From Granulicella sp. S190 (GTDB lineage: Bacteria > Acidobacteriota > Terriglobia > Terriglobales > Acidobacteriaceae), in NCBI RefSeq assembly GCF_009766095.1, contig NZ_LMUD01000002.1, positions 432,877-496,876 on the forward strand: DNA of 64,000 nucleotides. The letters run 5' to 3'. The translations under genes were made by a program, and so were the position numbers. The notes beneath the pieces were generated by a model. That model was not told where the DNA came from, made no database searches, and worked only from the letters and a program-made list of their open reading frames with translations. This document shows, in pieces, positions 1 to 64,000 of this stretch. Positions within the stretch are counted from its first letter, which is position 1. Every line of letters begins with the position of its first letter.

Positions 1-366
1 TTGATGGGTTACTCGTGGGGAACGGCGTTTGCGAGCTATGTTCTGTTGGTGGGATATGTAAGCCGCGACGTGCGTCGGCGGCGAATGCCGGCCGGATTGT
101 GGATGCTCATTGTGGTAGTACTACCAGGTGGAATTGGGGCAGTCGTGTACTTCCTGCTACGTCAGCCCATGCTGATGCCTTGTCCACATTGCAGTACAGA
201 GATCACCTCCAGCGTGCACTTCTGCCCACAATGTCAATTTCAACTTGCTCCTGTGTGTGGACGATGCTTTCGCGGAGTCCAGATTACGGATGTGTACTGC
301 ACGCAATGTGGACATGATCTTGCCGAGGACCATGCGCCAGCTCGCCTGCGCGTATATAGTGACTAG
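1..366 (+). CDS. Membrane-anchored double zinc-ribbon protein, 5' end probably cut by the window edge
   Basis: The 121 visible residues contain one or two hydrophobic segments (about residues 7-20 and 33-53, the latter ending in VVYFLLRQP), followed by two CxxC pairs of zinc-ribbon type (CPHC/CPQC at about 60-78 and CGRC/CTQC at about 86-103). This is the layout of small acidobacterial membrane proteins with a PLDc_N-like membrane segment and a cytoplasmic zinc ribbon. Their function is unknown. The reading frame is open to base 1 and begins TTG-ATG, so the true start may lie upstream. The stop is 8 bp before the LytTR regulator, so the two are probably co-transcribed. Confidence 0.7.
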   Translation: MMGYSWGTAFASYVLLVGYVSRDVRRRRMPAGLWMLIVVVLPGGIGAVVYFLLRQPMLMPCPHCSTEITSSVHFCPQCQFQLAPVCGRCFRGVQITDVYCTQCGHDLAEDHAPARLRVYSD

Positions 367-374
367 TTGCGAGC

Positions 375-1163
375 ATGTCACTGACAGCCCTTATCATCGA
401 CGACGAGCCATTGGCCCGGCAAGAGCTTCAATACCTCTTGGAGCGTACGGGGGGGGTCGAGGTTCTGGCGCAAGGTACTAATGGGATTGAGGCCGTGGAG
501 CTGATACGGACGCATAAGCCTGATCTTGTATTCCTGGACGTACAGATGCCGGGACTGGATGGTTTTGGCGTCCTGAAGAAGTTGCTGGACCGCAAGGTTC
601 CGATGCCACAGGTGGTTTTTGCTACTGCGTTCAATCAGTATGCGGTCCGAGCCTTCGAGGTGAATGCAATTGATTACCTGCTCAAGCCTTTTGATCGGAA
701 GCGGGTGATGCAAACGATTGAAAAGGCCCAGGCCCGGTTAGTGACTCCCGCGGAGTCGGCAAGTGATGCCAAACTGGATGCGCTGCTACGGCTGGTAGAA
801 GAGCAGACGCAGGTTCCGAAGGCGAGCTCGGGCAAGGTAATCGTTCGGGCGCAGAGCCGATTATTGCTGGTGGATCAGCGCGAGATCTGCTTCGCTTCGA
901 TCGAAGAGGGCACAATCAGTGTTGTCACGCGGACGGTTGAGGGCCACTCGAACTGCCGTACGCTGGAAGAGCTGATGGATCAGCTAGATCCTGAAACATT
1001 CTGGCGGGCGCATCGATCCTATGTGGTGAATATTCAACATATACGGGAAGTCGTGCCATGGTTCAAATCCAGCTATCAGCTGCGGATGGATGACGCTCAG
1101 AAGACCGAGATCCCTGTGAGCCGCGCCCAGACCAAACGTCTGAGAGAGCTGTTTAATCTGTGA
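375..1163 (+). CDS. LytTR-family response regulator (LytR/AlgR type)
   Basis: This 262-residue protein has an N-terminal receiver domain (about 1-120). It shows the acidic pair DD at 9-10, the phospho-acceptor Asp55 in FLDVQMPG, and the conserved Lys104 in LLKPF. A C-terminal LytTR DNA-binding domain follows (about 155-262; RAHRSYVVN and VSRAQ are typical). It should be a cytoplasmic transcription regulator phosphorylated by a LytS-type sensor kinase. The expected kinase is not in the window and may lie upstream of base 1. The ATG is 8 bp after the preceding stop. Family assignment is secure; the regulon is unknown. Confidence 0.93.
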   Translation: MSLTALIIDDEPLARQELQYLLERTGGVEVLAQGTNGIEAVELIRTHKPDLVFLDVQMPGLDGFGVLKKLLDRKVPMPQVVFATAFNQYAVRAFEVNAIDYLLKPFDRKRVMQTIEKAQARLVTPAESASDAKLDALLRLVEEQTQVPKASSGKVIVRAQSRLLLVDQREICFASIEEGTISVVTRTVEGHSNCRTLEELMDQLDPETFWRAHRSYVVNIQHIREVVPWFKSSYQLRMDDAQKTEIPVSRAQTKRLRELFNL

Positions 1164-1219
1164 ATCCGCTCACTTATCTGTAAGCCTATTATTTGAAATG
1201 ATTTAGGGACGTGGGTTTG

Positions 1220-1248
1220 GGGGCCGGCGTGGGTGGCCAGCCGGCCCC
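1220..1248. terminator. GC-rich hairpin between convergent genes
   Basis: A perfect 9-bp inverted repeat (GGGGCCGGC / GCCGGCCCC) with an 11-nt loop lies between the stop of the LytTR regulator and the stop of the BON protein. There is only a weak T tract on either side, so it is a plausible but not canonical bidirectional terminator. Confidence 0.55.
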
Positions 1249-1258
1249 TAGAGTAAAA

Positions 1259-1927
1259 CTACTTTTCTTTTGGTTTTGACGCGGAGCCTTGGACGATTAG
1301 ATCGTTATCGACGCTGAAGGCCCCGGGAGCTGTGTTTGCCTGCACTCCCGCAATCGAGGAGTCCATCTGATTGAGAACGACACCGTAGAGGGTCACATTC
1401 CCGTTCTTTACGATGATATGTATAGCGTGATACCCAATCGGTGGTGTGTTGGTGATGCCACCTGCTGCGAGTGCGATGCCAGCGCCAGGTCCGATGGCAC
1501 GACCAAGGGAGCCTTGGTTGGCGTTGTATTTCCTTAATGTCGGTTGAGTGTAGATGCGGTTGTAGACAGAGGCGCGAACACGATCATCTGCGGGGGAGTA
1601 GGGAAGAACCTCGATCTGATTGTCGACGGATTCGATTCCCTGGATACCTTTAATCGCGTTTTCGGCGTCACTCTTCAGAGTAGGGCGAGAGGCATAACCC
1701 TTGAGGACGAGAGTTTTGCCGTGGATGCCGAAGGTGATCCAGTCGAAGACTCCATAGGTGGAGAGGTTGCGGAGCTTTTTCTGAACCTCTTGTACGATGC
1801 GAAGCGTATCTTCCTGTGACCAGGTCGGGCCGGCGGCGGCGTCTTGAGCGATAAGGGCCGGCGCAGAAAGAGTGAAGACGAGCGATGCAGCCAGGGCCGG
1901 TAATACTCGACGAAACAAGCGAGACAT
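1259..1927 (-). CDS. Secreted BON-domain protein (OsmY-like)
   Basis: The 222-residue product has a Sec signal peptide (about 1-28, ending ALIAQ) and two BON-like domains. The first (about 40-107) carries GKTLVLKGYA and GIESVDNQIEV. The second (about 113-215) carries GNVTLYGVV and FSVDNDLIV. A Gly/Ala/Pro-rich insert lies inside the second domain. BON domains are thought to bind phospholipid or other envelope ligands, as in OsmY, so a periplasmic envelope-stress role is a family-based inference. It is transcribed towards the LytTR regulator, with a hairpin between them. Confidence 0.85.
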   Translation of the reverse strand: MSRLFRRVLPALAASLVFTLSAPALIAQDAAAGPTWSQEDTLRIVQEVQKKLRNLSTYGVFDWITFGIHGKTLVLKGYASRPTLKSDAENAIKGIQGIESVDNQIEVLPYSPADDRVRASVYNRIYTQPTLRKYNANQGSLGRAIGPGAGIALAAGGITNTPPIGYHAIHIIVKNGNVTLYGVVLNQMDSSIAGVQANTAPGAFSVDNDLIVQGSASKPKEK

Positions 1928-2034
1928 AGTTCTCTCCGGTTGCTAGATTTTGGCTTCCGGCAGAAAGATACGCTATGAAAGGAGTTGAGTCCAGAGTTTG
2001 ATGCTGATTATCCGTTCTGTGCCACGTTAGGCGA

Positions 2035-2637
2035 CTACCAATCGTGCCAACGCCTGTGATTGAAGTCGATCGTGTAAACGGCTCCCAAGGTGGTTGACTT
2101 CGGATTGATGCTGCCTGATGGAACGGCAGGTGTGTCCCAGTGCTGATGTTGAAAATCGACTTTTACAGCCAAATTGCGTCCGAGACGGTAGTCCAATCCA
2201 ACCCCGGGTGAGAGAACGAGGGTATTTGAGGTGATGTAACGAATGTCTCCGAAAGCATAGCCGCCTTCGAGATAGTCGATTGCGCCACGACCTATCAAGA
2301 AGTTCGCGTAAGGGCGGAGACGACCCAGCGAATACCCGATCTTTGGGCCGAGGAGGAAGCTCTTCTGGCTGCTGATGGTTCCTTCCTGCGCAGGATATGA
2401 TCCGCGGATTTCGAAAGCTGGTCTGGCGAATCGGTACGTGAGGAGGGCTACGTCAACTCCTGCGGTGACGTCAAGATTTTCCCCTCTCTCTAGATCGGTA
2501 AAGGTGGCTGTCCCGCCGGTGAAGGCCAGGAGTTGCAGTGATTGTGTTGCAGTAGGAGTTGTTTGTGCGATCGCGTGATCGATTAGGCAGACTGCCATGA
2601 GTAGGGTCAATATTGTCATCATTTGTTTAGCCTTCAT
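2035..2637 (-). CDS. Small outer-membrane beta-barrel protein
   Basis: The open frame extends upstream to 2760, but the ATG at 2637 gives a clean signal peptide (MKAKQMMTILTLL then cleavage near AIAQ) and was chosen. The mature part of about 175 residues consists of alternating polar/hydrophobic strands with Gly/Tyr turns (SLGRLRPYANFLIGRG, SPGVGLDYRLGRN) and ends YTIDF. These are features of OmpA/OmpW-like 8-stranded barrels. It resembles the product at 11607-12176 in strand order and in the G(K)xLIGxG and LSPGxGxDxxLGR motifs. The specific function is unknown. Confidence 0.7.
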   Translation of the reverse strand: MKAKQMMTILTLLMAVCLIDHAIAQTTPTATQSLQLLAFTGGTATFTDLERGENLDVTAGVDVALLTYRFARPAFEIRGSYPAQEGTISSQKSFLLGPKIGYSLGRLRPYANFLIGRGAIDYLEGGYAFGDIRYITSNTLVLSPGVGLDYRLGRNLAVKVDFQHQHWDTPAVPSGSINPKSTTLGAVYTIDFNHRRWHDW

Positions 2638-2944
2638 TCCGAACGCCTGACTCTTCTTCTGCGAAGAAACCGCGAGAGCGTGTCTTCTCGGCAGTATTGG
2701 CTGCGCGGAAAGAAGCAATTCCTCGATTAAGCACAAAGCTTTGATCTCACGAGTCAGCACGGTAAATAGCGTTCAAGACGCTTGCTCTCAAGAGAGTTAT
2801 CGGCGTGTTTGCGACAATACTTATCGCTCTCTATCAAAGAGCCAGGCTGGACGACCCGATACGCACGATGCTTCTGCGTACTGACGCATGGCAGTAGGGT
2901 TGATGGGGAACGCCAAGGGACAATGATGTGAAATACTTTGGCTG
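2638..2944. other. Divergent intergenic region
   Basis: This is about 300 bp between the beta-barrel gene (minus) and the 94-residue gene (plus). It contains an imperfect inverted repeat, AGAGAG...CTCTCT around 2789-2840, with two internal copies of TTATCG. It should hold the promoters of both flanking genes, but I see no convincing -35/-10 pair and no RNA gene. Confidence 0.35.
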
Positions 2945-3229
2945 ATGAAACTCTGGGTAGGACGACTGCTTCGACTCTTGGTGATACTGACGGGGGCGGC
3001 TGGAGCGTTATGGCTTGTGGATTGGGCGGCGATTAGCGTTCGCGTATCGCATGGTACGGCTTACCGGGTGGTGCAGGTTAATCAGTTTCTAGCTACTCCA
3101 TTGAAGGGGAATAAGGTGGAGTATGACTTCATGGGTATGGTGCCAGTCTCCTGTAGTCGGTCTATTTTCCCGCAGGAGGGGAACTCCGCGTGCTGGTGGC
3201 TCGAGCGTCATAGTACCCAATGGGAGTAA
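2945..3229 (+). CDS. Small signal-peptide or membrane-anchored protein of unknown function
   Basis: This 94-residue product has an N-terminal hydrophobic helix (about 8-26) preceded by basic residues. A short soluble domain follows, with FLATPLKGNKVEYDF, two Cys in VSCSRSIFP and SACWWLERH, and a Trp pair. I recall this type as a conserved acidobacterial small protein, but no function is known to me. The two extracytoplasmic cysteines could form a disulfide. Its TAA is immediately adjacent to the stop of the convergent gene at 3230. Confidence 0.6.
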   Translation: MKLWVGRLLRLLVILTGAAGALWLVDWAAISVRVSHGTAYRVVQVNQFLATPLKGNKVEYDFMGMVPVSCSRSIFPQEGNSACWWLERHSTQWE

Positions 3230-3721
3230 TTAGACTTCAAAGAGCAAGTGAACGATTTTTCTGGCAAGCTCCTCGGGCTGGTAAAAACGTTTGGGGCTGC
3301 CTCCGAATGATTCTTGAACGAAAAGAGTGTCGTCGTCCGTGACTTGAAAGGTGAAGTGATGTGGCTTGCGGTCAGTAGTCGTACCGGTGGCGATTCCAAG
3401 CCCTTTAGCATAATCGAGAACGATACTAGAGTTCTGGTGAGTGATATGCGCGTCGAACCACGGAAAACGGCTGCGGACGAGTGTGACTTCAGCAGGGCCT
3501 TTGGTTTGAATGGTGGTGTCGGATGCAGTCACGTCACCTTGAAGTTGACGCTTGATTTCGTTGATGTCTTCTTCCAGGCACAGCACGAAGCTAGTGAAAA
3601 ACGGCTTGCCCTGAGCAGCGATTACTCCAGCCTGATGCTGAGATCTGCCATACTCTTCTGCGGCTTCGTGAGATTTTTGCTTGATGTCCTGTGCGAGATT
3701 GGCGATCCACTCCTTAGCCAT
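3230..3721 (-). CDS. Hypothetical cytoplasmic protein
   Basis: I chose the ATG at 3721 (163 residues) because AGGAG lies 11 nt upstream and the protein then starts with an amphipathic helix (MAKEWIANLAQDIKQK). The frame is open further, to 3766. The N-terminal 60 residues are helical, and the C-terminal half is beta-rich (PHHFTFQVTDDDTLFVQESF). There is no signal peptide. I do not recognise the family. The stop is back-to-back with the stop of the 94-residue gene. Confidence 0.6.
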   Translation of the reverse strand: MAKEWIANLAQDIKQKSHEAAEEYGRSQHQAGVIAAQGKPFFTSFVLCLEEDINEIKRQLQGDVTASDTTIQTKGPAEVTLVRSRFPWFDAHITHQNSSIVLDYAKGLGIATGTTTDRKPHHFTFQVTDDDTLFVQESFGGSPKRFYQPEELARKIVHLLFEV

Positions 3722-3847
3722 GCTAGTGACTGCTCCTTTATCTGTTTCGCCTGAAAGGCCTGCCAAGTTTCGTTATTGATTAGATGGCGAAGGCGTGCGA
3801 AAGGCAGTCTGATGGGTGTTGTGACAATTTTGGTTGCCGCGACGAAG

Positions 3848-4171
3848 ATGCGAGAGTATGGTTTCGCCATGGTCGGCGGACGAAGTTGGGAGAGTTGGAT
3901 AGCGGAGTACTCGGAGAGCCATCAGCATCCGCTGAACCGACTGACTCATACCTTTGGGATACCGATTATTATGCTGTCGTTGCCGCTGCTGGTAGCGGCG
4001 ATTGTGTGGCATAAGCTGTTGTGGGTGGCGGTGGCACTCTTTTGTTTCGGGTGGCTGCTGCAGTTCATAGGCCATGCGATCGAAGGCAAGCCGCCGGAGT
4101 TCTTTAAAGACTGGCGTTTCTTGCTGGTGGGGTCTCGCTGGTGGGTTGCGAAGATGCGAGGGAAGCTTTAG
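3848..4171 (+). CDS. Mpo1-like (DUF962) small membrane protein
   Basis: The sequence SESHQHPLNRLTHTFGIPII is the hallmark of the DUF962/Mpo1 family, with His in HxHPxNxxxHxxGIP. Two transmembrane segments follow (about 38-72), then QFIGHAIEGKPPEF with a second conserved His. Yeast Mpo1 is an Fe(II)-dependent dioxygenase of 2-hydroxy fatty acids, and the His residues are the proposed metal ligands. Bacterial members are mostly uncharacterised. Starts at 3848 or 3869 both keep the domain intact; neither has a strong Shine-Dalgarno sequence. The gene diverges from the hypothetical gene at 3721. Confidence 0.8.
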   Translation: MREYGFAMVGGRSWESWIAEYSESHQHPLNRLTHTFGIPIIMLSLPLLVAAIVWHKLLWVAVALFCFGWLLQFIGHAIEGKPPEFFKDWRFLLVGSRWWVAKMRGKL

Positions 4172-4269
4172 GCACTTTGTGTAATCCATCGGAGCGCCGT
4201 GTGGGGTGGATGAGGTGGAACCTCGATCATCAAAGTCTTAGGTGCAACTGCGACTGAAATGTTTCCCCC

Positions 4270-4632
4270 TTGTCTCAAACGCCTATATTTAGCTGTAGAT
4301 GGCTGATCTTCTCTATGTGGGTTTCAATACTGATTTCGGGCTTGTCTAATCACTTATTTGGGCAACAGGACGGATCGAATGCTCCCTCGTCTCTTCTCAG
4401 CACAGAGGACCAACCTTTTTGCAAGAAAGTACGAGGTAATTGTTTGACGTTCGTAGGCGCCGGTCGCCTAATACCTACAACTTCTGTTGAACAGTCTGTA
4501 GAAACCCTTGCGCGATGGTTTGGCCTTTCCGACAGACAGGCAAACAAGTGTTTCCAAACTTCGTTACCTTTGGTTCAATCTCATACCTCACGAGCTAAGG
4601 GGTTTTGGCTTCAAGCACAGACAAAGCAGTGA
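4270..4632 (+). CDS. Possible small secreted protein, unknown
   Basis: This 120-residue frame opens with TTG. An internal ATG at 4315 would start directly at a hydrophobic stretch (MWVSILISGLSNHLF). The remainder has a Cys pair (CKKVRGNC) and no domain I recognise. Codon use is less biased than in the neighbours and no clear ribosome-binding site is visible, so it may not be expressed. Confidence 0.3.
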   Translation: MSQTPIFSCRWLIFSMWVSILISGLSNHLFGQQDGSNAPSSLLSTEDQPFCKKVRGNCLTFVGAGRLIPTTSVEQSVETLARWFGLSDRQANKCFQTSLPLVQSHTSRAKGFWLQAQTKQ

Positions 4633-4938
4633 CTAAAGCAAACGACTACTCATAGTTCATAGTGCATTGCTTGTACTGTCGTCGATGTAAGCCGGGGAAG
4701 CGGATTTTCTATGCTTGTTATCGATGCTTTCCATTCCAACAAAATGCAGGGTCTGATGAAGGCGGCGAACCTCTGTCGCAGAACCCGTGCAACTTAAGGG
4801 TAATGTCCCGCTCAATAAAACTTACCTAAAGTCATGGTTACCAACGGGTCACCTTCCCGTGTGTGATCTCTGGCGTCTCTCCCGATTCTGAGCTACGTCG
4901 CGACTTCCATCTCCTTTGTTGAGCCTCTGAGGTGAACC
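4633..4938 (+). other. Long leader/intergenic region before the giant surface-protein gene
   Basis: This is 306 bp without a gene. It ends with a good ribosome-binding site (GAGGTGAACC then ATG at 4939). I looked for c-di-GMP-I, cobalamin and hammerhead signatures; none fits. The G/C-rich central part (about 4750-4860) could fold, but I cannot assign it. Confidence 0.3.
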
Positions 4939-7900
4939 ATGCTCGCACTTGTTCGATTTGCTAAGCTTTTCTGCCTGAACCTTGAACTAGCATTATTAAC
5001 CGGCTTTCGCCGCGGCCTTCATGAGTCATCTGAGCGATGGTCTCAAGTGCGACTCCGTAGTCTATTTGCTCTCATGATATGTGCTCTTGCGACGTATGCT
5101 TATGCATCGCCAGTAACGTTGCCGGGTGTTACGGCTGTGGGAGGTGTGTCTGCTGTCCAGACGGTATCTGTCGTTGTTACGGTTGGCGGTCAGTTGGGCA
5201 AGATAAGCGCCCTTACGGGCGGGGTCGCGAATCTGGATTTTGCTCTGTCGGGTACCGGCACCTGCTTGACCGGAGGTGCGCTTGTTGTAGGTCAGATCTG
5301 CAGCTTTCCGGTAACGTTCAGTCCGAAGTATCCCGGTCAACACATTGGAGCGGTTGTTTTGTTTGACGCTTCAGGAATGCCGCTCGGAAATACGTGGCTT
5401 GTAGCGACGGCAAGTGGTCCGCTTGCGTTGTTTGTTCCTGGAATTATCAATACGGTTGCTGGAGACGAATCATGGATCTATCGCGGAGACGGGCTGCCTG
5501 CTACCGCTTCGCCGATCTTTCTGCCGTTTGGTGTCGCAGTAGATCCGGCTGGGAATCTATTTATCGCGGATTCCAGCAATAATCGAATTCGACGGGTCGA
5601 TGCCGCTTCGCAACTAATGTCTACCTTTGCCGGGAATGGTAACGCTGGAAATAGTGGCGACGGCGGACTCGCTACCCTAGCTTCGCTCAGTCTGCCGACC
5701 TCGGTTGCTCTTGACGGTGCGGGCAATCTGTACTTCGCCGATAGTAATAACCACGCGATTCGCATGGTTACTGCTGTTACGGGGATCATAACTACAGTTG
5801 CAGGCGTGCTTGGATCACAGGGTTATTCGGGTGACGGAGGCAGTGCGATCCATGCTCATCTGGACACGCCCGATTCCGTTGCTATCGATCCGGTGAATGG
5901 TTATCTCTACATTGCGGATAGTGGAAACAACGTGATCCGTCGCGTCAATCTTGCTACTGGGATTATCTCGGCTTTTGCAGGCAATCATACGGCAGCCTAT
6001 ACAGGAGATGGTGGGCCGGCTATCAACGCGAGTCTCAATGGACCCTGGAGTGCGACCGTGGGTCCTGATGGACAGATTTATATAGCCGATCAGAATAATC
6101 ACTGCGTTCGGAAGGTTGCGCTCAACGGCACGATAAGTACGATTGCGGGCAGCGGAGCTTCTGGTTTTTCTGGCGATGGTGGACCGGCGAGCGGCGCAGT
6201 ATTGGACAGCCCAGCGGCAACGACGATCGACACAGCAGGAAATATTTATATTGCTGACTCGGGTAATAACCGGGTTCGCAAAGTGAATGCAGCGACCGGA
6301 GAGATTGATACGGTTGTCGGCAGTGACCTGGAATCCTTCAGTGGCGATGGCGGGGCTGCAAATGGAGCGGGCATGTACGGGCCCTATGGAATGGCTCTTG
6401 ATGGATCAGGGAATCTTTATGTCAGTGATGTGTTTCACAATCGAATACGTCTGGTACAAAGCATCAATGCAGTGTTGAATTTTCCAACTATCCGTGTTCA
6501 GCGCGTTTCAGGTACGCAGGATGAAGAGCTCGAGAATGATGGCAATGCGCAGCTCAATATCTCTGCTCTGAACTCTGGTGTAAACACGCAACTGGATCCT
6601 GTGGCCACCACCTGTTCTACTAGCGTGCCGATGGCCTCCGCTCTTAATTGCATTATCGGGGCGCAGTTTGCGCCAACGATCATTGGCAACACTGTAACGG
6701 GGGTCATCACCGTTACATCGGATTCGCCGAACAGTCCGCAGACACTTACCCTGAGTGGCAAAGTGCTGACTCTGGATCCGTCCACGATAACTCTCAACAC
6801 CAGTGGATCTCCTTCCGCGACAGGTTCCCTTGTTACGTTCACTGTCGCAGTGACGAGCACCGGAGTGACACCGACCGGCATCGTCACTTTTCTTGATGGA
6901 TCCGTGACGATTGGGACAGCTACCCTAAACAGCGCCGGCGTAGCACTTTTCCCGACGCAGTCACTGGCGAGCGGGACGCACGTCATTACAGCCAGCTATG
7001 CGGGCGACTCGAACACGGCGCCGGGAACTTCTTCCGCTGTAACGCAGATTGTGAAGGACGGTACCTCGGTCTCTTTGTCTTCAAGTCCGAATCCTTCTAC
7101 CCCGCTGGCCAGCGTGACCTTCTCTGCGCTCGTTGTTGGAACATCGGGAATTCCCACCGGAAGCGTCTCGTTTCTGGATGGAGGAGTCCGCCTTGGAACC
7201 GTCAACTTAGATGCCACAGGTGCAGCTAGTTTCAGTACGTCGGCTCTTATTGTGGGAACACACCACATAACAGCGAGTTACAGCGGAGACGCCAATTCCA
7301 TTGCAAGTACATCGTCGCAACTCAACCAGACCGTTGTTGCGTCCATAACTACGACAACGCTGATTACAAGCAACTCGGACATACCTTTCGGAACGTCCAT
7401 TACGTTTACGGCGAACGTGGTCGGGACCGGTTCCGTAACGCCCACGGGAACCATCTCGTTTCTGGATGGCACCACGACTCTTGGAACACTGACATTGGAT
7501 AGTCATGGGTCAGCAGCTCTTGTCATCTCATCTTTGTCGGTCGGGCCACACTCAATTCACGCAGCATATCAAGGCGACGCGAACAACGGTGCCAGCACCT
7601 CTCCCGCGGTACAGCAGACTATTGAACTAATTCCAACGACGACGTCAGTTGCATCAAATGCGAGCAATGCTCCGGCAGGGTCAAGCATTCAATTGACTGC
7701 AACCATTGTGCCTGCGTCCTCGGTTCCTTCAAGCCCCATCACTGGAACTGTAACGTTTATGGATGGAGCAACCACACTCGGTGCCGGAACGGTGAGTGGT
7801 GGTTCCGTTACGATCACTCTTAGCTCACTCGCAGTGGGACAGCACACTATTCTCGCGATCTACGGAGGATCCGCAATCTACGCGGGTAGCATATCTTCTA

Positions 7901-10900
7901 CTATCACGCAGAAGGTGCAGCAAGCGGTTACTTCAGGGACGCTGATAGCTTCCGCTAACCCTTCTATTGCCGGAAAGAGTGACACACTCACTGTTTCGAT
8001 CATGAGCAACGGAGGAGTACCGACCGGCATCGTGACCTTTATGGATGGCACAACGGTTCTCGGTACAGCGGCGCTAAATCCTCAAGGGGTTGCAAGCTTC
8101 ACAGTGCCTTCTTTCTCTACTGGAACTCACACGATCACTGCCGTGTACGGTGGGGATAATAACAATCTAGGAACCACGCCGACCTTAACTTTGATGGTTC
8201 AACAAGCTACCACGGGTATAGTACTTGCTACTTCGGGAAGCCCATCTACGGCCGGATTGCCGATCACTCTAAGCGCAACGGTTACTGGCAATGGGTCTGC
8301 CCCCACAGGCTCAGTCACCTTTTATGATGGTTCGGTTGCTCTCGGTTCGAGCCCAATCAATGCAGCCGGGCTTGGTACGCTCTCGGTTTCATCTCTGACG
8401 GTAGGATCACATTCGTTGACTGGCGCTTACTCCGGAGATGCTTATAATGGCGCGAGTGTTTCACCATCCATCACACAGGTTGTTGTGAAGGCAACGACAA
8501 CCATCTCTCTGACTGCCAGCGCTTCGACCACGCCAGTTGGGGCTCCTGTCCAGTTCACCGCTACGGTGACCGGAACTTCAGGAGCGTTGACCGGCACGGT
8601 TCAGTTTATGGATGGATCGACAGTAATCGGCAGTCCTTCTCTAGCTAATGGAACAGCGGTCTTCAGTACATCGAGTCTCATCGTTGGAGAACACATCATC
8701 ACTGCCGTTTACCTTGGCGATACCGATGATAGAACTAGTACGTCGGCCGGTCTGACGCATATTGTTTCCCCGGTCACCACGATTGCTCTCGCAACGAGCC
8801 AGAATCCTATCAGTGCCGGAGCCAATGTGACATTCACTGCGGCAGTTGGCGGATCAAACCCCGTGCCAACCGGAATAGTCACCTTCCACGATGGCGCTTC
8901 AACTTTGGCAGCGGTAACTCTTAATGCAGCCGGAGTTGCCGTCTTCAACACAACCAGCTTGGCTATTGGTACCCACTTGATTACAGCTTCATATGGTGGA
9001 GATTCTAATAATAACGCGGCGCTCTCTTCGACTGTAAGCCAGTCGGTGCAACGCGCAACGACCCAAACTGCAATGGCAGTCAGCGCTGTTACTTCAATCC
9101 TCAACTCTGCCGAAACATTGACGGTTACCGTCACTGGATCAGGAGGTATTCCGGGTGGATTAGTTACGTTCCTCGATGGGACATCTGTTCTCGGTACCGC
9201 AAGCCTCAGTGCCAACGGCTCCGCCAGTCTTACCGTTTCGAGTCTTTCTCTTGGGCAGCATACTTTATCGGCCAGCTACGCCGGGGATACCAACGACAAT
9301 CCATCTTCGTCGCTGGCTCAAACCATCACAGTCAACAAAAGTGCGCCAAGCCTGACGTTGGTCTCCAGCAGCAATCCCTCGGTTGCGGGACTCCAGGTTG
9401 TCTTCACCTCCAACCTTAGCGGTACGACTGTTGCTCCGACTGGCAACATCTCCTTCACTGATGGCACAACAGTCCTTGGATCTTCGCCAATTGCAGCGAA
9501 TGGAATCGCTACTTTCGCTACGTCGACGCTTTCTGTTGGCCAGCACACAATCGTAGCGACCTATATCGGAGACGCCAATAATGGCGCTGCAACTTCGGTC
9601 GGAGTTCCACAGGTGATTCAGCAGTCCACGAGTGCCGTCACACTCAGCTCCAATAAAAATCCTGCACTCCTTGGAGAGGTCGTAACGTTTGCTATGACAG
9701 TAAGCGGGACGGGCTCCCAACCTACCGGTACAGTGGTGCTTCGTGATGGGGCAAATAGTATCGGTACCGTTGGGATCGATGTGAACGGTCTGGCTACTAT
9801 CTCGCTCTCCAGCTTATCGATTGGAGCACACACGCTTATTGCGACCTATAACGGAGACTCAAGTCATCCTGGCAGCGTATCGGTGACGGTTTTGGAAACA
9901 GTCTTGCAGCAAACAGCCACGTCTCTTGCCTCCAGCGCCAATCCATCGTTATCGGGAACTTCGTTGACCTTTACGGCAGTCGTATCAGGCATCGGAGGTT
10001 CTCCTGTAACTGGAACAGTTGCATTTAGGGATGGAAGCAGCGTGATTGGCACGAGTATCGTGGGAACGGCGGGCGTATCGACGTACACCACAAATGCATT
10101 GAGCGCCGGACAACATTCAATTGTTGCTACTTATAGCGGGGACAGCGTCAGCCAAATCAGCAGTAGTTCTGTTTTGGTGCAGACGGTGCAAAATAGCAAT
10201 ACAACAACTGTTCTCAGTACGTCGGGTACACCCTCCGTCGCTGGCACCCCGTTGACTCTTACCGCTCAAGTAACAGGCAAGGGAACAGCTCCATCTGGGC
10301 CTGTGAACTTCGAGGACGGAACGACAATCATTGGAACAGCATCAGTTGGGGTCAATGGTATCGCGACTCTCACAACATCTTCACTCTCAGCTGGGCAGCA
10401 TATTCTCCTCGCAATTTATCAAGGGGATGGCAATACGCTTACTAGTACTTCCAACCCTGTTTTGCAAAATATTGAACAGCGCACCACTGTAACACTCACT
10501 GCGATCAGCAGTTTGGGCACAGTCACCGGTACAAGCACAGGGCCCTCTCTTGTCGGGAGTCCGATCACGTTTACGGCTGTAGTGACAGGCCGCAACGCTA
10601 CGAGCCTGCCGACAGGGTCGGTTTCGTTATCTGACGGCTCTTCAGCCTTGGCTACTTCCAGTGTGAATAGTGCCGGTATCGCAACGTTCACTGTCTCGAC
10701 TCTGGTTCTCGGGTCGCATACCCTGACCGCTAGCTACGGAGGCGATACCCAAAACTTTCCTGGAACTTCAGCTGCACTGACTGAGGTTATACAGCTTCAT
10801 GCTTCGACGAATACGTTAACTATTGGTTCGGGCACTGTCATAGAAAACAAACCATTTACTCTCGTGGCGACATTGCAAGGAGATGCGGCGGTCCCCCCGT

Positions 10901-11607
10901 CGGGCACGGTGGTCTTCAGTACTGGAGGTACCACGCTTGGCAGCGCAACGCTAAATGCATCCGGCATTGCTACTCTTACAACAAGTTTGGCGTTAGGCAC
11001 TTATAGTCCAATCGCTACCTATCAAGGAGACAACTTGTATTCGGGTTCTGTGTCGAATGTGACCTCTCTGACAGTAATTCGGGCGACCAACTTCACCATT
11101 GCTTTGAATCCGCCAACGATGCAGATGAAGACTACACAGCACAACACAGTTCAACTTACGCTCACTTCGATTCAGAACTTTACCGACTTGCTATCTCTTG
11201 GATGTGTCGGTCTGCCACGAGCAGCTACATGCACTTTTGCCTCAGATCAGGTATCACTCGACGCGAACGGCCACCAAACAATTAGTCTGACGATCGATAC
11301 GGGATCTCCACTGACCGCAGGAAGCATCGCAAAAACTGATGAGCCATCGGCCAGTAGAGTCGTACTTTCCTTTTTGCCAGGAGGACTCATTCTCGCCTTG
11401 TCGCTGTTGCGATCGCGGCGAGCGAATCGTCTGCTTAGCGGTCTTTTGCTAGCTATGCTCTTCACTGGAGCTATGGTGATTACGGGTTGCGGCGGACTCG
11501 ATGTCCACGGCACGCCCGCTGGTACCTACACCTTCAACGTGACCGCTATCGGAAGCAAGACAGCGGCAACCCAGTCTGCTCCGATGACCTTGACGGTGAG
11601 TCAGTGA
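4939..11607 (+). CDS. Giant secreted NHL-repeat and Ig-like-repeat protein (2222 residues)
   Basis: A long signal sequence (about 1-57, ending TYAYAS) is followed by a small beta domain. Six NHL repeats (about 168-507; repeating GDGGxA and GNLYIADSxNNRIRRV units) would form a six-bladed propeller. A linker leads to 15 tandem bacterial Ig-like domains (about 616-2050). Each is about 95 residues with the signature PTGxVTFxDG...LGTxxLNxxGxA...HxIxAxYxGD. The C-terminus holds a hydrophobic segment (about 2135-2185) with a lipobox-like ITGCGG, followed by another short beta segment. It is probably a surface-exposed or outer-membrane-associated adhesin or scaffold. A good Shine-Dalgarno supports the ATG. 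The stop overlaps the start of the next gene (TGATG). Confidence 0.88.
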   Translation: MLALVRFAKLFCLNLELALLTGFRRGLHESSERWSQVRLRSLFALMICALATYAYASPVTLPGVTAVGGVSAVQTVSVVVTVGGQLGKISALTGGVANLDFALSGTGTCLTGGALVVGQICSFPVTFSPKYPGQHIGAVVLFDASGMPLGNTWLVATASGPLALFVPGIINTVAGDESWIYRGDGLPATASPIFLPFGVAVDPAGNLFIADSSNNRIRRVDAASQLMSTFAGNGNAGNSGDGGLATLASLSLPTSVALDGAGNLYFADSNNHAIRMVTAVTGIITTVAGVLGSQGYSGDGGSAIHAHLDTPDSVAIDPVNGYLYIADSGNNVIRRVNLATGIISAFAGNHTAAYTGDGGPAINASLNGPWSATVGPDGQIYIADQNNHCVRKVALNGTISTIAGSGASGFSGDGGPASGAVLDSPAATTIDTAGNIYIADSGNNRVRKVNAATGEIDTVVGSDLESFSGDGGAANGAGMYGPYGMALDGSGNLYVSDVFHNRIRLVQSINAVLNFPTIRVQRVSGTQDEELENDGNAQLNISALNSGVNTQLDPVATTCSTSVPMASALNCIIGAQFAPTIIGNTVTGVITVTSDSPNSPQTLTLSGKVLTLDPSTITLNTSGSPSATGSLVTFTVAVTSTGVTPTGIVTFLDGSVTIGTATLNSAGVALFPTQSLASGTHVITASYAGDSNTAPGTSSAVTQIVKDGTSVSLSSSPNPSTPLASVTFSALVVGTSGIPTGSVSFLDGGVRLGTVNLDATGAASFSTSALIVGTHHITASYSGDANSIASTSSQLNQTVVASITTTTLITSNSDIPFGTSITFTANVVGTGSVTPTGTISFLDGTTTLGTLTLDSHGSAALVISSLSVGPHSIHAAYQGDANNGASTSPAVQQTIELIPTTTSVASNASNAPAGSSIQLTATIVPASSVPSSPITGTVTFMDGATTLGAGTVSGGSVTITLSSLAVGQHTILAIYGGSAIYAGSISSTITQKVQQAVTSGTLIASANPSIAGKSDTLTVSIMSNGGVPTGIVTFMDGTTVLGTAALNPQGVASFTVPSFSTGTHTITAVYGGDNNNLGTTPTLTLMVQQATTGIVLATSGSPSTAGLPITLSATVTGNGSAPTGSVTFYDGSVALGSSPINAAGLGTLSVSSLTVGSHSLTGAYSGDAYNGASVSPSITQVVVKATTTISLTASASTTPVGAPVQFTATVTGTSGALTGTVQFMDGSTVIGSPSLANGTAVFSTSSLIVGEHIITAVYLGDTDDRTSTSAGLTHIVSPVTTIALATSQNPISAGANVTFTAAVGGSNPVPTGIVTFHDGASTLAAVTLNAAGVAVFNTTSLAIGTHLITASYGGDSNNNAALSSTVSQSVQRATTQTAMAVSAVTSILNSAETLTVTVTGSGGIPGGLVTFLDGTSVLGTASLSANGSASLTVSSLSLGQHTLSASYAGDTNDNPSSSLAQTITVNKSAPSLTLVSSSNPSVAGLQVVFTSNLSGTTVAPTGNISFTDGTTVLGSSPIAANGIATFATSTLSVGQHTIVATYIGDANNGAATSVGVPQVIQQSTSAVTLSSNKNPALLGEVVTFAMTVSGTGSQPTGTVVLRDGANSIGTVGIDVNGLATISLSSLSIGAHTLIATYNGDSSHPGSVSVTVLETVLQQTATSLASSANPSLSGTSLTFTAVVSGIGGSPVTGTVAFRDGSSVIGTSIVGTAGVSTYTTNALSAGQHSIVATYSGDSVSQISSSSVLVQTVQNSNTTTVLSTSGTPSVAGTPLTLTAQVTGKGTAPSGPVNFEDGTTIIGTASVGVNGIATLTTSSLSAGQHILLAIYQGDGNTLTSTSNPVLQNIEQRTTVTLTAISSLGTVTGTSTGPSLVGSPITFTAVVTGRNATSLPTGSVSLSDGSSALATSSVNSAGIATFTVSTLVLGSHTLTASYGGDTQNFPGTSAALTEVIQLHASTNTLTIGSGTVIENKPFTLVATLQGDAAVPPSGTVVFSTGGTTLGSATLNASGIATLTTSLALGTYSPIATYQGDNLYSGSVSNVTSLTVIRATNFTIALNPPTMQMKTTQHNTVQLTLTSIQNFTDLLSLGCVGLPRAATCTFASDQVSLDANGHQTISLTIDTGSPLTAGSIAKTDEPSASRVVLSFLPGGLILALSLLRSRRANRLLSGLLLAMLFTGAMVITGCGGLDVHGTPAGTYTFNVTAIGSKTAATQSAPMTLTVSQ
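6785..11085 (+). repeat. 15 tandem Ig-like coding repeats (about 285 bp each)
   Basis: The YxGD motif recurs every 283-315 bp, at about 6990, 7275, 7566, 7860, 8143, 8427, 8710, 8992, 9276, 9560, 9845, 10130, 10417, 10735 and 11019. Copies are diverged at the DNA level but consistent in protein pattern, so this is old tandem duplication rather than a recent expansion. Confidence 0.85.
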
Positions 11608-12176
11608 TGATTCAACTTAATGGCTCACGGTCTCATTGGAGATTGGCTCGAGTGTTTGTTACTGTGTTGCTTTTCACCGCCGGGGCAACTCTAATTAAAG
11701 CTCAGGCAATAGCAACCGCTACGGGGCCCGGGCCGAGGTGGTTGGTCGGCGGGACCTACTCTTTTTTTGCAGCTGACTACGGCAAACGCGATCTTGGAGG
11801 CGGGTCTGGTTTCGTGGACTACACTCGTTCGGAGAAAGTCAGCTATGAAGCAGAGGTTCGTTTTCTTACTATTAACGAGGAAGTTGGCACGCATCAATCA
11901 ACTTACCTCATCGGAGGAAAATTTCCTTATCGCAAACGCTGGGCGACCGCATACGGTAAAGTTCTTATCGGAGACGGTCGTTTTCACTTTCCTTACGATT
12001 ACGCGGATGGAAGTTATTTTGTGCTCGCCCCTGGCGGGGGGGTCGATCTGGCGCTAGGAAGAAGCCGTTACAGTGTTCGATTGATTGATTTTGAATATCA
12101 ATGGTGGCTTAATTTTCCGTTTGGAACGTTGCGGCCATATGGAGCAAGCACTGGCTTCGCAGTTCACTTTCATTAG
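11607..12176 (+). CDS. Small outer-membrane beta-barrel protein coupled to the giant surface protein
   Basis: The ATG at 11607 overlaps the stop of the giant gene in TGATG, which implies translational coupling; larger upstream-extended frames were therefore rejected. The 189-residue product has a signal peptide (about 1-32, ending LIKAQ) and a mature barrel with strands such as YGKVLIGDGRF and LAPGGGVDLALGRSRY, ending GFAVHFH. It resembles the barrel at 2035-2637. The coupling suggests a role in surface display or anchoring of the Ig-like protein, but this is inference. Confidence 0.75.
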   Translation: MIQLNGSRSHWRLARVFVTVLLFTAGATLIKAQAIATATGPGPRWLVGGTYSFFAADYGKRDLGGGSGFVDYTRSEKVSYEAEVRFLTINEEVGTHQSTYLIGGKFPYRKRWATAYGKVLIGDGRFHFPYDYADGSYFVLAPGGGVDLALGRSRYSVRLIDFEYQWWLNFPFGTLRPYGASTGFAVHFH

Positions 12177-12252
12177 ACATCGTGTGTTGATAAGCCGCTT
12201 GTCAAGGCAGGAAAATTTGCATTGCTTGTACTTGACTTACGAAATTGAAGAG

Positions 12253-13368
12253 TCATTTATTCGATGCCGGAGCAGTGACCACAGCTACGAGTGAGTCAGC
12301 ACAGCCGTAGTAGAGAAACCATTCATTATGAAAGTAAACTAGACCCTCGGCAAAGGTTGTCCCGGCGGGGTATTGTCCAGTTTTTTCATAGCTCTTAGTC
12401 GGTTTCAGAACAGGATGCTCGGTCTGTTTGATAAGTCGGGCGGGATCATGACTATCGAAAAGAGCTTCTCCGGCTGCGTAAGCGTTAGGCCCCATATCTG
12501 GATCACCGCCGGTTGCAGCATTCTTCCCGTTATAGAGAACAACAATTCCGGCGGAGGTGAGTATCGGTGGAGGACCTGTTTCTGGAAATGTGCTATCGAA
12601 ATGCTGCGGGCGCGGGCGCAGTACTTCAATGAGATCTGCTTGTTTATTTTCTAGTGGACTCCAATGAATGAGGTCTTTTGAAGTCGCAAGATGAATAGCT
12701 CCTTCGCCCCAATACATCCAGTATTTGCCTTTGATTTTGACAGCGATGAGGCGGCTATTGTTTAACTGTGTCACAATTCCTGCCGACTTATATTTGAGCT
12801 GAATATACTTACCGTCCGATGCACTTGCGAATGCAGGGCCAAATTTTTTCCAGTGAATCAGATCGGATGAGGTCGCAATTCCCACAGAATAAGTGTTGCG
12901 GTTCCATTGAGTGTAGGTCAAAACATAAACTCCCGTACTTGTTTCGACTATGCGTGGATCTTCGACACCTCCCGGCCATTCACGAGATTGTTGATTGTCT
13001 TTTGCGGGATAGAAAACAGGCTGGTCACGTCTTATGAAATGAATACCGTCATCGCTCTCAGCTAAGCCGAGCCGCGAAGTATGTTCGCCTATCTGCATGG
13101 TGCCAGAGGCATCTTCTGCACGGTACAGTACGTAAATTTTTCCGTCTCTGACGATAGCGGCGGGATTGAAGGTATGGAGAGTCTCCCAGTGAACTGGGGC
13201 CTCAAGAACGGGATCAAAGAAAAATGTGCTGGGGTCAGGAGTGATGACAGGATTTCCGTTTGCTGGACGACTGAAGGGCCCCATCTCCCATGGCACTGCA
13301 CTTTGTCCAGAGAGAGGACTCGCGATGAACCATGTCCCAACTAACACCAACAAGTCGATTATCTTCAT
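12253..13368 (-). CDS. Secreted GH130-like beta-propeller glycosidase/phosphorylase
   Basis: The 371-residue product (ATG at 13368; a GTG at 13419 is possible) starts with a signal peptide ending near PLSGQ. It then folds as a five-bladed-propeller glycoside-active protein: HTFNPAAIVRDGKIYVLYRAED, GLAESDDGIHF and especially GGVEDPRI, the GH130 signature. GH130 enzymes act on beta-mannosides (phosphorolysis with inorganic phosphate, or hydrolysis). Being exported, this one is more likely a hydrolase or transglycosidase. It is the last gene of locus A, 95 bp after the small secreted protein. GH43/GH117-like relatives are an alternative. Confidence 0.75.
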   Translation of the reverse strand: MKIIDLLVLVGTWFIASPLSGQSAVPWEMGPFSRPANGNPVITPDPSTFFFDPVLEAPVHWETLHTFNPAAIVRDGKIYVLYRAEDASGTMQIGEHTSRLGLAESDDGIHFIRRDQPVFYPAKDNQQSREWPGGVEDPRIVETSTGVYVLTYTQWNRNTYSVGIATSSDLIHWKKFGPAFASASDGKYIQLKYKSAGIVTQLNNSRLIAVKIKGKYWMYWGEGAIHLATSKDLIHWSPLENKQADLIEVLRPRPQHFDSTFPETGPPPILTSAGIVVLYNGKNAATGGDPDMGPNAYAAGEALFDSHDPARLIKQTEHPVLKPTKSYEKTGQYPAGTTFAEGLVYFHNEWFLYYGCADSLVAVVTAPASNK

Positions 13369-13463
13369 AACTACAAAGTATAGGCCAGTAGAGTTTGAGC
13401 TTTTGAAGCGCCGGTTCACACGCTAAATATGGAGTTAGGCGAATCGTCACAACGTTCAGACCG

Positions 13464-14000
13464 TTATCTAGATGCCTGTTTTATGGTGTATGGAACTGAA
13501 AAGCGGCCAATCTGCAGGATAGAGTTACTCGAAGGAGGCCATATGCGAAAAGATTCAACGCGTGAACCGTTTGCTAAGTGATGAGCCACAGTGATCCCAC
13601 GTGGGTCCCCGCTTAAGGCGTCATAAAATTTGACAAGAAGTGTATCTTCACTTCGCTGCCAGCCGATGACATAGTTACCGATCGGTAAGGTTACGTCTCC
13701 AAAGGTTATGGGGGACTGCACTAAAAGGTAGTGAGAATACTTACCATCGGCCGAATAGCCAGCTGTGATCAGAACAACTCCGGCGATAATATTCCCATGT
13801 GAGTCAGTGATGCCCGATGCAGTACGCATCTCCGTTTCGATTCGTTCTTTTTCTACCGACGCACGAGCTGGCAAAGCGTTCTGCAACTCCGCGGGAGTAG
13901 CGACGCGCCAGGAAGACTGCGGTTGAGCCAAGATAAAAGGCGATAGCAAAAAGTTCAGAAACAAAACTAAGAGAGACGATCGCATTGGATATGATCTCAT
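13464..14000 (-). CDS. Small secreted protein of locus A (paralog 2), unknown function
   Basis: This 178-residue protein starts at 14000 in an ATGA overlap with the stop of the response-regulator gene. It has a Sec signal peptide (about 6-25, ending FILAQ). The middle reads LITAGYSADGKYSHYLLVQSPI and is followed by GNYVIGWQ, a beta-rich pattern. The same order appears in the product at 25845-26429 (AGYSSSV, YLITETPI, GAYGCGF), so I regard them as distant paralogs. No enzymatic motif is visible. The overlap with a two-component system suggests it is co-produced with, or reports to, that system. Confidence 0.7.
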   Translation of the reverse strand: MRSYPMRSSLLVLFLNFLLSPFILAQPQSSWRVATPAELQNALPARASVEKERIETEMRTASGITDSHGNIIAGVVLITAGYSADGKYSHYLLVQSPITFGDVTLPIGNYVIGWQRSEDTLLVKFYDALSGDPRGITVAHHLANGSRVESFRIWPPSSNSILQIGRFSVPYTIKQASR

Positions 14001-14623
14001 TTGAGGTGAACTATGCCGCGCTGAAGAGCGACAGTTGCGGCATGAGTGCGATCGCTGACACCGAGTTTGCCGAGCAGGCTATTGATATGAGACTTGACGG
14101 TCGCTTCGGTGATATGAAGATCGAAGGCTATGTCCTTATTTGCACGGCCTGCCACTATGCGTTCCAGAACTCTCAGCTCACGGTTAGTCAGGGCCTGCGT
14201 GCTCATGCGTTCAGCCAGTTTTTCTGCGATGGCTGGCGAGATCAAGGTTTTTCCGCTATGCACAGCCTGAATGGTCGAGATGAGTTCTTCGACGGTCATG
14301 CCCTTAAGAAGATAGGCTTTCGCGCCAGCTTGGAGAGAACGGAAGATGTCTTCGTCTCCGTCGAATGTGGTAAGCACAATAAATCTTGCGCTTGGGTCGT
14401 CGGTACGAATCTTCAGGATAGAATCAACCCCCCCGAGATTCGGAAGCTGCAAATCCATCAGCGTGACATCCGGCCGCAAGTTTCGATAAAGTTCGACAGC
14501 CTGGAGACCGTCGCTGGCTTCTCCCACAACCTCTATGCCGGGCATGATATTGAGTAATGCGACGAGGCCCTGACGAACGACGTGATGGTCATCTACTATA
14601 AGAATGCGAATCCGTTCAGCCAT
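13997..14623 (-). CDS. NarL/FixJ-family response regulator
   Basis: The 208-residue protein has a receiver domain (1-120) with the acidic pair at 11-12, phospho-acceptor Asp57 in LMDLQLP and Lys in YLLKGMT. A LuxR-type helix-turn-helix follows at about 140-200 (LTNRELRVLERIVAGRANKDIA, ATVKSHINSLLGKLG). It starts 8 bp inside the sensor-kinase gene, so the pair is translationally coupled and is certainly cognate. Its likely targets are the locus A genes, which is an inference from position. Confidence 0.95.
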   Translation of the reverse strand: MAERIRILIVDDHHVVRQGLVALLNIMPGIEVVGEASDGLQAVELYRNLRPDVTLMDLQLPNLGGVDSILKIRTDDPSARFIVLTTFDGDEDIFRSLQAGAKAYLLKGMTVEELISTIQAVHSGKTLISPAIAEKLAERMSTQALTNRELRVLERIVAGRANKDIAFDLHITEATVKSHINSLLGKLGVSDRTHAATVALQRGIVHLK

Positions 14624-17564
14624 TAGATGTGGCCCCTTTTTCTTCAGCGATCGGTACTTCCAACATAACTTTGGTCCCAGTTCCGGAGACGCCTTCTACT
14701 ATAAGTTGGGCGTGAATCTGAGCTGCTCGCTCGCGCATACCTTGAAGGCCGAAGTGTCCATTCTTCGAAACGGCTTTCTCAACCAAATTGAAACCGCAGC
14801 CGTCGTCAGAGATGACTAATATCAATCGTTTTGGATCGTAACGAAGATCTATCAATACTTGGGTGGCGCTCGCGTGGCGCGAAACATTTTCCAGGGATTC
14901 CTGTGCTATACGAAAAACCTCATCTTCTAATGAGCGTACCAAAGGCCGATACGAGCCGGTGATGTTGAGGTGGGCATTCAGCCCTTTTTTATTCCACTGT
15001 TCGACGAGGCTTGTGAAACGTGTAGGTAAACTCTCTTGCGTAACTACAGCTCGAAGATTCCAGATGCTTCGACGCGCTTCTGCAAGTCCCTCGCGTACAT
15101 AAACTCGAGTTCGGTCGATCTGCTGACTGGCGGCGGAGATCTTGGATTGAGCGAGAAGTTGACCGGCAATTTCGAGTTGAACCGAGACGCCAACGAAGCT
15201 TTGGGCCAATGTATCGTGGATTTCCCTAGCCATGCGGTTTCGCTCGGCCAGGACCGCCTGAAACCGTGATTGAAGACCTCGAACACGGATGCGGTACAAG
15301 AAAAACGTGAGGGCCGCGACTGCAACGAGGATCAAAAGTAGAAACCAAAAGCGGCGGTAGAACGGAGGTTGTACGTAGAAAGAAATCTGCGCTCCTATCT
15401 CATTCCATACACCATCGTTATTTGCTGCTTGCACGCGAAATCGATATCGGCGCGGCGGCAGGTTAGTGTAGTAAGCAATACGGCGTGAACCCACTTCGTT
15501 CCATTCCTTATCAAAGCCCTCAAGAATGTAACGGTAGTGAACTTTAGCTGGAGCTGTGTAGCTAAGGCCGGCGTATTCAACTACAAAGTTGATGTGACCT
15601 GATGTAACGTTTTGTTCTGCGCGTGTTATCGGTAGGTCGACCCCATCTGTGGTGAATCTTTCGATGACGACTGGTGGAGGAACAGCGTTTTTTACCGAAT
15701 GTTTGGGATCTGTGATAGCAACACCCCTTCTGGTTGCAAACCAGAGTAGTCCGTCTTTTGCCCTATAAGCAGATGGATGGCCAACTGCGATAGATTCTTC
15801 GGTAGGCATGCCATCAGCGCGTCCATAGGTCACTGGATGGGGATTACAGGTAGAAGAGGAGCCGCATTTGATAAGCAGAGAAGCAGAAACTTTAGTGATA
15901 CCGCGGTCGGAGCTAAGCCAAAGATTGCCAAGGTCGTCTTCGATGATCGAGTCTATAGTTTGCGGTAAATCCTTTCGATGTAAAGAGGTGAAGCCGATTC
16001 CCGATAAGACGTTGAGGCCCTCTCCTTTTGTTCCAATCCATAACATTCCGTTCGGACCTTCCGCAAGAGAAGTAATGGTATCGCCGGAGAGTCCACTGAT
16101 TTTTGTAAATGTCGCTATTTCGCTGTTTTGAATGCGCGAAAGGCCATTGAGCGTACCGATCCACAAAGTGTGAGAGTTGGAGGCATGGGACAGAAGAAGG
16201 GCACCAACAAGATCGCTTCCGAGACCGTCGGCCCGTGTAAGGGTGACGAACCGACCGTTCTGCCAGTGCGCAAGGCCACGACGTGTTCCAACCCAGAGAG
16301 AGCCGTCATCATCCATGAGAATCGATCGGATCAAGTCGTCGGGTAGTCCGTCAGCAGAGGTGTAGTTCTGAACCTTTGTACCGTGGATGTGATTTAAGCC
16401 GTCAGGGGTCCCTACCCAAACGCTGCCGTCCGCTCCTGCCGCTAATGACAGAATGGTTTCACTAAGAAGACCGGTTTGAGTAGAAAAGTGGTGAACGATA
16501 CCAGCGTGCCAGCTATCGAGTCCATTGCTACTAGTCCCGACCCATATTGAACCATCGGTTGTCTGTGTGATCGCTGTGATTGCATGATCAGAGATCCGCT
16601 CGATAGTGCGAAAATTTTGCTGACGCAAGATGTTAAGGCCGCCTGTTTCTGTTCCTACCCAAAGGTTTCCCTCCTTGTCCTGCATGAGAGAAAGAATACT
16701 GCTGCCACCAAGGGCTGAGATGGCTCGCGGGCTCTTCGTACCGTCGAGTACGAAGAGCCCTTTGTCAGTACCTATCCATAATTCTCCTTGTGAACCGGCG
16801 AGTACAGATTGGATGTGTGAGTTCGGAAGTTTACTATCTCGAAGCAGGGGGGAGCTCTGACCATTTTGCAACAGGAGGAGGCTCTTCTTAGTCTGGTACC
16901 AGAGACTGTGGTCGGGCATAAGACCGATGCCTATGATCTTCGTCTCTTCAGAGGCGTGCAAAAGCGATTGGGGAATGACGCGGCTATTTTGGTATTGAAA
17001 GATACTGGAACCGGATGCGATTCGAACGATGCCGTCGTCAGCACGGACCATCGCGGAGGGGATGGCTGAGGATGGAAATAATAAGGGGGAGGACTGCTTG
17101 CCGTCGAAGCGACTGATGCCATTGGTTGTAAGCACTAAAAGAAAACCGTCGTCTGATATAGCAAGGTTAGTTATGCGACCAGAGGGCAATCCATCCCCTG
17201 CAAAATAACGGCGGAATCTTCCCCCGATGTATTGAATGAGACCATCGGCAGTTCCGATCCAAAGAGCTCCAGAATGATCTTGAGCAAAACAGCAGGTGTC
17301 ATCACTTGTAAATGCAGGCGTGTTCTCTAGATTGAATATCTTGAAGTCAATACCATTGAAGCGAGCTATACCACCCTCGGTTGCAATCCAGATGTAACCG
17401 TCGGAGGCTTGAAAGATCTGATGGACACTGTTTTGAGGAAGACCGTTTTCCGTTGACCAGGATTGATGGCCTAGGTTCTCTTCCTGACAGGGAGACGGAG
17501 TTCCAAGCAAAATCCACAGAGTGGCAAAGCTCGATACGAAATGGAGATACTGACGTAGATTCAT
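14616..17564 (-). CDS. Hybrid-free sensor histidine kinase with periplasmic beta-propeller (Reg_prop/Y_Y_Y)
   Basis: The 982-residue sensor opens with a signal or anchor helix. A very large periplasmic region (about 30-690) is made of Reg_prop repeats (SDDGxLWVGTRRGL, GPNGMLWIGTKGEGL), expected to form two seven-bladed propellers. A Y_Y_Y domain follows (LPPRRYRFRVQAANNDGVWNE), then one transmembrane helix (FWFLLLILVAVAALTFFLY). The HisKA_3 dimerisation domain has the phospho-His in REIHDTLAQ (about residue 783), and a HATPase_c domain (SDDGCGF) completes it. This architecture usually senses periplasmic carbohydrates. A TTG at 17576 is an alternative start. Confidence 0.92.
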   Translation of the reverse strand: MNLRQYLHFVSSFATLWILLGTPSPCQEENLGHQSWSTENGLPQNSVHQIFQASDGYIWIATEGGIARFNGIDFKIFNLENTPAFTSDDTCCFAQDHSGALWIGTADGLIQYIGGRFRRYFAGDGLPSGRITNLAISDDGFLLVLTTNGISRFDGKQSSPLLFPSSAIPSAMVRADDGIVRIASGSSIFQYQNSRVIPQSLLHASEETKIIGIGLMPDHSLWYQTKKSLLLLQNGQSSPLLRDSKLPNSHIQSVLAGSQGELWIGTDKGLFVLDGTKSPRAISALGGSSILSLMQDKEGNLWVGTETGGLNILRQQNFRTIERISDHAITAITQTTDGSIWVGTSSNGLDSWHAGIVHHFSTQTGLLSETILSLAAGADGSVWVGTPDGLNHIHGTKVQNYTSADGLPDDLIRSILMDDDGSLWVGTRRGLAHWQNGRFVTLTRADGLGSDLVGALLLSHASNSHTLWIGTLNGLSRIQNSEIATFTKISGLSGDTITSLAEGPNGMLWIGTKGEGLNVLSGIGFTSLHRKDLPQTIDSIIEDDLGNLWLSSDRGITKVSASLLIKCGSSSTCNPHPVTYGRADGMPTEESIAVGHPSAYRAKDGLLWFATRRGVAITDPKHSVKNAVPPPVVIERFTTDGVDLPITRAEQNVTSGHINFVVEYAGLSYTAPAKVHYRYILEGFDKEWNEVGSRRIAYYTNLPPRRYRFRVQAANNDGVWNEIGAQISFYVQPPFYRRFWFLLLILVAVAALTFFLYRIRVRGLQSRFQAVLAERNRMAREIHDTLAQSFVGVSVQLEIAGQLLAQSKISAASQQIDRTRVYVREGLAEARRSIWNLRAVVTQESLPTRFTSLVEQWNKKGLNAHLNITGSYRPLVRSLEDEVFRIAQESLENVSRHASATQVLIDLRYDPKRLILVISDDGCGFNLVEKAVSKNGHFGLQGMRERAAQIHAQLIVEGVSGTGTKVMLEVPIAEEKGATSNG

Positions 17565-17645
17565 GCGGAGGTTCAATGCATGCGAAGAGTGAGAACATCA
17601 TTGCTTCAGTCTGAATAATAATCACTGACCTAAGAACATGTACTG

Positions 17646-17960
17646 CTATTTCGGCTTGTCATGACAGGAGCGGAGATAGTAGACAAGGTCGTCCACTTCA
17701 GATTTTTTCAGAATCTTGGCGAAAGATGGCATCTCGCTCCCTCCTTGAAGTATTTGGCCGCGAATCTTTGAGGATTTCAATGTGAGTCCTACTCCGGATA
17801 GATCTGGCCCCTTTGTACCGCCTTGTCCCCGAATAGTGTGGCAATGCTGACATCCGTTATCTACGAAGATTGCTGCTCCGCGTTGTTCGGCTGCAGATGA
17901 CGCAAACGCTGGAACGCAAGCCATTGCTATTAGTGTTAGCACGATACCAAGCGAATTCAT
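17646..17960 (-). CDS. Secreted monoheme cytochrome c
   Basis: The 104-residue protein has a signal peptide (1-20, ending AFA). Its single heme site is CQHCH (Cys37-Cys40-His41), and a distal Met ligand is likely Met77 in GGSEMPSF. It is a class I cytochrome c of the size used as a periplasmic electron shuttle. The longer frame to 18107 was rejected because it lacks the signal sequence at its N-terminus. It lies between a CRTAC1 gene and the sensor kinase on the same strand. Its electron partner is unknown. Confidence 0.88.
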   Translation of the reverse strand: MNSLGIVLTLIAMACVPAFASSAAEQRGAAIFVDNGCQHCHTIRGQGGTKGPDLSGVGLTLKSSKIRGQILQGGSEMPSFAKILKKSEVDDLVYYLRSCHDKPK

Positions 17961-18140
17961 TGAGGAGAAGTTTCTATTAGGGCAATGGCATTCGAGGTTG
18001 GCCTCGTGAATGTGTTTCAAGATACCATCTCCAATGGACTTAGTTGTTTGCGAAAATCTTGAATTGCTTTGAAAACTAGATGCACGCGACCGGTCATCGA
18101 CGATCAATCGATGATTATGATTCGAGCTACGGATTTCGAG

Positions 18141-20033
18141 CTATATCCTTCCCCCTTTACCTTCCGTCAGTGTAAGGATCTGGTCTACTTTTGTGACTGT
18201 AAATTTTTCTTTTGCCCCGCTGGGCCAGTGAACTTCAATCGATTCGATAGTGGAGGCTTCGCCTAAACCGAAGTGAACACGCGGGTCATGCGTGGAGGCA
18301 AAGCTCCCCCCAGAGATCACGTCGCCGCGCTGTGTCTTACCACCTGCGCGGAGATAGACCGTTGAGCCGGTAGCATCTCTAGGGCTCTTTGGTCCGCCCA
18401 CTAATTTGAGTTCTATCCAGTGATGATTATCCGTTGAAACATTGCGGAGCAATCCGGGATGACCGTCTAAGGCATTGATGACCACATCCAGTTTGCCGTC
18501 ATTAAAAAGGTCTCCGATAGCCAAGCCCCGGCCAACGTAAAGAGTCGCCAACGCGGTATCTTCGACTGCAGGCTCAAGGTCAAACTTTTTCCCTGCAACA
18601 TTTCGGAATAGCAACGGGCGTTGCGCCCAGGTAGTGCCCCACGTTGTATGGTCGACCTCTGGATAAACGTGGCCATTGGCTATGATCAGATCTTTCCAGC
18701 CGTCATTGTCGAAATCTAGAAAGGCTGTTCCCCAACCGAGAAATGGAATTGTAGGCTCTGCGATGCCCAATTGGTAGCTAACATCGGTGAAGTTTGCATC
18801 TCCATCATTCCGATAGAGCGGGTTGTAGTCGTCGGAAAAAGTGGTGTTGTAAAGATCGAGGAGGCCATTGTTCTTATAGTCTCCAAACGCGATTCCCATC
18901 GATGCGGTTTCGCGGCCATTTTCATTAAGAGCATATCCAGAGGCGTAGCTGGCATCCTCGAATGTTCCATTACCCTTGTTGAGGTAAAGATAGTTTGGCG
19001 TTGAATCGTTTGCGACAAGAAGATCTGGTTTCCCGTCGTTATTGACATCAACGAAGGCAGAAGCTAGTCCGTAGTAACCATTCTTGTCAGAGACCCCCGC
19101 TTTTTCGCTAACATCAGTAAAGGTGCCGTCGCCGTTGTTATGAAATAGATGGTCTGGTTCGCCCTTGAGACCTCGCGGACCGCACATAACTCTTTCGCCG
19201 CGAAACTGGCAAAAGTTAGTAGAGACACCTTTGCTGTCGGCCCCTGGCTCATTTGTGATGTCATAGTGGACGTACCCAGGAACGAAGAGATCAAGTCGGC
19301 CATCGCCATCGTAGTCTCCCCAGGTAGCTCCGGTTGACCAGTTTCCAAGAGTCACTCCGGCTTTCTCCGCAACATCAGTAAAAGTTCCGTCATGGTTGTT
19401 GTGATACAGCCGATTTTTGCCGAAGTTTGAGACGAAGATGTCCGGCCACCCATCATTGTCATAGTCAGCCACAGCCGCTCCGATGCCCCAGCGGTCGTTG
19501 GTAACGTGAGCTTTCTCTGCAACATCGGTGAAGGTGCCGTCGTGGTTATTGTGAAACAGGGCGGCATGAGGTGGCGTTTTCTTACCACTCATGGCGTCAT
19601 AGGTTGAGCCGTTGACGAGATAAATGTCCAGCCAGCCATCGTTGTCGTAATCGATGAGTCCTACCCCTGAGCCGTTTGTTTCGATGATGAATTTTTTTTC
19701 AGGAGTTCCCATAGTGTGAGTCCAAGAGGTCAGGCCGGCTTTCTTGGCGATGTCTAGAAAGAAGGCCGGTCCGTTCTTAACGAAACCGCCAGCGGTAATG
19801 GCTCTTTTCTCTTCATCTAGAACTGCGGCATGAGCACCACCAGTGTTTGTTCCTCCCATGCCTGTTTCCTGGCTGCTCTGGGAGGTGGGGACGACCTGTG
19901 AACCTTTGAATCGGGAGGTCAGCACGCTGGATTGCGCGAAGGATTCCTTTCCGTGCAAAGAAATTGTCGTACAGAGAGCAAGAATGATGAAAGGTAAACT
20001 CTCATGCAAACGATGATGAATAGTCACAAGCAT
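18141..20033 (-). CDS. CRTAC1-family FG-GAP/UnbV protein, Sec-exported (locus A, copy 1)
   Basis: The 630-residue protein has a signal peptide (ending SFAQ) and a Ser/Thr/Gly-rich linker. A chain of FG-GAP/VCBS repeats follows (about 95-540), carrying Ca-binding DxDxDG loops (DYDNDGWLDIYLVNG, DYDGDGRLDLFVPG) alternating with HNNHDGTFTDV. A C-terminal ASPIC/UnbV domain (about 550-625) shows RVHFGLGEA and VHWPSGA. A Cys pair lies in FCQFRGERVMCGPRGL. The family forms Ca-stabilised extracellular propellers; the bacterial role is unknown. Confidence 0.9.
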   Translation of the reverse strand: MLVTIHHRLHESLPFIILALCTTISLHGKESFAQSSVLTSRFKGSQVVPTSQSSQETGMGGTNTGGAHAAVLDEEKRAITAGGFVKNGPAFFLDIAKKAGLTSWTHTMGTPEKKFIIETNGSGVGLIDYDNDGWLDIYLVNGSTYDAMSGKKTPPHAALFHNNHDGTFTDVAEKAHVTNDRWGIGAAVADYDNDGWPDIFVSNFGKNRLYHNNHDGTFTDVAEKAGVTLGNWSTGATWGDYDGDGRLDLFVPGYVHYDITNEPGADSKGVSTNFCQFRGERVMCGPRGLKGEPDHLFHNNGDGTFTDVSEKAGVSDKNGYYGLASAFVDVNNDGKPDLLVANDSTPNYLYLNKGNGTFEDASYASGYALNENGRETASMGIAFGDYKNNGLLDLYNTTFSDDYNPLYRNDGDANFTDVSYQLGIAEPTIPFLGWGTAFLDFDNDGWKDLIIANGHVYPEVDHTTWGTTWAQRPLLFRNVAGKKFDLEPAVEDTALATLYVGRGLAIGDLFNDGKLDVVINALDGHPGLLRNVSTDNHHWIELKLVGGPKSPRDATGSTVYLRAGGKTQRGDVISGGSFASTHDPRVHFGLGEASTIESIEVHWPSGAKEKFTVTKVDQILTLTEGKGGRI

Positions 20034-20239
20034 CTATTTATGTTCCCCAGCTTCCATTGATCAGGTACAACAAATCCTAACCCTATCCATAGATTTGATC
20101 GATAGGTGCAGGAGATACCCTGCTTCCCCTATAAAGTAAATTTCTAAACTAACAGCATGGTAGCAATTGGCAGGCTAGTACCTGTCTTGCTCCGATGCTG
20201 TTGGAAATAATCCGTACAAGCGTGAAACTCAGCGGCTAG
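20034..20239. other. Gap between two CRTAC1 genes
   Basis: This 206-bp stretch is longer than the other gaps in locus A and could hold an internal promoter for the downstream genes on the minus strand. I see no clear consensus or terminator hairpin. Confidence 0.25.
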
Positions 20240-21961
20240 TCAATTGTGTCCTGTTCCCTCGGTGAACTCTATAATGCGATCGATTTGAGCAGGGGGATCG
20301 AAGAGTTCCGTCTGACCATTCGGCCAACGTATCTGGATGCTTGTAACGTGCGTCTCCTGGCCAAGACCGAAGTGCAGACGAAGATCACTGGAAGAGTTAT
20401 AGCTTGAGCCGCCGCGGACCTCATCAACCCAGAGGCGTTTTGCCGATTTCAAGATGACGCGAGCGCCGATCGCATCGTGGTTGGAGGAAGTGCCGGTGAG
20501 ATGCAGACCAACCCAGTGATTTTGATTTTTTGCAAAATTTACAAGGAGCATCGGCCTATCACTTAGATTGTTGACAACTGCTTCGAGACGACCGTCGTTG
20601 AAGAGATCCGCGATCGCCAGACCGCGACTGGAGCGTGGATCGACGAGACCAGGTCCGGAGGTTTTGCTGACATCGCGAAATTTTCCGTTGCCGAGATTGT
20701 TGTAAAGAAACCGGGGCTCGCGGTAGGAGGAGCCAAGTTTGGCCGAATCAACCTCTGGGTAGACGTGGCCGTTTACAACGAGAAGATCGGGCCACCCATC
20801 ATTATCAACATCAGCAAACATGGCTCCCCAGCCGAGAGCATCAGCATTAATTCCCAGCCCTGCGGCGAAGGTCGTGTCCGTATAAGTGCCGTCACCATTG
20901 TTATGGTAAAGGGTGGCAGTATCATCCGAAAAGTTGGTCTTGAAAAGGTCGAGTCTGCCATCACCATCGTAGTCTGCAGCAGTAGAACCCATCCCGGCTT
21001 GTTCCCGGCCATCTTCGTTGAAGGCTACACCCGCTTCTGCGGCTGTATCTTTAAAAGTTCCGTCATGATTGTTCCGATAAAGTATCGCTGGGGTTGAGTC
21101 GCAGGCGACGTAGAGATCGGGCCAGCCGTCGTCGTCGTAGTCCAGCGTAGTAATGGAGAAGCAGTAGTGTCCTTGTGTTCGCTCGAATCCGCTGGGCTTG
21201 CTGACGTCTTCAAATCTTCCTCCACCGAGGTTGTGGTACAGAATGTTTGGCGCGCTCTCAAGGCCTCGTGGGCCACACATAACGGGAACCCCCTTCCAAA
21301 TACAGCCTGATGTCTGACCGGGAGTCGGTGTACGAGTTAGGTCAAAGTGAACATAATTTGCAACAGCAAGGTCCAACTTGCCGTCACGGTCGTAATCAAC
21401 GAAGGCGCAACCGGTGCCCCACTCTTTACCGGTCCCTACAACACCCGCTTGGTCTGCCACTTCCTTGAAAGTACCGTTGCGCTGGTTGTGAAAGAGGCGA
21501 TTCTTGCCATAACCAGTGACATAAATATCATCGAATCCATCGTTGTCGTAATCCCCGACGCAGGCACCCTGACCCCATCCGGTGGAGACCAGACCTGCTT
21601 TCGCCGTGACATCGGTGAAAGTGCCATCGTGGTTGTTATGAAAGAGGTGATTCGTTGGTTTAGCTTGACCAGTTACTGCGGTCGTGCCCGGAAGGTTGGT
21701 GCCGTTGACGAGGAATATATCAGGCCATCCGTCGCGATCATAGTCGAGAATTGCGACGCCCGAGCCTGTGGCTTCGATGATGTAGCGTTTGGCCTCGATA
21801 CTTCCGTTGACGTCGCGAATTGTGATTCCAGCTTTTTTAGCGACATCGGCGAACCACGCGGGAGGAGGATGATCGCTCGTTGCAGGATAAGGCTGTTGGC
21901 CGAAAGACGCCCCTGCAAAAAGTAAGGTGTTGAATATCAGGAGTAGAAGGAAAGACTTCAT
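20240..21961 (-). CDS. CRTAC1-family FG-GAP/UnbV protein, Sec-exported (locus A, copy 2)
   Basis: The ATG at 21961 overlaps the stop of the upstream CRTAC1 gene in ATGA, which fixes the start (573 residues) although the frame is open to 22111. The protein has a signal peptide (ending ASFGQ) and FG-GAP repeats with DYDRDGWPDIFLVNG, DYDNDGFDDIYVTG and DYDGDGRLDLF. The conserved Cys pair lies in CIWKGVPVMCGPRGLE, and the C-terminal UnbV domain has RLHFGLGQE and IRWPNGQ. Translational coupling to the Tat-exported copy suggests a fixed stoichiometry. Confidence 0.9.
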   Translation of the reverse strand: MKSFLLLLIFNTLLFAGASFGQQPYPATSDHPPPAWFADVAKKAGITIRDVNGSIEAKRYIIEATGSGVAILDYDRDGWPDIFLVNGTNLPGTTAVTGQAKPTNHLFHNNHDGTFTDVTAKAGLVSTGWGQGACVGDYDNDGFDDIYVTGYGKNRLFHNQRNGTFKEVADQAGVVGTGKEWGTGCAFVDYDRDGKLDLAVANYVHFDLTRTPTPGQTSGCIWKGVPVMCGPRGLESAPNILYHNLGGGRFEDVSKPSGFERTQGHYCFSITTLDYDDDGWPDLYVACDSTPAILYRNNHDGTFKDTAAEAGVAFNEDGREQAGMGSTAADYDGDGRLDLFKTNFSDDTATLYHNNGDGTYTDTTFAAGLGINADALGWGAMFADVDNDGWPDLLVVNGHVYPEVDSAKLGSSYREPRFLYNNLGNGKFRDVSKTSGPGLVDPRSSRGLAIADLFNDGRLEAVVNNLSDRPMLLVNFAKNQNHWVGLHLTGTSSNHDAIGARVILKSAKRLWVDEVRGGSSYNSSSDLRLHFGLGQETHVTSIQIRWPNGQTELFDPPAQIDRIIEFTEGTGHN

Positions 21962-23847
21962 GGTTTTGCAGCCGACGATGGACTTCCCACTGTGTTTCTG
22001 GGTGATGATGGCCCCATCGCTACGATCTTCAGAATTTTTCCACCTTCTTGAATGACATAAAGATGATTTGCTGCAAGGTCTGTTAGACGATCCGTTGCGC
22101 CAGACGGCCACTTGATCTCAACAGAATCTGCCTTTACTGAATGGTCGAGACCAAAGTGGATGCGGAGATCGTTCTGTGAATAGTAGCTGCCACCGCTGCG
22201 GACCTCGTCAATCTGGATAAAAGGTTTAGTGTCTTGGGATGACCCCGTTATGACGCTGATCTTTGCGCCTATACCGGAACGATTGGATTTCGTGCCGACC
22301 GTGCGAATCTTGATCCAATTCCTACCGGTCGTGGATTCGCATCGAAGCAGTTGTGGAAGGCTATTGATGCAGTTGACGACTACATCAAGCACGCCGTCGT
22401 TATCATAGTCACCGAAGGCGCAACCACGACCTGCAGCGGGTGCTGTGATGCCGGGACCGCCACGATCAGTCACTTCTTCAAACTGCCCGTTACGCAGGTT
22501 GCGATAGAGATATTTGTGCTGCGCGTAAGGCGCGTCAACGTCGGTTCCGTCAACTTCCGGATAGACGTGGCCGTTGCATATGAAGATGTCAGGCCAACCA
22601 TCGTTATCCATATCGAAGAAGCCGACTCCCCAGCCAAGATAACGGGTATTAACGCCTAATCCAGACATGTAGGTATGGTCGTCGAAGTTTCCATCGCCGA
22701 GGTTTACGTAAAGCGAATCAGTGTCGCCTGCGAAGTTTGTCTTGACGATATCGAACCGGCCATCGCGATTGAAATCGCCAATAGACACGCCCATCCCCGC
22801 TTGCGGCTTGCCGTCCGGAGAGTAGGCAATACCAGCCTCAATCGCCATATCTCTGAAGGTGCCGTCTTTCTGGTTCTGGTAGAAAGTGGCCGCAGTAGAG
22901 TCATTAGCAACATAGATATCAGGCCATCCATCACCGTCGATATCCGAGACAGCTACTGACAGCCCGTAGGTGCCGACCGTCTCCCACATACCTGCTTTTT
23001 GGGAGACATCAGTAAACGTGCCATCACCATTGTTGTGATACAGAATGTTCTTCCCACCTTGCAGTCCAGGAGGACCACATGCAACCTGGATACCTTTGTA
23101 GCTGCAACCTGCAGCCTCCGGCAGTGGAGCTGTCTTGATATCGAAGTCGATGTAGTTGGCCACAAACAGATCGAGGTGACCATCGCGGTCGTAGTCGAGG
23201 AAAGCACAACCGGAATTCCATCGCTTCTTTGATTGAAGCAGACCGGATTTTTCCGTAACGTCGGTGAAGGTGCCGTTGCCGTTGTTACGATAGAGAGCGT
23301 TTTGTCCGTAGTAGCTGACGAATAGATCGTCCCAGCCATCGTTGTTATAGTCACCGACACAGCAGCCCTGACCCCATCCCGCGCGGCCGAGTCCAGACTT
23401 GAGAGTTACATCCGTGAAGGTGCCATCGCGATTGTTCTTGAAGAGACGCGAAATAGGCTCCTGGCCTTTTGGGAAACCCTCAAGCCGGCTGCCGTTAACG
23501 AGGAAGATGTCTATCCAATCATCGTGATCGTAGTCGTAAAAGGCTACGCCACAGCCCGTTGTCTCAAGCAGGTATCGATTCTTGTGTTCGCCCCCGTAGA
23601 GTGTCTTTGCATTCAAACCCGCCTGCCGGGCCACATCAACAAAACTGACGCCGAGGGGAGTACCCGCAACCGGGGAGGGAAGTCTTTTTGATGCCGGATG
23701 AGGCACTGCGTCATAGGTGGGGCGTGATCCCATCTGTTGAACTGGTGGGGGATTCTGAGGGCTCGCCAGAGCTAGAACGTCATCGAGCGTAAGCACCAGA
23801 GCCGTTGTAGAAAGCGAGGTCAGGAAGCTTCGGCGAGACCAACTCAA
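21958..23847 (-). CDS. CRTAC1-family FG-GAP/UnbV protein, Tat-exported (locus A, copy 3)
   Basis: This 629-residue protein starts at TTG, with AAGGAG 7 nt upstream. The N-terminus has a twin-arginine motif (SRRSFLTS) followed by a hydrophobic stretch, so it is probably exported folded by Tat. Repeats carry DYDHDDWIDIFLVNG, DYNNDGWDDLFVSY and DIDGDGWPDIYVAND. The Cys pair is in CSYKGIQVACGPPGLQ, and UnbV has RIHFGLDHS and IKWPSGA. Its closest relative here is the product at 47560-49455 by N-terminal motif and wording of repeats. It is preceded by a TPR gene, as that one is. Confidence 0.92.
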   Translation of the reverse strand: MSWSRRSFLTSLSTTALVLTLDDVLALASPQNPPPVQQMGSRPTYDAVPHPASKRLPSPVAGTPLGVSFVDVARQAGLNAKTLYGGEHKNRYLLETTGCGVAFYDYDHDDWIDIFLVNGSRLEGFPKGQEPISRLFKNNRDGTFTDVTLKSGLGRAGWGQGCCVGDYNNDGWDDLFVSYYGQNALYRNNGNGTFTDVTEKSGLLQSKKRWNSGCAFLDYDRDGHLDLFVANYIDFDIKTAPLPEAAGCSYKGIQVACGPPGLQGGKNILYHNNGDGTFTDVSQKAGMWETVGTYGLSVAVSDIDGDGWPDIYVANDSTAATFYQNQKDGTFRDMAIEAGIAYSPDGKPQAGMGVSIGDFNRDGRFDIVKTNFAGDTDSLYVNLGDGNFDDHTYMSGLGVNTRYLGWGVGFFDMDNDGWPDIFICNGHVYPEVDGTDVDAPYAQHKYLYRNLRNGQFEEVTDRGGPGITAPAAGRGCAFGDYDNDGVLDVVVNCINSLPQLLRCESTTGRNWIKIRTVGTKSNRSGIGAKISVITGSSQDTKPFIQIDEVRSGGSYYSQNDLRIHFGLDHSVKADSVEIKWPSGATDRLTDLAANHLYVIQEGGKILKIVAMGPSSPRNTVGSPSSAAKP

Positions 23848-24016
23848 AAGAACACTCCTTCAGACTACAGCCGGCACCGGCAATTAGAGCTCTCTTCGAC
23901 GTGGTTATTGTAATTACAAATTTCAGTATGCAGTAAAAGCGTCTCTCTAGGAGAGATCAAATCTCTTAGGCGGTCATCCCTCCACAGTTGTAAATAGTTT
24001 CATATTGGATGGCCGA

Positions 24017-25828
24017 CTATTGGTGAGCGGTGGAATGATCAGCTGGAACAGCGTTATTGAGAAGTTTATTGGCCTTCTGACGTTCTATGGCAGCATCTGC
24101 GCTTAGTCCCTGCTTCTCCAGAGCATCCGCCAATGCGGAATGTGCCTCTCCATAGTTTGGATCGGCCTCGACAGCGGACTGTAGCTGAGCAACCGCTTTC
24201 GGAATCTGACCTTGTTTAAGAAGAGCCTTACCGCTATCGAGCGCAAAGTTAGCACGCTGGCGGCTGACTGCGATGCGGCTGAGGGATGCAGCTTTTTTGC
24301 GTTCGGCTGCTGCGCCCTCCGTGTCTCCCTGCTGGCTGAGAATTGCGGCAAGACTAATATGTGGACTGGGTTGATTGGGTAACAAGTCGATCGCACGTCG
24401 TAGAGCGGCGACCGCTTTTTGCGGATCGTTAGTATCTTTATAAACGTTTCCAAGGAGGGCCCAGGCGTCTCCGTTGTCAGGGCGCAGCGCTAGTGCCTTC
24501 TCCAATTCAACTTGAGAGTCCGCAAAACGCCCTAGTTGAAGGTAAAGAACGCCTAGAGTGTAGGGAGGGTCGGGCAACTTTGGATCTAGGTATTCTGCAC
24601 GCTCGAATTCAGTCATCGCTTCGGTCGGATTGTCCTTCAGCTTCAACGCTAATCCAAGATCGTAATGAAGATGAGAGTTGTCAGGTTCGACGAGCAGACC
24701 CGCGCGAAACTGTTCGATGGCGTGATTGAGATCGCTTTGCTGAAGGTAGGCGACTCCTAAGTTCTGGCGCAAAGTAGCACTGTGCCCATCCAGTGTAAGG
24801 GCACGAAGGTAGAAGGTAATTGCACCCTTTGCGTCGCCCGTCTGTACAAAGGCCAGCCCTAAGTTAGTGAGAGCGGAAGAGTCTTGAGGACGAGACGCTA
24901 CTACTTGTTCAAACAAAGGTAAAGCCTCTCGAGGATTGTCATTTGCCTGCAAAGTAAGGGCTAATTCGTATTTTGCATCCGTGGATGCAGGGGAAATCGT
25001 CATCGCATGGCGCAACACAACGAGCGACATGTCTCCTTGATCGTTTGCGCGAAGGGCGCGGCCAAGCTGTAACAAATAATCAACGTTTTCTCGAGCGAGG
25101 TCATTCGCTTTGGTGAATTCGGTGACGGCACTCGCAGGGTCGCCCTGGTTCAACAAGACTGAACCCATATGATAATGCGCAACGGCTAGCGAGGGATCGA
25201 TCGAAAGGGCATGTTGGAATTCAATTGCGGCTTCACTATAGTGCTGCTGGTGTGCAAGCAGTGTCCCTAGGCTATCGTGCAGGGTTGCGTTATCAGGGGC
25301 GCCGGTGAGAGCCGTCTCCAACTGCTTTTGTGCAATGGCAGGTTCTCCGGTTGCAGTAAGAGCTACGGCGTAAGCAATGGAAGCTGGCGCTGTGAAAACT
25401 TGAGACGGGGTACTTTTTTCCTTGTCGAACTGCTGAAACATCTCAACCGATTTGGCATACTCTTGGAGTTGGGAGTAGACAATCCCAAGATTGAGGATTG
25501 CTTCAGGATCTTGAGGAGTAAGTTTATGGGCCAACTCGAGCTGATCGGCAGCAGACGCAAGTTCGCCCTCCGCTAGCAGTACGGTACCGAACGCGCTATG
25601 GCCAGCAGCAACCTCGGGAGCTATTTGCACAAGCTTTGCAAACTGCCTATGTGCGGAGGGTAAGTCGTTGTTCAGATAGGCCGCAGACCCAGCCCGGAAT
25701 GTTTCCTCCGCCTCTTTCAGCCTATCGGCTGAGGCCTTCGACGATGAGGCAGCTTGGGACTGTGCCATACGAGTCGTGATCGCCAAGAGGCAAAACAGCA
25801 GAAGCGAGCGTGTTTGAAAGAGTTGCAT
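24017..25828 (-). CDS. Secreted TPR-repeat protein (locus A)
   Basis: The 603-residue protein has a signal peptide (about 1-24, ending MAQSQ). About 14 tetratricopeptide repeats follow (for example HYHMGSVLLNQGDPASAVTEF, HYDLGLALKLKDNPTEAMTEF), filling the whole mature chain. It is a periplasmic protein-protein interaction scaffold. It resembles the product at 45602-47380 along its whole length, including the last repeat (ALADALEKQG...AAIERQKAN versus GLADALDRQG...AAVERQKAE). Both are followed by a Tat-exported CRTAC1 gene. It lies 16 bp after the small secreted protein gene. Confidence 0.9.
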   Translation of the reverse strand: MQLFQTRSLLLFCLLAITTRMAQSQAASSSKASADRLKEAEETFRAGSAAYLNNDLPSAHRQFAKLVQIAPEVAAGHSAFGTVLLAEGELASAADQLELAHKLTPQDPEAILNLGIVYSQLQEYAKSVEMFQQFDKEKSTPSQVFTAPASIAYAVALTATGEPAIAQKQLETALTGAPDNATLHDSLGTLLAHQQHYSEAAIEFQHALSIDPSLAVAHYHMGSVLLNQGDPASAVTEFTKANDLARENVDYLLQLGRALRANDQGDMSLVVLRHAMTISPASTDAKYELALTLQANDNPREALPLFEQVVASRPQDSSALTNLGLAFVQTGDAKGAITFYLRALTLDGHSATLRQNLGVAYLQQSDLNHAIEQFRAGLLVEPDNSHLHYDLGLALKLKDNPTEAMTEFERAEYLDPKLPDPPYTLGVLYLQLGRFADSQVELEKALALRPDNGDAWALLGNVYKDTNDPQKAVAALRRAIDLLPNQPSPHISLAAILSQQGDTEGAAAERKKAASLSRIAVSRQRANFALDSGKALLKQGQIPKAVAQLQSAVEADPNYGEAHSALADALEKQGLSADAAIERQKANKLLNNAVPADHSTAHQ

Positions 25829-25844
25829 TTGAGCCCGATTGTAA

Positions 25845-26429
25845 TCATGGATGGACTAGGGACGTGGTGCTTGTCACCGGTATGGACTGCGTGAACTCTA
25901 CATAGTCACGGCCAACGTAGAGGCGGTACGCGGTCCCACTAGGGGCCGCCAGGACTTGCAGAGGTGTCGGTCGGCGGAGAGAGGGATCTTTGGACGAGTG
26001 TGCAGAGAAGAGGTCGTGACCTCCGATATCCATAACGACGAATGTACCGCCAGACACAAATCCGCAGCCGTAGGCGCCAGGTTCGAGCCGGTGTCCTTGC
26101 ATATTGATTGGAGTTTCAGTGATGAGATAGGCCTGATATTTTTCCTGCACTGAACTTGAGTATCCAGCGGTATCCACCAAGGTGACGAGAAAAAGCGCGT
26201 CCTTTGCAAACTGTACGCCACCTGAGTTTCTGGACTGAATTGGCGCGCTTTGGCCGCGGAAAAAGACTGTTCCAGGAAGGAAAGTTGCCGCTTCTGACGC
26301 AGTCAAAAGCTTTGACCGGGTGACTGTCGCTAGATCATTCCGTGGCACAGCGAACACTACCGGAGCCACACTGGAGGCAAAAACCCCGACAGCAATTAGC
26401 AGCAGGAAGCGCAATGATTTACATAACAT
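25845..26429 (-). CDS. Small secreted protein of locus A (paralog 1), first gene of the cluster
   Basis: This 194-residue product has a signal peptide (ending VVFAV) and a beta-rich body (ALFLVTLVDTAGYSSSV, YLITETPINM, GAYGCGFVSGGTFVVMD). AGAGG-like AAGAGG lies 7 nt upstream of the ATG. The order of motifs matches the product at 13464-14000, so the two look like distant paralogs at opposite ends of locus A. No enzymatic residues are evident. Because its promoter region (26430-26517) is divergent with the glucosidase gene, this is probably where transcription of locus A begins. Confidence 0.68.
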   Translation of the reverse strand: MLCKSLRFLLLIAVGVFASSVAPVVFAVPRNDLATVTRSKLLTASEAATFLPGTVFFRGQSAPIQSRNSGGVQFAKDALFLVTLVDTAGYSSSVQEKYQAYLITETPINMQGHRLEPGAYGCGFVSGGTFVVMDIGGHDLFSAHSSKDPSLRRPTPLQVLAAPSGTAYRLYVGRDYVEFTQSIPVTSTTSLVHP

Positions 26430-26517
26430 GATCGACCTCTTATCAGTCGCATCCTACTTTGTTCTAAGAGAACACTGCAACATGTAGACTGGTGATCTTT
26501 TGGAGAGGACGACCCTT

Positions 26518-29037
26518 ATGAGGACTGCTTTGTCTTTGGCTTTAATGCTGGGCGGGATCGCAAACGCACAGACGGGCAGTTTGCGACCGGTTGATGCGTT
26601 CCCAATTAGAGAAGATGGCATCACGATTCGACGCCATGTTGAAGCAGGAAAGCCATTCACGGTTGCAGGAACGCGTGGCGCCATGCCGGGACAGCAGGAG
26701 GGTACCTTAGAAGCTTGGGTGTTGCCGGTAAAGCTGTTGAGCCACCTCTCCATTCGAGCCGACGTAGAAGGGTACTCTGTGCCAATCGATCTGAACGCGG
26801 ATGCTGCTGAGATCGAGGTTTCTCCTGATCACACGACCATCACGTATTCACACATCGCGTTCACGGTAAGGCAGATCATGTTTGCACCAGACGATACGGA
26901 GGATGGTACCGGTGCGGTGGTGCTATTTCAGATCGATTCGACGCGGCCAATGGATCTGACCTTCAGTTTTACGCCGGAGATGAGGCCGATGTGGCCACAG
27001 CGTAGCCAGGGGGTGCCGTCGGCGGAGTGGGTGAAGCAGCAGGAAGGTGGGTTCTATGTACTTCATACCGACTTCCCCAACCTGGCGGGAGCTGTGGCGA
27101 TACCGACTGCACAGCCGGGGATTCTGGCTCCGTACCAGGAGAAGCCAAAGTTCTATCCGCTGGAACTGAAGTTGCACTACGGCCCTAAGCGGGATACGAA
27201 TCGCTACTTTCCCCTCTTGATGGCGATGGGTAGCACGCTTGAGACTGCAACCAATGCAACGCTCCAAGGGAAGCTGGAGCGGCTGAATGCGGAGTTGCCG
27301 CAGATCTATGCGAAGCACGCGGAGCGATACCGGCAGATGAAGGATCGTGTCACTGCGATTCGCACTCCGGATGTTGGGTTGAGCGAGGACTTCGATTGGG
27401 CCGCGATGTCGATTGAGCAGTTGAGGGCGAAGGCGCAACCCAGTGGGGAGATTGGCTTGGTTGCTGGATATTACTCGTCGGGCGATTCAGCGCGGCCTGG
27501 ATTTGGCTGGTACTTTGGGCGCGACAGCTTGTACACGCTCTATGCGGTGAATGGGTTTGGCGACTTCGGACTGAGTCGCGCAGAGCTTGAGTTCCTGATG
27601 AAAAGGCAGCGTGATGACGGCAAGATCATGCACGAATATCCGCAGACTGCTGCCTCTTTTGAATGGAAGGATTTCTCTTACGCTTATGCGGCTGCGGATT
27701 CAACGCCACTGTTTTTGACCGCGATGCTGGACTACGTTCGGAGCAGTGGTGATGTTGATTTCCTCCGGAGGCATCGAGAGATCGTTGAAAAAGCCTGGCA
27801 CTTTGAGACGACTCATGACACCGATGGCGATGGGATTTACGACAACTCCCAGGGCACCGGCTGGGTGGAGAGTTGGCCAAGTGGGATGCCGCATCAGGAG
27901 ATTTACCTTGCGCTGCTGGATCAGCAGGCTTCGGTTGCGATGTTGAAGCTGGCTGGGTTGCTGGAGGATAAAGCTACGGCTGATGCAGCCAGCGTCCGTG
28001 CTGCGGACTTGGCGAAGAAGATTGAGGCTGAGTATTACGATTCGTCTCGTCAGGAGTATACCTTCAGCCGGAATACCGATGGGACGCTCGATCGTACGGC
28101 TACGGTTTATCCGGCGATTGCGTGGTGGAATGGTGGTGACGGGCTGGCTCATTCGGCCGCCAGCTTTCGGCGGTGGGCCTCGCATGATTTTTCTACCGAC
28201 TGGGGGCTTCGCGATGTTGCGGAGAGCGATCCTTTTTATGATCCGATCAGTTATCACCAAGGGTCGGTCTGGCCTTTGTTTACGGGGTGGGCGTCGGTGG
28301 CGGAGTATCGTGCGGGACATCCGCTAGCTGGGTATGCGCACTTGATGCAGAACGCGGATCTGACTACGGCGCAGGATCTTGGTGCGGTGACGGAGCTGCT
28401 TTCAGGTGCCTTCTTCCAGCCTTTCGGGAGGAGTACAAGTCATCAGCTGTGGTCTTCGGCGATGGTGATTACCCCGGCGTTGTGGGGGCTGTTTGGTATC
28501 GATGTGGATGGGCTCTCCAGTTCCATCACACTTGATCCGCATCTACCTGCGGATTGGGATCATGCTGCGGTGGACAGGCTTCATGTTGGGGCTTCGGTTT
28601 GCTCGCTGGAGTACCAACGTGAGGGGCGTGGCCTTGTCGTAAGGGTTAAGACTCTTTCGGGGCCTGTCGTCCGGTTGGCGAGTGGGGTCAAAGGTGCGCT
28701 AAGTATGGGTGATGGATCGTCGATTGTTTTTGCGTTGCCGCCGGTCGAGGTTGCGGTACCGCATGGGTTGCCGCTACCGGGCGCTCGAACTGCGCAGATG
28801 AAGGTGTTGGGCGAGACCGTCGATGGGCACTCGTTGAAGCTGGAGCTGGAGGCTGAGGCTGGTTCGGTTGTTGAGCTTACGGTTCGCCGGAACGTGGCGA
28901 GGCTTAATCTTCATGTTGATGGCGGGACGATCTCCGCTGCGACCAGTGGCCGTGAAGGTAGCGGCCTGGATCAGTTGATGGTGAAGTTCGCGGAGGGAAT
29001 GGGCTATCAGGGCCAGGTTGTCACCCTTCGCTGGTAG
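26518..29037 (+). CDS. Secreted (alpha/alpha)6 glycosidase, amylo-alpha-1,6-glucosidase-like
   Basis: The ATG at 26518 has GGAGAGGA upstream and gives 839 residues with a signal peptide (ending IANAQ). An N-terminal beta-sandwich (about 30-260) precedes a six-hairpin barrel (about 290-690), with GWYFGRDSLYTLYAVNGFGD, GKIMHEYPQ, TGWVESWPSG (candidate acidic catalytic Glu) and SYHQGSVWPLFTGW. A C-terminal beta domain follows. The pattern matches GH15/GH63/GH133-type enzymes annotated as amylo-alpha-1,6-glucosidase or glycogen-debranching proteins. The exact substrate cannot be told. It diverges from locus A and is convergent with the aldo/keto reductase. Confidence 0.8.
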   Translation: MRTALSLALMLGGIANAQTGSLRPVDAFPIREDGITIRRHVEAGKPFTVAGTRGAMPGQQEGTLEAWVLPVKLLSHLSIRADVEGYSVPIDLNADAAEIEVSPDHTTITYSHIAFTVRQIMFAPDDTEDGTGAVVLFQIDSTRPMDLTFSFTPEMRPMWPQRSQGVPSAEWVKQQEGGFYVLHTDFPNLAGAVAIPTAQPGILAPYQEKPKFYPLELKLHYGPKRDTNRYFPLLMAMGSTLETATNATLQGKLERLNAELPQIYAKHAERYRQMKDRVTAIRTPDVGLSEDFDWAAMSIEQLRAKAQPSGEIGLVAGYYSSGDSARPGFGWYFGRDSLYTLYAVNGFGDFGLSRAELEFLMKRQRDDGKIMHEYPQTAASFEWKDFSYAYAAADSTPLFLTAMLDYVRSSGDVDFLRRHREIVEKAWHFETTHDTDGDGIYDNSQGTGWVESWPSGMPHQEIYLALLDQQASVAMLKLAGLLEDKATADAASVRAADLAKKIEAEYYDSSRQEYTFSRNTDGTLDRTATVYPAIAWWNGGDGLAHSAASFRRWASHDFSTDWGLRDVAESDPFYDPISYHQGSVWPLFTGWASVAEYRAGHPLAGYAHLMQNADLTTAQDLGAVTELLSGAFFQPFGRSTSHQLWSSAMVITPALWGLFGIDVDGLSSSITLDPHLPADWDHAAVDRLHVGASVCSLEYQREGRGLVVRVKTLSGPVVRLASGVKGALSMGDGSSIVFALPPVEVAVPHGLPLPGARTAQMKVLGETVDGHSLKLELEAEAGSVVELTVRRNVARLNLHVDGGTISAATSGREGSGLDQLMVKFAEGMGYQGQVVTLRW

Positions 29038-29279
29038 GGGTGCCCCCGCGGTTTAGGTGGTTTTGGGGCTTGACAGGTTTTTAGGTTGGTTGAGGAGTCA
29101 GAGGCCGATTGGCCGCGATTTCACCTGATTCTAGAGGCCTCCCTAGGACAAATGCGCAGCACGGCCAGGCAAGTTCCATTGCGGGTCGTGTTTGCATCAC
29201 CGATTGCTGACGCGTGCCGGTACACGTTCAGCGCTTCCCGTATTTCCTCTTGTGTCGAATACTCCGATTGCTGTTCGGC

Positions 29280-30224
29280 TTATGTTGATCGAACTCGCGG
29301 AATAAAGCCCGGGACACCGGTAGTTGTTACATCGTTAAGCCTCTGTCTCGTCTGAATTCGATTGATCTCATCAAACGCGTCTTGCGGGAGTGGGGAGATG
29401 TTGAAGTTCTCTTTCGCGCGAGCCTCGGTCCTGGTCTTGACGAGCGTAGCGGTGCCACGCTGTACCGCCCAAGCCAGCAGAACTTGTGCCGGCGTCTGTC
29501 CAACTCGTGAGGCGATTGCCGTAATGACCGGATCTTCGAGTGGTCCCGCGTTCATTCCGTGACCCAATGGAGCACCAACCAAAAACGCAACGCCTTTTTC
29601 CTTGCAGAACTTGATGTATTCCGTTTCTGGAAGATACGGATGCGACTCGACCTGGACAACGGCTGGTTTGATTCTCGCCGCTTCGTAGAGAGGTAGCAGA
29701 CCGTCCATAGTGATGTCGGACAATCCGATGGCCCGGCACCTACCCTGGTCCACAAGATTCTCCATCGCCCTCCAGGTTTCGAGCAAAGTCACGCCATCGT
29801 CGTAAAGGATATTGCCATTTTGATCTCGCGGGTCCTGATCGTCGCCAGGTTGAAATGCAAATGGAGTATGAATGAGGTAGAGATCCAGATAGTTGAGCCT
29901 GAGTTTGTCCAGACTTGCATCGAAGGCCGGCTTCACGCGCTCTGGCCTGTGATTGGTGTTCCACAGTTTTGTGGTAACGAAGATGTCCTCGCGCGATATT
30001 CCTTCGGCGGCGAGTCCTGCCTGCAACGCGTCGCCTACCTCACGCTCGTTCCGGTATCGTTCCGCACAATCGATGTGTCGAAATCCGGCTTCAAGCGCGT
30101 ATCTGGTGGCGTTCGTTGTCGCGGGTGTATCTGGAATCAGGGTGCCAAAGCCAAGCACCGGCATCTGGCCGCCTCCGTAGCTGAGCGGCATTCTCATCGT
30201 ACGAAAATCAGAAGGCTCATTCAT
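29280..30224 (-). CDS. Aldo/keto reductase
   Basis: The 314-residue cytoplasmic protein starts at the ATG at 30224 (AGAGG 6-7 nt upstream). It shows the AKR catalytic tetrad as Asp52, Tyr57, Lys86 and His119 (FRHIDCAERYRNE, TTKLW, LIHTPF), then QVESHPYLPE and a C-terminal NADPH-binding region (LVKTRTEARAKENFN). It should reduce aldehydes or ketones, perhaps sugar aldehydes, with NADPH. The loop usually reading YSPLG is VGAPLGHG here, a family variation. Neighbouring genes suggest carbohydrate metabolism. Confidence 0.92.
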   Translation of the reverse strand: MNEPSDFRTMRMPLSYGGGQMPVLGFGTLIPDTPATTNATRYALEAGFRHIDCAERYRNEREVGDALQAGLAAEGISREDIFVTTKLWNTNHRPERVKPAFDASLDKLRLNYLDLYLIHTPFAFQPGDDQDPRDQNGNILYDDGVTLLETWRAMENLVDQGRCRAIGLSDITMDGLLPLYEAARIKPAVVQVESHPYLPETEYIKFCKEKGVAFLVGAPLGHGMNAGPLEDPVITAIASRVGQTPAQVLLAWAVQRGTATLVKTRTEARAKENFNISPLPQDAFDEINRIQTRQRLNDVTTTGVPGFIPRVRST

Positions 30225-30385
30225 GGGACACCTCTGCGTCATTTTGCGTATTGAATCATTGACCAGATTTGAAAATTAGATGTAGAGACATCAGAAATAG
30301 ACACCAACAAAATTACCTGTTGCACGCATTAAGACAAGCAGCCGCCGTAGATGCGCTCGTCTATCCACATCGCGAGACAAGACGG

Positions 30386-32182
30386 TTACTGGACCTCGGC
30401 GACCCAGGTGGCGTAGGGGGCGAGGGTGATTGGTTTGGCGAGAGGGGCGTGGGTGAGGGCGGGGTCGTTGGTTTCGAGTGTTTTAGTTGTGCCCTTGTTG
30501 AGGCCTAGTGCGGTGTAGTCGTACTTTAGGGTCTGGGGCTTATTGGAGAAGTTGAGGGCTACGAGGACTGAGGGTTTGCCTGCTGGGCCTTTGCGAAGGT
30601 AGGAGACTACATTTTCGTTTGGGTTGAGCATCTGCATGCTGCCTTCGTAGAGGGCAGGGTTGACGCGGCGGAGCTCGATGAGGCGCTTGTACCAGTTGAG
30701 CATCGATTCGCGGTCGGGAGACTCGACGGCGACGTTGACAGTCTTGTAGTCGGACGCAACGGGAAGCCAGGTGGTGTTGGAGGTGCTGAAGCCTGCGTTC
30801 TTCGACGTGTCCCACTGCATGGGGGTGCGTTCGCCGTCGCGGCCTTTTTGCTTTGGCCAGCCGGTGATGCCTTCGGGGTCTCTGACGTCTTCGATGCGCG
30901 TGGGGGTTGTGGTGACCATGCCGATCTCATCGCCGTAGTACATCTGCGGCGTGGTGCGCGAAGTCAGTAGCAGGGCAGCCATCATGCGGGCGATACGTGC
31001 CTTCATAGCCGGGTCATCGACAACGATGCTGTAGCGGTCCCAGATGCGGTCCTGATCATGGTTGCCGAAGAAGAAGTAAGGCTGACCGTGGGCCGGATTG
31101 TTTTCGACTTCGTCAAGGAGCTTGCGAAACTTGGGAGCGTTGAGCTCGTTGACGTCGGCTACCTGAAAGTCCATCGGGAGCTGGACCTCGTCGTTGTTCG
31201 CGCCGTACATCTTGGCAAGCTCGAAGATGTTGGGCTCGTCGGCTTCGCTGATGAGGACGGGGTTGCCGGGGTACTCGTCGACGACTTTGCGCATCTCGCG
31301 CAGCATGTCGTGAACCTCGGGCAGGTTGTCGGTGTATTTGTGGATGATGTTGGGGTCGCCGAAGGCGTTGAGGCCGGGTTGAATGGGGTCGTCGTGGAGG
31401 TTGGGGTCTTCGAAGAGGCGTGAGACTGCATCAATGCGGAAGCCGTTGACGCCTTTGTTCATCCAGAAGCGGAGGACGTCCATCATGGCCTTCACGACTT
31501 CAGGGTTGCGCCAGTTGAGGTCGGGTTGCTGAACGTAGAAGTGATGGTAGTAGAACTGCTTCGTTGTGGCGTCCCACTCCCACGCGGAGTGACCGAACCA
31601 GCTCTGCCAGTTGTTTGGCGGGATGGGCTTGCCGTCGGCGGTGTAGCCCCTGGGGTCGTGCCAGATGTACCAGTCGCGCTTGGGATTGTCGCGGGAGGAG
31701 CGTGACGCTTTGAACCACGCGCTCTGGTCGGAGGTGTGGTTGGGGACGTAGTCCATGATGACGCGGATGTTGCGACGCTTAGCCTCCGCGGTCATGTGCT
31801 CGAAGTCGGCCATGGTGCCGTACTGGGGATCGATGGCTGTGTAGTCGGCGATGTCGTAGCCGAAGTCGATCTGGGGCGAAGGATACATGGGCGTGATCCA
31901 GATGGCATCGACGCCGAGTTGCTTGATGTAGTCGAGGCGCGAGGTGATGCCTTTGATGTCGCCGATGCCGTCGCCGTCGGTGTCCTGAAAGCTGCGTGGG
32001 TAGATCTCATAGATGACGCCGTGCTTCCACCAAGGATCGGTGGCGGTGTTCTTCTGATCGGCTGCAGGCGGAACCTGGGTTGCAGTCTGCGCGAACGCGC
32101 TCGGCAAGAAGCTACCGAGCGCGAGGGCTGCGCAGAGGACGTGGTTCGTCAGGGCTGAGGTGAGAAACCGCTTTTCGTTCAC
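30386..32182 (-). CDS. Secreted GH13 alpha-glucosidase/oligo-1,6-glucosidase-like enzyme (copy 2)
   Basis: I chose the GTG at 32182, with AGAGGA upstream and 26 bp after the preceding stop (598 residues); the frame is open to an ATG at 32230 overlapping the other GH13 gene. A signal peptide (ending SAFAQ) precedes the (beta/alpha)8 domain. Region I is DYVPNHTSD, the nucleophile Asp251 is in GFRIDAVSR, acid Glu313 in LISEADEP, and Asp376 in GNHDQDR. A DTDGDGIGD calcium loop and a C-terminal beta domain are present. It hydrolyses or transfers alpha-glucosides; the exact specificity is open. The adjacent gene is a close paralog. Confidence 0.9.
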   Translation of the reverse strand: MNEKRFLTSALTNHVLCAALALGSFLPSAFAQTATQVPPAADQKNTATDPWWKHGVIYEIYPRSFQDTDGDGIGDIKGITSRLDYIKQLGVDAIWITPMYPSPQIDFGYDIADYTAIDPQYGTMADFEHMTAEAKRRNIRVIMDYVPNHTSDQSAWFKASRSSRDNPKRDWYIWHDPRGYTADGKPIPPNNWQSWFGHSAWEWDATTKQFYYHHFYVQQPDLNWRNPEVVKAMMDVLRFWMNKGVNGFRIDAVSRLFEDPNLHDDPIQPGLNAFGDPNIIHKYTDNLPEVHDMLREMRKVVDEYPGNPVLISEADEPNIFELAKMYGANNDEVQLPMDFQVADVNELNAPKFRKLLDEVENNPAHGQPYFFFGNHDQDRIWDRYSIVVDDPAMKARIARMMAALLLTSRTTPQMYYGDEIGMVTTTPTRIEDVRDPEGITGWPKQKGRDGERTPMQWDTSKNAGFSTSNTTWLPVASDYKTVNVAVESPDRESMLNWYKRLIELRRVNPALYEGSMQMLNPNENVVSYLRKGPAGKPSVLVALNFSNKPQTLKYDYTALGLNKGTTKTLETNDPALTHAPLAKPITLAPYATWVAEVQ

Positions 32183-32208
32183 GAGCGTCCTCTTCTTTAC
32201 GACTGTTG

Positions 32209-34041
32209 TTATTTGATGGACCCGATCCATGACGCGTACGGCGGCAGGGTTATCTTTTGCAGGCTGGTTGTTTCTTGAAGCGAAGGCGCGTCGGTGAGAA
32301 GCGTGGTGACTGTGCTGCCGGAGACGTTCGCCTGCTTGGGCTCGAGTGAGACTGTCTGGGGCTGCGCAGTGAAGTTCATGGCGACGACGACGGCGGGATT
32401 GCCGGCGACTCCCTCGCGAACGTAGGAGAGAACGGAGGGGTTGGTGTCGTCGATCATGACCTGCTTTCCATCGCGGAGGGTGGGGTCATTTCTGCGCATC
32501 GCGATGAGCTTCTTGTGCCAGTTGAGGAGGGAGTTGGGGTCGGCTTCTTCTGTCTTGACGTTGACCGTCTTGTAGTCGGGTGCGACAGGGAGCCACGTCT
32601 TGGCAGCGTCGCTGAAACCGGCATCCTTCGAGCTGTCCCACTGCATGGGAGTGCGTTCGCCGTCGCGGCCTTTTTCCTTGGGCCAGCCGGTGATGCCGAT
32701 GGGATCTTTGACGTCTTCGCGGCGAGTGGGCGTGGTGGTGACCATGCCGAGCTCTTCCCCTTCCCACATGAGAGCGGTGGAGCGGGTGGTGAAGAGAATG
32801 GTGGCGAGGATGCGAGCGATCTGCTGGTTGTGAACGCCGTCTCCGTAACGATCCCAGGAGCGGACGTTGTCGTGGTTGTCGAAGACAAAGAGAGGCTGCG
32901 AGCCGTAGAGCTGAGTCTCGGCTTCGTTGATGAACTTGCGAAAGCTCGAAGCGTCGAGCTTGTCGTGGTCGCCGTGGAATCCGAGGAGCATGTCCATCGG
33001 GAGCTGCAACTCGTCGTGCTTCTCGCCGCCGTACCACTCATTGAGCGCGGCGGTGTTGGGGAGATAGGTTTCACCGATGAGGACACGATTGCCGGGATAC
33101 TTCTCTACCATGGCACGCATGCGACGCATGACGTCGTGGACATCGGGGAGATTGCTGGTGTAGATGTCCTTGAGGTTGGGATCACCCTGAGCGTTGATGC
33201 CGCCTGCATCGGGCTCGTCGCGGAGCTGGGTGTCTTCGAAGAGAGTGGGGATGGCATCGAGGCGGAAGCCTGCTACGCCGCGGTCGAGCCAGAAGCGCAT
33301 GGCGTCGAAGCATGCTTTCTCGACGGCGGGGTTGCGCCAGTTGAGGTCAGGCTGCTGCTTGTAAAACTTGTGATAGTAGAACTGATGGACGGCCGGCACC
33401 CACTCCCATGCGGAGCCACCGAAGCCTGAGATCCAGTTGTTGGGCGGGACACGGCCTTCATGCTCGAAGCGTTTTTGATAAGCAGTGACGTTGGGACCGT
33501 TTGCGGGAAGGCCGTCGTTCCAGACGTACCAGTCATGCTTGGGGTTGGTGCGGGAGCTGGCGGAGTCGATGAACCACTGGTGTTTGTCTGAGGTGTGATT
33601 GAGGACCATGTCGAGGAGGACTCGGATGTTGCGTTGTTTACCCTCCGCGATGAGGTGGTCCATGTCGGCGACAGTACCATACTTGGGATCGACGTTTTCG
33701 TAGTCGGAGATGTCGTAGCCGAAGTCAACTTGAGGCGAGGGGTACATGGGCGCGATCCAGATGGCGTCGACGCCGAGGTTCTGGAGGTAGTCAAGGCGCC
33801 TAGTGATGCCGTTGAGATCGCCGATGCCGTCGCCGTTGGAGTCCTGATAGCTGCGCGGGTAGATCTCGTAGACGACAGCGTGCTTCCACCAGGGCCCATC
33901 GTTTTGGTGCGCGGATTCAGCCGTCTGGCCTAGAGCGTTGCCTGAGAGACATGCGGTGCTGAGAGCCACAAAAGCGAGGGCGGTAAGGTGACGCAGCCAG
34001 CCCGAAGAGGATGTGTGGTGATGCTGGTTCTTAGTGGTCAA
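32209..34041 (-). CDS. Secreted GH13 alpha-glucosidase/oligo-1,6-glucosidase-like enzyme (copy 1)
   Basis: The 610-residue protein starts at TTG (GGAGG 6 nt upstream) with a His-rich N-terminus, then a signal peptide with a possible lipobox-like ACLSG and a cleavage near ALGQ. GH13 motifs are DMVLNHTSD, nucleophile Asp262 in GFRLDAIPT, acid Glu324 in LIGETYLPN and Asp391 in DNHDNVRSWDR, plus the DSNGDGIGD loop. It is collinear with copy 2 over the whole length, so the pair is a tandem duplication. A GntR-LacI repressor gene lies just upstream on the same strand. Confidence 0.92.
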   Translation of the reverse strand: MTTKNQHHHTSSSGWLRHLTALAFVALSTACLSGNALGQTAESAHQNDGPWWKHAVVYEIYPRSYQDSNGDGIGDLNGITRRLDYLQNLGVDAIWIAPMYPSPQVDFGYDISDYENVDPKYGTVADMDHLIAEGKQRNIRVLLDMVLNHTSDKHQWFIDSASSRTNPKHDWYVWNDGLPANGPNVTAYQKRFEHEGRVPPNNWISGFGGSAWEWVPAVHQFYYHKFYKQQPDLNWRNPAVEKACFDAMRFWLDRGVAGFRLDAIPTLFEDTQLRDEPDAGGINAQGDPNLKDIYTSNLPDVHDVMRRMRAMVEKYPGNRVLIGETYLPNTAALNEWYGGEKHDELQLPMDMLLGFHGDHDKLDASSFRKFINEAETQLYGSQPLFVFDNHDNVRSWDRYGDGVHNQQIARILATILFTTRSTALMWEGEELGMVTTTPTRREDVKDPIGITGWPKEKGRDGERTPMQWDSSKDAGFSDAAKTWLPVAPDYKTVNVKTEEADPNSLLNWHKKLIAMRRNDPTLRDGKQVMIDDTNPSVLSYVREGVAGNPAVVVAMNFTAQPQTVSLEPKQANVSGSTVTTLLTDAPSLQETTSLQKITLPPYASWIGSIK

Positions 34042-34064
34042 AAGATGCCTCCAGAAGTCGCAAC

Positions 34065-34124
34065 ACTATAGGATTCGCTACGCGGGTGCAAGTGATCGCT
34101 AGGGCATTCTACTCGCGGAGCGAG
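34065..34124 (-). promoter_or_regulatory. Putative promoter and operator of the GH13 pair
   Basis: On the minus strand a -10-like TATAGT (34065-34070) lies 24 bp before the TTG start. TTGCAC (34086-34091) is a -35 candidate, but with only a 15-bp spacer. About 40 bp upstream sits the inverted repeat CTCGC-GGA-GCGAG (34112-34124), whose minus-strand reading GCTCCGCGAGTA resembles GCTCGCGAGTA at 35727-35737. Repressor binding is inference. Confidence 0.4.
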
Positions 34125-34186
34125 GAACGCTAATATGCTAAGCGAATGGAGGCAGGCGCAGAGAGAAGAAGACTAATCTGCACGCC

Positions 34187-35392
34187 CTAGCTGAACTTCT
34201 GGCCGGGAAGGGGATGGATCCCGCACGAGCGGCGCAGGACGGTCTTTGTCTGAAGCAGGATATCGCGCGCGGGCAGGTCAGGTTTCTCCAGCCGCTGGAG
34301 CATCGTTGCCATGGCGATAGCGCCAATGTCGGCGCAGTTTTGATGCTGTGTGGTGAGGGGAACAGGCAAGAGGCCAGCGTACTTCACATCATCGATTCCG
34401 ACGATACGAATCTCGTCTGGCACGCGAATTCCTCGAGTGGCTAGCCCCTGCATGATCCTGGCCGCGGTGATGTCATTCGCGCAAACGATCGCGTCTGGGT
34501 GACAGCCTTTCAGCACCGTCTGGAGGAAATGAGGGTCTTCCGGATCGCCGAGATAGACCAGATCCTGTTGCTGGTGAAGTCCGCGTGCGAAGAGAGCCTC
34601 GCGGTAGCCCGCGATTCTTCCGTGTACGGTAGAGGCCGAAAGACGTCGCGCAATAAAGGCGATGCGCCTGGCACCATGTGAGAGAAGATGCTGCGTGATA
34701 AGGAAGCCGGCACTACGGTTGTCGATGCCGACGAGATCATACTTTGAACGCAGCGGGTAGGGCGCATAGCATCTATCGAGCAGAACCACTGGAATGCCTG
34801 CACGATCGAGCGCCGATGCGATGCGCCTGTTGACGATGTCCTTTTCGGCGGTGAACTCTAATGGTGAGAAGAAGACTCCCGAGACTTTTTGTGCGATGTA
34901 CTTGTGGCAGAGATGCTCTGCCTCCTTCTCCTGTTGCGACAACTCCCCCATCGAATGACCCCACAACAGAGAGTGAGGTTTTGAGAGAGGGGATCGCATC
35001 ATGCCATTGCAGATGGGCTCAAAGATTTCAGTTCTGCCCAGATCCGGAATCAACAGACCGAAGACACGATCGGTAGTTGCGATAGGAGCGAGCACGTGAG
35101 TGCCCGAGCCGGGATGTCGCGATACAAGGCCCTGCAACTGGAGTTCATGAATCGCTTTCGACACCGTGATTCGAGAGGTGTTGTATTGCTTTCCGAGTTC
35201 GCCTTCGCTCGGAAGACGATCTCCCCGGCGAAGGGTGCCTGCTTTGATGGCGGCATGAAGATCCTCGTAGATCTCGCGGTACTTGGGAGTCTTCCTGGAA
35301 GGAAGCGCTTTTTCTTCTAGGGTGGAGTGAGTTTTCGACTTGGCCACGCTGGTTGTGTGAGCCTCGCTCCCAAGCGTCTTTTTTCTCCCCAT
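34187..35392 (-). CDS. GntR-LacI hybrid transcription repressor (AraR-like architecture)
   Basis: The ATG at 35392 is fixed by GGAGG 6 nt upstream (401 residues). After a basic linker comes a GntR-type winged helix (about 38-103; LRRGDRLPSEGELGKQY, SRITVSKAIHELQ). A LacI/GalR-type periplasmic-binding-fold sensor follows (about 108-390; VFGLLIPDLG, GIPVVLLDRCY, DAIVCANDITAARIMQGL). Such proteins repress carbohydrate genes and are released by a sugar effector. It lies between the GH13 pair, read on the same strand, and the divergent receptor gene, so both are likely targets. Confidence 0.9.
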   Translation of the reverse strand: MGRKKTLGSEAHTTSVAKSKTHSTLEEKALPSRKTPKYREIYEDLHAAIKAGTLRRGDRLPSEGELGKQYNTSRITVSKAIHELQLQGLVSRHPGSGTHVLAPIATTDRVFGLLIPDLGRTEIFEPICNGMMRSPLSKPHSLLWGHSMGELSQQEKEAEHLCHKYIAQKVSGVFFSPLEFTAEKDIVNRRIASALDRAGIPVVLLDRCYAPYPLRSKYDLVGIDNRSAGFLITQHLLSHGARRIAFIARRLSASTVHGRIAGYREALFARGLHQQQDLVYLGDPEDPHFLQTVLKGCHPDAIVCANDITAARIMQGLATRGIRVPDEIRIVGIDDVKYAGLLPVPLTTQHQNCADIGAIAMATMLQRLEKPDLPARDILLQTKTVLRRSCGIHPLPGQKFS

Positions 35393-35434
35393 AAAAGTCC
35401 TCCAACAACGGTAGCTCGTCAAAATCTATCTGAA

Positions 35435-35444
35435 TGTATAGACA
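35435..35444. promoter_or_regulatory. GntR-type half-site pair, TGTATAGACA
   Basis: TGT-N4-ACA lies about 43 bp upstream of the repressor start, the spacing pattern seen for GntR-family operators. It could mediate autoregulation. This rests on pattern alone. Confidence 0.3.
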
Positions 35445-35711
35445 AAGTCGCCCTGCATGCGGATGAGAACTCTGTTCATCAACGACTATGTGGTCAACCT
35501 ATTGATTGGCTTTTGACTCCAACCTTGTTCTTCAAAATACCTTCCTTTACCAACGTAAGCCGCACATAGAAATAAGCTTATCTTTTTCCTTGCTTTTTGA
35601 GAGAGTGTCAAAAAAAGGATGAGGTCTGACCACTTCTACATCTTTGCTTTATGCCGTTACCTCTTGAGGTGTCATTTCTCTAACTATCTGAAAACTCACA
35701 CATGAAATTTA

Positions 35712-35740
35712 TTGACATGCCCGCGAGCTCGCGAGTATTT
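35712..35740 (+). promoter_or_regulatory. Putative promoter with palindromic operator in the spacer
   Basis: TTGACA (35712-35717) and a -10-like TATTTT (from 35736) flank a perfect 12-bp palindrome, CGCGAGCTCGCG (35722-35733). The start would be about 155 bp upstream of the receptor ATG at 35903. A palindrome in the spacer is a classical repressor position. The rest of the 35393-35902 intergenic stretch shows no gene. Confidence 0.55.
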
Positions 35741-35902
35741 TCCGTGGTGATTCGAAAGCCAATTGTTTCAGGTCCGTAGAGCAGGCGATCTTGCACCCGT
35801 TATTCAGAGTTATGCAGCGCTTTTTTTCAGAGATGTTCGGCAGCGCAATAGATGATTGCCAACAAATAGAAGTACAGTGCAGCACTTTTTGGAGGTTTTG
35901 TT

Positions 35903-38900
35903 ATGAAATTGATGATGCGTGCAACCGTCGGGATGGCATTTGCTGTATGTCTTCTGGCATCTTCGCCAATCGCCCATGCCCAGGCAGTCTACGGCTCCAT
36001 CTTTGGAACTGTCGTGGATACCACAGGCGCAGCTGTACCTGGTGCAACTGTCACCATCACCGATTCGGCGAAGGGAACGACGGTTACCGCGACGTCCAAC
36101 GGAAGCGGCGAATTCACGGTGGAACATCTCATTCCTGACCTTTACGATGTGGCTGTAGCTGCACAGGGTTTTAAGGGATTTCAGCAGAAGGGCATTCAGC
36201 TTTTTGCCGACACTTCGACCAAAGTAGTTGCCTCTATGACTGTTGGAGGCTCTGACCAGACAGTTGAAGTTGATGCCGACCAGGTGCCTCAGTTGAAGAC
36301 GGACCGTGCCGATGTGTCGACGATCTTCGGTGCGAAAGATATTGGGGACCTGCCGGTAGGTGGCCGTAACTTCACCAACCTCCAGTTGCTTCTGCCGGGT
36401 GCCCAGTTGCTTGGCTGGAGCCACGCTCCCGATGAAAACCCACAGGGGAGTGCCCAGATTCAAGTCGATGGACAGGCCTTCGGCGGCGTCGCTTTCATGC
36501 TGGACGGCACGGACAACCAGGATCCAATTCTTGGCATTATCGTTGTGAATCCGAACCTGGATTCGCTTTCGGAGACCAAGATCACGACGCAAAACTTCGA
36601 CGCAGAGTTCGGTAAGGCTGTGTCGTCAGTAGTGACTGCGCAAACAAAGTCCGGTTCGAACAAGTTCCATGGTTCGGCCTTTGACTATCGCACCAGCACC
36701 GCAAACCTAGCGCAAGATCCATACACGCAGTTCCCGGCTGAAGGAACAACTGCTGGAAGCGCTATTGCCCCGGGTCTGAAGAATCTATTTGGCGGTTCAA
36801 TTGGCGGACCTATCCTTAAGGACAGGGTCTTCTTCTTCGGCGACTACCAAGGCGCGCGACAGAGAGTTGGCACAACTTCTTCGACCATCGTTCCAACCTC
36901 TTTGGTCACTTCTTCCTGCTTGAGCGGAAATGGATGTAACTTCAGCGAGTTTATCAACCCCGGGCTAGGTCTGAACTATCCCGTCTATCACGTTGTCAAT
37001 GGCGCCACGGTGCAGTATCCGGGCAACGTCGTTCCTCAGGCGGATCTCTCCGCTCCGGCGCTGAATTACATCAAGGCAATCGCCCAGTACGCTCCTAACA
37101 AGATTGGGGCCAGCGGGCTGCTTGATACTTATGTTCAAGGCGGAACCGGCATCTTCAATAGCGATCAATGGGATGTTCGCTTAGATGGACAGGTTACACA
37201 GAAGGCACACGCGTTTGTTCGATTCAGCCGATTTACCGATACGTTAACTGGAACTCTACTGCTTGGCGCGGCCGGTGGTCCTGGATTTGGACTCGGTGGC
37301 TATGGCGGAAACTCCGCGGGTGCAAATGACAGCGTGGCATCCGGCATGGATATAGCTATTAACTCAACCTTGGTGACAGACTTCCGGCTGGGATACTACC
37401 GCTACAACATCAACGATCAGAAGTTCGATGCCGGAACTTCGGCGGCTACGTCTCTTGGCTTCGGTGGACTGAATACCGCGGATCCAATCACAAGTGGCCT
37501 GCCGGGTTTCCAAATCAATACGTTCACAGGCAGCACTCAGACTGAGTGGGGTGCCGGTCTTAACATCAATCGCTGCAACTGCCCTCTCATTGAGAAAGAG
37601 GATCAGTATCAGATTGTGAACAACTGGACTAAGACGATAAGGAATCACGCTGTAAAATTCGGTGTTGATCTGCGGTATGCGCGCAATCTTCGCGTGCCCA
37701 GCGACGTGGACAGGACTGGACTCTTCAACTTTAACGGAAATGCCACTGCGCCGTCTGATGGTTCTACTCCAGGTCTTGGCATTGCCTCGTTCGTGAAGGG
37801 CGATGTAAACACGTTCAATCGCTATGTCAGTACTTCGACGAATGCGAAAGAATTCCAGAAGCGCACCTTCTACTATGCTCAAGATACGTGGCGGGCGACT
37901 CCCAAACTTACGCTCAACCTTGGAGTGCGGTACGAACTGTACTTCCCTGAGGCAGTGAACGGCGTAGGCAACGGCGCGTTGCTGGATCTCACCTCTGGTT
38001 ATCTTCACGTGGCGGGAGTCGGCAGTGTCCCAACGAACATGGGCTGGGCCGCCGGAAAAAATACCTGGAATCCTCGAATCGGGATAGCGTACCAAGCAAC
38101 GGATAAGACTGTCGTTCGTGCCGGGTATGGTCGAAGCTTCGATCTCGGCGTATTTGGTTCAATCTTTGGGCACGTGGTTACGCAGAACCTTCCTGTTCTT
38201 GCTAATCAAGCGATCACCGCATCAGGTTCGAATGCTGCGAGCTATGCCAAACCTTTTGATCTTGCGACTGGCCCGGTGCCAAATCAGACGGTGACGGTGC
38301 CTTCTAATGGCCTGTTGCCGAATCCGGGTTCGTTGGTAAGCACAAAAGCTCGCCCCAACCCTCTTAAGCTTCCTACACTTGATGCGTGGAACATGAGCGT
38401 TCAGCAGTCTCTTTCACCTACTCTGTCAGTGACGATGGCTTACGTGGGCAATAAGGGAACTAACACTCTGAGCGCAGGCGACGGCAACAATACCAATCCG
38501 AATGAGCCGGGAATTTTCCTTCCTGCTGCGTATAGTGTTACTGGATTTCCGCTCCACTACGATCCTGCCGGTGGTAACTGCTGGCCGGCTGGAGCAAACT
38601 GCACTGCGGCGGGCGTGAATGGCAACGTTCTGATTCCTGCAAGCGGCGCAGTTTCGACACAGAAGTTCCTGGAACGCTACTACGGCGGAGCTCTCCCGGC
38701 TTGTCAAGATCCAAACTACTCACAGCCTACAGGCGAAGGGCTTGCTCCGGGCGCGTGCGGATGGAATCAGCCGATTGGATACTACGGAGATAATCAGAAT
38801 ACGCACTTCAATGCCTTACAGGTTACGGTAGCCAAGCAGATCTCTCATGGACTCTCCTTCACAGGAAATTACGCATGGCAGCGCGGGTTCAATTACAACA

Positions 38901-39622
38901 ATAGTTACGCCACATGGTTGAAGCAGGCTGCTTATGGCCGTGACGATTCGATTCGCGAACAACAATTCGTAATCTATGGACTCTATGAATTGCCAGTGGG
39001 CCGTAATAAACTTTTACTGCCCAATTCGTCGCGCCTCGTGGATGAAATCATTGGCGGCTGGCAGTTGAGCCCGGTGCTCAACATATCCAGCGGCTTGCCC
39101 TATAGTCTCTCAATGTCCAACTGCGCCTCCTCTGTAGGCGGAGCCGGTATCGGAGATAACAGCGGCCACCCAACAGCAGCCCCTTGTTATCCCAATGGAA
39201 ATCCGGGAAGCTTCCATCCTCAACAAGGCGCTTTCAATCCAGTGACTCACTCAAGGCCTTATTTCTCGGCTCTTCCAGCACTATGCCCGTCTACGGGTTC
39301 ATCGTCTTCCGGCTTCACGTGCCCAGGGCTCGATCAGATCGGAAATACCGGTCGTAACAGCAACTTCGGACCGCATTTCTTCAATACAGATTTGGCGATA
39401 CAGAAGACCTTCCCGATCAAGGAGAGCATCTCTGCGCTGTTCCGAATGGATGCTTTCAACGTCTTCAACTACATCAGTTCGGGCACTCCAAATGGCAACT
39501 CTAACAATCTCGCTATCGATAGCAATGCCGCGATCACGAATGGTATTGGAGGGAATGGTATAGGGCCGGTTGGAGCCTCCAGCCCTCGTCAGCTGTCGTT
39601 TACGGCGAGGATAACGTTCTAA
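35903..39622 (+). CDS. Oar-like TonB-dependent receptor (sugar locus)
   Basis: The 1239-residue outer-membrane protein starts at ATG with GGAGG 7 nt upstream and a signal peptide (ending IAHAQ). An N-terminal carboxypeptidase-regulatory-like domain (about 30-110; GTVVDTTGAAVPGATVTITD) precedes a plug-like region (about 115-250; GGRNFTNLQLLLPG, LDGTDNQDP) and a large barrel ending in the aromatic FTARITF. Unlike SusC proteins it has no SusD partner nearby. Such acidobacterial receptors are assumed to import oligosaccharides or peptides with TonB energy. Linkage to the GntR-LacI/GH13 genes suggests alpha-glucosides. Confidence 0.9.
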   Translation: MKLMMRATVGMAFAVCLLASSPIAHAQAVYGSIFGTVVDTTGAAVPGATVTITDSAKGTTVTATSNGSGEFTVEHLIPDLYDVAVAAQGFKGFQQKGIQLFADTSTKVVASMTVGGSDQTVEVDADQVPQLKTDRADVSTIFGAKDIGDLPVGGRNFTNLQLLLPGAQLLGWSHAPDENPQGSAQIQVDGQAFGGVAFMLDGTDNQDPILGIIVVNPNLDSLSETKITTQNFDAEFGKAVSSVVTAQTKSGSNKFHGSAFDYRTSTANLAQDPYTQFPAEGTTAGSAIAPGLKNLFGGSIGGPILKDRVFFFGDYQGARQRVGTTSSTIVPTSLVTSSCLSGNGCNFSEFINPGLGLNYPVYHVVNGATVQYPGNVVPQADLSAPALNYIKAIAQYAPNKIGASGLLDTYVQGGTGIFNSDQWDVRLDGQVTQKAHAFVRFSRFTDTLTGTLLLGAAGGPGFGLGGYGGNSAGANDSVASGMDIAINSTLVTDFRLGYYRYNINDQKFDAGTSAATSLGFGGLNTADPITSGLPGFQINTFTGSTQTEWGAGLNINRCNCPLIEKEDQYQIVNNWTKTIRNHAVKFGVDLRYARNLRVPSDVDRTGLFNFNGNATAPSDGSTPGLGIASFVKGDVNTFNRYVSTSTNAKEFQKRTFYYAQDTWRATPKLTLNLGVRYELYFPEAVNGVGNGALLDLTSGYLHVAGVGSVPTNMGWAAGKNTWNPRIGIAYQATDKTVVRAGYGRSFDLGVFGSIFGHVVTQNLPVLANQAITASGSNAASYAKPFDLATGPVPNQTVTVPSNGLLPNPGSLVSTKARPNPLKLPTLDAWNMSVQQSLSPTLSVTMAYVGNKGTNTLSAGDGNNTNPNEPGIFLPAAYSVTGFPLHYDPAGGNCWPAGANCTAAGVNGNVLIPASGAVSTQKFLERYYGGALPACQDPNYSQPTGEGLAPGACGWNQPIGYYGDNQNTHFNALQVTVAKQISHGLSFTGNYAWQRGFNYNNSYATWLKQAAYGRDDSIREQQFVIYGLYELPVGRNKLLLPNSSRLVDEIIGGWQLSPVLNISSGLPYSLSMSNCASSVGGAGIGDNSGHPTAAPCYPNGNPGSFHPQQGAFNPVTHSRPYFSALPALCPSTGSSSSGFTCPGLDQIGNTGRNSNFGPHFFNTDLAIQKTFPIKESISALFRMDAFNVFNYISSGTPNGNSNNLAIDSNAAITNGIGGNGIGPVGASSPRQLSFTARITF

Positions 39623-39639
39623 AAAGAAGTCTCTTTCAG

Positions 39640-39667
39640 AGAGAGGAGCTGCGGCTCCTCTCTTTTT
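39640..39667 (+). terminator. Strong rho-independent terminator after the Oar-like receptor
   Basis: A perfect 10-bp stem (AGAGAGGAGC / GCTCCTCTCT) with a TGCG loop is followed by a run of five T, 18 bp after the receptor stop. It separates the sugar locus from locus B. Confidence 0.92.
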
Positions 39668-39696
39668 ATTTGAGTTACACTCGGTCCAGATCTTCT

Positions 39697-40800
39697 ATGC
39701 GCAGTCTGTTCAAAATAGTCGTCCTTGGCTGTCTTCCCCTTTCTGTCGCTCTCTTCCGGCCACTTGCACTCGCACAAACTCAGACGCAAAGTACTCCATC
39801 GGGTCAATCTTCAAGCGAGTCGGTCTCTTCTCCTGACCCAGCCTCTGTCGACTCGTCGCCGACCCTGACGCAGCTTCGGGCTATGGTCGATCGCGGACAT
39901 GCTACGGACGCTCTGAAACAGCTCGACGTGCTGGCGAAACAGCAGCCTGTGGCTGCGGGTGTCAATCGGGTGCGCGGTCTTGCGCTTTATTCAGAAGGCG
40001 ATTTTACGGATGCGAATATTGCATTCGAGAGCGCGTTGAAGCAAGACCCTCACGATGAAGAGTCGGCGCAGTTGAGGGGGCTTACGCTGTTTCGTTTAGG
40101 CCGCCCCGCAGATGCTATTCCTCTCCTTGAATCCGCCTCCAGTTGGACCTCGCAGACGAAGATCGATCCTAATTATGTGCTTGCTCTTTGCTATCTCGAC
40201 ACGAACCGGTACGACAATGCGCGTCAGGCGTTCGCGACGCAGTACGGCTTCGCTCCTGATTCGGCGCCGGCTTATCTTCTGACAGCACGTATGCTCCTCC
40301 GTCGGGATTATCTGCCGGTGGCACAGCAGTTCGCCGCAAAGGCCCTCGAGCTGGACCCGCAGCTACCTCTTGCACATGCTTTGCTTGGTGAGGTTGCTCT
40401 TGCCGGCGAGCATCTGGATTCGGCAATTGCAGAGTTTGAGAAGGAGCGACTTCGCAACCCGCTTGATGGCAGCATCTATGACAGGTTGGGAGACGCTTAC
40501 AGCCGCGCGGGAGACTATACGAAGGCACAGCAATCCCTTCAGCGTGCGTTGCTTCTGGAGCCGAACTCGACCGGCCCTTATATTCTGTTAGGCAAGGTTT
40601 TGATAAAGCGGCAAGATCCTGCAAGCGCGTTGATGTACTTGGAACGGGCCGAAAAGATGGACTCAAATAATTACATCACTCATAGTCTGTTGGGGCAGGC
40701 TTACCGTTCTCTGGGCAGGGTGGATGAAGCTAGCCGGGAGACTGAGATCTCACACAAGATACAAGCTGCGAGCGAACCCAAACTCGAAACGCTTCATTAA
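39697..40800 (+). CDS. Secreted TPR-repeat protein (locus B, first gene)
   Basis: The ATG at 39697 gives 367 residues with a signal peptide (ending LALAQ); a TTG nine codons upstream is possible. A Ser/Gln-rich linker precedes about eight TPR units (about 60-350; for example YDRLGDAYSRAGDYTKAQQSLQ). It has no catalytic motif and probably acts as a periplasmic scaffold. It lies 15 bp before the multiheme cytochrome gene, so co-transcription is likely. The terminator just upstream means its own promoter must lie in the short 39668-39696 stretch or upstream readthrough must occur. Confidence 0.85.
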   Translation: MRSLFKIVVLGCLPLSVALFRPLALAQTQTQSTPSGQSSSESVSSPDPASVDSSPTLTQLRAMVDRGHATDALKQLDVLAKQQPVAAGVNRVRGLALYSEGDFTDANIAFESALKQDPHDEESAQLRGLTLFRLGRPADAIPLLESASSWTSQTKIDPNYVLALCYLDTNRYDNARQAFATQYGFAPDSAPAYLLTARMLLRRDYLPVAQQFAAKALELDPQLPLAHALLGEVALAGEHLDSAIAEFEKERLRNPLDGSIYDRLGDAYSRAGDYTKAQQSLQRALLLEPNSTGPYILLGKVLIKRQDPASALMYLERAEKMDSNNYITHSLLGQAYRSLGRVDEASRETEISHKIQAASEPKLETLH

Positions 40801-40815
40801 GGACAAAGGTGATAC

Positions 40816-42630
40816 GTGTCAGGGAAGAGGCCAATGCGAACTCCATGGCGGCACGGGCCTCCCTGCCTCGATAGAGCTCAATCCTTGCAGGCACGAGTAG
40901 CCTTCGGTAGCTTTCGATGGAGTCCAGGCCGTTCGTTCACCGTATTATCGGTCGCAGCGGCGCTGCTTTTTGGTAACCTGCTACATTCTGAGGTCAACGC
41001 ATCTCATGCTTCTCCTTTGCAGGCTGATGTCTCCGCGCCCTTGCGAAATCCTGACACAGCCTGTGCAGGCTGCCATAAAGAGATCTACGATAAATATGAG
41101 AAGACACCGATGGCGCGGGCCAGCGGGACAGCCATGGAAGGGTTCCTGCAAGGTGGTTTTCTGCATAGCGCCTCCGGCATCCGCTATGAGGTGTTCTCGC
41201 GAGATGGGGAGGTCTGGATGTCGTATGACCGGGATGATGCGCCCGAGAGATCGAACGATCAGACCGTGCTTGACGGGGAGAAAGAGCTTCTCTACTTTAT
41301 CGGCTCCGGGCATCGTGGCCGCACTTATCTTTATCAAGAGGGAGGAGAGTGGTTTGAGACTCCCATCAACTTTTACGGTAAGCGACAGTTGTGGGACATG
41401 GCTCCAAACTACGGCCTAACCAAGACCATGCCTGTTGCTCTGCCTATCGATTCCAACTGCCTGCACTGTCATGCGTCAGCTGTGCAAACAGCTCTTCCAG
41501 AGGCGCGCAATCGATATGATGGCCCTCCGTTTCGGCAAGGCGGCATCGGATGCTCCGCCTGTCATGGCGATGCCTCGAAGCATCTTGAAGAGCAGGGACA
41601 TGGCCCCATTGTGAACCCCGCGAAGCTGACCCCAGTTCGGAGAGACAGCACTTGTCTGCAATGCCACCTCGAAGGCAATGTTGCGGTATATCGCGCGGGT
41701 AAATCGCTCGCTGAATTTCGCGTGGGGGATGATCTCGCGGACTATGTGGTTTACTCCGTAAAAGCGAGCGCGAAGACGGGTGGCGGCCGCGCCAGCAGTC
41801 AGTACGAAGCGCTCCTGCGCAGCGCGTGCAAGGCTGCCAGCGGAGACAAGCTTACGTGCACGACCTGTCATGACCCGCATAGTTCTCCGAGCGCGGAAGA
41901 GCGCGTCAACTATTACCGTAGCCGGTGTCTGGTTTGTCATACCGGCTCCAGAATAGCCACGGAGCACCATCCTGAACAGAAAGACTGCGCCGTCTGTCAT
42001 ATGCCAACCCGGGTTGCCGTAGACATCTCCCATGAGCAAGAGACGGATCACGATATTCAGCGTCGACCTCACCCAGATGTGTCCATTGCGCGATTCCTGG
42101 ATACCGCAGAGGCCGATGATCTGCTGCCGGTTGGAAAGGTGGCCGCCAGCGATAGAGAGATGGGATTGGCGTACGCGCAGCTCGCAGAAGGTGGAAACCA
42201 GAGAGACGCCGAGAAGGCTTTACGCCTTCTACTGAAAGCAGAAAAAAGCGGAGCGAGTGACGCCGAGCTTCATACGAAGCTTGGATTTATCGAACAGATG
42301 GCCGGCGACAAGAGCGACGCTCGCAAAGAGTACGGGGAATCCCTGATGCAGGATCCCTATGACGCTACTGCATTGGGAAATCTGGCTGTTTTGGATGCCG
42401 TCTCCGGCCACACCGCCGATGCGGTCAGTCTCTTGCAGAGAGCGGTCGATGCTGATCCCAGTCAGATAACAGCTGGCTTGAATCTCGCGTTCATTGAGTG
42501 CAGAGTCGGGAATAAAGAGAAGGCACGGCAAATACTAATGAGCGCGGCTCGATTTGACCCGGATGATCCAAATCTTCGCAAGTTTCTCTCTTCTGGGACC
42601 TATGCCGGAGAACGATGTAACCTCCGCTGA
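40816..42630 (+). CDS. Seven-heme cytochrome c fused to TPR repeats
   Basis: The GTG at 40816 has AAGG 6 nt upstream (604 residues). A transmembrane or signal-anchor helix lies at about 40-56. Seven CxxCH heme sites follow at about residues 83, 215, 246, 280, 348, 371 and 391 (CAGCH, CLHCH, CSACH, CLQCH, CTTCH, CLVCH, CAVCH). The TPR-containing tail spans about 430-600. This is the layout of NrfB/NapC-like or cytochrome c554-like multiheme electron carriers with an interaction module. It is probably anchored in the inner membrane facing the periplasm, feeding or draining electrons for the monooxygenase-like partner encoded two genes downstream. Confidence 0.9.
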   Translation: MSGKRPMRTPWRHGPPCLDRAQSLQARVAFGSFRWSPGRSFTVLSVAAALLFGNLLHSEVNASHASPLQADVSAPLRNPDTACAGCHKEIYDKYEKTPMARASGTAMEGFLQGGFLHSASGIRYEVFSRDGEVWMSYDRDDAPERSNDQTVLDGEKELLYFIGSGHRGRTYLYQEGGEWFETPINFYGKRQLWDMAPNYGLTKTMPVALPIDSNCLHCHASAVQTALPEARNRYDGPPFRQGGIGCSACHGDASKHLEEQGHGPIVNPAKLTPVRRDSTCLQCHLEGNVAVYRAGKSLAEFRVGDDLADYVVYSVKASAKTGGGRASSQYEALLRSACKAASGDKLTCTTCHDPHSSPSAEERVNYYRSRCLVCHTGSRIATEHHPEQKDCAVCHMPTRVAVDISHEQETDHDIQRRPHPDVSIARFLDTAEADDLLPVGKVAASDREMGLAYAQLAEGGNQRDAEKALRLLLKAEKSGASDAELHTKLGFIEQMAGDKSDARKEYGESLMQDPYDATALGNLAVLDAVSGHTADAVSLLQRAVDADPSQITAGLNLAFIECRVGNKEKARQILMSAARFDPDDPNLRKFLSSGTYAGERCNLR

Positions 42631-42696
42631 GAAGCCGAGACTCTCGACCTAAAGTGCTTGCCTGGACTGGACGAAATGCTGTTTACTCGGAGAACG

Positions 42697-43296
42697 ATGC
42701 GACGCCTTCTATCCCTGCTCTTTACTTTTGTGACCGTGCTTCTCTTGGCAGAAGTTTGTCCGGCGCAGGGAGAGCGAGCGGTATACGGATACAACCTCAA
42801 CGGCGAACCTGTGACAAGTCTCGCTTCATCAGGAGTCGCAGCTGTTGTTCTTTTTTTTGCGGCGACAGATTGTCCCCTCTCTAACCGCTACCTTCCAGAG
42901 ATAAGGCGTATCGAACAAAAGTTTTATTCCAGGCACATAGTGGTCTGGATTGTTTATCCGAACTTTGGAGAGACCTCCGTCGGAGTGAAGCAGCATGAAG
43001 CTGCCTACGGAGTTGAAGACCACGTCCTGCTCGATCCGAATCATCAGCTCGTTGCTCTCGCTCACGCCAAGGTGACGCCTGAGTCCGCAGTTCTTATTCC
43101 CGAAACTGCTGACGCCAAAATGTTTCGCACCGTTTATCACGGTCGAGTGGATGATCGCTACCTTCGGCTTGGACTGGAGAAGCCCATAGCTGCACAACAT
43201 GATCTGGAGCGTGCGATCGAAGCAGCCCTTCAAAAGCGTGCAGTAGAACAGCCTGGCGGCCCGGCAGTGGGATGCGGAATCATAGGCCGCCCATGA
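42697..43296 (+). CDS. Secreted one-cysteine redoxin (thioredoxin-fold) protein
   Basis: The ATG at 42697 has GGAG 4 nt upstream and starts a signal peptide (ending VCPAQ), giving 199 residues. The thioredoxin-like core shows VVLFFAATDCPLSNRYLPEI, where the usual CxxC is CPLS with only the first Cys, as in AhpC/TSA-like redoxins. A strand-loop VYPNFGET and the cis-Pro-type VTPESAVLI follow. It should be a periplasmic redox or metal-handling protein; a SCO-like copper role is an alternative. It shares an ATGA overlap with the next gene, so the two are translationally coupled. Confidence 0.85.
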   Translation: MRRLLSLLFTFVTVLLLAEVCPAQGERAVYGYNLNGEPVTSLASSGVAAVVLFFAATDCPLSNRYLPEIRRIEQKFYSRHIVVWIVYPNFGETSVGVKQHEAAYGVEDHVLLDPNHQLVALAHAKVTPESAVLIPETADAKMFRTVYHGRVDDRYLRLGLEKPIAAQHDLERAIEAALQKRAVEQPGGPAVGCGIIGRP

Positions 43297-45506
43297 ACCG
43301 TTTCAGGAAGGCGCATCTTTTCGTAGCGCTGCTCAATATAGGGGCTGCGCTGGCGCTTTCCATCAGCCTGCCTCGCATGCGGGTTCAAGCCGCTGCCGCC
43401 CCGATCACGTTTAGCCGACAGGTAGCGCCCATCCTTTATAAGCAGTGCAGCGGCTGTCATCATCCTGGTGGCTCTGGGCCATTCAGTCTGCTCTCTTACG
43501 CTGACGCCAAGCGATGGGGAAAGCAGATTCAGACTGTTACTCAAAGCCGTTACATGCCGCCGTGGCTGCCTGAACCGGGGTTTGGCAACTTTGCCGACAG
43601 TCGCCGGCTCTCTTCAGAAGATCTTGAACTCCTAAAACTATGGGTGGAAGGTGGGATGCCTGAGGGAGATCCCGGAGAGGCGCCCAAAGCACCCATCTTC
43701 TCAGGGGAGTGGCAGCTTGGACCTCCCGATCTGATCTTGAAGGTGACCTCTCCCATGCAGGTTCCTGCATCGGGGCCTGATCTCTTTCGCAACTTCATCT
43801 TGCCGGTGCCAATCGCAGAGACGAAGTACGTTCGTGCCATGGAAATCAGGCCGGGAGCTGCACAGGTCGTGCATCACGCCAACATGTTGATCGATCGTAC
43901 GGCCTCGTTTCGTCGTCAACATCCAGACGATTGGAAGGAAGGAATCCCCGGTATGGAGCTTGCTGTCGATTCCGGTGACTCCTTCGATCCGGATAGTCAT
44001 TTTCTTTTCTGGAAGCCTGACTCTCCTGCTCTGGTTGAACCGAACGGCATGCCTTGGCGAGTCGATCCGGGCAACGATCTCATTTTGAATATGCACTTGA
44101 AGCCCACGGGCAAGGTAGAGACAATACAAGCGACAGTAGGTCTCTATTTCTCTGATAAACCTGCAACGGCCCACCCCATGCTCCTGCAACTAGAGCATGA
44201 CAGGGCGATCAATATACCTGCTGGAGACGCCGCGTTCGTCATTGAAGATCAGTTGAAGCTCCCTCTGGATGTCGACGTCCTTGGCGTGTATCCGCATGCC
44301 CACTATCTAGGGAAGAGATTCGAAGGCTACGCTACGCTTCCAAATGGAGAGAAGAAGTGGCTTGTCCTTATTCGTGACTGGGATATCGATCGCCAATCTG
44401 TCTATCGATTTCAATCGCCTGTATTTCTTCCGAAAAACTCTGTCTTACATATGCGTTACACCTACGACAACTCAAGCGGAAATGTTCGCAATCCCAACAG
44501 CCCACCCATCCCGGTTAAGGCAGGCAACAGGTCTGTCGATGAGATGGGCCATCTTTGGATTCAGGTTCTACCTCGTCCTCTTCCGAAAGCAGGCGGAGAT
44601 CCTCGCATGCTCCTTGAGCGGGCCTGGATGCAGAACAATCTTCGGAAAGACCCAGACGATCACGTTGCGCTTTATAACCTGGCTTCGATGGAGATGGCCT
44701 CTGGCGACTATGAGTCGGCAGCGACTCTGTACCGTCATATCCTTACGCGTACCCCGGAGGATGTCCGCGCTTTGATCGCTCTGGGAGCCGCGCTTGAAAA
44801 GACGCGGGATTGGCAACAGGCGCAAGAGAAGTACGAAAAAGCGTTGGCTGTAGATCCTCAAAACGTCGATGGTCTCTTCGATCTTGCACATCTTGAGTCC
44901 GAACATGGTAGTTACGCGGAAGCTGAACGGAACTATCGCCGTCTACTGGCTGTGAATCCGAAGGATGCGTCTGCTCACAATGAGTTCGGAAAAGTCCTCC
45001 TCGCAACCAACCGGGATGCAGAGGCAACGCAGGAGTTCGAGGCTGCGATTGCGATTGCGCCGGAAGACTTAGACGCACTTTACAATCTTGCCGGCATAGA
45101 AGCAGACAAAGGTGAGTTGCCTAGAGCAGCGAATCTATTAGAGCAAGCGCTGAAGTTGCGGGATGATGCAGATGCCCGCCAGTTGCTGGGGAGCGTTTAT
45201 GCGCAATCGGGGAAGCTGGCAGACGCTCTGGACCAGTTCAAAGCGGTCCAGACATTCCGTCCTCATGAGGCCGTGCCGCATCGGCAACTTGCCCAAATCT
45301 ATGCGCAGATGGGGCAGTTGCGCGATGCGATCAATGAACAAAATATTGCAATCAGCCTGGAACCTAAAAATGCGGACGACTGGAATAATCTAGGCGTGCT
45401 GCACGCCCGCAATGGTGACGCAGTGATGGCTCGCAAAGACTTCGACCGCGCTCTGACGTTGGATCCTCAGCATGTAGCCGCACGGGCAAATCGCGCGCGT
45501 CTCTAA
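43293..45506 (+). CDS. Cytochrome c / PHM-like copper monooxygenase / TPR fusion
   Basis: The start in the ATGA overlap (43293) gives 737 residues with a signal peptide. Domain order: a heme c domain (CSGCH at 52-56, distal Met candidate in SRYMPPW); a type II ascorbate-dependent copper monooxygenase-like two-domain body (about 140-430); then about seven TPRs (445-735). The body keeps candidates for all six copper ligands of PHM: HH 194-195, His268 in NMHLKP, HAH 335/337 and Met418 in DEMGH. It likely activates O2 in the periplasm, taking electrons through its own heme. The substrate is unknown. Confidence 0.88.
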   Translation: MNRFRKAHLFVALLNIGAALALSISLPRMRVQAAAAPITFSRQVAPILYKQCSGCHHPGGSGPFSLLSYADAKRWGKQIQTVTQSRYMPPWLPEPGFGNFADSRRLSSEDLELLKLWVEGGMPEGDPGEAPKAPIFSGEWQLGPPDLILKVTSPMQVPASGPDLFRNFILPVPIAETKYVRAMEIRPGAAQVVHHANMLIDRTASFRRQHPDDWKEGIPGMELAVDSGDSFDPDSHFLFWKPDSPALVEPNGMPWRVDPGNDLILNMHLKPTGKVETIQATVGLYFSDKPATAHPMLLQLEHDRAINIPAGDAAFVIEDQLKLPLDVDVLGVYPHAHYLGKRFEGYATLPNGEKKWLVLIRDWDIDRQSVYRFQSPVFLPKNSVLHMRYTYDNSSGNVRNPNSPPIPVKAGNRSVDEMGHLWIQVLPRPLPKAGGDPRMLLERAWMQNNLRKDPDDHVALYNLASMEMASGDYESAATLYRHILTRTPEDVRALIALGAALEKTRDWQQAQEKYEKALAVDPQNVDGLFDLAHLESEHGSYAEAERNYRRLLAVNPKDASAHNEFGKVLLATNRDAEATQEFEAAIAIAPEDLDALYNLAGIEADKGELPRAANLLEQALKLRDDADARQLLGSVYAQSGKLADALDQFKAVQTFRPHEAVPHRQLAQIYAQMGQLRDAINEQNIAISLEPKNADDWNNLGVLHARNGDAVMARKDFDRALTLDPQHVAARANRARL

Positions 45507-45601
45507 TCTGCTGTTACGATTCGCCTAACAACGATGCTGGATTTGCTTTGCGTGGAAGACAGAAGAACGCCAAGGAGATACGATCAGATCGTTACACTCT
45601 C

Positions 45602-47380
45602 ATGAACAGATCTTCGCAAAACGGGATGGTTGGCGGGAGAGCGATATTGATTGTCTGGATGGGTCTCTCGAGCCTCACGGCCGCACAGGAGCCTTCGACA
45701 GCTTTGAGAAAAGCAGATGCTGCGTATCGTGCAGGCCAGGCCGCGTTGGCGCGAAAAGATTTGACGGAAGCACAAGCTGATTTTGAACAGGTTACTCGGC
45801 TGGCTCCACAGGCTGAGCAAGGACATAGCGCCCTCGGCGCCGTTCTTGTAAATAACGGGCACATGCACGAAGGTATCCGTGAGCTTGAGAAGGCGCTCGC
45901 GATAAAAGCGACCGATAGCACGGCACAGATGAATCTCGCGATGGCATACCAGCAAACGGGCGCATCAGAAAAGGCAATCCCGCTATTCGCTAAACTCGAA
46001 GCAGAGGCGCGCTCGCAAAAGCATGTTCTCCCCTCGTATGTCTTGGCGGGATACGCCCGCTCTCTCGCAGCAAATCAAAAGATTGAGTTAGCTATCGCGA
46101 AGATGAAAGCGGCGCTTGCAAACGACTCTCAAAACGCGGAACTCCATGATGAGCTTGGATCATTGTATGCACAACAAAAAGAATGGTCGCGAGCACAAGA
46201 GGAGTTCGCTACGGCGATTAGCCTGAACCCGAATATGGCAACCGCTCATCTACATCTGGGTTTGGTCGTTCGAGGACAAGGGGGCGAGAACTGGATGTCT
46301 GAGTTAGAGCGCGCGTCAGAACTCGCGCCTGAGGATGCGCAAGTTGCGATGGAACTGGGCAACGCGCTGGCAGCAGAGGGCAAAGACGATCAGGCAATTG
46401 CCGTCTTTCGACATGTGTTGGAGAAGAATCTAAACTCCATCGCGGTGTCCTACCAGCTTGCTCTTGCTTTGCAACGGTCTAACAACGTGCAGGAAGCGAT
46501 TGCTCTTCTTGAAAAAGTGATAGCTGCCGAGCCGAAGAATGCTGAAGCTCTCACAAATCTCGGGATGGCTCTATGCCAGGCGCAACAGGCCAAGGCTGCG
46601 GTTCCAATTCTGCAGCGCGCCACGTCGCTTGAGCCGGAAAGTGTCACCGCTCATCAGAATCTTGCCGCTGCTTATGTGCAGTTGAGCCAGTTCAGTGATG
46701 CCGCGACAGAACTCCATCAGGCGCTCAAGCTCTCTCCAGATGCGCCTCAATTGCACTATAACCTCGGCCTTGCTCTTAAGATGCAGGATGACGCTGCCGG
46801 AGCTATTCCAGAGTTGGAGACAGCTCAAAGACTTGATCCTTCCGCAGCCGAAGCTCCATATCTTCTCGGCATCTTGTACATGCAAAACGGGCGGTATGAG
46901 GAGGCAGCGCGTGAGATGAATCTCTCGTTGAAGATTCATCCTGAAAATGGAGAGGGGTGGGCGACGTTGGGAAGCATCTATGACAAGTTGAACAAGCTCC
47001 CCGAAGCTACCACTGCGCTACGCGAGGCTATCAGGCAACTTCCCGGTCAGCCTGATCCACATCTGACGCTAGCGGCCGTGCTGGTTAAGCAAAACCAATC
47101 CGGAGAAGCAGGGACAGAGCGCAAAAATGCTGCCGAACTCATGCGAAAGAACATGAACCGGCAGCGTGCCGAGGTCGCTACAAACTCCGGGAACTCCGCG
47201 TTGCATAACGGGGATGTAGAAGGAGCCGTCGCGCAGTTTCATGATGCATTGAGCTACGACGCAAGCTACTCGAAGGCCCATCTTGGGCTTGCAGATGCGC
47301 TTGACAGACAAGGTAAAACTACGGATGCTGCCGTGGAGCGACAAAAAGCCGAAGCCGCAAAGATAGCGGATGCCCCTTAG
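45602..47380 (+). CDS. Secreted TPR-repeat protein (locus B), paralog of the locus A TPR protein
   Basis: The ATG at 45602 gives 592 residues with a signal peptide (ending SLTAAQ); frames further upstream lack it. About 14 TPR repeats fill the mature chain (HLHLGLVVRGQGGENWMSEL, HYNLGLALKMQDDAAGAIPEL). It matches the 24017-25828 product in length, start, repeat order and last repeat, and is likewise followed by a Tat-exported CRTAC1 gene (179 bp downstream). It probably scaffolds or receives that partner in the periplasm. Confidence 0.9.
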   Translation: MNRSSQNGMVGGRAILIVWMGLSSLTAAQEPSTALRKADAAYRAGQAALARKDLTEAQADFEQVTRLAPQAEQGHSALGAVLVNNGHMHEGIRELEKALAIKATDSTAQMNLAMAYQQTGASEKAIPLFAKLEAEARSQKHVLPSYVLAGYARSLAANQKIELAIAKMKAALANDSQNAELHDELGSLYAQQKEWSRAQEEFATAISLNPNMATAHLHLGLVVRGQGGENWMSELERASELAPEDAQVAMELGNALAAEGKDDQAIAVFRHVLEKNLNSIAVSYQLALALQRSNNVQEAIALLEKVIAAEPKNAEALTNLGMALCQAQQAKAAVPILQRATSLEPESVTAHQNLAAAYVQLSQFSDAATELHQALKLSPDAPQLHYNLGLALKMQDDAAGAIPELETAQRLDPSAAEAPYLLGILYMQNGRYEEAAREMNLSLKIHPENGEGWATLGSIYDKLNKLPEATTALREAIRQLPGQPDPHLTLAAVLVKQNQSGEAGTERKNAAELMRKNMNRQRAEVATNSGNSALHNGDVEGAVAQFHDALSYDASYSKAHLGLADALDRQGKTTDAAVERQKAEAAKIADAP

Positions 47381-47559
47381 CCTAGTTGTGAGCGTTCCGG
47401 ACTTAATCCGTTCAAGCGACAGCCAGTGTACAGTCCATTCTGGTGTTCGCTATAATTCGGCGCACTGAGAAAGACGCGACTTGTGGAGCCGTGCTTTCCC
47501 TCTAATCATCCATACAACTATCAAACTGCTACACGCTATCTGGGCTGGATGAGGCAACC

Positions 47560-49455
47560 TTGAAAAGAATATCCGCTGACTTAGATCGTCGCAAATTCAT
47601 TCAATCGCTTAGTCGAACTGCCCTGGTGCTGCCTTTTGCGGACGTTCTAGCGCTGGCCTCACCATCGCAACAGCAGACCGCTCCATCGCCAAAAGGTATT
47701 GGCCCGCAGGAACGCAGCTACGATGCAAAACCTGCTGCTCCGCCTCCCGGGGAGAAGTCACCGATCGAAGATACTCCGCTCGGCGTAAGCTTCCACGACG
47801 TTGCAAAGGAAGCGGGTCTAAACACTAAGACCTTCTACGGCGCTGAGGGCGCGAATAAATATCTGCTGGAAACTACGGGCTGTGGACTGGCCTTCTATGA
47901 CTACGACAACGATGGCTGGCTCGACCTCTTCCTGGTCAACGGATGGCGGCTGGACGGCTTTCCCAAAGGACAAGAGCCGCGTTGTCATCTCTTCAAGAAC
48001 AATCGCGACGGAACTTTCACCGACGTAACCAATGGCTCTGGTCTTGAACACAAGACAGGTTGGGGACAGGCCTGCTGTGTAGGCGACTATAACAACGATG
48101 GAAATGACGATCTGTTCGTAACCTACTACGGACAGAACGCACTCTACCGCAATAACGGGAACGGGACTTTTACTGATGTAACGCAGCAGGCAGGTCTTGT
48201 TCAGCCAGGGCCAAAGATCCGCTGGAATACTGGATGCACATTCGTCGACTACAACCGCGACGGACATCTCGACCTCTTCGTCGCTAACTACGTTGACTTT
48301 GATTTGAAGACCGCACCTTTGCCCGAAGACGGACCATGCACTTACAAAGGGATGCTTGTGGCGTGCGGGCCACCAGGTCTGCCGGGCGGTAGAAATATTC
48401 TCTATCAAAATAATGGCGATGGAACTTTCACCGATGTGAGTGAGAAGTCGGGCATGTGGACGGCGGTAGGAACCTACGGACTCAGTGTCGCTGCTTCGGA
48501 TCTGGACAATGACGGTTGGCCCGACATCTACGTTGCCAACGACTCTGCACCCGCCACGCTCTATCTCAACCAGAAAGATGGCACCTTTCGCGATGTGGCG
48601 ATCGAGGCTGGCGCGGCCTTATCGGCAGAAGCAAAGCCCCAGGCAGGCATGGGAGTATCGATCGGGGACTATAACCATAGCGGCTATCTCGACATTGTGA
48701 AGACCAACTTCGCAGGCGATACCGACTCTCTCTACACCAACATGGGAGATGCGACGTTTGAAGATCATACGTATCCTAGTGGACTGGGCGAGAACACTCG
48801 CCTGCTTGGATGGGGCGTAGGTTTCTTTGATATGGACAATGATGGATGGCTGGACATTCTCATGTCGAACGGTCATGTCTATCCTGAAGTCGACAAATCC
48901 AAAGCTGACCTTAAGTACGCGCAGCATAAATATCTCTATCGCAACCTTCACAACGGGCGCTTTCAGGACGTCACTAACAAAGGTGGCCCGGGAATACTGG
49001 AAGATGTACCTGCTCGCGGCTGTGCCTTTGGCGACTATGACAACGACGGAGATCTAGATATCGTCGTCAATTGCATCAATGCCACGCCACAGCTCCTGCG
49101 CTGCGACACAACGCTGAATAGGAGTTGGATCAAGATAAAACTTGTTGGGGTAAAGTCGAACCGTTCCGGGATAGGTAGCCGGGTCATTGTGACTGCTACG
49201 ACCACGCTGGACTCTTCGAAACCCTCAAGACAGATTGATGAGCTGCGTAGCGGAGGAAGTTATTTTTCTCAGAATGATATGCGCATGCACTTCGGGTTGG
49301 ATCAGGCAAAGAAGGTAGACCTGCTAGAGATTCGATGGCTAAGTGGACAAGTAGACCGGCTGAAAGATCTCGAAGTCAACCAGCTATATGTCATTCAAGA
49401 GGGTGGAAAGATCTTGAAGAGTGGTCTGCTGAAGCCAGCAAAGAAACTTAGCTAG
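47560..49455 (+). CDS. CRTAC1-family FG-GAP/UnbV protein, Tat-exported (locus B)
   Basis: This 631-residue protein starts at TTG with GAGG 5 nt upstream. The twin-arginine motif is DRRKFIQS, followed by a hydrophobic segment ending LALASP, like the 21958-23847 product. FG-GAP repeats carry DYDNDGWLDLFLVNG, DYNNDGNDDLFVTY and DLDNDGWPDIYVAND. The Cys pair is in CTYKGMLVACGPPGLP, and UnbV has RMHFGLDQA and IRWLSGQ. Tat export suggests that it folds, or gains a cofactor such as a metal, before secretion. It ends locus B. Confidence 0.92.
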   Translation: MKRISADLDRRKFIQSLSRTALVLPFADVLALASPSQQQTAPSPKGIGPQERSYDAKPAAPPPGEKSPIEDTPLGVSFHDVAKEAGLNTKTFYGAEGANKYLLETTGCGLAFYDYDNDGWLDLFLVNGWRLDGFPKGQEPRCHLFKNNRDGTFTDVTNGSGLEHKTGWGQACCVGDYNNDGNDDLFVTYYGQNALYRNNGNGTFTDVTQQAGLVQPGPKIRWNTGCTFVDYNRDGHLDLFVANYVDFDLKTAPLPEDGPCTYKGMLVACGPPGLPGGRNILYQNNGDGTFTDVSEKSGMWTAVGTYGLSVAASDLDNDGWPDIYVANDSAPATLYLNQKDGTFRDVAIEAGAALSAEAKPQAGMGVSIGDYNHSGYLDIVKTNFAGDTDSLYTNMGDATFEDHTYPSGLGENTRLLGWGVGFFDMDNDGWLDILMSNGHVYPEVDKSKADLKYAQHKYLYRNLHNGRFQDVTNKGGPGILEDVPARGCAFGDYDNDGDLDIVVNCINATPQLLRCDTTLNRSWIKIKLVGVKSNRSGIGSRVIVTATTTLDSSKPSRQIDELRSGGSYFSQNDMRMHFGLDQAKKVDLLEIRWLSGQVDRLKDLEVNQLYVIQEGGKILKSGLLKPAKKLS

Positions 49456-49530
49456 GTCATGCTATCGACGAGAAGCCCCTTCTGATCATGTGCGGCTCGG
49501 TTGGCACGTTCGTTCATCGTCGTTCGGACC

Positions 49531-52236
49531 TCATCGGGCTGATCTTGCAAGGACGGTAACCGCCGGTGTATTCCATCCCTCGATCTTCACCTTCCATCCT
49601 GCAGCACTCTTCGCCTCCGAACCTTCAAGAGAGTCCGCTGGTATCGAAGCCGTCAGTTCGCGCTCTTCACCGGGCATCAGTTCTATGTAGTTATCGGACC
49701 AGGTAACTCGCGAAACCTTCGCTCCGTGATTATCCTCAACCTGAGCCTCGACCTGAAAAGCAAGTCCCTTCGATGAATTCGAAAGATGCAGATGAACCAA
49801 ATTCCCTTCTATCTGAGCGGTCGCGGTTAGAGGTGCAGCACGAAGAGTGGAGAGAGCCGTCATGTCTTCGTACGTCTTGGCCGGCGTGTGGGTGTAGTCG
49901 GTCTTAGCCCAGTCGAACTCAGTCAGCTTTCCGGGAACCCAGTAGAAGTTCCTGCTGACGATCGCACCCTTCGCATCTTTTAACTCAAGCTGAACGAAGT
50001 AGACGCCGGAGGCTGGCTGAAATATCTCTTGCGGGATATCCATTGCTTTGACTGTGCCGTCAGAACCAACATCGACAGCACGCGACTGAGCGAAGATCTC
50101 TTTCAAGTCGAGGTTGTAGACATGCGCAACGGCGGTAAGTCCTGGCGACGGGGTGTAGACGCTATTGACGACGTATACGCTGTGGTCGTCGTAGGAGTAC
50201 TGCACATGCAGCAGCTCGCATGCCTTCTTCGTTCCATAGTAGCCGCCACCCGCATCCAGATAGTAGTCGTACAGATGCCAGATGGTCGAAGGCCACGCAT
50301 TATTCAGCATCCACTGAATCACGCCCGTCGAACTATATTTGTTGCGGCCATAGGCTTCGAACATCGCTCGTTCTCCATCGAAGGCCATGGACTGCGCGAT
50401 CTGGTTGTACTTCTCGCCTGTCTTCGTTTCGCCATAGGTTGCAGTCATGGCATCGTTGAAGACGTGAAGATTCTGAAATCCCTCACCTCCAGCGTGATAT
50501 CCCCACACCGCATCCTGTGGCCACTGGTGATCGGCTGGGAGCATCTTTCGTAGACTTTGCGGCGAAGGAATCGCCGGCCCGGGGCTCGTCTCGGTGTTGA
50601 ACCCGTATGCTCCGCCATGATGCGAATCGACAAGCCAATACGATGGCGCGACAAAATCGTAGGGGCCTGACATCTTCACCCCGCTCGGACCGCTCACGCT
50701 CGTAGCCGTTGCCGTTGCCGAAGAGAGAATCGCGTTTGGCCAAAAGGTCTGAGCGAGCACCTTGAGATAAGCAGTCTCCACATTGGCGGGAGGCGGGTTG
50801 TCACTGCCGTTCAGCCACGCAATCATGCTCGGATGGCTGCGGATCCTCAACATCTGAGACTGCAGGGAAGCAGTAGCAACATTCAGCGTATCCGGCGTCC
50901 ACTTATCCCAGTGCTCCCAATGATCGCAGCAGCACCACCCCGCCATCACCATCATCCCTTGCTCATCGGCGAGACGAAAGAACTCGTCCGTCTCCATCTT
51001 GCCCTCAAGCCTGATGGTGTTCAGATGCATGTCATGCACCATGCGAAACTCTTCCGCCAGCCGCTCCGGCTGTTGGCGTAGTAGCATATCCTGCGACCAC
51101 CCTGCGCCGCGTATCAGAATAGGGCGCTGGTTGACGTGAAAGAGACGGTACCCTTTGTCTGTCAAATCCGAGGTGACCTCACGTATTCCAAACCGGGTGC
51201 TCTGCTCATCGGAGACAACTCCGTCCAGAACGAATCGCAGCGTGAGTGTCTCCAGCGGATGCGCGCCCAGATCAGCAGGCCACCAGACTCGAGGGTTCCC
51301 GATACGAAGTTGTGAAAAGTTCTCCGGCGCAAAGGTGACCGTTTTCGTCTCACCCGCATCCAGAGACACAGCCTGTGAGATGGCGATACCCGCAACCGTT
51401 CCCTCGAGGCGCCCCTTCGCCGGATGATCCATCGTATTTCGAAGCTCGGTGCGAACGGTGATCTCCGCAGTCTTCAGGGACACATCGGTGAAATGGGTCG
51501 TTGCCATGGGAGATCGCACGACAACCGGGCCGCTCGTTATCAGCGAGACAGGTCCCCAGAGGCCCATGTCTTTATCCGGTGGACACGGATTCCAGTCAAC
51601 CCAGTTAATTCCCAGATCGGTCGGAGTCGGAGCAAACGTCTCGACGGCAAGTACGTTTTCGTGGCCCGGCTTCAGTGCCTTTGTAACGTCGAACTCATAG
51701 GTGCGGTAAGCGCCCTGCACCTGACTCGAATCTGCGATCTTCAGCCCATTGAGCCAGATGTCGGCTCGGTAGTTGATGCCGCCGAATCGCATCCAGAAAG
51801 TCTTTCCTCGCTCTGAGAGAGAGACATTAAATGTCTTCCGGTACCACCAGCCGCAGCGATAAGGACTATCGGCGGCCATCTCTATGTTGGAAAAGTTGTC
51901 TCCCGCAGGATAAGTAGTTCCTGGAACAGAACGAAGGTTCGTGCCGACAAAGATGTCCTTGAACTCACCTGCTGCGACTTGTACCGCAAGCACCGTTGCT
52001 GGAATGGTTGCGCTGTACCAACCCTCTGTCTGTACGTTGGGCGAAGAGAGTTTTGCTCCGTCGCCATGAATCTTGCAATCCGACTGAACGGACCACCCCG
52101 TCTTCAACAGCACAGGAGAAGATGTTGAATCAGCTGCGGCAAGCAGCGGCGTCTGCAAATTCATGAGCCACAAAAACACCATCAGAAAATTACCGCGGAT
52201 GGCTAGGCATGTCGTTGATCTCTTCTGCAGCATCAT
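49531..52236 (-). CDS. Secreted GH2 exo-beta-D-glucosaminidase-like enzyme
   Basis: The 901-residue protein has a signal peptide (ending LLAAAD). A jelly-roll sugar-binding domain (about 45-235), an Ig-like domain (about 245-350), a TIM barrel (about 355-700) and C-terminal beta domains (about 700-900) follow. The acid/base site reads NGSDN (Asp479) rather than the usual NE of beta-galactosidases and beta-mannosidases, and the nucleophile is Glu549 in NTETSPG. The Asp acid/base matches the exo-chitosanase (CsxA) subfamily of GH2, so it likely releases glucosamine from chitosan-type ends. GH20 and LacI genes nearby support amino-sugar use. Confidence 0.85.
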   Translation of the reverse strand: MMLQKRSTTCLAIRGNFLMVFLWLMNLQTPLLAAADSTSSPVLLKTGWSVQSDCKIHGDGAKLSSPNVQTEGWYSATIPATVLAVQVAAGEFKDIFVGTNLRSVPGTTYPAGDNFSNIEMAADSPYRCGWWYRKTFNVSLSERGKTFWMRFGGINYRADIWLNGLKIADSSQVQGAYRTYEFDVTKALKPGHENVLAVETFAPTPTDLGINWVDWNPCPPDKDMGLWGPVSLITSGPVVVRSPMATTHFTDVSLKTAEITVRTELRNTMDHPAKGRLEGTVAGIAISQAVSLDAGETKTVTFAPENFSQLRIGNPRVWWPADLGAHPLETLTLRFVLDGVVSDEQSTRFGIREVTSDLTDKGYRLFHVNQRPILIRGAGWSQDMLLRQQPERLAEEFRMVHDMHLNTIRLEGKMETDEFFRLADEQGMMVMAGWCCCDHWEHWDKWTPDTLNVATASLQSQMLRIRSHPSMIAWLNGSDNPPPANVETAYLKVLAQTFWPNAILSSATATATSVSGPSGVKMSGPYDFVAPSYWLVDSHHGGAYGFNTETSPGPAIPSPQSLRKMLPADHQWPQDAVWGYHAGGEGFQNLHVFNDAMTATYGETKTGEKYNQIAQSMAFDGERAMFEAYGRNKYSSTGVIQWMLNNAWPSTIWHLYDYYLDAGGGYYGTKKACELLHVQYSYDDHSVYVVNSVYTPSPGLTAVAHVYNLDLKEIFAQSRAVDVGSDGTVKAMDIPQEIFQPASGVYFVQLELKDAKGAIVSRNFYWVPGKLTEFDWAKTDYTHTPAKTYEDMTALSTLRAAPLTATAQIEGNLVHLHLSNSSKGLAFQVEAQVEDNHGAKVSRVTWSDNYIELMPGEERELTASIPADSLEGSEAKSAAGWKVKIEGWNTPAVTVLARSAR

Positions 52237-52368
52237 TGTCTTTCGTAGCCTCCAGCAGTCTTTCCAACATCTGTCTCTGTCGATCTTGCAATATTCGTAG
52301 CCAGTACAGCCATCAAAGAAGAATTTGAGAAGTCAGTCAAAGCTGATTTTAGACGCGGAGTACATGGA

Positions 52369-52387
52369 ATATTGAAACGTTTGAATA
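52369..52387 (-). promoter_or_regulatory. Candidate LacI operator upstream of the GH2 gene
   Basis: The minus-strand reading TATTCAAACGTTTCAATAT has an AAACGTTT core typical of LacI-family operators. It matches the 54972-54990 site at 17 of 19 positions. A TTGACA on the minus strand (52424-52429) lies about 40 bp upstream with a weak -10 between, so the operator would sit just downstream of the start point. Confidence 0.65.
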
Positions 52388-52490
52388 TCCGAGTAGGAGT
52401 AGATAAAAGGATTTCCTGTGGAATGTCAACAAAAACCTCCCCTGCTTTGAGGACTTGTAAGCGTTTTGAGATCGAGTCGCGCAAACTGGG

Positions 52491-53570
52491 TTATCGACGT
52501 CGTCTTCCAGTAGACTCACGCATCATGACTGTAGGAACCAGGAGCGTATGGCCATCATTCGCAGGGGAATGCGTCTCCTCGCCGAGCGCATCGATCCCGC
52601 GCAGTACGCGTTCGGCAGCGATCTGGCCCATCGCTTCCATCGGCTGTCGTACCGTCGTCAGCGCCGGACTGAACAGTGCGGCATGTGGCACGTCGTCAAA
52701 GCCGATAACGGAACACTGCTCGGGTACCGCGAGCCCGTGCTCCCGCAACGCTCGCACCACTCCAAATGCGGTGAGGTCATCGAAAGCTGCGATTGCCGAA
52801 AACGTTTTGCCCGTCGCAATCAACTCCCCGGTAAGTCGATAACCCTCGTGAAATCCCGAGAGAGGGTCCGATGCATTCGGTAGATCGGCAACGAGCTTTG
52901 ACTCAATCTTCAGACCCACCTCTTTCGCAAATCGCATCATGCCGTCGAAACGCTGGCTGCTATCCTCCAGCTTCACTGGCCCGCGCACAAAGGCAATCTT
53001 GCGATGACCCAGTTGATAAAGGTGTTGTAGCGCCGCATATCCGCCTGCCTCGTTATCAACCATCACCGAGCTCATGGAGCCGATCGGAATGGCTCGTCCA
53101 ACCATCACCATTGGAATACGCTCTCGTTCGAGTTCCCCAAGCATCTCGATATCGACGAAAAGCCAATTGGCAACGATGATGAGTGCTTCCAACCTGCGCT
53201 CCAGCATCATCTCAAGATAACGCTCAAACTGCTTCGGCTCGTTGTGCGCGTCCATGATGATGGGCAGGTAGCCGGTCGGTTGCAGTGTCTTGTGAATACC
53301 TTTGAGAATGAGCGTGCAGAATGGATCTGAGATATCGAAGACCATGATGCCGATGGTCAGGCTTCTGCGACGGCGGAGCGATCGCGCCGAGGCATCCGGA
53401 CGGTAGCCAAGCCGCTTCGACGTCTCCTTGATCAGCAACTTCGTCTTCGCCGCGACGTAACGAGAAAGCGGCGCTTCATTGAGAACGATGGATACCGTAG
53501 AGGAGGAGAATCCGCACTCGCGGGCTACATCGGCGAGCGTAATTCTTCCAGTATTTGTTGTTCTGCGCAT
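52491..53570 (-). CDS. LacI-family transcription regulator
   Basis: The 359-residue protein has an N-terminal LacI helix-turn-helix (about 10-55; ITLADVARECGFSSSTVSIVLN) with hinge helix ASARSLRRRRS. A periplasmic-binding-type sensor domain follows (about 62-350; IGIMVFDISDPFC, AAFDDLTAFGVVRALREHG, CSVIGFDDVPHAALFSPALTTVRQP). It should bind a sugar or phosphosugar, here likely an amino sugar from the GH2/GH20 products. The two near-identical AAACGTT motifs in the locus are its probable operators. Gene orientation is minus, 254 bp upstream of the GH2 gene. Confidence 0.93.
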   Translation of the reverse strand: MRRTTNTGRITLADVARECGFSSSTVSIVLNEAPLSRYVAAKTKLLIKETSKRLGYRPDASARSLRRRRSLTIGIMVFDISDPFCTLILKGIHKTLQPTGYLPIIMDAHNEPKQFERYLEMMLERRLEALIIVANWLFVDIEMLGELERERIPMVMVGRAIPIGSMSSVMVDNEAGGYAALQHLYQLGHRKIAFVRGPVKLEDSSQRFDGMMRFAKEVGLKIESKLVADLPNASDPLSGFHEGYRLTGELIATGKTFSAIAAFDDLTAFGVVRALREHGLAVPEQCSVIGFDDVPHAALFSPALTTVRQPMEAMGQIAAERVLRGIDALGEETHSPANDGHTLLVPTVMMRESTGRRRR

Positions 53571-53639
53571 AAACCAATGAGTCGTTACGTTAAGATGCTG
53601 AAGTTATAGCACACTGCTTTTGCATTGATCGAAAGTCGC

Positions 53640-54884
53640 TTACTGTTGCGCTGCACTCTGTGCATCGGCAGACTGGTCTCCCGAGGGATCCTGTTGCAGC
53701 CTGTCGTTGAAGGATTTGAGCAGTTGCGCAGCGTTGTCAAACTCCTTTCGCGATTGGTCACGTTGTCCAAGATGGCTTAAAACCTGGCCTCTGGCATAGT
53801 GCACGCTCGCACTCTGCGGCGCAAGCGCTTCGGCATGGTCCAGCATCTCCAGCGCGTCACTGTAACGCGCAGCGTCTCTGTATAACCTGGCAAGTCCGAA
53901 GTAGGAGTTCACCAACTCGTAGTTGAGTTCGACTGCCTTGCGAAGATATGTCTCGGCCTTCTCCATCTGCCCGAGCTTGAGGTAGAGAAGGCCTAGCTCT
54001 TCGTAGTTATAGGCAAACTCCGGTTCAATGGCGGCGTCTTTCTTCAGCTCTGCCTCCGCTTCGGGATAGGCATAGCGTTCGAGATAAGTCCGACCGAGAA
54101 AATAATGCACCAGAGGAAGCTCCGGCTTTGCCGCGGCAGCCATTCGAAACTCTTCGAGCGCCTGATCGGTACTATGTCCTGCCAGCCACGCCTTTCCCAC
54201 GTACAAATGAAACTCCGGCGTGTTCTGTCCTATGGCGATCATTCGATCGAATGCTTGTTTTTGCAGCGGCGCATTGGACGATTTGCTGGCCGCAATGCTG
54301 AGGGCGTAAAGATAGTTGAGGTTAGTCGACTCGTGCTCCCATAGCGGAGCCAGAGTGTCTGCGGCAAGCTTGTATCGATTCGTAAAAAAGTAGCACAACC
54401 CCAGGAGATAGCTTGCCTGCAAAGAATCTGGTTGCAACCGCAAAGCCTTTGAAAAGGGCTCGATCGCTGCGTCGAAATCACTTTTGCGATAGTAAGTCAG
54501 TCCGATGTTGAGCGCGATGCCTGAGACATTGGGCGACAGAGCCTCTGCCTTATGCAGTTCCTTCAGGGCATCCTCCCATCGTCGCTCGCGCATGTACGTC
54601 ACGCCGAGGTTGATGTGTGCCGCGCCTGACTTCGGATCCAGCGCCACGACCTGTTGAAACAACTTCTCCGCTTTGCTGAACTCTCCTGCCTTCATCGCCT
54701 GCACCGCCTGCGAGAAGAGAGTTGCCGCATCCTGCCGGGAGTTCGCGGCACTCTGCGCGTTGCCAGGCACCATCGTGCTGAAGGCACCTCTGGCTGTCGG
54801 TGTGGCCGCGCAAATGATTCTTCCGCTCCCTGCGATCAGCGGACAGAACAATACGGCACAGCGAGATAGATTGTCGAATCGCAC
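53640..54884 (-). CDS. TPR-repeat protein of the amino-sugar locus
   Basis: About nine TPR units lie between residues 60 and 400 (for example HINLGVTYMRERRWEDALKEL, NYEELGLLYLKLGQMEKAETYLR). A Gln/Asp-rich tail ends the chain. The start is unclear: GTG at 54884 (414 residues) gives an N-terminus resembling a signal peptide, and TTG at 54929 (429 residues) is the longest frame; neither has a clear ribosome-binding site. It diverges from the Oar-like receptor gene. No function beyond scaffold or periplasmic assembly can be stated. Confidence 0.8.
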   Translation of the reverse strand: MRFDNLSRCAVLFCPLIAGSGRIICAATPTARGAFSTMVPGNAQSAANSRQDAATLFSQAVQAMKAGEFSKAEKLFQQVVALDPKSGAAHINLGVTYMRERRWEDALKELHKAEALSPNVSGIALNIGLTYYRKSDFDAAIEPFSKALRLQPDSLQASYLLGLCYFFTNRYKLAADTLAPLWEHESTNLNYLYALSIAASKSSNAPLQKQAFDRMIAIGQNTPEFHLYVGKAWLAGHSTDQALEEFRMAAAAKPELPLVHYFLGRTYLERYAYPEAEAELKKDAAIEPEFAYNYEELGLLYLKLGQMEKAETYLRKAVELNYELVNSYFGLARLYRDAARYSDALEMLDHAEALAPQSASVHYARGQVLSHLGQRDQSRKEFDNAAQLLKSFNDRLQQDPSGDQSADAQSAAQQ

Positions 54885-54962
54885 GGTAATTTCAGTCCAA
54901 GATATCCCGGCAGGAGAAGCTATCGCCAAAATCGGAGATTTTTATGCAAATAAAACTTTTTC

Positions 54963-54990
54963 TTGACAGACTATTCAAACGTTCTAATAT
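54963..54990 (+). promoter_or_regulatory. Promoter with LacI-type operator in the spacer, Oar-like receptor gene
   Basis: TTGACA (54963-54968) and TAATAT (54985-54990) are separated by 16 bp. The 19-bp motif TATTCAAACGTTCTAATAT (54972-54990) fills the spacer and overlaps the -10. It is nearly identical to the site at 52369-52387. Transcription from here would serve the receptor and the GH20 gene. Confidence 0.7.
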
Positions 54991-55100
54991 GAGCACACCG
55001 AAGAACGAGAATCATTCATCTGGGCCGCGTAGCCTGTTGCAACAGTGTTCTAGAACTGCCAGCTTCGTCATCTCCTGCGTCGTTACGGAGGCATACTCTG

Positions 55101-58100
55101 ATGCGTTTCCCTCGTTCTCTCTCATTGCCGAAGCCGTGGGCCTCCGCCTTCGCAAACACTGTCGCTGGCCAGTCTACTGACCTCTCACCCCGCCACATCG
55201 TCTGCTATCTGGTTGCTGTTCTCGTTCTTTTGATTCCAGCCACCGTCGTAGCGCAACAGTCCAGCGCGATCAATGGCGCGGTCACAGATCCAAGCGGAGC
55301 AGCGATCCAAAATGCCAAGGTAACGCTCGCCAACACGGCGCAGGGAACGAGCCTCACCGCGATCACCAACACTGCAGGGGAGTACTCTCTTCCCGGCCTC
55401 GAAGCAGGAACCTACAACCTTGAAATCACTGCGACAGGGTTCCAGAAGTTCGCAGCAACTGGCATTATCGTGCGCGTCTCCCGCAAGGAGAGAGTGGACG
55501 CACAACTCACAGTCGGCAGCACCACCACCGAAGTTCAGGTAAGCGGCAGCGACCTCGGCGTCGTACAGACAGAGTCGCCTGAAGTCTCATTCACCATCAC
55601 CGGAAAGCAGATCACGCAGCTGGTTCTGAACGGCCGTAACTTCAGCCAGCTCGTCACGCTCTCTCCCGGTGTCGTCAACCAAACCGGACAGGACGAAGGC
55701 GAGACGGGTGTCGCGGGTAGCGTCGAATACAGCATGAACGGCGGTCGCCCGCAGTACAACAACTGGGAGCTCGACGGCGCGAGCATCATGGACAACGGCA
55801 GCAACACCACCCTCAACGTCTATCCCAACGTTGACGCCATCGCCGAGACTCAGGTACTCACCTCTAACTACGGCGCGCAATACGGACGCAACGCATCCGG
55901 CACCGTGCAGGCGCAGACGAAGTCCGGAACCGACCGTCTTCATGGCGATGTGTTCGAGTTTCTTCGTAACGATGCCTTCAACGCAAGAAACTACTTCGCG
56001 CAGTCCGTCCCTACCTACAAAAAACATGACTACGGCTTCACCATCGGCGGCCCCGTTTACATCCCCAACTTCTACACTCCCGCGGTGCGCAAGACCTTCT
56101 TCTTCTACTCGCAGGAGTTTCGTCACGAAAACGTACCGGGCACTTACTTCAACCAACAGGTCCCTTCCGACGCCGAACGGACGGGAAATTTTTCTGATCT
56201 TTGTCCCGCCGCCGGCAGTGCTGTAGACACGGCAGACTTCCCTGACTGTCCAGTCAATCAGGCCACTGCTTCGTACTTCGCGAACAATCAAGTCCCAGTC
56301 GATCCCAACGGTCAAGCTCTACTCGTCCTCATCCCCGCGGCGAATACAGGCTCCGGAACCTCATCCTTCTACGTAGCCTCTCCGTCGCAACTGACGACCA
56401 ACCGCGAGGAGCTCTTCCGCATCGATCAGGTCGTCAGCGAAAAACTACGCGGCTTCTATCGCTTCATCTACGATTCGTGGTCGACCGTCAGCACCCCTCC
56501 CACCTTCCAATCCGGCTCTTTCCCCACCGTTCAAAACAGCTTTGCCGGTCCCGGCATCGACATGGTGGCCAGCCTCACTTACGCCGCTTCTCCATCGCTG
56601 GTCAACGAGTTTGTGGCCGACTACACCACCGACCACATCACTCTCACCAACACCACGAAGAACATCGACCGTAGCAGCTTCGGTGGAAACGGATTCTTCG
56701 ACAATGGCTACGGCAACGTTCTGCCGTCCATCGCCGTCACGGGAAATGCTGCCTACGGTGGCGGATTCAACGTCAGCACCGGATACTTCCCCTGGCAGAA
56801 CTCGAACCCGACCTACAGCTATCGTGACGATCTCACCAAGACACTGAAGCGGCACACTCTCATCTTCGGTGCCAGCATGATTGCGGCGCAGAAGAACGAA
56901 CCCTCAACAGGCAACAACCAGGGAACCTTCAACTTCAGCAACTCTTCGGCCGTCACAACCGGCAACGCCTTCGCAGATCTGCTCACGGGACAAGTCGCAA
57001 AGTTCTCACAGACCTCCGCCCAGCCCAAGTACTACAACCGGTACAAGATCGTAGAGCCTTACATTCAGGACAACTGGCGCATCACGCAGAAGCTGACTCT
57101 CAACATGGGCCTTCGCCTCAGCCTCTTCGGCACCTATCACGACATCAGCAACCAGTCCGGCAACTTTGAACCAGGCACGTGGCAGGCCTCTGCCGCGCCC
57201 ACCATCGACGTAGATGGATCCATCACAGGACAGCAAGGAGCCCTGGTCCCAGGATCAGGAAATATCTTCAACGGCGTTGTCTCCTGTGGTCTCAACGGCG
57301 TCTACGCCGGTTGCATGACAGGCCATCTCTTCAATCCCGCCCCTCGTCTCGGCTTCGCGTATGACGTCTTCGGTAATGGAAAACTCTCAGTCCGCGGCGG
57401 CTATGGCATCTACTTCGAACACACGAATGGAAACGAGAGCAACTCCGAAGCGTTGGAAGGCTCAGCACCCGTCGTGCAGACCCCGAGTAAGTACAACTTC
57501 ACCGGCTACGACAACGCAGGTGGTACCCAATTGGAGTTCCCACTTCAGGTATTCGCAATACCAACGCATGCAGTCTGGCCTTATGTGCAGCAATATAATC
57601 TTGCCGTTCAGGGCGAGCTCCCAAGCCACACCGTCTTGCAGGTTGCATACGTTGGCAGCGTCGGCAGGCATCTCCCGACCTGGTACGACCTCAACCAACT
57701 CAGACCGCTTACCTCGACACAGAACCCATACGGCCCGGGCCAGTCGATATCAGCGAATGACTGTAGCACGAGCACTGTGAATGGACAGGCGGTTACGGGA
57801 GATGTTCTAAACCGTCTTAGCGTCGCCTGCGGCAACTCCGCCGATCCATTCAGGCCATTCATCGGTCTCGATGGAATCAACAACGCCACCAACGTCGCCA
57901 CCTCACACTACGACGCATTGCAGATCGGGCTCAGCCGCTACTTCGGCGGCCTGAATGGTAGCGCGGCCTACACCTACGGTCACTCGATCGACGATGGTTC
58001 AAGCGGCGGCTATGGCTCCACTGAAGTCGTCAATAGTTACAATCTCAGACAGAGCAAAGCGAGTTCGGTCTTCGATGAGCGTCATATCTTCGAGGGCAGC

Positions 58101-58667
58101 CTCGTATACGATCTCCCCATCTTCATCAAGCCGGGTCTTATGCACTCGCTCCTCGGCGGATGGCAGATCTCTGACCTGACCACCTTTCAAACCGGCACGC
58201 CCTTCAGCGTGATCAACTTGATCAACGCCGACAATGCCGGAACCGGAAATTCTTTTGCAACCTCGCAGGGCAATTCGGTGCAGTCATATCCAGATATCGT
58301 TGGAAATATCCACGGTAAAGTCGATATCAGGCATCCCGCCGGACAGCAGGGGCCAAGGCTTTACAGTGTCGATGCCTTCACTGCGCCGCAGGGACTTACC
58401 TACGGCAACGCCGGAAGAAACGTGCTCAATCTTCCCTCTCGCACGAACTTCGATATGGGCGTCTTCAAAAACTTTGCCGTACGCGAAGGGATGCACTTCG
58501 AGTTCCGCACCGAGGCATTCAACGTCTTCAACCACACCCAATGGAGCACGATCAACTCCACCGCCGACTGCTACGGCTCCTCTGCTTGTTCCGCCGATGG
58601 CTTCCTGACCGCGACTGCAGCGCACAACGCGCGTATTCTGCAACTGGCAGGAAAGTTCGTCTTCTAA
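55101..58667 (+). CDS. Oar-like TonB-dependent receptor (amino-sugar locus)
   Basis: The ATG has GGAGG 9 nt upstream (1188 residues). An unusually long N-region (about 50 residues) precedes the cleavage site near TVVAQ. Domains are carboxypeptidase-regulatory-like (about 55-135; GAVTDPSGAAIQNAKVTLAN), plug-like (about 145-275; NGRNFSQLVTLSPGV, SMNGGRPQYNNWELDG) and a barrel ending AGKFVF. It should import an oligosaccharide across the outer membrane. The GH20 gene 70 bp downstream and the shared LacI operator point to GlcNAc/GlcN oligomers. It resembles the 35903-39622 receptor in layout but not closely in sequence. Confidence 0.9.
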   Translation: MRFPRSLSLPKPWASAFANTVAGQSTDLSPRHIVCYLVAVLVLLIPATVVAQQSSAINGAVTDPSGAAIQNAKVTLANTAQGTSLTAITNTAGEYSLPGLEAGTYNLEITATGFQKFAATGIIVRVSRKERVDAQLTVGSTTTEVQVSGSDLGVVQTESPEVSFTITGKQITQLVLNGRNFSQLVTLSPGVVNQTGQDEGETGVAGSVEYSMNGGRPQYNNWELDGASIMDNGSNTTLNVYPNVDAIAETQVLTSNYGAQYGRNASGTVQAQTKSGTDRLHGDVFEFLRNDAFNARNYFAQSVPTYKKHDYGFTIGGPVYIPNFYTPAVRKTFFFYSQEFRHENVPGTYFNQQVPSDAERTGNFSDLCPAAGSAVDTADFPDCPVNQATASYFANNQVPVDPNGQALLVLIPAANTGSGTSSFYVASPSQLTTNREELFRIDQVVSEKLRGFYRFIYDSWSTVSTPPTFQSGSFPTVQNSFAGPGIDMVASLTYAASPSLVNEFVADYTTDHITLTNTTKNIDRSSFGGNGFFDNGYGNVLPSIAVTGNAAYGGGFNVSTGYFPWQNSNPTYSYRDDLTKTLKRHTLIFGASMIAAQKNEPSTGNNQGTFNFSNSSAVTTGNAFADLLTGQVAKFSQTSAQPKYYNRYKIVEPYIQDNWRITQKLTLNMGLRLSLFGTYHDISNQSGNFEPGTWQASAAPTIDVDGSITGQQGALVPGSGNIFNGVVSCGLNGVYAGCMTGHLFNPAPRLGFAYDVFGNGKLSVRGGYGIYFEHTNGNESNSEALEGSAPVVQTPSKYNFTGYDNAGGTQLEFPLQVFAIPTHAVWPYVQQYNLAVQGELPSHTVLQVAYVGSVGRHLPTWYDLNQLRPLTSTQNPYGPGQSISANDCSTSTVNGQAVTGDVLNRLSVACGNSADPFRPFIGLDGINNATNVATSHYDALQIGLSRYFGGLNGSAAYTYGHSIDDGSSGGYGSTEVVNSYNLRQSKASSVFDERHIFEGSLVYDLPIFIKPGLMHSLLGGWQISDLTTFQTGTPFSVINLINADNAGTGNSFATSQGNSVQSYPDIVGNIHGKVDIRHPAGQQGPRLYSVDAFTAPQGLTYGNAGRNVLNLPSRTNFDMGVFKNFAVREGMHFEFRTEAFNVFNHTQWSTINSTADCYGSSACSADGFLTATAAHNARILQLAGKFVF

Positions 58668-58737
58668 CCCGTACGGTGTCTTGGAAAGCAGCCGCCGAAC
58701 GACATCAGAGTAATCCCGTTATTGGAGGCGATTCAGA

Positions 58738-60771
58738 ATGCCGTCTGTCCGCACATTGCCCGCTGTCTTCACCTTTGCTCTGCTCTTTGCAAACGTACTT
58801 CTACCGGCCCAGACTCCGCTAGACATCATGCCGCTCCCGGCCCACGCAATCGTCGGGACAGGCAGCCTGACCCTCGACGGTAGTTTTCAGATTGCAATCG
58901 AGGGCTACACGGAGCCGCGTCTCGAACGTGCGCGGGATCGCTTTCTCACGAACCTCAACAGCAAGACCGGTATTCCGTTTCGACTCGCTCCAGCAGGGCG
59001 ACCAACACTCATCATAAAAACCGGCGGCCCATCAAAGCCGGTCCAGCAACTCGGGGAAGACGAGTCCTACCATCTTGAGATTTCAACTTCTCAGGCAATC
59101 CTCACTGCGCCAACCCCGCTTGGCACCCTGCACGGCCTGCAGACCTTTCTTCAACTGGTAAAGCCAAAGCCGCAGGGCTTTGCTGTTGTCTCGGCTACCA
59201 TCGACGACACTCCTCGATTCCCCTGGCGGGGGCTCATGATCGACGTAGGCCGTCACTTCATGCCACTCGGCGTCATCCGTCAAACCCTCGATGGAATGGA
59301 GGCTGTGAAGTTGAATGTCTTTCACTGGCATCTCTCGGAAGACCAGGGCTTTCGCGTTGAAAGCAAGCTTTACCCGTTTCTGCAGCAGAAGGGATCAGAC
59401 GGAAACTACTACACGCAGGACCAGGTTCGGGACATCATCGCCTACGCACGCGACCGCGGCATCCGGGTCATTCCGGAGTTCGACATGCCGGGCCACGCCA
59501 CGTCGTGGTTCGTCGGCTACCCTAACCTCGCCAGCGGCAAAGGGCCATACTCCATCGAACGGAAGTGGGGTGTATTCGACCCTGCGATGGATCCGACCCG
59601 CGAAAGCACCTACGAGTTCCTTGATCGCCTTTTAGGAGAGATGACGGCGCTCTTTCCCGATCCCTACTTCCATATCGGCGGCGACGAGTGTAACGGAAAA
59701 GAGTGGGACGCGAACCCACGCATCCAGCAGTACATGCACCAGCACGGCCTCAAGGATGACGCAGCCCTGCAAGCCTACTTTACAGGCCGCGTTCAACGAC
59801 TGGTGACGAAACGCGGCAAGGTCACCGTTGGCTGGGATGAAGTGCTGCAGCCTGACACTCCGAAGGACGTTGTCATTCAATCATGGAGAGGCGCGGACTC
59901 ACTCGCGCAAGCAGCACAGCGCGGTAACCGCGGCATCCTCTCCGCCGGTTATTACATTGACCTCAATCAACCCGCATCCCAGCACTACGCCGTCGACCCG
60001 CTCGCCGATGCTGCTGCAAAACTGACCCCTGAGCAGCAAAGCAATATCCTCGGCGGAGAGGCGACCATGTGGTCGGAGTACGTCACGCCCGAAAGTATCG
60101 GTGGCCGCATCTGGCCACGCACCGCAGCTATCGCGGAGCGGCTATGGTCTCCAAAGCAAGTAGCTGATGTCGACTCGATGTATCGAAGGCTGGCAATTGT
60201 CTCGAACGATCTCGAATACAGCGGTCAGACCTATGAAGCGATGAGAGAACAGATGCTGCGCCGCATGGTCGAAACTCCTGAGATCACCCCACTGAAGGTT
60301 CTCGCAAGTGTCGTCGAGCCGCCCAAGGAATACGCGCGCGAGTCGTTGGCCAGCTACGACAGCTTCACTCCACTCAATAAGATGGTCGACGCAGTGCCCG
60401 CCGAAAGTGATCGCGCTCGAGAGTTCCATCATCTGGCCCAGGCGATTGCAGAAGGAAAGGCTACCTCGGAGCAGTGGCAACAGGCTCGCGAGTGGCTCAT
60501 CCTCTGGCGTGACAATGATGCAACGCTGCAACAGGTCTTGCCACTGTCTTCAATCACCTCAGAGCTGGAGCCGGTCTCACACTCCCTCTCCCTGACTGCA
60601 ACCATTGGCCTGTCGAGCCTGGACTCTCTTCAGACTCACAAACCAGTAAGCGCCTCCGTCCGGCAGGAACAACTCACCTTCTTGAAATCTGCGGAGGCTC
60701 CGCAAGCCGTTCTTCTGGACATGGTCGTGCCATCGGTCGAACTGCTGTTACAGGCAACGAAGACCGAATGA
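58738..60771 (+). CDS. Secreted GH20 beta-N-acetylhexosaminidase
   Basis: The ATG has GGAGG upstream (677 residues) and a signal peptide (ending LLPAQ). An N-terminal GH20b domain (about 30-155) precedes the TIM barrel (about 160-500). It carries FHWHLSEDQGFRVE, PEFDMPGHATSW and the catalytic Asp316-Glu317 in GGDECNGKEW, and WSEYVTPE. Asp316 orients the substrate N-acetyl group and Glu317 is the general acid in family GH20. A C-terminal helical region follows. It removes terminal GlcNAc or GalNAc from chitooligosaccharides or glycans. Pairing with the GH2 enzyme would let the cell use both acetylated and deacetylated ends. Confidence 0.95.
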   Translation: MPSVRTLPAVFTFALLFANVLLPAQTPLDIMPLPAHAIVGTGSLTLDGSFQIAIEGYTEPRLERARDRFLTNLNSKTGIPFRLAPAGRPTLIIKTGGPSKPVQQLGEDESYHLEISTSQAILTAPTPLGTLHGLQTFLQLVKPKPQGFAVVSATIDDTPRFPWRGLMIDVGRHFMPLGVIRQTLDGMEAVKLNVFHWHLSEDQGFRVESKLYPFLQQKGSDGNYYTQDQVRDIIAYARDRGIRVIPEFDMPGHATSWFVGYPNLASGKGPYSIERKWGVFDPAMDPTRESTYEFLDRLLGEMTALFPDPYFHIGGDECNGKEWDANPRIQQYMHQHGLKDDAALQAYFTGRVQRLVTKRGKVTVGWDEVLQPDTPKDVVIQSWRGADSLAQAAQRGNRGILSAGYYIDLNQPASQHYAVDPLADAAAKLTPEQQSNILGGEATMWSEYVTPESIGGRIWPRTAAIAERLWSPKQVADVDSMYRRLAIVSNDLEYSGQTYEAMREQMLRRMVETPEITPLKVLASVVEPPKEYARESLASYDSFTPLNKMVDAVPAESDRAREFHHLAQAIAEGKATSEQWQQAREWLILWRDNDATLQQVLPLSSITSELEPVSHSLSLTATIGLSSLDSLQTHKPVSASVRQEQLTFLKSAEAPQAVLLDMVVPSVELLLQATKTE

Positions 60772-60849
60772 CACGCGCCGTAAAATAAATCCAGAAACGG
60801 TGGCGTATCTTTCACACCTCAAAAATGCGTTGTCAACGCACCATCTTTA

Positions 60850-60920
60850 CCACGCATTCCACCACGTTCACACCAGCAAAAAACCACGTCCAAACACTCG
60901 TTTTTCGCAAAATCCCCTGC
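60850..60920 (-). repeat. Interspersed repeat, left copy of an inverted pair
   Basis: Read on the minus strand this block matches 61821-61891 on the plus strand at 64 of 71 positions; similarity extends about 15 bp beyond on each side. It has a TTTTTTGCTGG-type low-complexity flavour and is not translated into a plausible protein. Confidence 0.85.
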
Positions 60921-60942
60921 AAAAAACCACAAACGCCTTCGC

Positions 60943-60973
60943 AAAAAAAAGTATGACGCAAGTTTCAGCGTCA
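60943..60973 (-). terminator. Rho-independent terminator after the two small minus-strand genes
   Basis: On the minus strand a 6-bp stem (TGACGC / GCGTCA, 8-nt loop) is followed after two bases by eight T. It lies 12 bp after the stop of the 59-residue gene. Confidence 0.75.
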
Positions 60974-60984
60974 CAGAAAACGAA

Positions 60985-61164
60985 TTACTCGTTAGCGATG
61001 ATCTCGCGGAGTTCGGCGATGTGCTGCTTGAGTTTAGAGATCCTGCTGGGCCACGCGCCTTCAATAGGATCGGGATAGGGCTCTCCCGCAGCGTATCTCT
61101 TCTCGGCTTCGGCAAGTCCCATGGTCAAGTGGTCCAGTCGCTCCTGGAGGGTAGGGCCATTCAT
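60985..61164 (-). CDS. Small coiled-coil protein, unknown function
   Basis: The 59-residue product (ATG at 61164; a GTG at 61188 is possible) is highly charged and helical (LQERLDHLTMGLAEAEKRY, SRISKLKQHIAELREII). It has no signal peptide and no recognised domain. It lies 46 bp after the secreted-protein gene and is followed by a terminator, so the two small genes form an operon. The pair is bracketed by the inverted repeat. Confidence 0.6.
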   Translation of the reverse strand: MNGPTLQERLDHLTMGLAEAEKRYAAGEPYPDPIEGAWPSRISKLKQHIAELREIIANE

Positions 61165-61210
61165 GATCAAAAGCCTATCACTATGCACGGCGGCCTGAAA
61201 GAGGATGCTC

Positions 61211-61738
61211 TTATCTTGAAATTATGAAGGATTTGAGGTGGGTGCCGTCGTAGTAGAACTGACTGGCTGGGCCCGCAAGCTTCTCATAAATAAAGGACTC
61301 GCGGGAGATGGAAGCTTTGGTACCGTCGATGCCCATGTAGTGGCCGGGATGAATCTTCCAGACGACCATTGGAGAGGTGATTTGCGTGGGTGGAACGACT
61401 ATTTCGCTGGCCGGCGCGTCTTTTCTGAGGTAGACGAGGGTTAGCTTTTCGGTGAGGTTTTGATCTGTGCCGTTTCGTTGGATAAGTGCCACTAAATAGG
61501 AGGGTTTGCCTTTGGGGTAGAAGTCGCCGGAGGTGATTCCGGGGCACTCGCCGGGGTGCTTTACCTTCCAGGATTGAAGGTCGGCGGCTGGTAAGTCGTT
61601 TGGTTGGAGGATGTTCCAGTTGTCTTGTTCTACGGTGGAGCGGAGGGATTGGGGTAGGTTGCTAAAGCATTCCTGGGCATGACTTAGTGACGGGAGGGAG
61701 AGGGTTAGTGCGAGGAGGGTCCCTTTGGTAAGGCTCAT
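61211..61738 (-). CDS. Secreted protein of unknown function
   Basis: The 175-residue protein has a signal peptide (1-21, ending LSHAQ) and then two Cys (QECFS and GECPG). A beta-rich body contains YLVALIQRNG, LVYLRKDAP and VWKIHPGHYMGIDG. The order suggests a small periplasmic beta domain. I do not recognise the family. The ribosome-binding site is weak. The gene is read towards the 59-residue gene and the terminator. Confidence 0.7.
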   Translation of the reverse strand: MSLTKGTLLALTLSLPSLSHAQECFSNLPQSLRSTVEQDNWNILQPNDLPAADLQSWKVKHPGECPGITSGDFYPKGKPSYLVALIQRNGTDQNLTEKLTLVYLRKDAPASEIVVPPTQITSPMVVWKIHPGHYMGIDGTKASISRESFIYEKLAGPASQFYYDGTHLKSFIISR

Positions 61739-61820
61739 AGGACTAGCTTTACCTCTCGCGGGTGGTTTAGCGATACGACGTTTAGGGGATTATTTATTTG
61801 ATGGTGAAGGTGGTGTTTTT

Positions 61821-61891
61821 GCTGGGGATTTTGCGAAAAGTGCGTGTTTCGACATGGTTTTTTGCTGGTGGGAACGTGGTGGAATGCGTGG
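61821..61891 (+). repeat. Interspersed repeat, right copy of an inverted pair
   Basis: This is the plus-strand partner of 60850-60920, with 64 of 71 matching positions. It lies 83 bp upstream of the minus-strand start at 61738, so an almost 1-kb two-gene cassette sits between the arms. Confidence 0.85.
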
Positions 61892-61968
61892 CTGACGTGG
61901 TGTTTAGGCAGCGCTTATTTTGGAGCTAAAAATGTGCCACGTTTTGACTATTTATTTTTGACGCCTTC

Positions 61969-62184
61969 TTGTTTCGGGAGATGAGGGACGGCGGGGCGGA
62001 AGTTGAGGACGTTAGCCGAAGAGGCTGGACGGTTACGTCCCCCGATCTAGACGACAAGGCGAAGATGTACCCGTGGACCTACTTTCAACTCCTGCGCGTC
62101 CACGATGGCAAGATAGTGGAGCATTGGGATCAGGAGAGGAATGGGTACACCTGTTCGACTGTCACGCTCTTACGAGGGTTGTGA
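61969..62184 (+). pseudogene. Remnant of a SnoaL-like/NTF2-fold gene
   Basis: The 71-residue frame contains FQLLRVHDGKIVEHWDQE, the typical C-terminal strand motif of SnoaL-like polyketide-cyclase or NTF2-fold proteins. These normally have about 110-150 residues. The N-terminal half is missing and no start with a ribosome-binding site is present, so this is probably a decayed fragment beside the repeat. Confidence 0.55.
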
Positions 62185-62238
62185 GGTCGATCCACATTGG
62201 CGGAGGCGCACGGAGGGTTTTTACGGAAGAGGGAAGAT

Positions 62239-62292
62239 GGTTCGCGCCTTCGCGCGAATGCCCACATCTCAAAATCGAGATATGGGGCACCC
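62239..62292. repeat. REP-like hairpin repeat, copy 1
   Basis: CCCACATCTC (62261-62270) pairs with GAGATATGGG (62277-62286), 9 of 10 matches, with a 6-nt loop. The flanking GGTTCGCGCC arm is shared with copy 2 at 63693-63743. A partial third copy of the left arm (GGTTCGTGCTTTCGCACG) starts at 62328. Confidence 0.8.
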
Positions 62293-62381
62293 AGTAGCTA
62301 GATGGGGCCACCCGCAGGTAGAGAGAGGTTCGTGCTTTCGCACGCGATTTTGTATCGATGGGAAGTGGAAGGCTGCCCGAG

Positions 62382-63503
62382 CTATCTTGGACGTGCTTCC
62401 GCATGGGGTTGCGGCTGCCGTTGTTGTAGTTGCTGTTGCTGCTGGGTATGGCGTTGTTCCATCTGCTGAGTCTGCTGCTGGTGTTGCTGTTCGACCTGCT
62501 GTTTTCTCGCATCGCTCGCGTTCTTTTGTGCGAGCTGTTGATGTTGTGCTTCCTGCTTTTGCTGAAGCTGCTGGTGTTCCTGGTTCTGCTTTGCGATCAG
62601 CTTAGCCTGCTGTTGCTGATACTTTTGATCGAGTTTGGCATTGCCTGTATTGGGTGGTGCAGGTGCCTGGTGGGGTTGTAGCTCGCTCGCGTGCGCTGGA
62701 TTCACGGAACGAGAGTCGGGGGTTGCGGGCCGAGCTTCTGCGTTAGGACGGTTGGCTGGCGGGTGATAGGGGGCGCCGGCTTCGTGAGCTGCGACGACTC
62801 CCTGTCCGCTGAACTGCGTGGGCCTGGCGGTCGCGGCGATGGGCGGCTTGCCCTGATTGACCGAGGCGCGAAGCTGCGGATTGGAGCGCGCGGTCTGGAC
62901 GTGCTGCACCTGAGCCTGCACGGGTGGGATGTGCCGCTCCTGCGCTATCGCTTCCTGTTGTGAGGTAGCACGTGCCTCGATGCCGCCATTGCCGCCGTTG
63001 TAGCTGACGCGGTTGATGATGGTGGTGTTGTGAACGATGGTGGTGTTGTAGGTGTTGTGAATGTTTACGATGTTCACGTTATTGACGGTGCGGTTGTAGA
63101 AGAAGTGTCCGCCATCCCATCGGCCGCCCTCATAGCCGTCGCCGAAGTAGCCGAAGCCGTAGCTGATGCCTCCGTAGAAGCCAACGTGGGGACCCCAGTA
63201 CCCGGTATGAAAGAGGTATGCTCCGTCGCCCCATCCCCAGTAGCCGGGGGTCCAGAGATAGCCGACCTCGGGGGCCTCGACCCAGGTGCCGGGTACCCAG
63301 TAGTAGTCGCCGTTGTCGTTGTCCCAGGCCCAGTAGCCGGGGGTCCAAATATATCCATCGCCGGGGCAGAGTGGCTGCTCGTAGACGGGGAGCGCTGGTG
63401 GCCCAAAGGAGACGGAGATGTCGACCTGCGCGAGTGCGGAAGAGGAGACGACCATCAAGAGAAGGGCTAGTAACAGATGCCGAATGGAAGGTTTCGTGCA
63501 CAT
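62382..63503 (-). CDS. Secreted YXWGXW-repeat protein with Gln/His-rich tail
   Basis: The ATG at 63503 has AGGAG 8 nt upstream (373 residues); the open frame to 63839 runs through the repeat and was not used. After the signal peptide (ending ALAQ) come several repeats of the YXWGXW type (GYIWTPGYWAWD, YYWVPGTWVE, YLWTPGYWGWG, FHTGYWGPH). An Asn/Ile-rich stretch (about 150-185) and a disordered Pro/Ala region follow. The last 100 residues or so are dominated by Gln (QQQQAK, QQKQEAQHQQLAQK). These are exported, probably envelope-associated structural proteins; no enzymatic role is known. Confidence 0.8.
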   Translation of the reverse strand: MCTKPSIRHLLLALLLMVVSSSALAQVDISVSFGPPALPVYEQPLCPGDGYIWTPGYWAWDNDNGDYYWVPGTWVEAPEVGYLWTPGYWGWGDGAYLFHTGYWGPHVGFYGGISYGFGYFGDGYEGGRWDGGHFFYNRTVNNVNIVNIHNTYNTTIVHNTTIINRVSYNGGNGGIEARATSQQEAIAQERHIPPVQAQVQHVQTARSNPQLRASVNQGKPPIAATARPTQFSGQGVVAAHEAGAPYHPPANRPNAEARPATPDSRSVNPAHASELQPHQAPAPPNTGNAKLDQKYQQQQAKLIAKQNQEHQQLQQKQEAQHQQLAQKNASDARKQQVEQQHQQQTQQMEQRHTQQQQQLQQRQPQPHAEARPR

Positions 63504-63692
63504 GATGTTTGCTCCTGTGAGACTAGCGTTGCCTTTATGAACAGACGGATCGAGTTTTAGTTGTTGCTTCTTTTCGCTGGAATAGAAGTTGGAGGAGGGA
63601 TGTGGTGCGGAGGTGGGCGGCGGATGGTTCCTCTGGGTACTCCTCAGCGGATTGCTATCTGGCCCGGGGAGGAGTTTAGCACGGTGGGGTGG

Positions 63693-63743
63693 GGTTCGCG
63701 CCTCGCACGAATGCCCACATCTCAAGATCGAGATACGGGCACC
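63693..63743. repeat. REP-like hairpin repeat, copy 2
   Basis: CCCACATCTC (63714-63723) pairs with GAGATACGGG (63730-63739), 8-9 of 10 pairs with a 6-nt loop. It has the same left arm as copy 1. The two copies flank the YXWGXW gene in the same orientation. Confidence 0.8.
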
Positions 63744-63793
63744 AAGGGCCAGAGGTGGCCATGCGCCTACTCGTAGTTCCCTTTGCTGTGCCC

Positions 63794-63836
63794 TTGACAT
63801 CCTCCCGCACGCTTGATACGAAAGTATCGTCGATAC
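63794..63836 (+). promoter_or_regulatory. Putative promoter overlapped by alternating palindrome arms
   Basis: TTGACA (63794-63799) is followed by three alternating arms: GATAC (63815), GTATC (63824) and GATAC (63832). Spacers are GAAA and GTC, so two overlapping inverted repeats share the middle arm. They cover the expected -10 position. A repressor site controlling the gene at 63939 is plausible. Confidence 0.5.
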
Positions 63837-63938
63837 CATTGTCCGATTGTTTTCCTCCCTCCCCTCTGGCTTAATTGCAATCGTTCCAGACGCACGTTAG
63901 ACCGGGCCTGAAACTTTCTTTGTGAAGGAGAACGCATC

Positions 63939-64000
63939 ATGCCTGAACTGATAGGGGAATCTGTGGGTCGGTCGTGGATTGGCGGGTGGGGCGGAGGTGA
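63939..64000 (+). CDS. Start of an unidentified gene, cut by the window end
   Basis: An ATG with AAGGAG 8 nt upstream opens a frame of 20 complete codons beginning MPELIGESVGRSWIGGWGGG and continuing past the window. It lies about 100 nt downstream of the putative promoter. Too little is visible to name it. Confidence 0.6.
   Translation, partial: MPELIGESVGRSWIGGWGGG

Follow-up and report, generated by a model that had tools for sequence, protein, structure and literature searches.

A putative oxidative cassette with a heme-fused, PHM/DBH-fold protein beside receptor, TPR and CRTAC1 genes in Granulicella sp. S190

The type II copper monooxygenases PHM and DBH are mainly known as animal enzymes, which are fed with ascorbate and function in hormone and neurotransmitter synthesis. 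A heme domain that feeds a copper oxygenase is known from fungi, where cellobiose dehydrogenase and lytic polysaccharide monooxygenase act together in carbohydrate oxidation. Sus-type polysaccharide utilisation loci of the Bacteroidota comprise a TonB-dependent receptor, an alpha-helical repeat partner of the SusD family, glycoside hydrolases and dedicated regulators. In Verrucomicrobia and Planctomycetota, PSCyt gene sets place cytochrome domains beside sulfatases and carbohydrate-binding modules, and it has been suggested that any sugars on which these sets act would be imported ones (PMC5615132). They are built from domain families (PSCyt, PSD) other than those described below, and the consulted part of that paper describes neither a PHM domain nor TPRs. 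The hydrazine-synthase-like clusters of Planctomycetota carry a CRTAC1 FG-GAP gene beside genes for probable heme proteins (PMC12758564), with different cytochromes from those found here, and the word monooxygenase is absent from the main text of that source.

The window analysed here, the whole stretch of 64,000 nucleotides of Granulicella sp. S190 DNA, contains six real consecutive ORFs (g1 to g6) between positions 39697 and 49455, all on the plus strand in the ORF list of the window, in agreement with a sequence-only reading of the same DNA. These genes and their neighbours are:

26500..34041: MGH1-like glycoside hydrolase (plus strand), aldo/keto reductase (minus strand) and two GH13 amylase-family enzymes (minus strand), assigned by Pfam
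34187..35422, minus strand: regulator with a GntR DNA-binding domain (66.1 bits) and a LacI-type sugar-binding domain (Peripla_BP_3; 108.7 bits), divergent from the receptor gene
35903..39622, plus strand: TonB-dependent (Oar-like) outer-membrane receptor (OMP_b-brl_4: 573.5 bits; CarboxypepD_reg: 60.7 bits)
39638..39665, plus strand: terminator-like hairpin between the receptor gene and g1, with a 12-pair stem and a T tail
39697..40800, plus strand: g1, predicted exported TPR protein (TPR families), the core marker
40816..42630, plus strand: g2, heptaheme c-type cytochrome (c7/c554-like) with seven CXXCH motifs and a C-terminal TPR
42658..43296, plus strand: g3, thioredoxin-fold redoxin with two conserved cysteines (DCPLSNRY; C-terminal GCGI)
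43293..45506, plus strand: g4, c-type heme domain, PHM/DBH-type dicopper double domain and TPR superhelix
45548..47380, plus strand: g5, TPR protein (TPR families), with an alternative ATG at 45602
47427..47456, plus strand: promoter-like site TGTACA-18-TATAAT preceding g6, with 10 of 12 consensus bases
47560..49455, plus strand: g6, CRTAC1 family calcium beta-propeller with FG-GAP and UnbV/ASPIC domains and a Tat-type leader
49531..52236, minus strand: GH2 exo-beta-D-glucosaminidase-like enzyme, assigned by Pfam
52491-53570, minus strand: LacI-type regulator which comes after the GH2 enzyme, assigned by Pfam

The domain assignments of the sequence-only reading were confirmed for all six genes, as was its ATGA overlap, which joins g3 and g4 at 43293-43296; two of its details, a single cysteine in g3 and a unit starting at 39697, were not. 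Export of the encoded proteins and a membrane location of the multiheme g2 are predictions judged by eye. It is doubtful that the six genes form one transcript, given the hairpin between the receptor gene and g1 and the promoter-like site before g6. The 50-nt stretch with the hairpin folds at -22.3 kcal/mol (z -3.5), and none of 200 shuffled sequences was equally stable, while the promoter-like site is weak, as the entire scan did not rise above background (10 sites; shuffle mean: 8.8).

The most distinctive member of the set is g4, of which the residues below are numbered from the ATG at 43272, where the ORF opens; the start of the gene is placed at the ATG at 43293.

43446..43460, plus strand: heme motif C59-x-x-C62-H63, invariant in alignment A2 (54 rows)
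43872..43877, plus strand: H201-H202, CuH ligands 1 and 2 by homology, invariant in A2
44094..44096, plus strand: H275, CuH ligand 3 by homology, invariant in A2
44295..44303, plus strand: H342-x-H344, CuM histidines by homology, invariant in A2
44544..44546, plus strand: M425 in a DEM motif, by homology the methionine ligand of CuM, invariant in both A2 and A3
44595..45503, plus strand: TPR superhelix, residues 442-744, with Foldseek and VIA matches to consensus TPR and OGT TPR domains

Two structure models of g4, which contains a single CXXCH motif, were obtained (pLDDT 92.3 and 90.7). In the fold search with the full-length protein, TPR chains took up the results, so a separate model was made of the head. 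The head model aligns with PHM (1sdw; Z: 20.8; rmsd: 3.4; 264 aligned residues; 17% identity), with DBH (4zel; Z: 18.7) and with two further PHM entries (Z: 17.5-18.1), while the best match outside PHM and DBH reaches a Z of 8.3, and rows 1-31 of a Foldseek search with the head are exclusively PHM or DBH. At the level of structure, g4 has the double jelly-roll fold of the PHM/DBH superfamily, and the six copper-ligand positions common to PHM and DBH, namely the three histidines of CuH and the His-x-His plus methionine of CuM, are present in its sequence. The heme-motif and copper-ligand residues (C59, C62, H63, H201, H202, H275, H342, H344 and M425) are kept in 54/54 g4 relatives, and in 84/84 TPR-type and 34/37 other homologs in a set that is not de-duplicated. 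Sequence searches gave a mixed picture. The Pfam model Cu2_monoox_C (PF03712) scores 14.9 bits on g4, below its cut-off of 23, and g4 is not filed under it; a single-sequence PDB search for the copper domain returned only a weak cytochrome match; profile A1 reached DBH at 4.1e-5; and neither PHM nor DBH was retrieved by the wider profile A3 in a sequence search at E <= 10. It was the fold search that settled the assignment. Loading of g4 with heme and copper, as well as an O2-dependent hydroxylation of C-H bonds, are predicted. The protein differs from PHM and DBH in possessing its own c-type heme, a TPR arm and a redoxin partner, and in its predicted placement in the bacterial periplasm. In working principle it would match the fungal cellobiose dehydrogenase and lytic polysaccharide monooxygenase pairing, although its fold and copper site are unrelated and no flavin domain was seen here. 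Among the matches listed from the open-licence literature, as covered by titles and abstract starts, there was no description of g4 or of this gene set.

As PHM is the closest fold, g4 could be supposed to act as the animal enzyme does, by alpha-hydroxylation of peptides with a C-terminal glycine imported through the receptor. The residues which we take to bind the peptide carboxylate in PHM are Arg240, two residues before the HxH motif, Asn316 and Tyr318. The position of Arg240, placed by the HxH motif, is occupied by Tyr340 in the window protein, by tyrosine in 39/54 relatives and by arginine in 0/54, while those of Asn316 and Tyr318, placed by the DEM motif, are occupied by His427 and Trp429. 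The peptide-binding residues of the peptidylglycine-amidating PHM proper are therefore not kept in g4. Furthermore, the animal amidating lyase is of the NHL-repeat kind, and no lyase partner adjoins g4; the only NHL-repeat protein seen among the 27 window genes scanned lies 32 kb away and contains many Ig-like domains. Peptide hydroxylation is, as such, extremely unlikely to be the function of g4.

The product of g3, previously read as a one-cysteine redoxin, is a redoxin, but its ORF encodes three cysteines, one of them within the leader, and two are conserved: in an alignment of its homologs the DCPx(S/A)xRY motif occurs in 17/17 and the C-terminal GCxI in 16/17. It scores 24.3 bits against AhpC-TSA (cut-off: 26), and its best PDB match is the Thermus protein 2cvb, a probable thiol-disulfide isomerase/thioredoxin (E: 1e-4), with which the C-terminal GC motif aligns; ResA follows at 5e-4. 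The g3 product differs from both in that its first cysteine stands in CPx(S/A) rather than CxxC and that its partner is g4. A redoxin adjoins g4 in 15/16 family loci and in 0/15 loci of shorter, non-TPR paralogs (Fisher: 6e-8). These are the 16 TPR-type and 15 non-TPR loci, of 40 family loci, that remained once loci with short flanks were dropped; the ORF caller was crude, and the HMMs used (g1, g2, g3, g5, CRTAC1 and receptor) derive from training loci of the family and of the Granulicella sp. S190 genome, some of which are counted in this test. The genome_contigs set was kept out of HMM training, and 39 TPR-type plus 11 non-TPR of its 80 loci were counted. Redoxin and g4 are fused in L160, L183 and L295; L183 and L295 are very probably one contig. 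Receptor, redoxin and g4 recur as same-strand arrays, some of which include the heptaheme cytochrome, in L050, L051, L056, L151, L152, L158, L161 and L211 and in L284, of the same genus. At least redoxin and g4 are also present in the cultivated Granulicella aggregans M8UP14 (L141). The phylum set with L286, L289, L290 and L295 is no independent replicate, since, to judge by their equal lengths, these are probably the same contigs as L170, L162, L171 and L183, respectively; L138 is likewise probably identical to L047.

The pair is also found by itself. The closest g4 homolog (L039; 66% identity) is adjoined by redoxin alone of the set, and core genes are missing from the vicinity of the pair in L039, L043, L053 and L054 among the 16 family loci, as well as in many loci whose record titles point to non-acidobacterial sources, while in L046 the receptor is the sole core gene nearby. 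With the HMMs, no redoxin, receptor, CRTAC1, multiheme or separate TPR gene was found near g4 in 15/50 genome_contigs loci with enough flank. Redoxin and g4 may therefore constitute an independent monooxygenase of the periplasm, acting on a housekeeping or niche substrate that has nothing to do with the core, and their position here would be an opportunistic insertion; we hold this to be a real possibility, ranking second among those considered. Against it stand, besides the recurring same-strand arrays with a receptor, the associations at genome level. The g1 marker is present in 21/22 family genomes with g4 and in 46/128 others (Fisher: 8e-8; 3e-5 for genomes of at least 4 Mb); a weak link with the core also shows up for the shorter paralogs, used as a control, when genome size is ignored (p: 0.03; 0.38 at 4 Mb or more). 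The 22 genomes were chosen by hand on match length and identity, with two fragmentary hits (G005 and G026) among them, and the Fisher tests ignore relatedness.

The heptaheme cytochrome follows the same pattern. The g2 product belongs to the multiheme c7/c554 kind (Cytochrome_C7: 35.1 bits; cut-off: 24.8), and a g2 match of at least 364 bits, counted as heptaheme, is present in 16/22 family genomes with g4 and 13/128 without (Fisher: 2e-9), and, within g1-bearing genomes, in 15/21 with g4 and 12/46 without (p: 0.001). Taken alone, the presence within 10 kb of g4 of a multiheme (Fisher: 0.17) or a receptor gene (Fisher: 0.066) is not significant; the receptor occurs in 17/80 genome_contigs loci at a 150-bit floor and in 23 without the floor. 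The genome-level co-occurrence supports in part the electron route from multiheme to copper site proposed in the sequence-only reading. The neighbourhood and genome-level counts together indicate that the association of these genes exceeds chance, and the gene set is supported as a module conserved beyond the genome of Granulicella sp. S190.

This module consists of two layers, a common core (receptor, two TPR proteins and CRTAC1) and an oxidative cassette (g2-g3-g4) inserted into it here. Homologs of the core marker g1 (E <= 1e-40) occur in 67/150 family genomes. Forty core loci were inspected, mostly the best g1 matches not already fetched with g4, a choice biased towards loci that lack g4. 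A receptor homolog stands within 10 kb of g1 in 37/40 of these loci, and a g5-type TPR in 23/40. The unit therefore extends upstream of 39697, and the six-gene frame drawn earlier also leaves out the glycoside hydrolases and sugar-type regulators. The core usually lacks g4: a monooxygenase lies within 10 kb in 0/40 core loci, of which L261 (G135) stops short of the g4 of that genome, about 11 kb from g1. The NCBIfam model MamA matches both g5 and the TPR protein of locus A (242.7 and 229.5 bits; cut-off: 200), but was rejected as generic TPR similarity, not magnetosomes, as the same scan matches many unrelated TPR models on these long repeat proteins.

The g6 product is a member of the CRTAC1 family (FG-GAP_3: 183.6 bits; UnbV_ASPIC: 69.8 bits; both above cut-off), with six Dx[DN]xDG calcium motifs and a twin-arginine leader read by eye (DRRKFIQSL). 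The calcium-blade motif of FG-GAP propellers is common to a fungal lectin and a rhamnogalacturonan lyase (PMC3123361). The sequence-only reading had cast CRTAC1 either as a protein modified or matured by the monooxygenase or as the presenter of its substrate, and a predicted co-occurrence of the two is borne out: CRTAC1 lies within 10 kb of g4 in 9/16 family loci and 1/15 paralog loci, and somewhere in the stretch with g4 in 22/80 wider loci, with titles from Acidobacteria, Verrucomicrobia, Planctomycetota, Latescibacterota and others, while a CRTAC1-TPR fusion is found in 4/80. However, 29/40 core loci have CRTAC1 near the core marker and none of these has g4 within 10 kb, CRTAC1 is missing within 10 kb of g4 in 7/16 family loci, and the own genome holds 13 UnbV/ASPIC matches and a single g4. 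A dedicated role of CRTAC1 as client of the monooxygenase, or as presenter of its substrate, is very improbable on these counts, leaving the earlier interpretation upheld in its co-occurrence and, in part, its electron route.

Glycoside hydrolases were detected in 28/40 core loci, 6/19 g4 loci and 0/15 paralog loci, with queries derived partly from five core loci and the window; without these five, the core count is 23/35. Neighbour-protein families were listed as the 25 commonest, for 90/162, 87/95 and 110/146 candidate proteins. A homolog of the GntR/LacI-type regulator at 34187..35422 (61% identity) flanks the receptor in L245. The core is thus strongly linked to glycans and the cassette weakly, with a glycoside hydrolase detected in only six of the 19 g4 loci. 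The receptor, helical repeat proteins, glycoside hydrolases and regulators resemble those of a Sus-type locus, with TPR and CRTAC1 proteins in the place of SusD, to which they may be functionally equivalent. Among the Pfam matches listed for 27 window genes (the best 25 for each of three TPR proteins) there was no SusD, and the locus is accordingly better described as working like a Sus-type locus than as being one. The conjunction of a TonB-dependent receptor with multiheme and copper-site proteins could also point to copper or iron acquisition, where the receptor would import a metallophore and g2-g4 serve metal release or storage. Such a function is improbable, considering the glycoside hydrolases and GntR/LacI-type regulators as neighbours, and no metal-uptake family among the Pfam matches listed for the 27 window genes scanned.

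Our leading, if tentative, reading is thus the two-layer one, in which an uptake core is joined by an inserted g2-g3-g4 cassette that would oxygenate a substrate imported by the core, perhaps a glycan. The acidobacterial core, comprising the receptor, two periplasmic TPR proteins and CRTAC1, would most likely bind, import and hand on oligosaccharides or glycoconjugates. Electrons would reach the N-terminal c-type heme of g4 from g2, the heptaheme-TPR protein, or from some other donor in the periplasm, and would continue to the PHM-type two-copper site of g4, where CuH would supply electrons and CuM would activate O2, leading to the hydroxylation of a C-H bond. The substrate would be a small molecule or glycan which enters the periplasm via the core, and the TPR arm of g4 may dock the enzyme onto the core TPR proteins or CRTAC1. 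The two cysteines of g3 probably form a resolving pair, and g3 may keep the heme/copper protein or its thiols functional, or clear peroxide from uncoupled turnover. These roles of the TPR, CRTAC1 and redoxin proteins, the direction of electron flow and the glycan nature of the g4 substrate are inferred. A broader version, in which a cytochrome-wired, PHM-fold copper oxygenase acts on periplasmic glycans or aglycones after TonB import, bolted by its TPR to a TPR/CRTAC1 uptake complex across Acidobacteriota, Verrucomicrobiota and Planctomycetota, is rather unlikely to hold in full.

Relatives of g4 are widespread in little-studied bacteria, and a large bacterial PHM/DBH branch that carries its heme donor by fusion would illustrate an alternative means of powering this copper chemistry. 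As the partners vary by locus while the redoxin mostly stays, testable predictions on electron supply and substrate follow. To our knowledge, few sugar importers have been worked out in the Acidobacteriota. The receptor-TPR-CRTAC1 core, with its marker in close to half of the family genomes, represents a candidate uptake system in this phylum and provides a context for the bacterial CRTAC1 proteins.

The window, from a genome of 5.05 Mb, contains six plus-strand open reading frames (ORFs) which, as the sequence-only reading had proposed, occupy positions 39697-49455. Their products were annotated as follows:

first ORF (+), g1: TPR protein (Pfam)
second ORF (+), g2: seven CXXCH motifs and TPR (Pfam, motif counts)
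third ORF (+), g3: redoxin, weak AhpC/TSA-type match (Pfam)
fourth ORF (+), g4: one CXXCH motif, long head and TPR (Pfam, motif counts)
fifth ORF (+), g5: TPR protein (Pfam)
sixth ORF (+), g6: CRTAC1 protein, FG-GAP and UnbV/ASPIC (Pfam)

The predicted ATGA overlap is located at 43293, where it is shared by g3 and g4, and transcription of g1-g6 as a single unit is doubtful. Together with the TonB-dependent Oar-like receptor encoded upstream of g1 (35903-39622, plus strand), the set reads best as an oxidative cassette (g2, g3 and g4) inserted into a common uptake core (receptor, g1, g5 and g6). The proposed redox module is real. The exact order receptor-g1-g2-g3-g4-g5-g6 was not found again among the other annotated loci.

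The head of g4 falls below the cut-off of the Pfam copper monooxygenase model (14.9 bits; cut-off: 23), its fold, of the type found in peptidylglycine alpha-hydroxylating monooxygenase (PHM) and dopamine beta-hydroxylase (DBH), being settled by two AlphaFold2 models (full length, pLDDT: 92.3; head alone, pLDDT: 90.7). The head model matches PHM (Z: 20.8) and DBH (Z: 18.7), with the first match outside these enzymes at Z 8.3, and rows 1-31 of a Foldseek search with the head are PHM or DBH throughout. The three heme-motif residues and six copper-ligand positions of g4 are invariant in 54 relatives, and these residues are present in 84/84 TPR-type and 34/37 shorter homologs. Two PHM-like proteins (L059, 9178-10560; L060, 664-2031) keep the heme motif, but at four of the six positions the copper ligand is lost, and they may be non-copper relatives with another role; the third exception among the 37 shorter homologs has a gap at the copper-ligand methionine. 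At the positions of Arg240, Asn316 and Tyr318, the peptide-holding residues of animal PHM, g4 has Tyr340, His427 and Trp429, and arginine at position 340 is absent from the 54 aligned g4 relatives. The replacement of these residues makes peptide amidation by g4 unlikely.

The redoxin g3 had been described as a one-cysteine protein, but two conserved cysteine motifs were found instead among homologs taken from family g4 loci, with DCPx(S/A)xRY kept in 17/17 and a C-terminal GCxI in 16/17 of the aligned proteins. The alignment with its best solved relative, Thermus 2cvb, spans the C-terminal GCxI motif.

The g4 head was matched in 47 of the 150 genomes compared from the host's family, and the matches form mostly two groups, one TPR-bearing (~50-76% identity; 22 genomes counted, two of them fragmentary) and one shorter (~30%), with few intermediates. 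The g4 in the window is the sole match in its own genome. Matches at E <= 1e-60 occur in 64/297 genomes of the phylum; the same-genus locus L284 carries the receptor, redoxin and g4 all on one strand, and 13 other same-genus genomes among those listed have no g4 match at this threshold. A wide scan of one genome per species (84,980 species) yielded at least 553 g4 relatives. The best 80 of these, which were used here, derive from records named Acidobacteria, Verrucomicrobia, Planctomycetota and Latescibacterota among others, the closest from records named Acidobacteriaceae, Terracidiphilus and Granulicella. Relatives with 60, 46 and 42% identity also occur in records named Rhodanobacteraceae, Akkermansia muciniphila and Bifidobacterium breve (L140, L166 and L186, respectively), whose contigs are probably mislabelled or misbinned assemblies.

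Sixteen TPR-type g4 loci of the family with enough flank were compared with 15 loci of the shorter paralogs, which are PHM-like proteins without TPR. A redoxin is adjacent in 15/16 g4 loci versus 0/15 paralog loci (Fisher: 6e-8). Within 10 kb, CRTAC1 is found in 9/16 versus 1/15 (Fisher: 0.006), bearing out the co-occurrence for which a neighbourhood check had been suggested, the receptor in 9/16 versus 3/15 (Fisher: 0.066), a separate TPR protein in 10/16 versus 3/15 and a multiheme protein in 5/16 versus 1/15 (Fisher: 0.17). The 80 wider g4 loci, many of them short, include a redoxin in 41 (fused to g4 in two), CRTAC1 in 22, the receptor in 17, a multiheme protein in ten and a CRTAC1-TPR fusion in four; none of the partners is detected in 15 of the 50 wider loci with enough flank. 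Twenty phylum loci, at least four probably on the same contigs as loci counted before, contain redoxin (10), receptor (8), CRTAC1 (4) and multiheme (1) genes. The shorter paralogs place this enzyme fold in a further setting; in L062-L077, phenylalanyl-tRNA synthetase beta and reaction-centre-type cytochrome c proteins each account for 3/87 scanned neighbouring proteins.

The core marker, g1, was found in 67/150 family genomes, 46 of which lack a g4 of the TPR-bearing group. Within 10 kb, 40 core loci contain the receptor (37), CRTAC1 (29), a g5-type TPR protein (23) and the heptaheme protein (4), and a monooxygenase in 0/40, these loci having been selected from outside the known g4 loci, with one of them ending just before a g4. 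Independently of this choice, the core is present in 21/22 genomes with g4 versus 46/128 without, and in 20/21 versus 32/72 when the comparison is limited to genomes >= 4 Mb in size. Its link to the shorter paralogs is weak (21/34 with versus 46/116 without; p: 0.03), with no link in genomes of at least 4 Mb (p: 0.38). Among core-bearing genomes the heptaheme protein occurs in 15/21 with g4 versus 12/46 without, and its association with g4 exceeds what the core accounts for.

Locus A, on the minus strand at 13997-26429 of the window, comprises genes for a TPR protein, three CRTAC1 proteins and a sensor kinase with response regulator. In many core loci g1 adjoins homologs of the TPR and CRTAC1 proteins from locus A, and locus A and g1-g6 (locus B) therefore seem to belong to a single larger region. 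On contig C6 of the same genome (L113, 6067-12000), a second g1-type TPR protein (52%) is found together with a cytochrome c554-type pentaheme-TPR protein (763 aa) and a CRTAC1 protein sharing 66% with one from locus A.

Glycoside hydrolases are encoded in 28/40 core loci (23/35 excluding query-source loci), 6/19 g4 loci and 0/15 paralog loci. The window itself encodes GH130, MGH1-like, two GH13, GH2 and GH20 enzymes, as well as GntR- and LacI-type regulators (Pfam), and sulfatases make up 5/110 of the farther g4 neighbours in the wider loci. A second Oar-like receptor followed by a GH20 hexosaminidase is located at 55101-60771 (plus strand). The protein encoded at 4939-11607 is 2222 residues long and has NHL repeats as well as fifteen matches to the Ig-like domain Big_3_5. 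A fungal lectin and a rhamnogalacturonan lyase have propellers with calcium blades that are related to FG-GAP (PMC3123361). In freshwater Verrucomicrobia, other cytochromes whose function is unknown, either periplasmic or cytoplasmic, were proposed to act possibly on imported sugars (PMC5615132). CRTAC1 genes also occur between hydrazine-synthase-like genes (PMC12758564), and CRTAC1 beside heme proteins is therefore not confined to the g1-g6 set.

The suggestion that CRTAC1 is a client of the monooxygenase is not supported. The proposed electron route is plausible, with g2 as the likely electron donor to the monooxygenase, and the putative substrate of the latter would most likely be something imported by the core.
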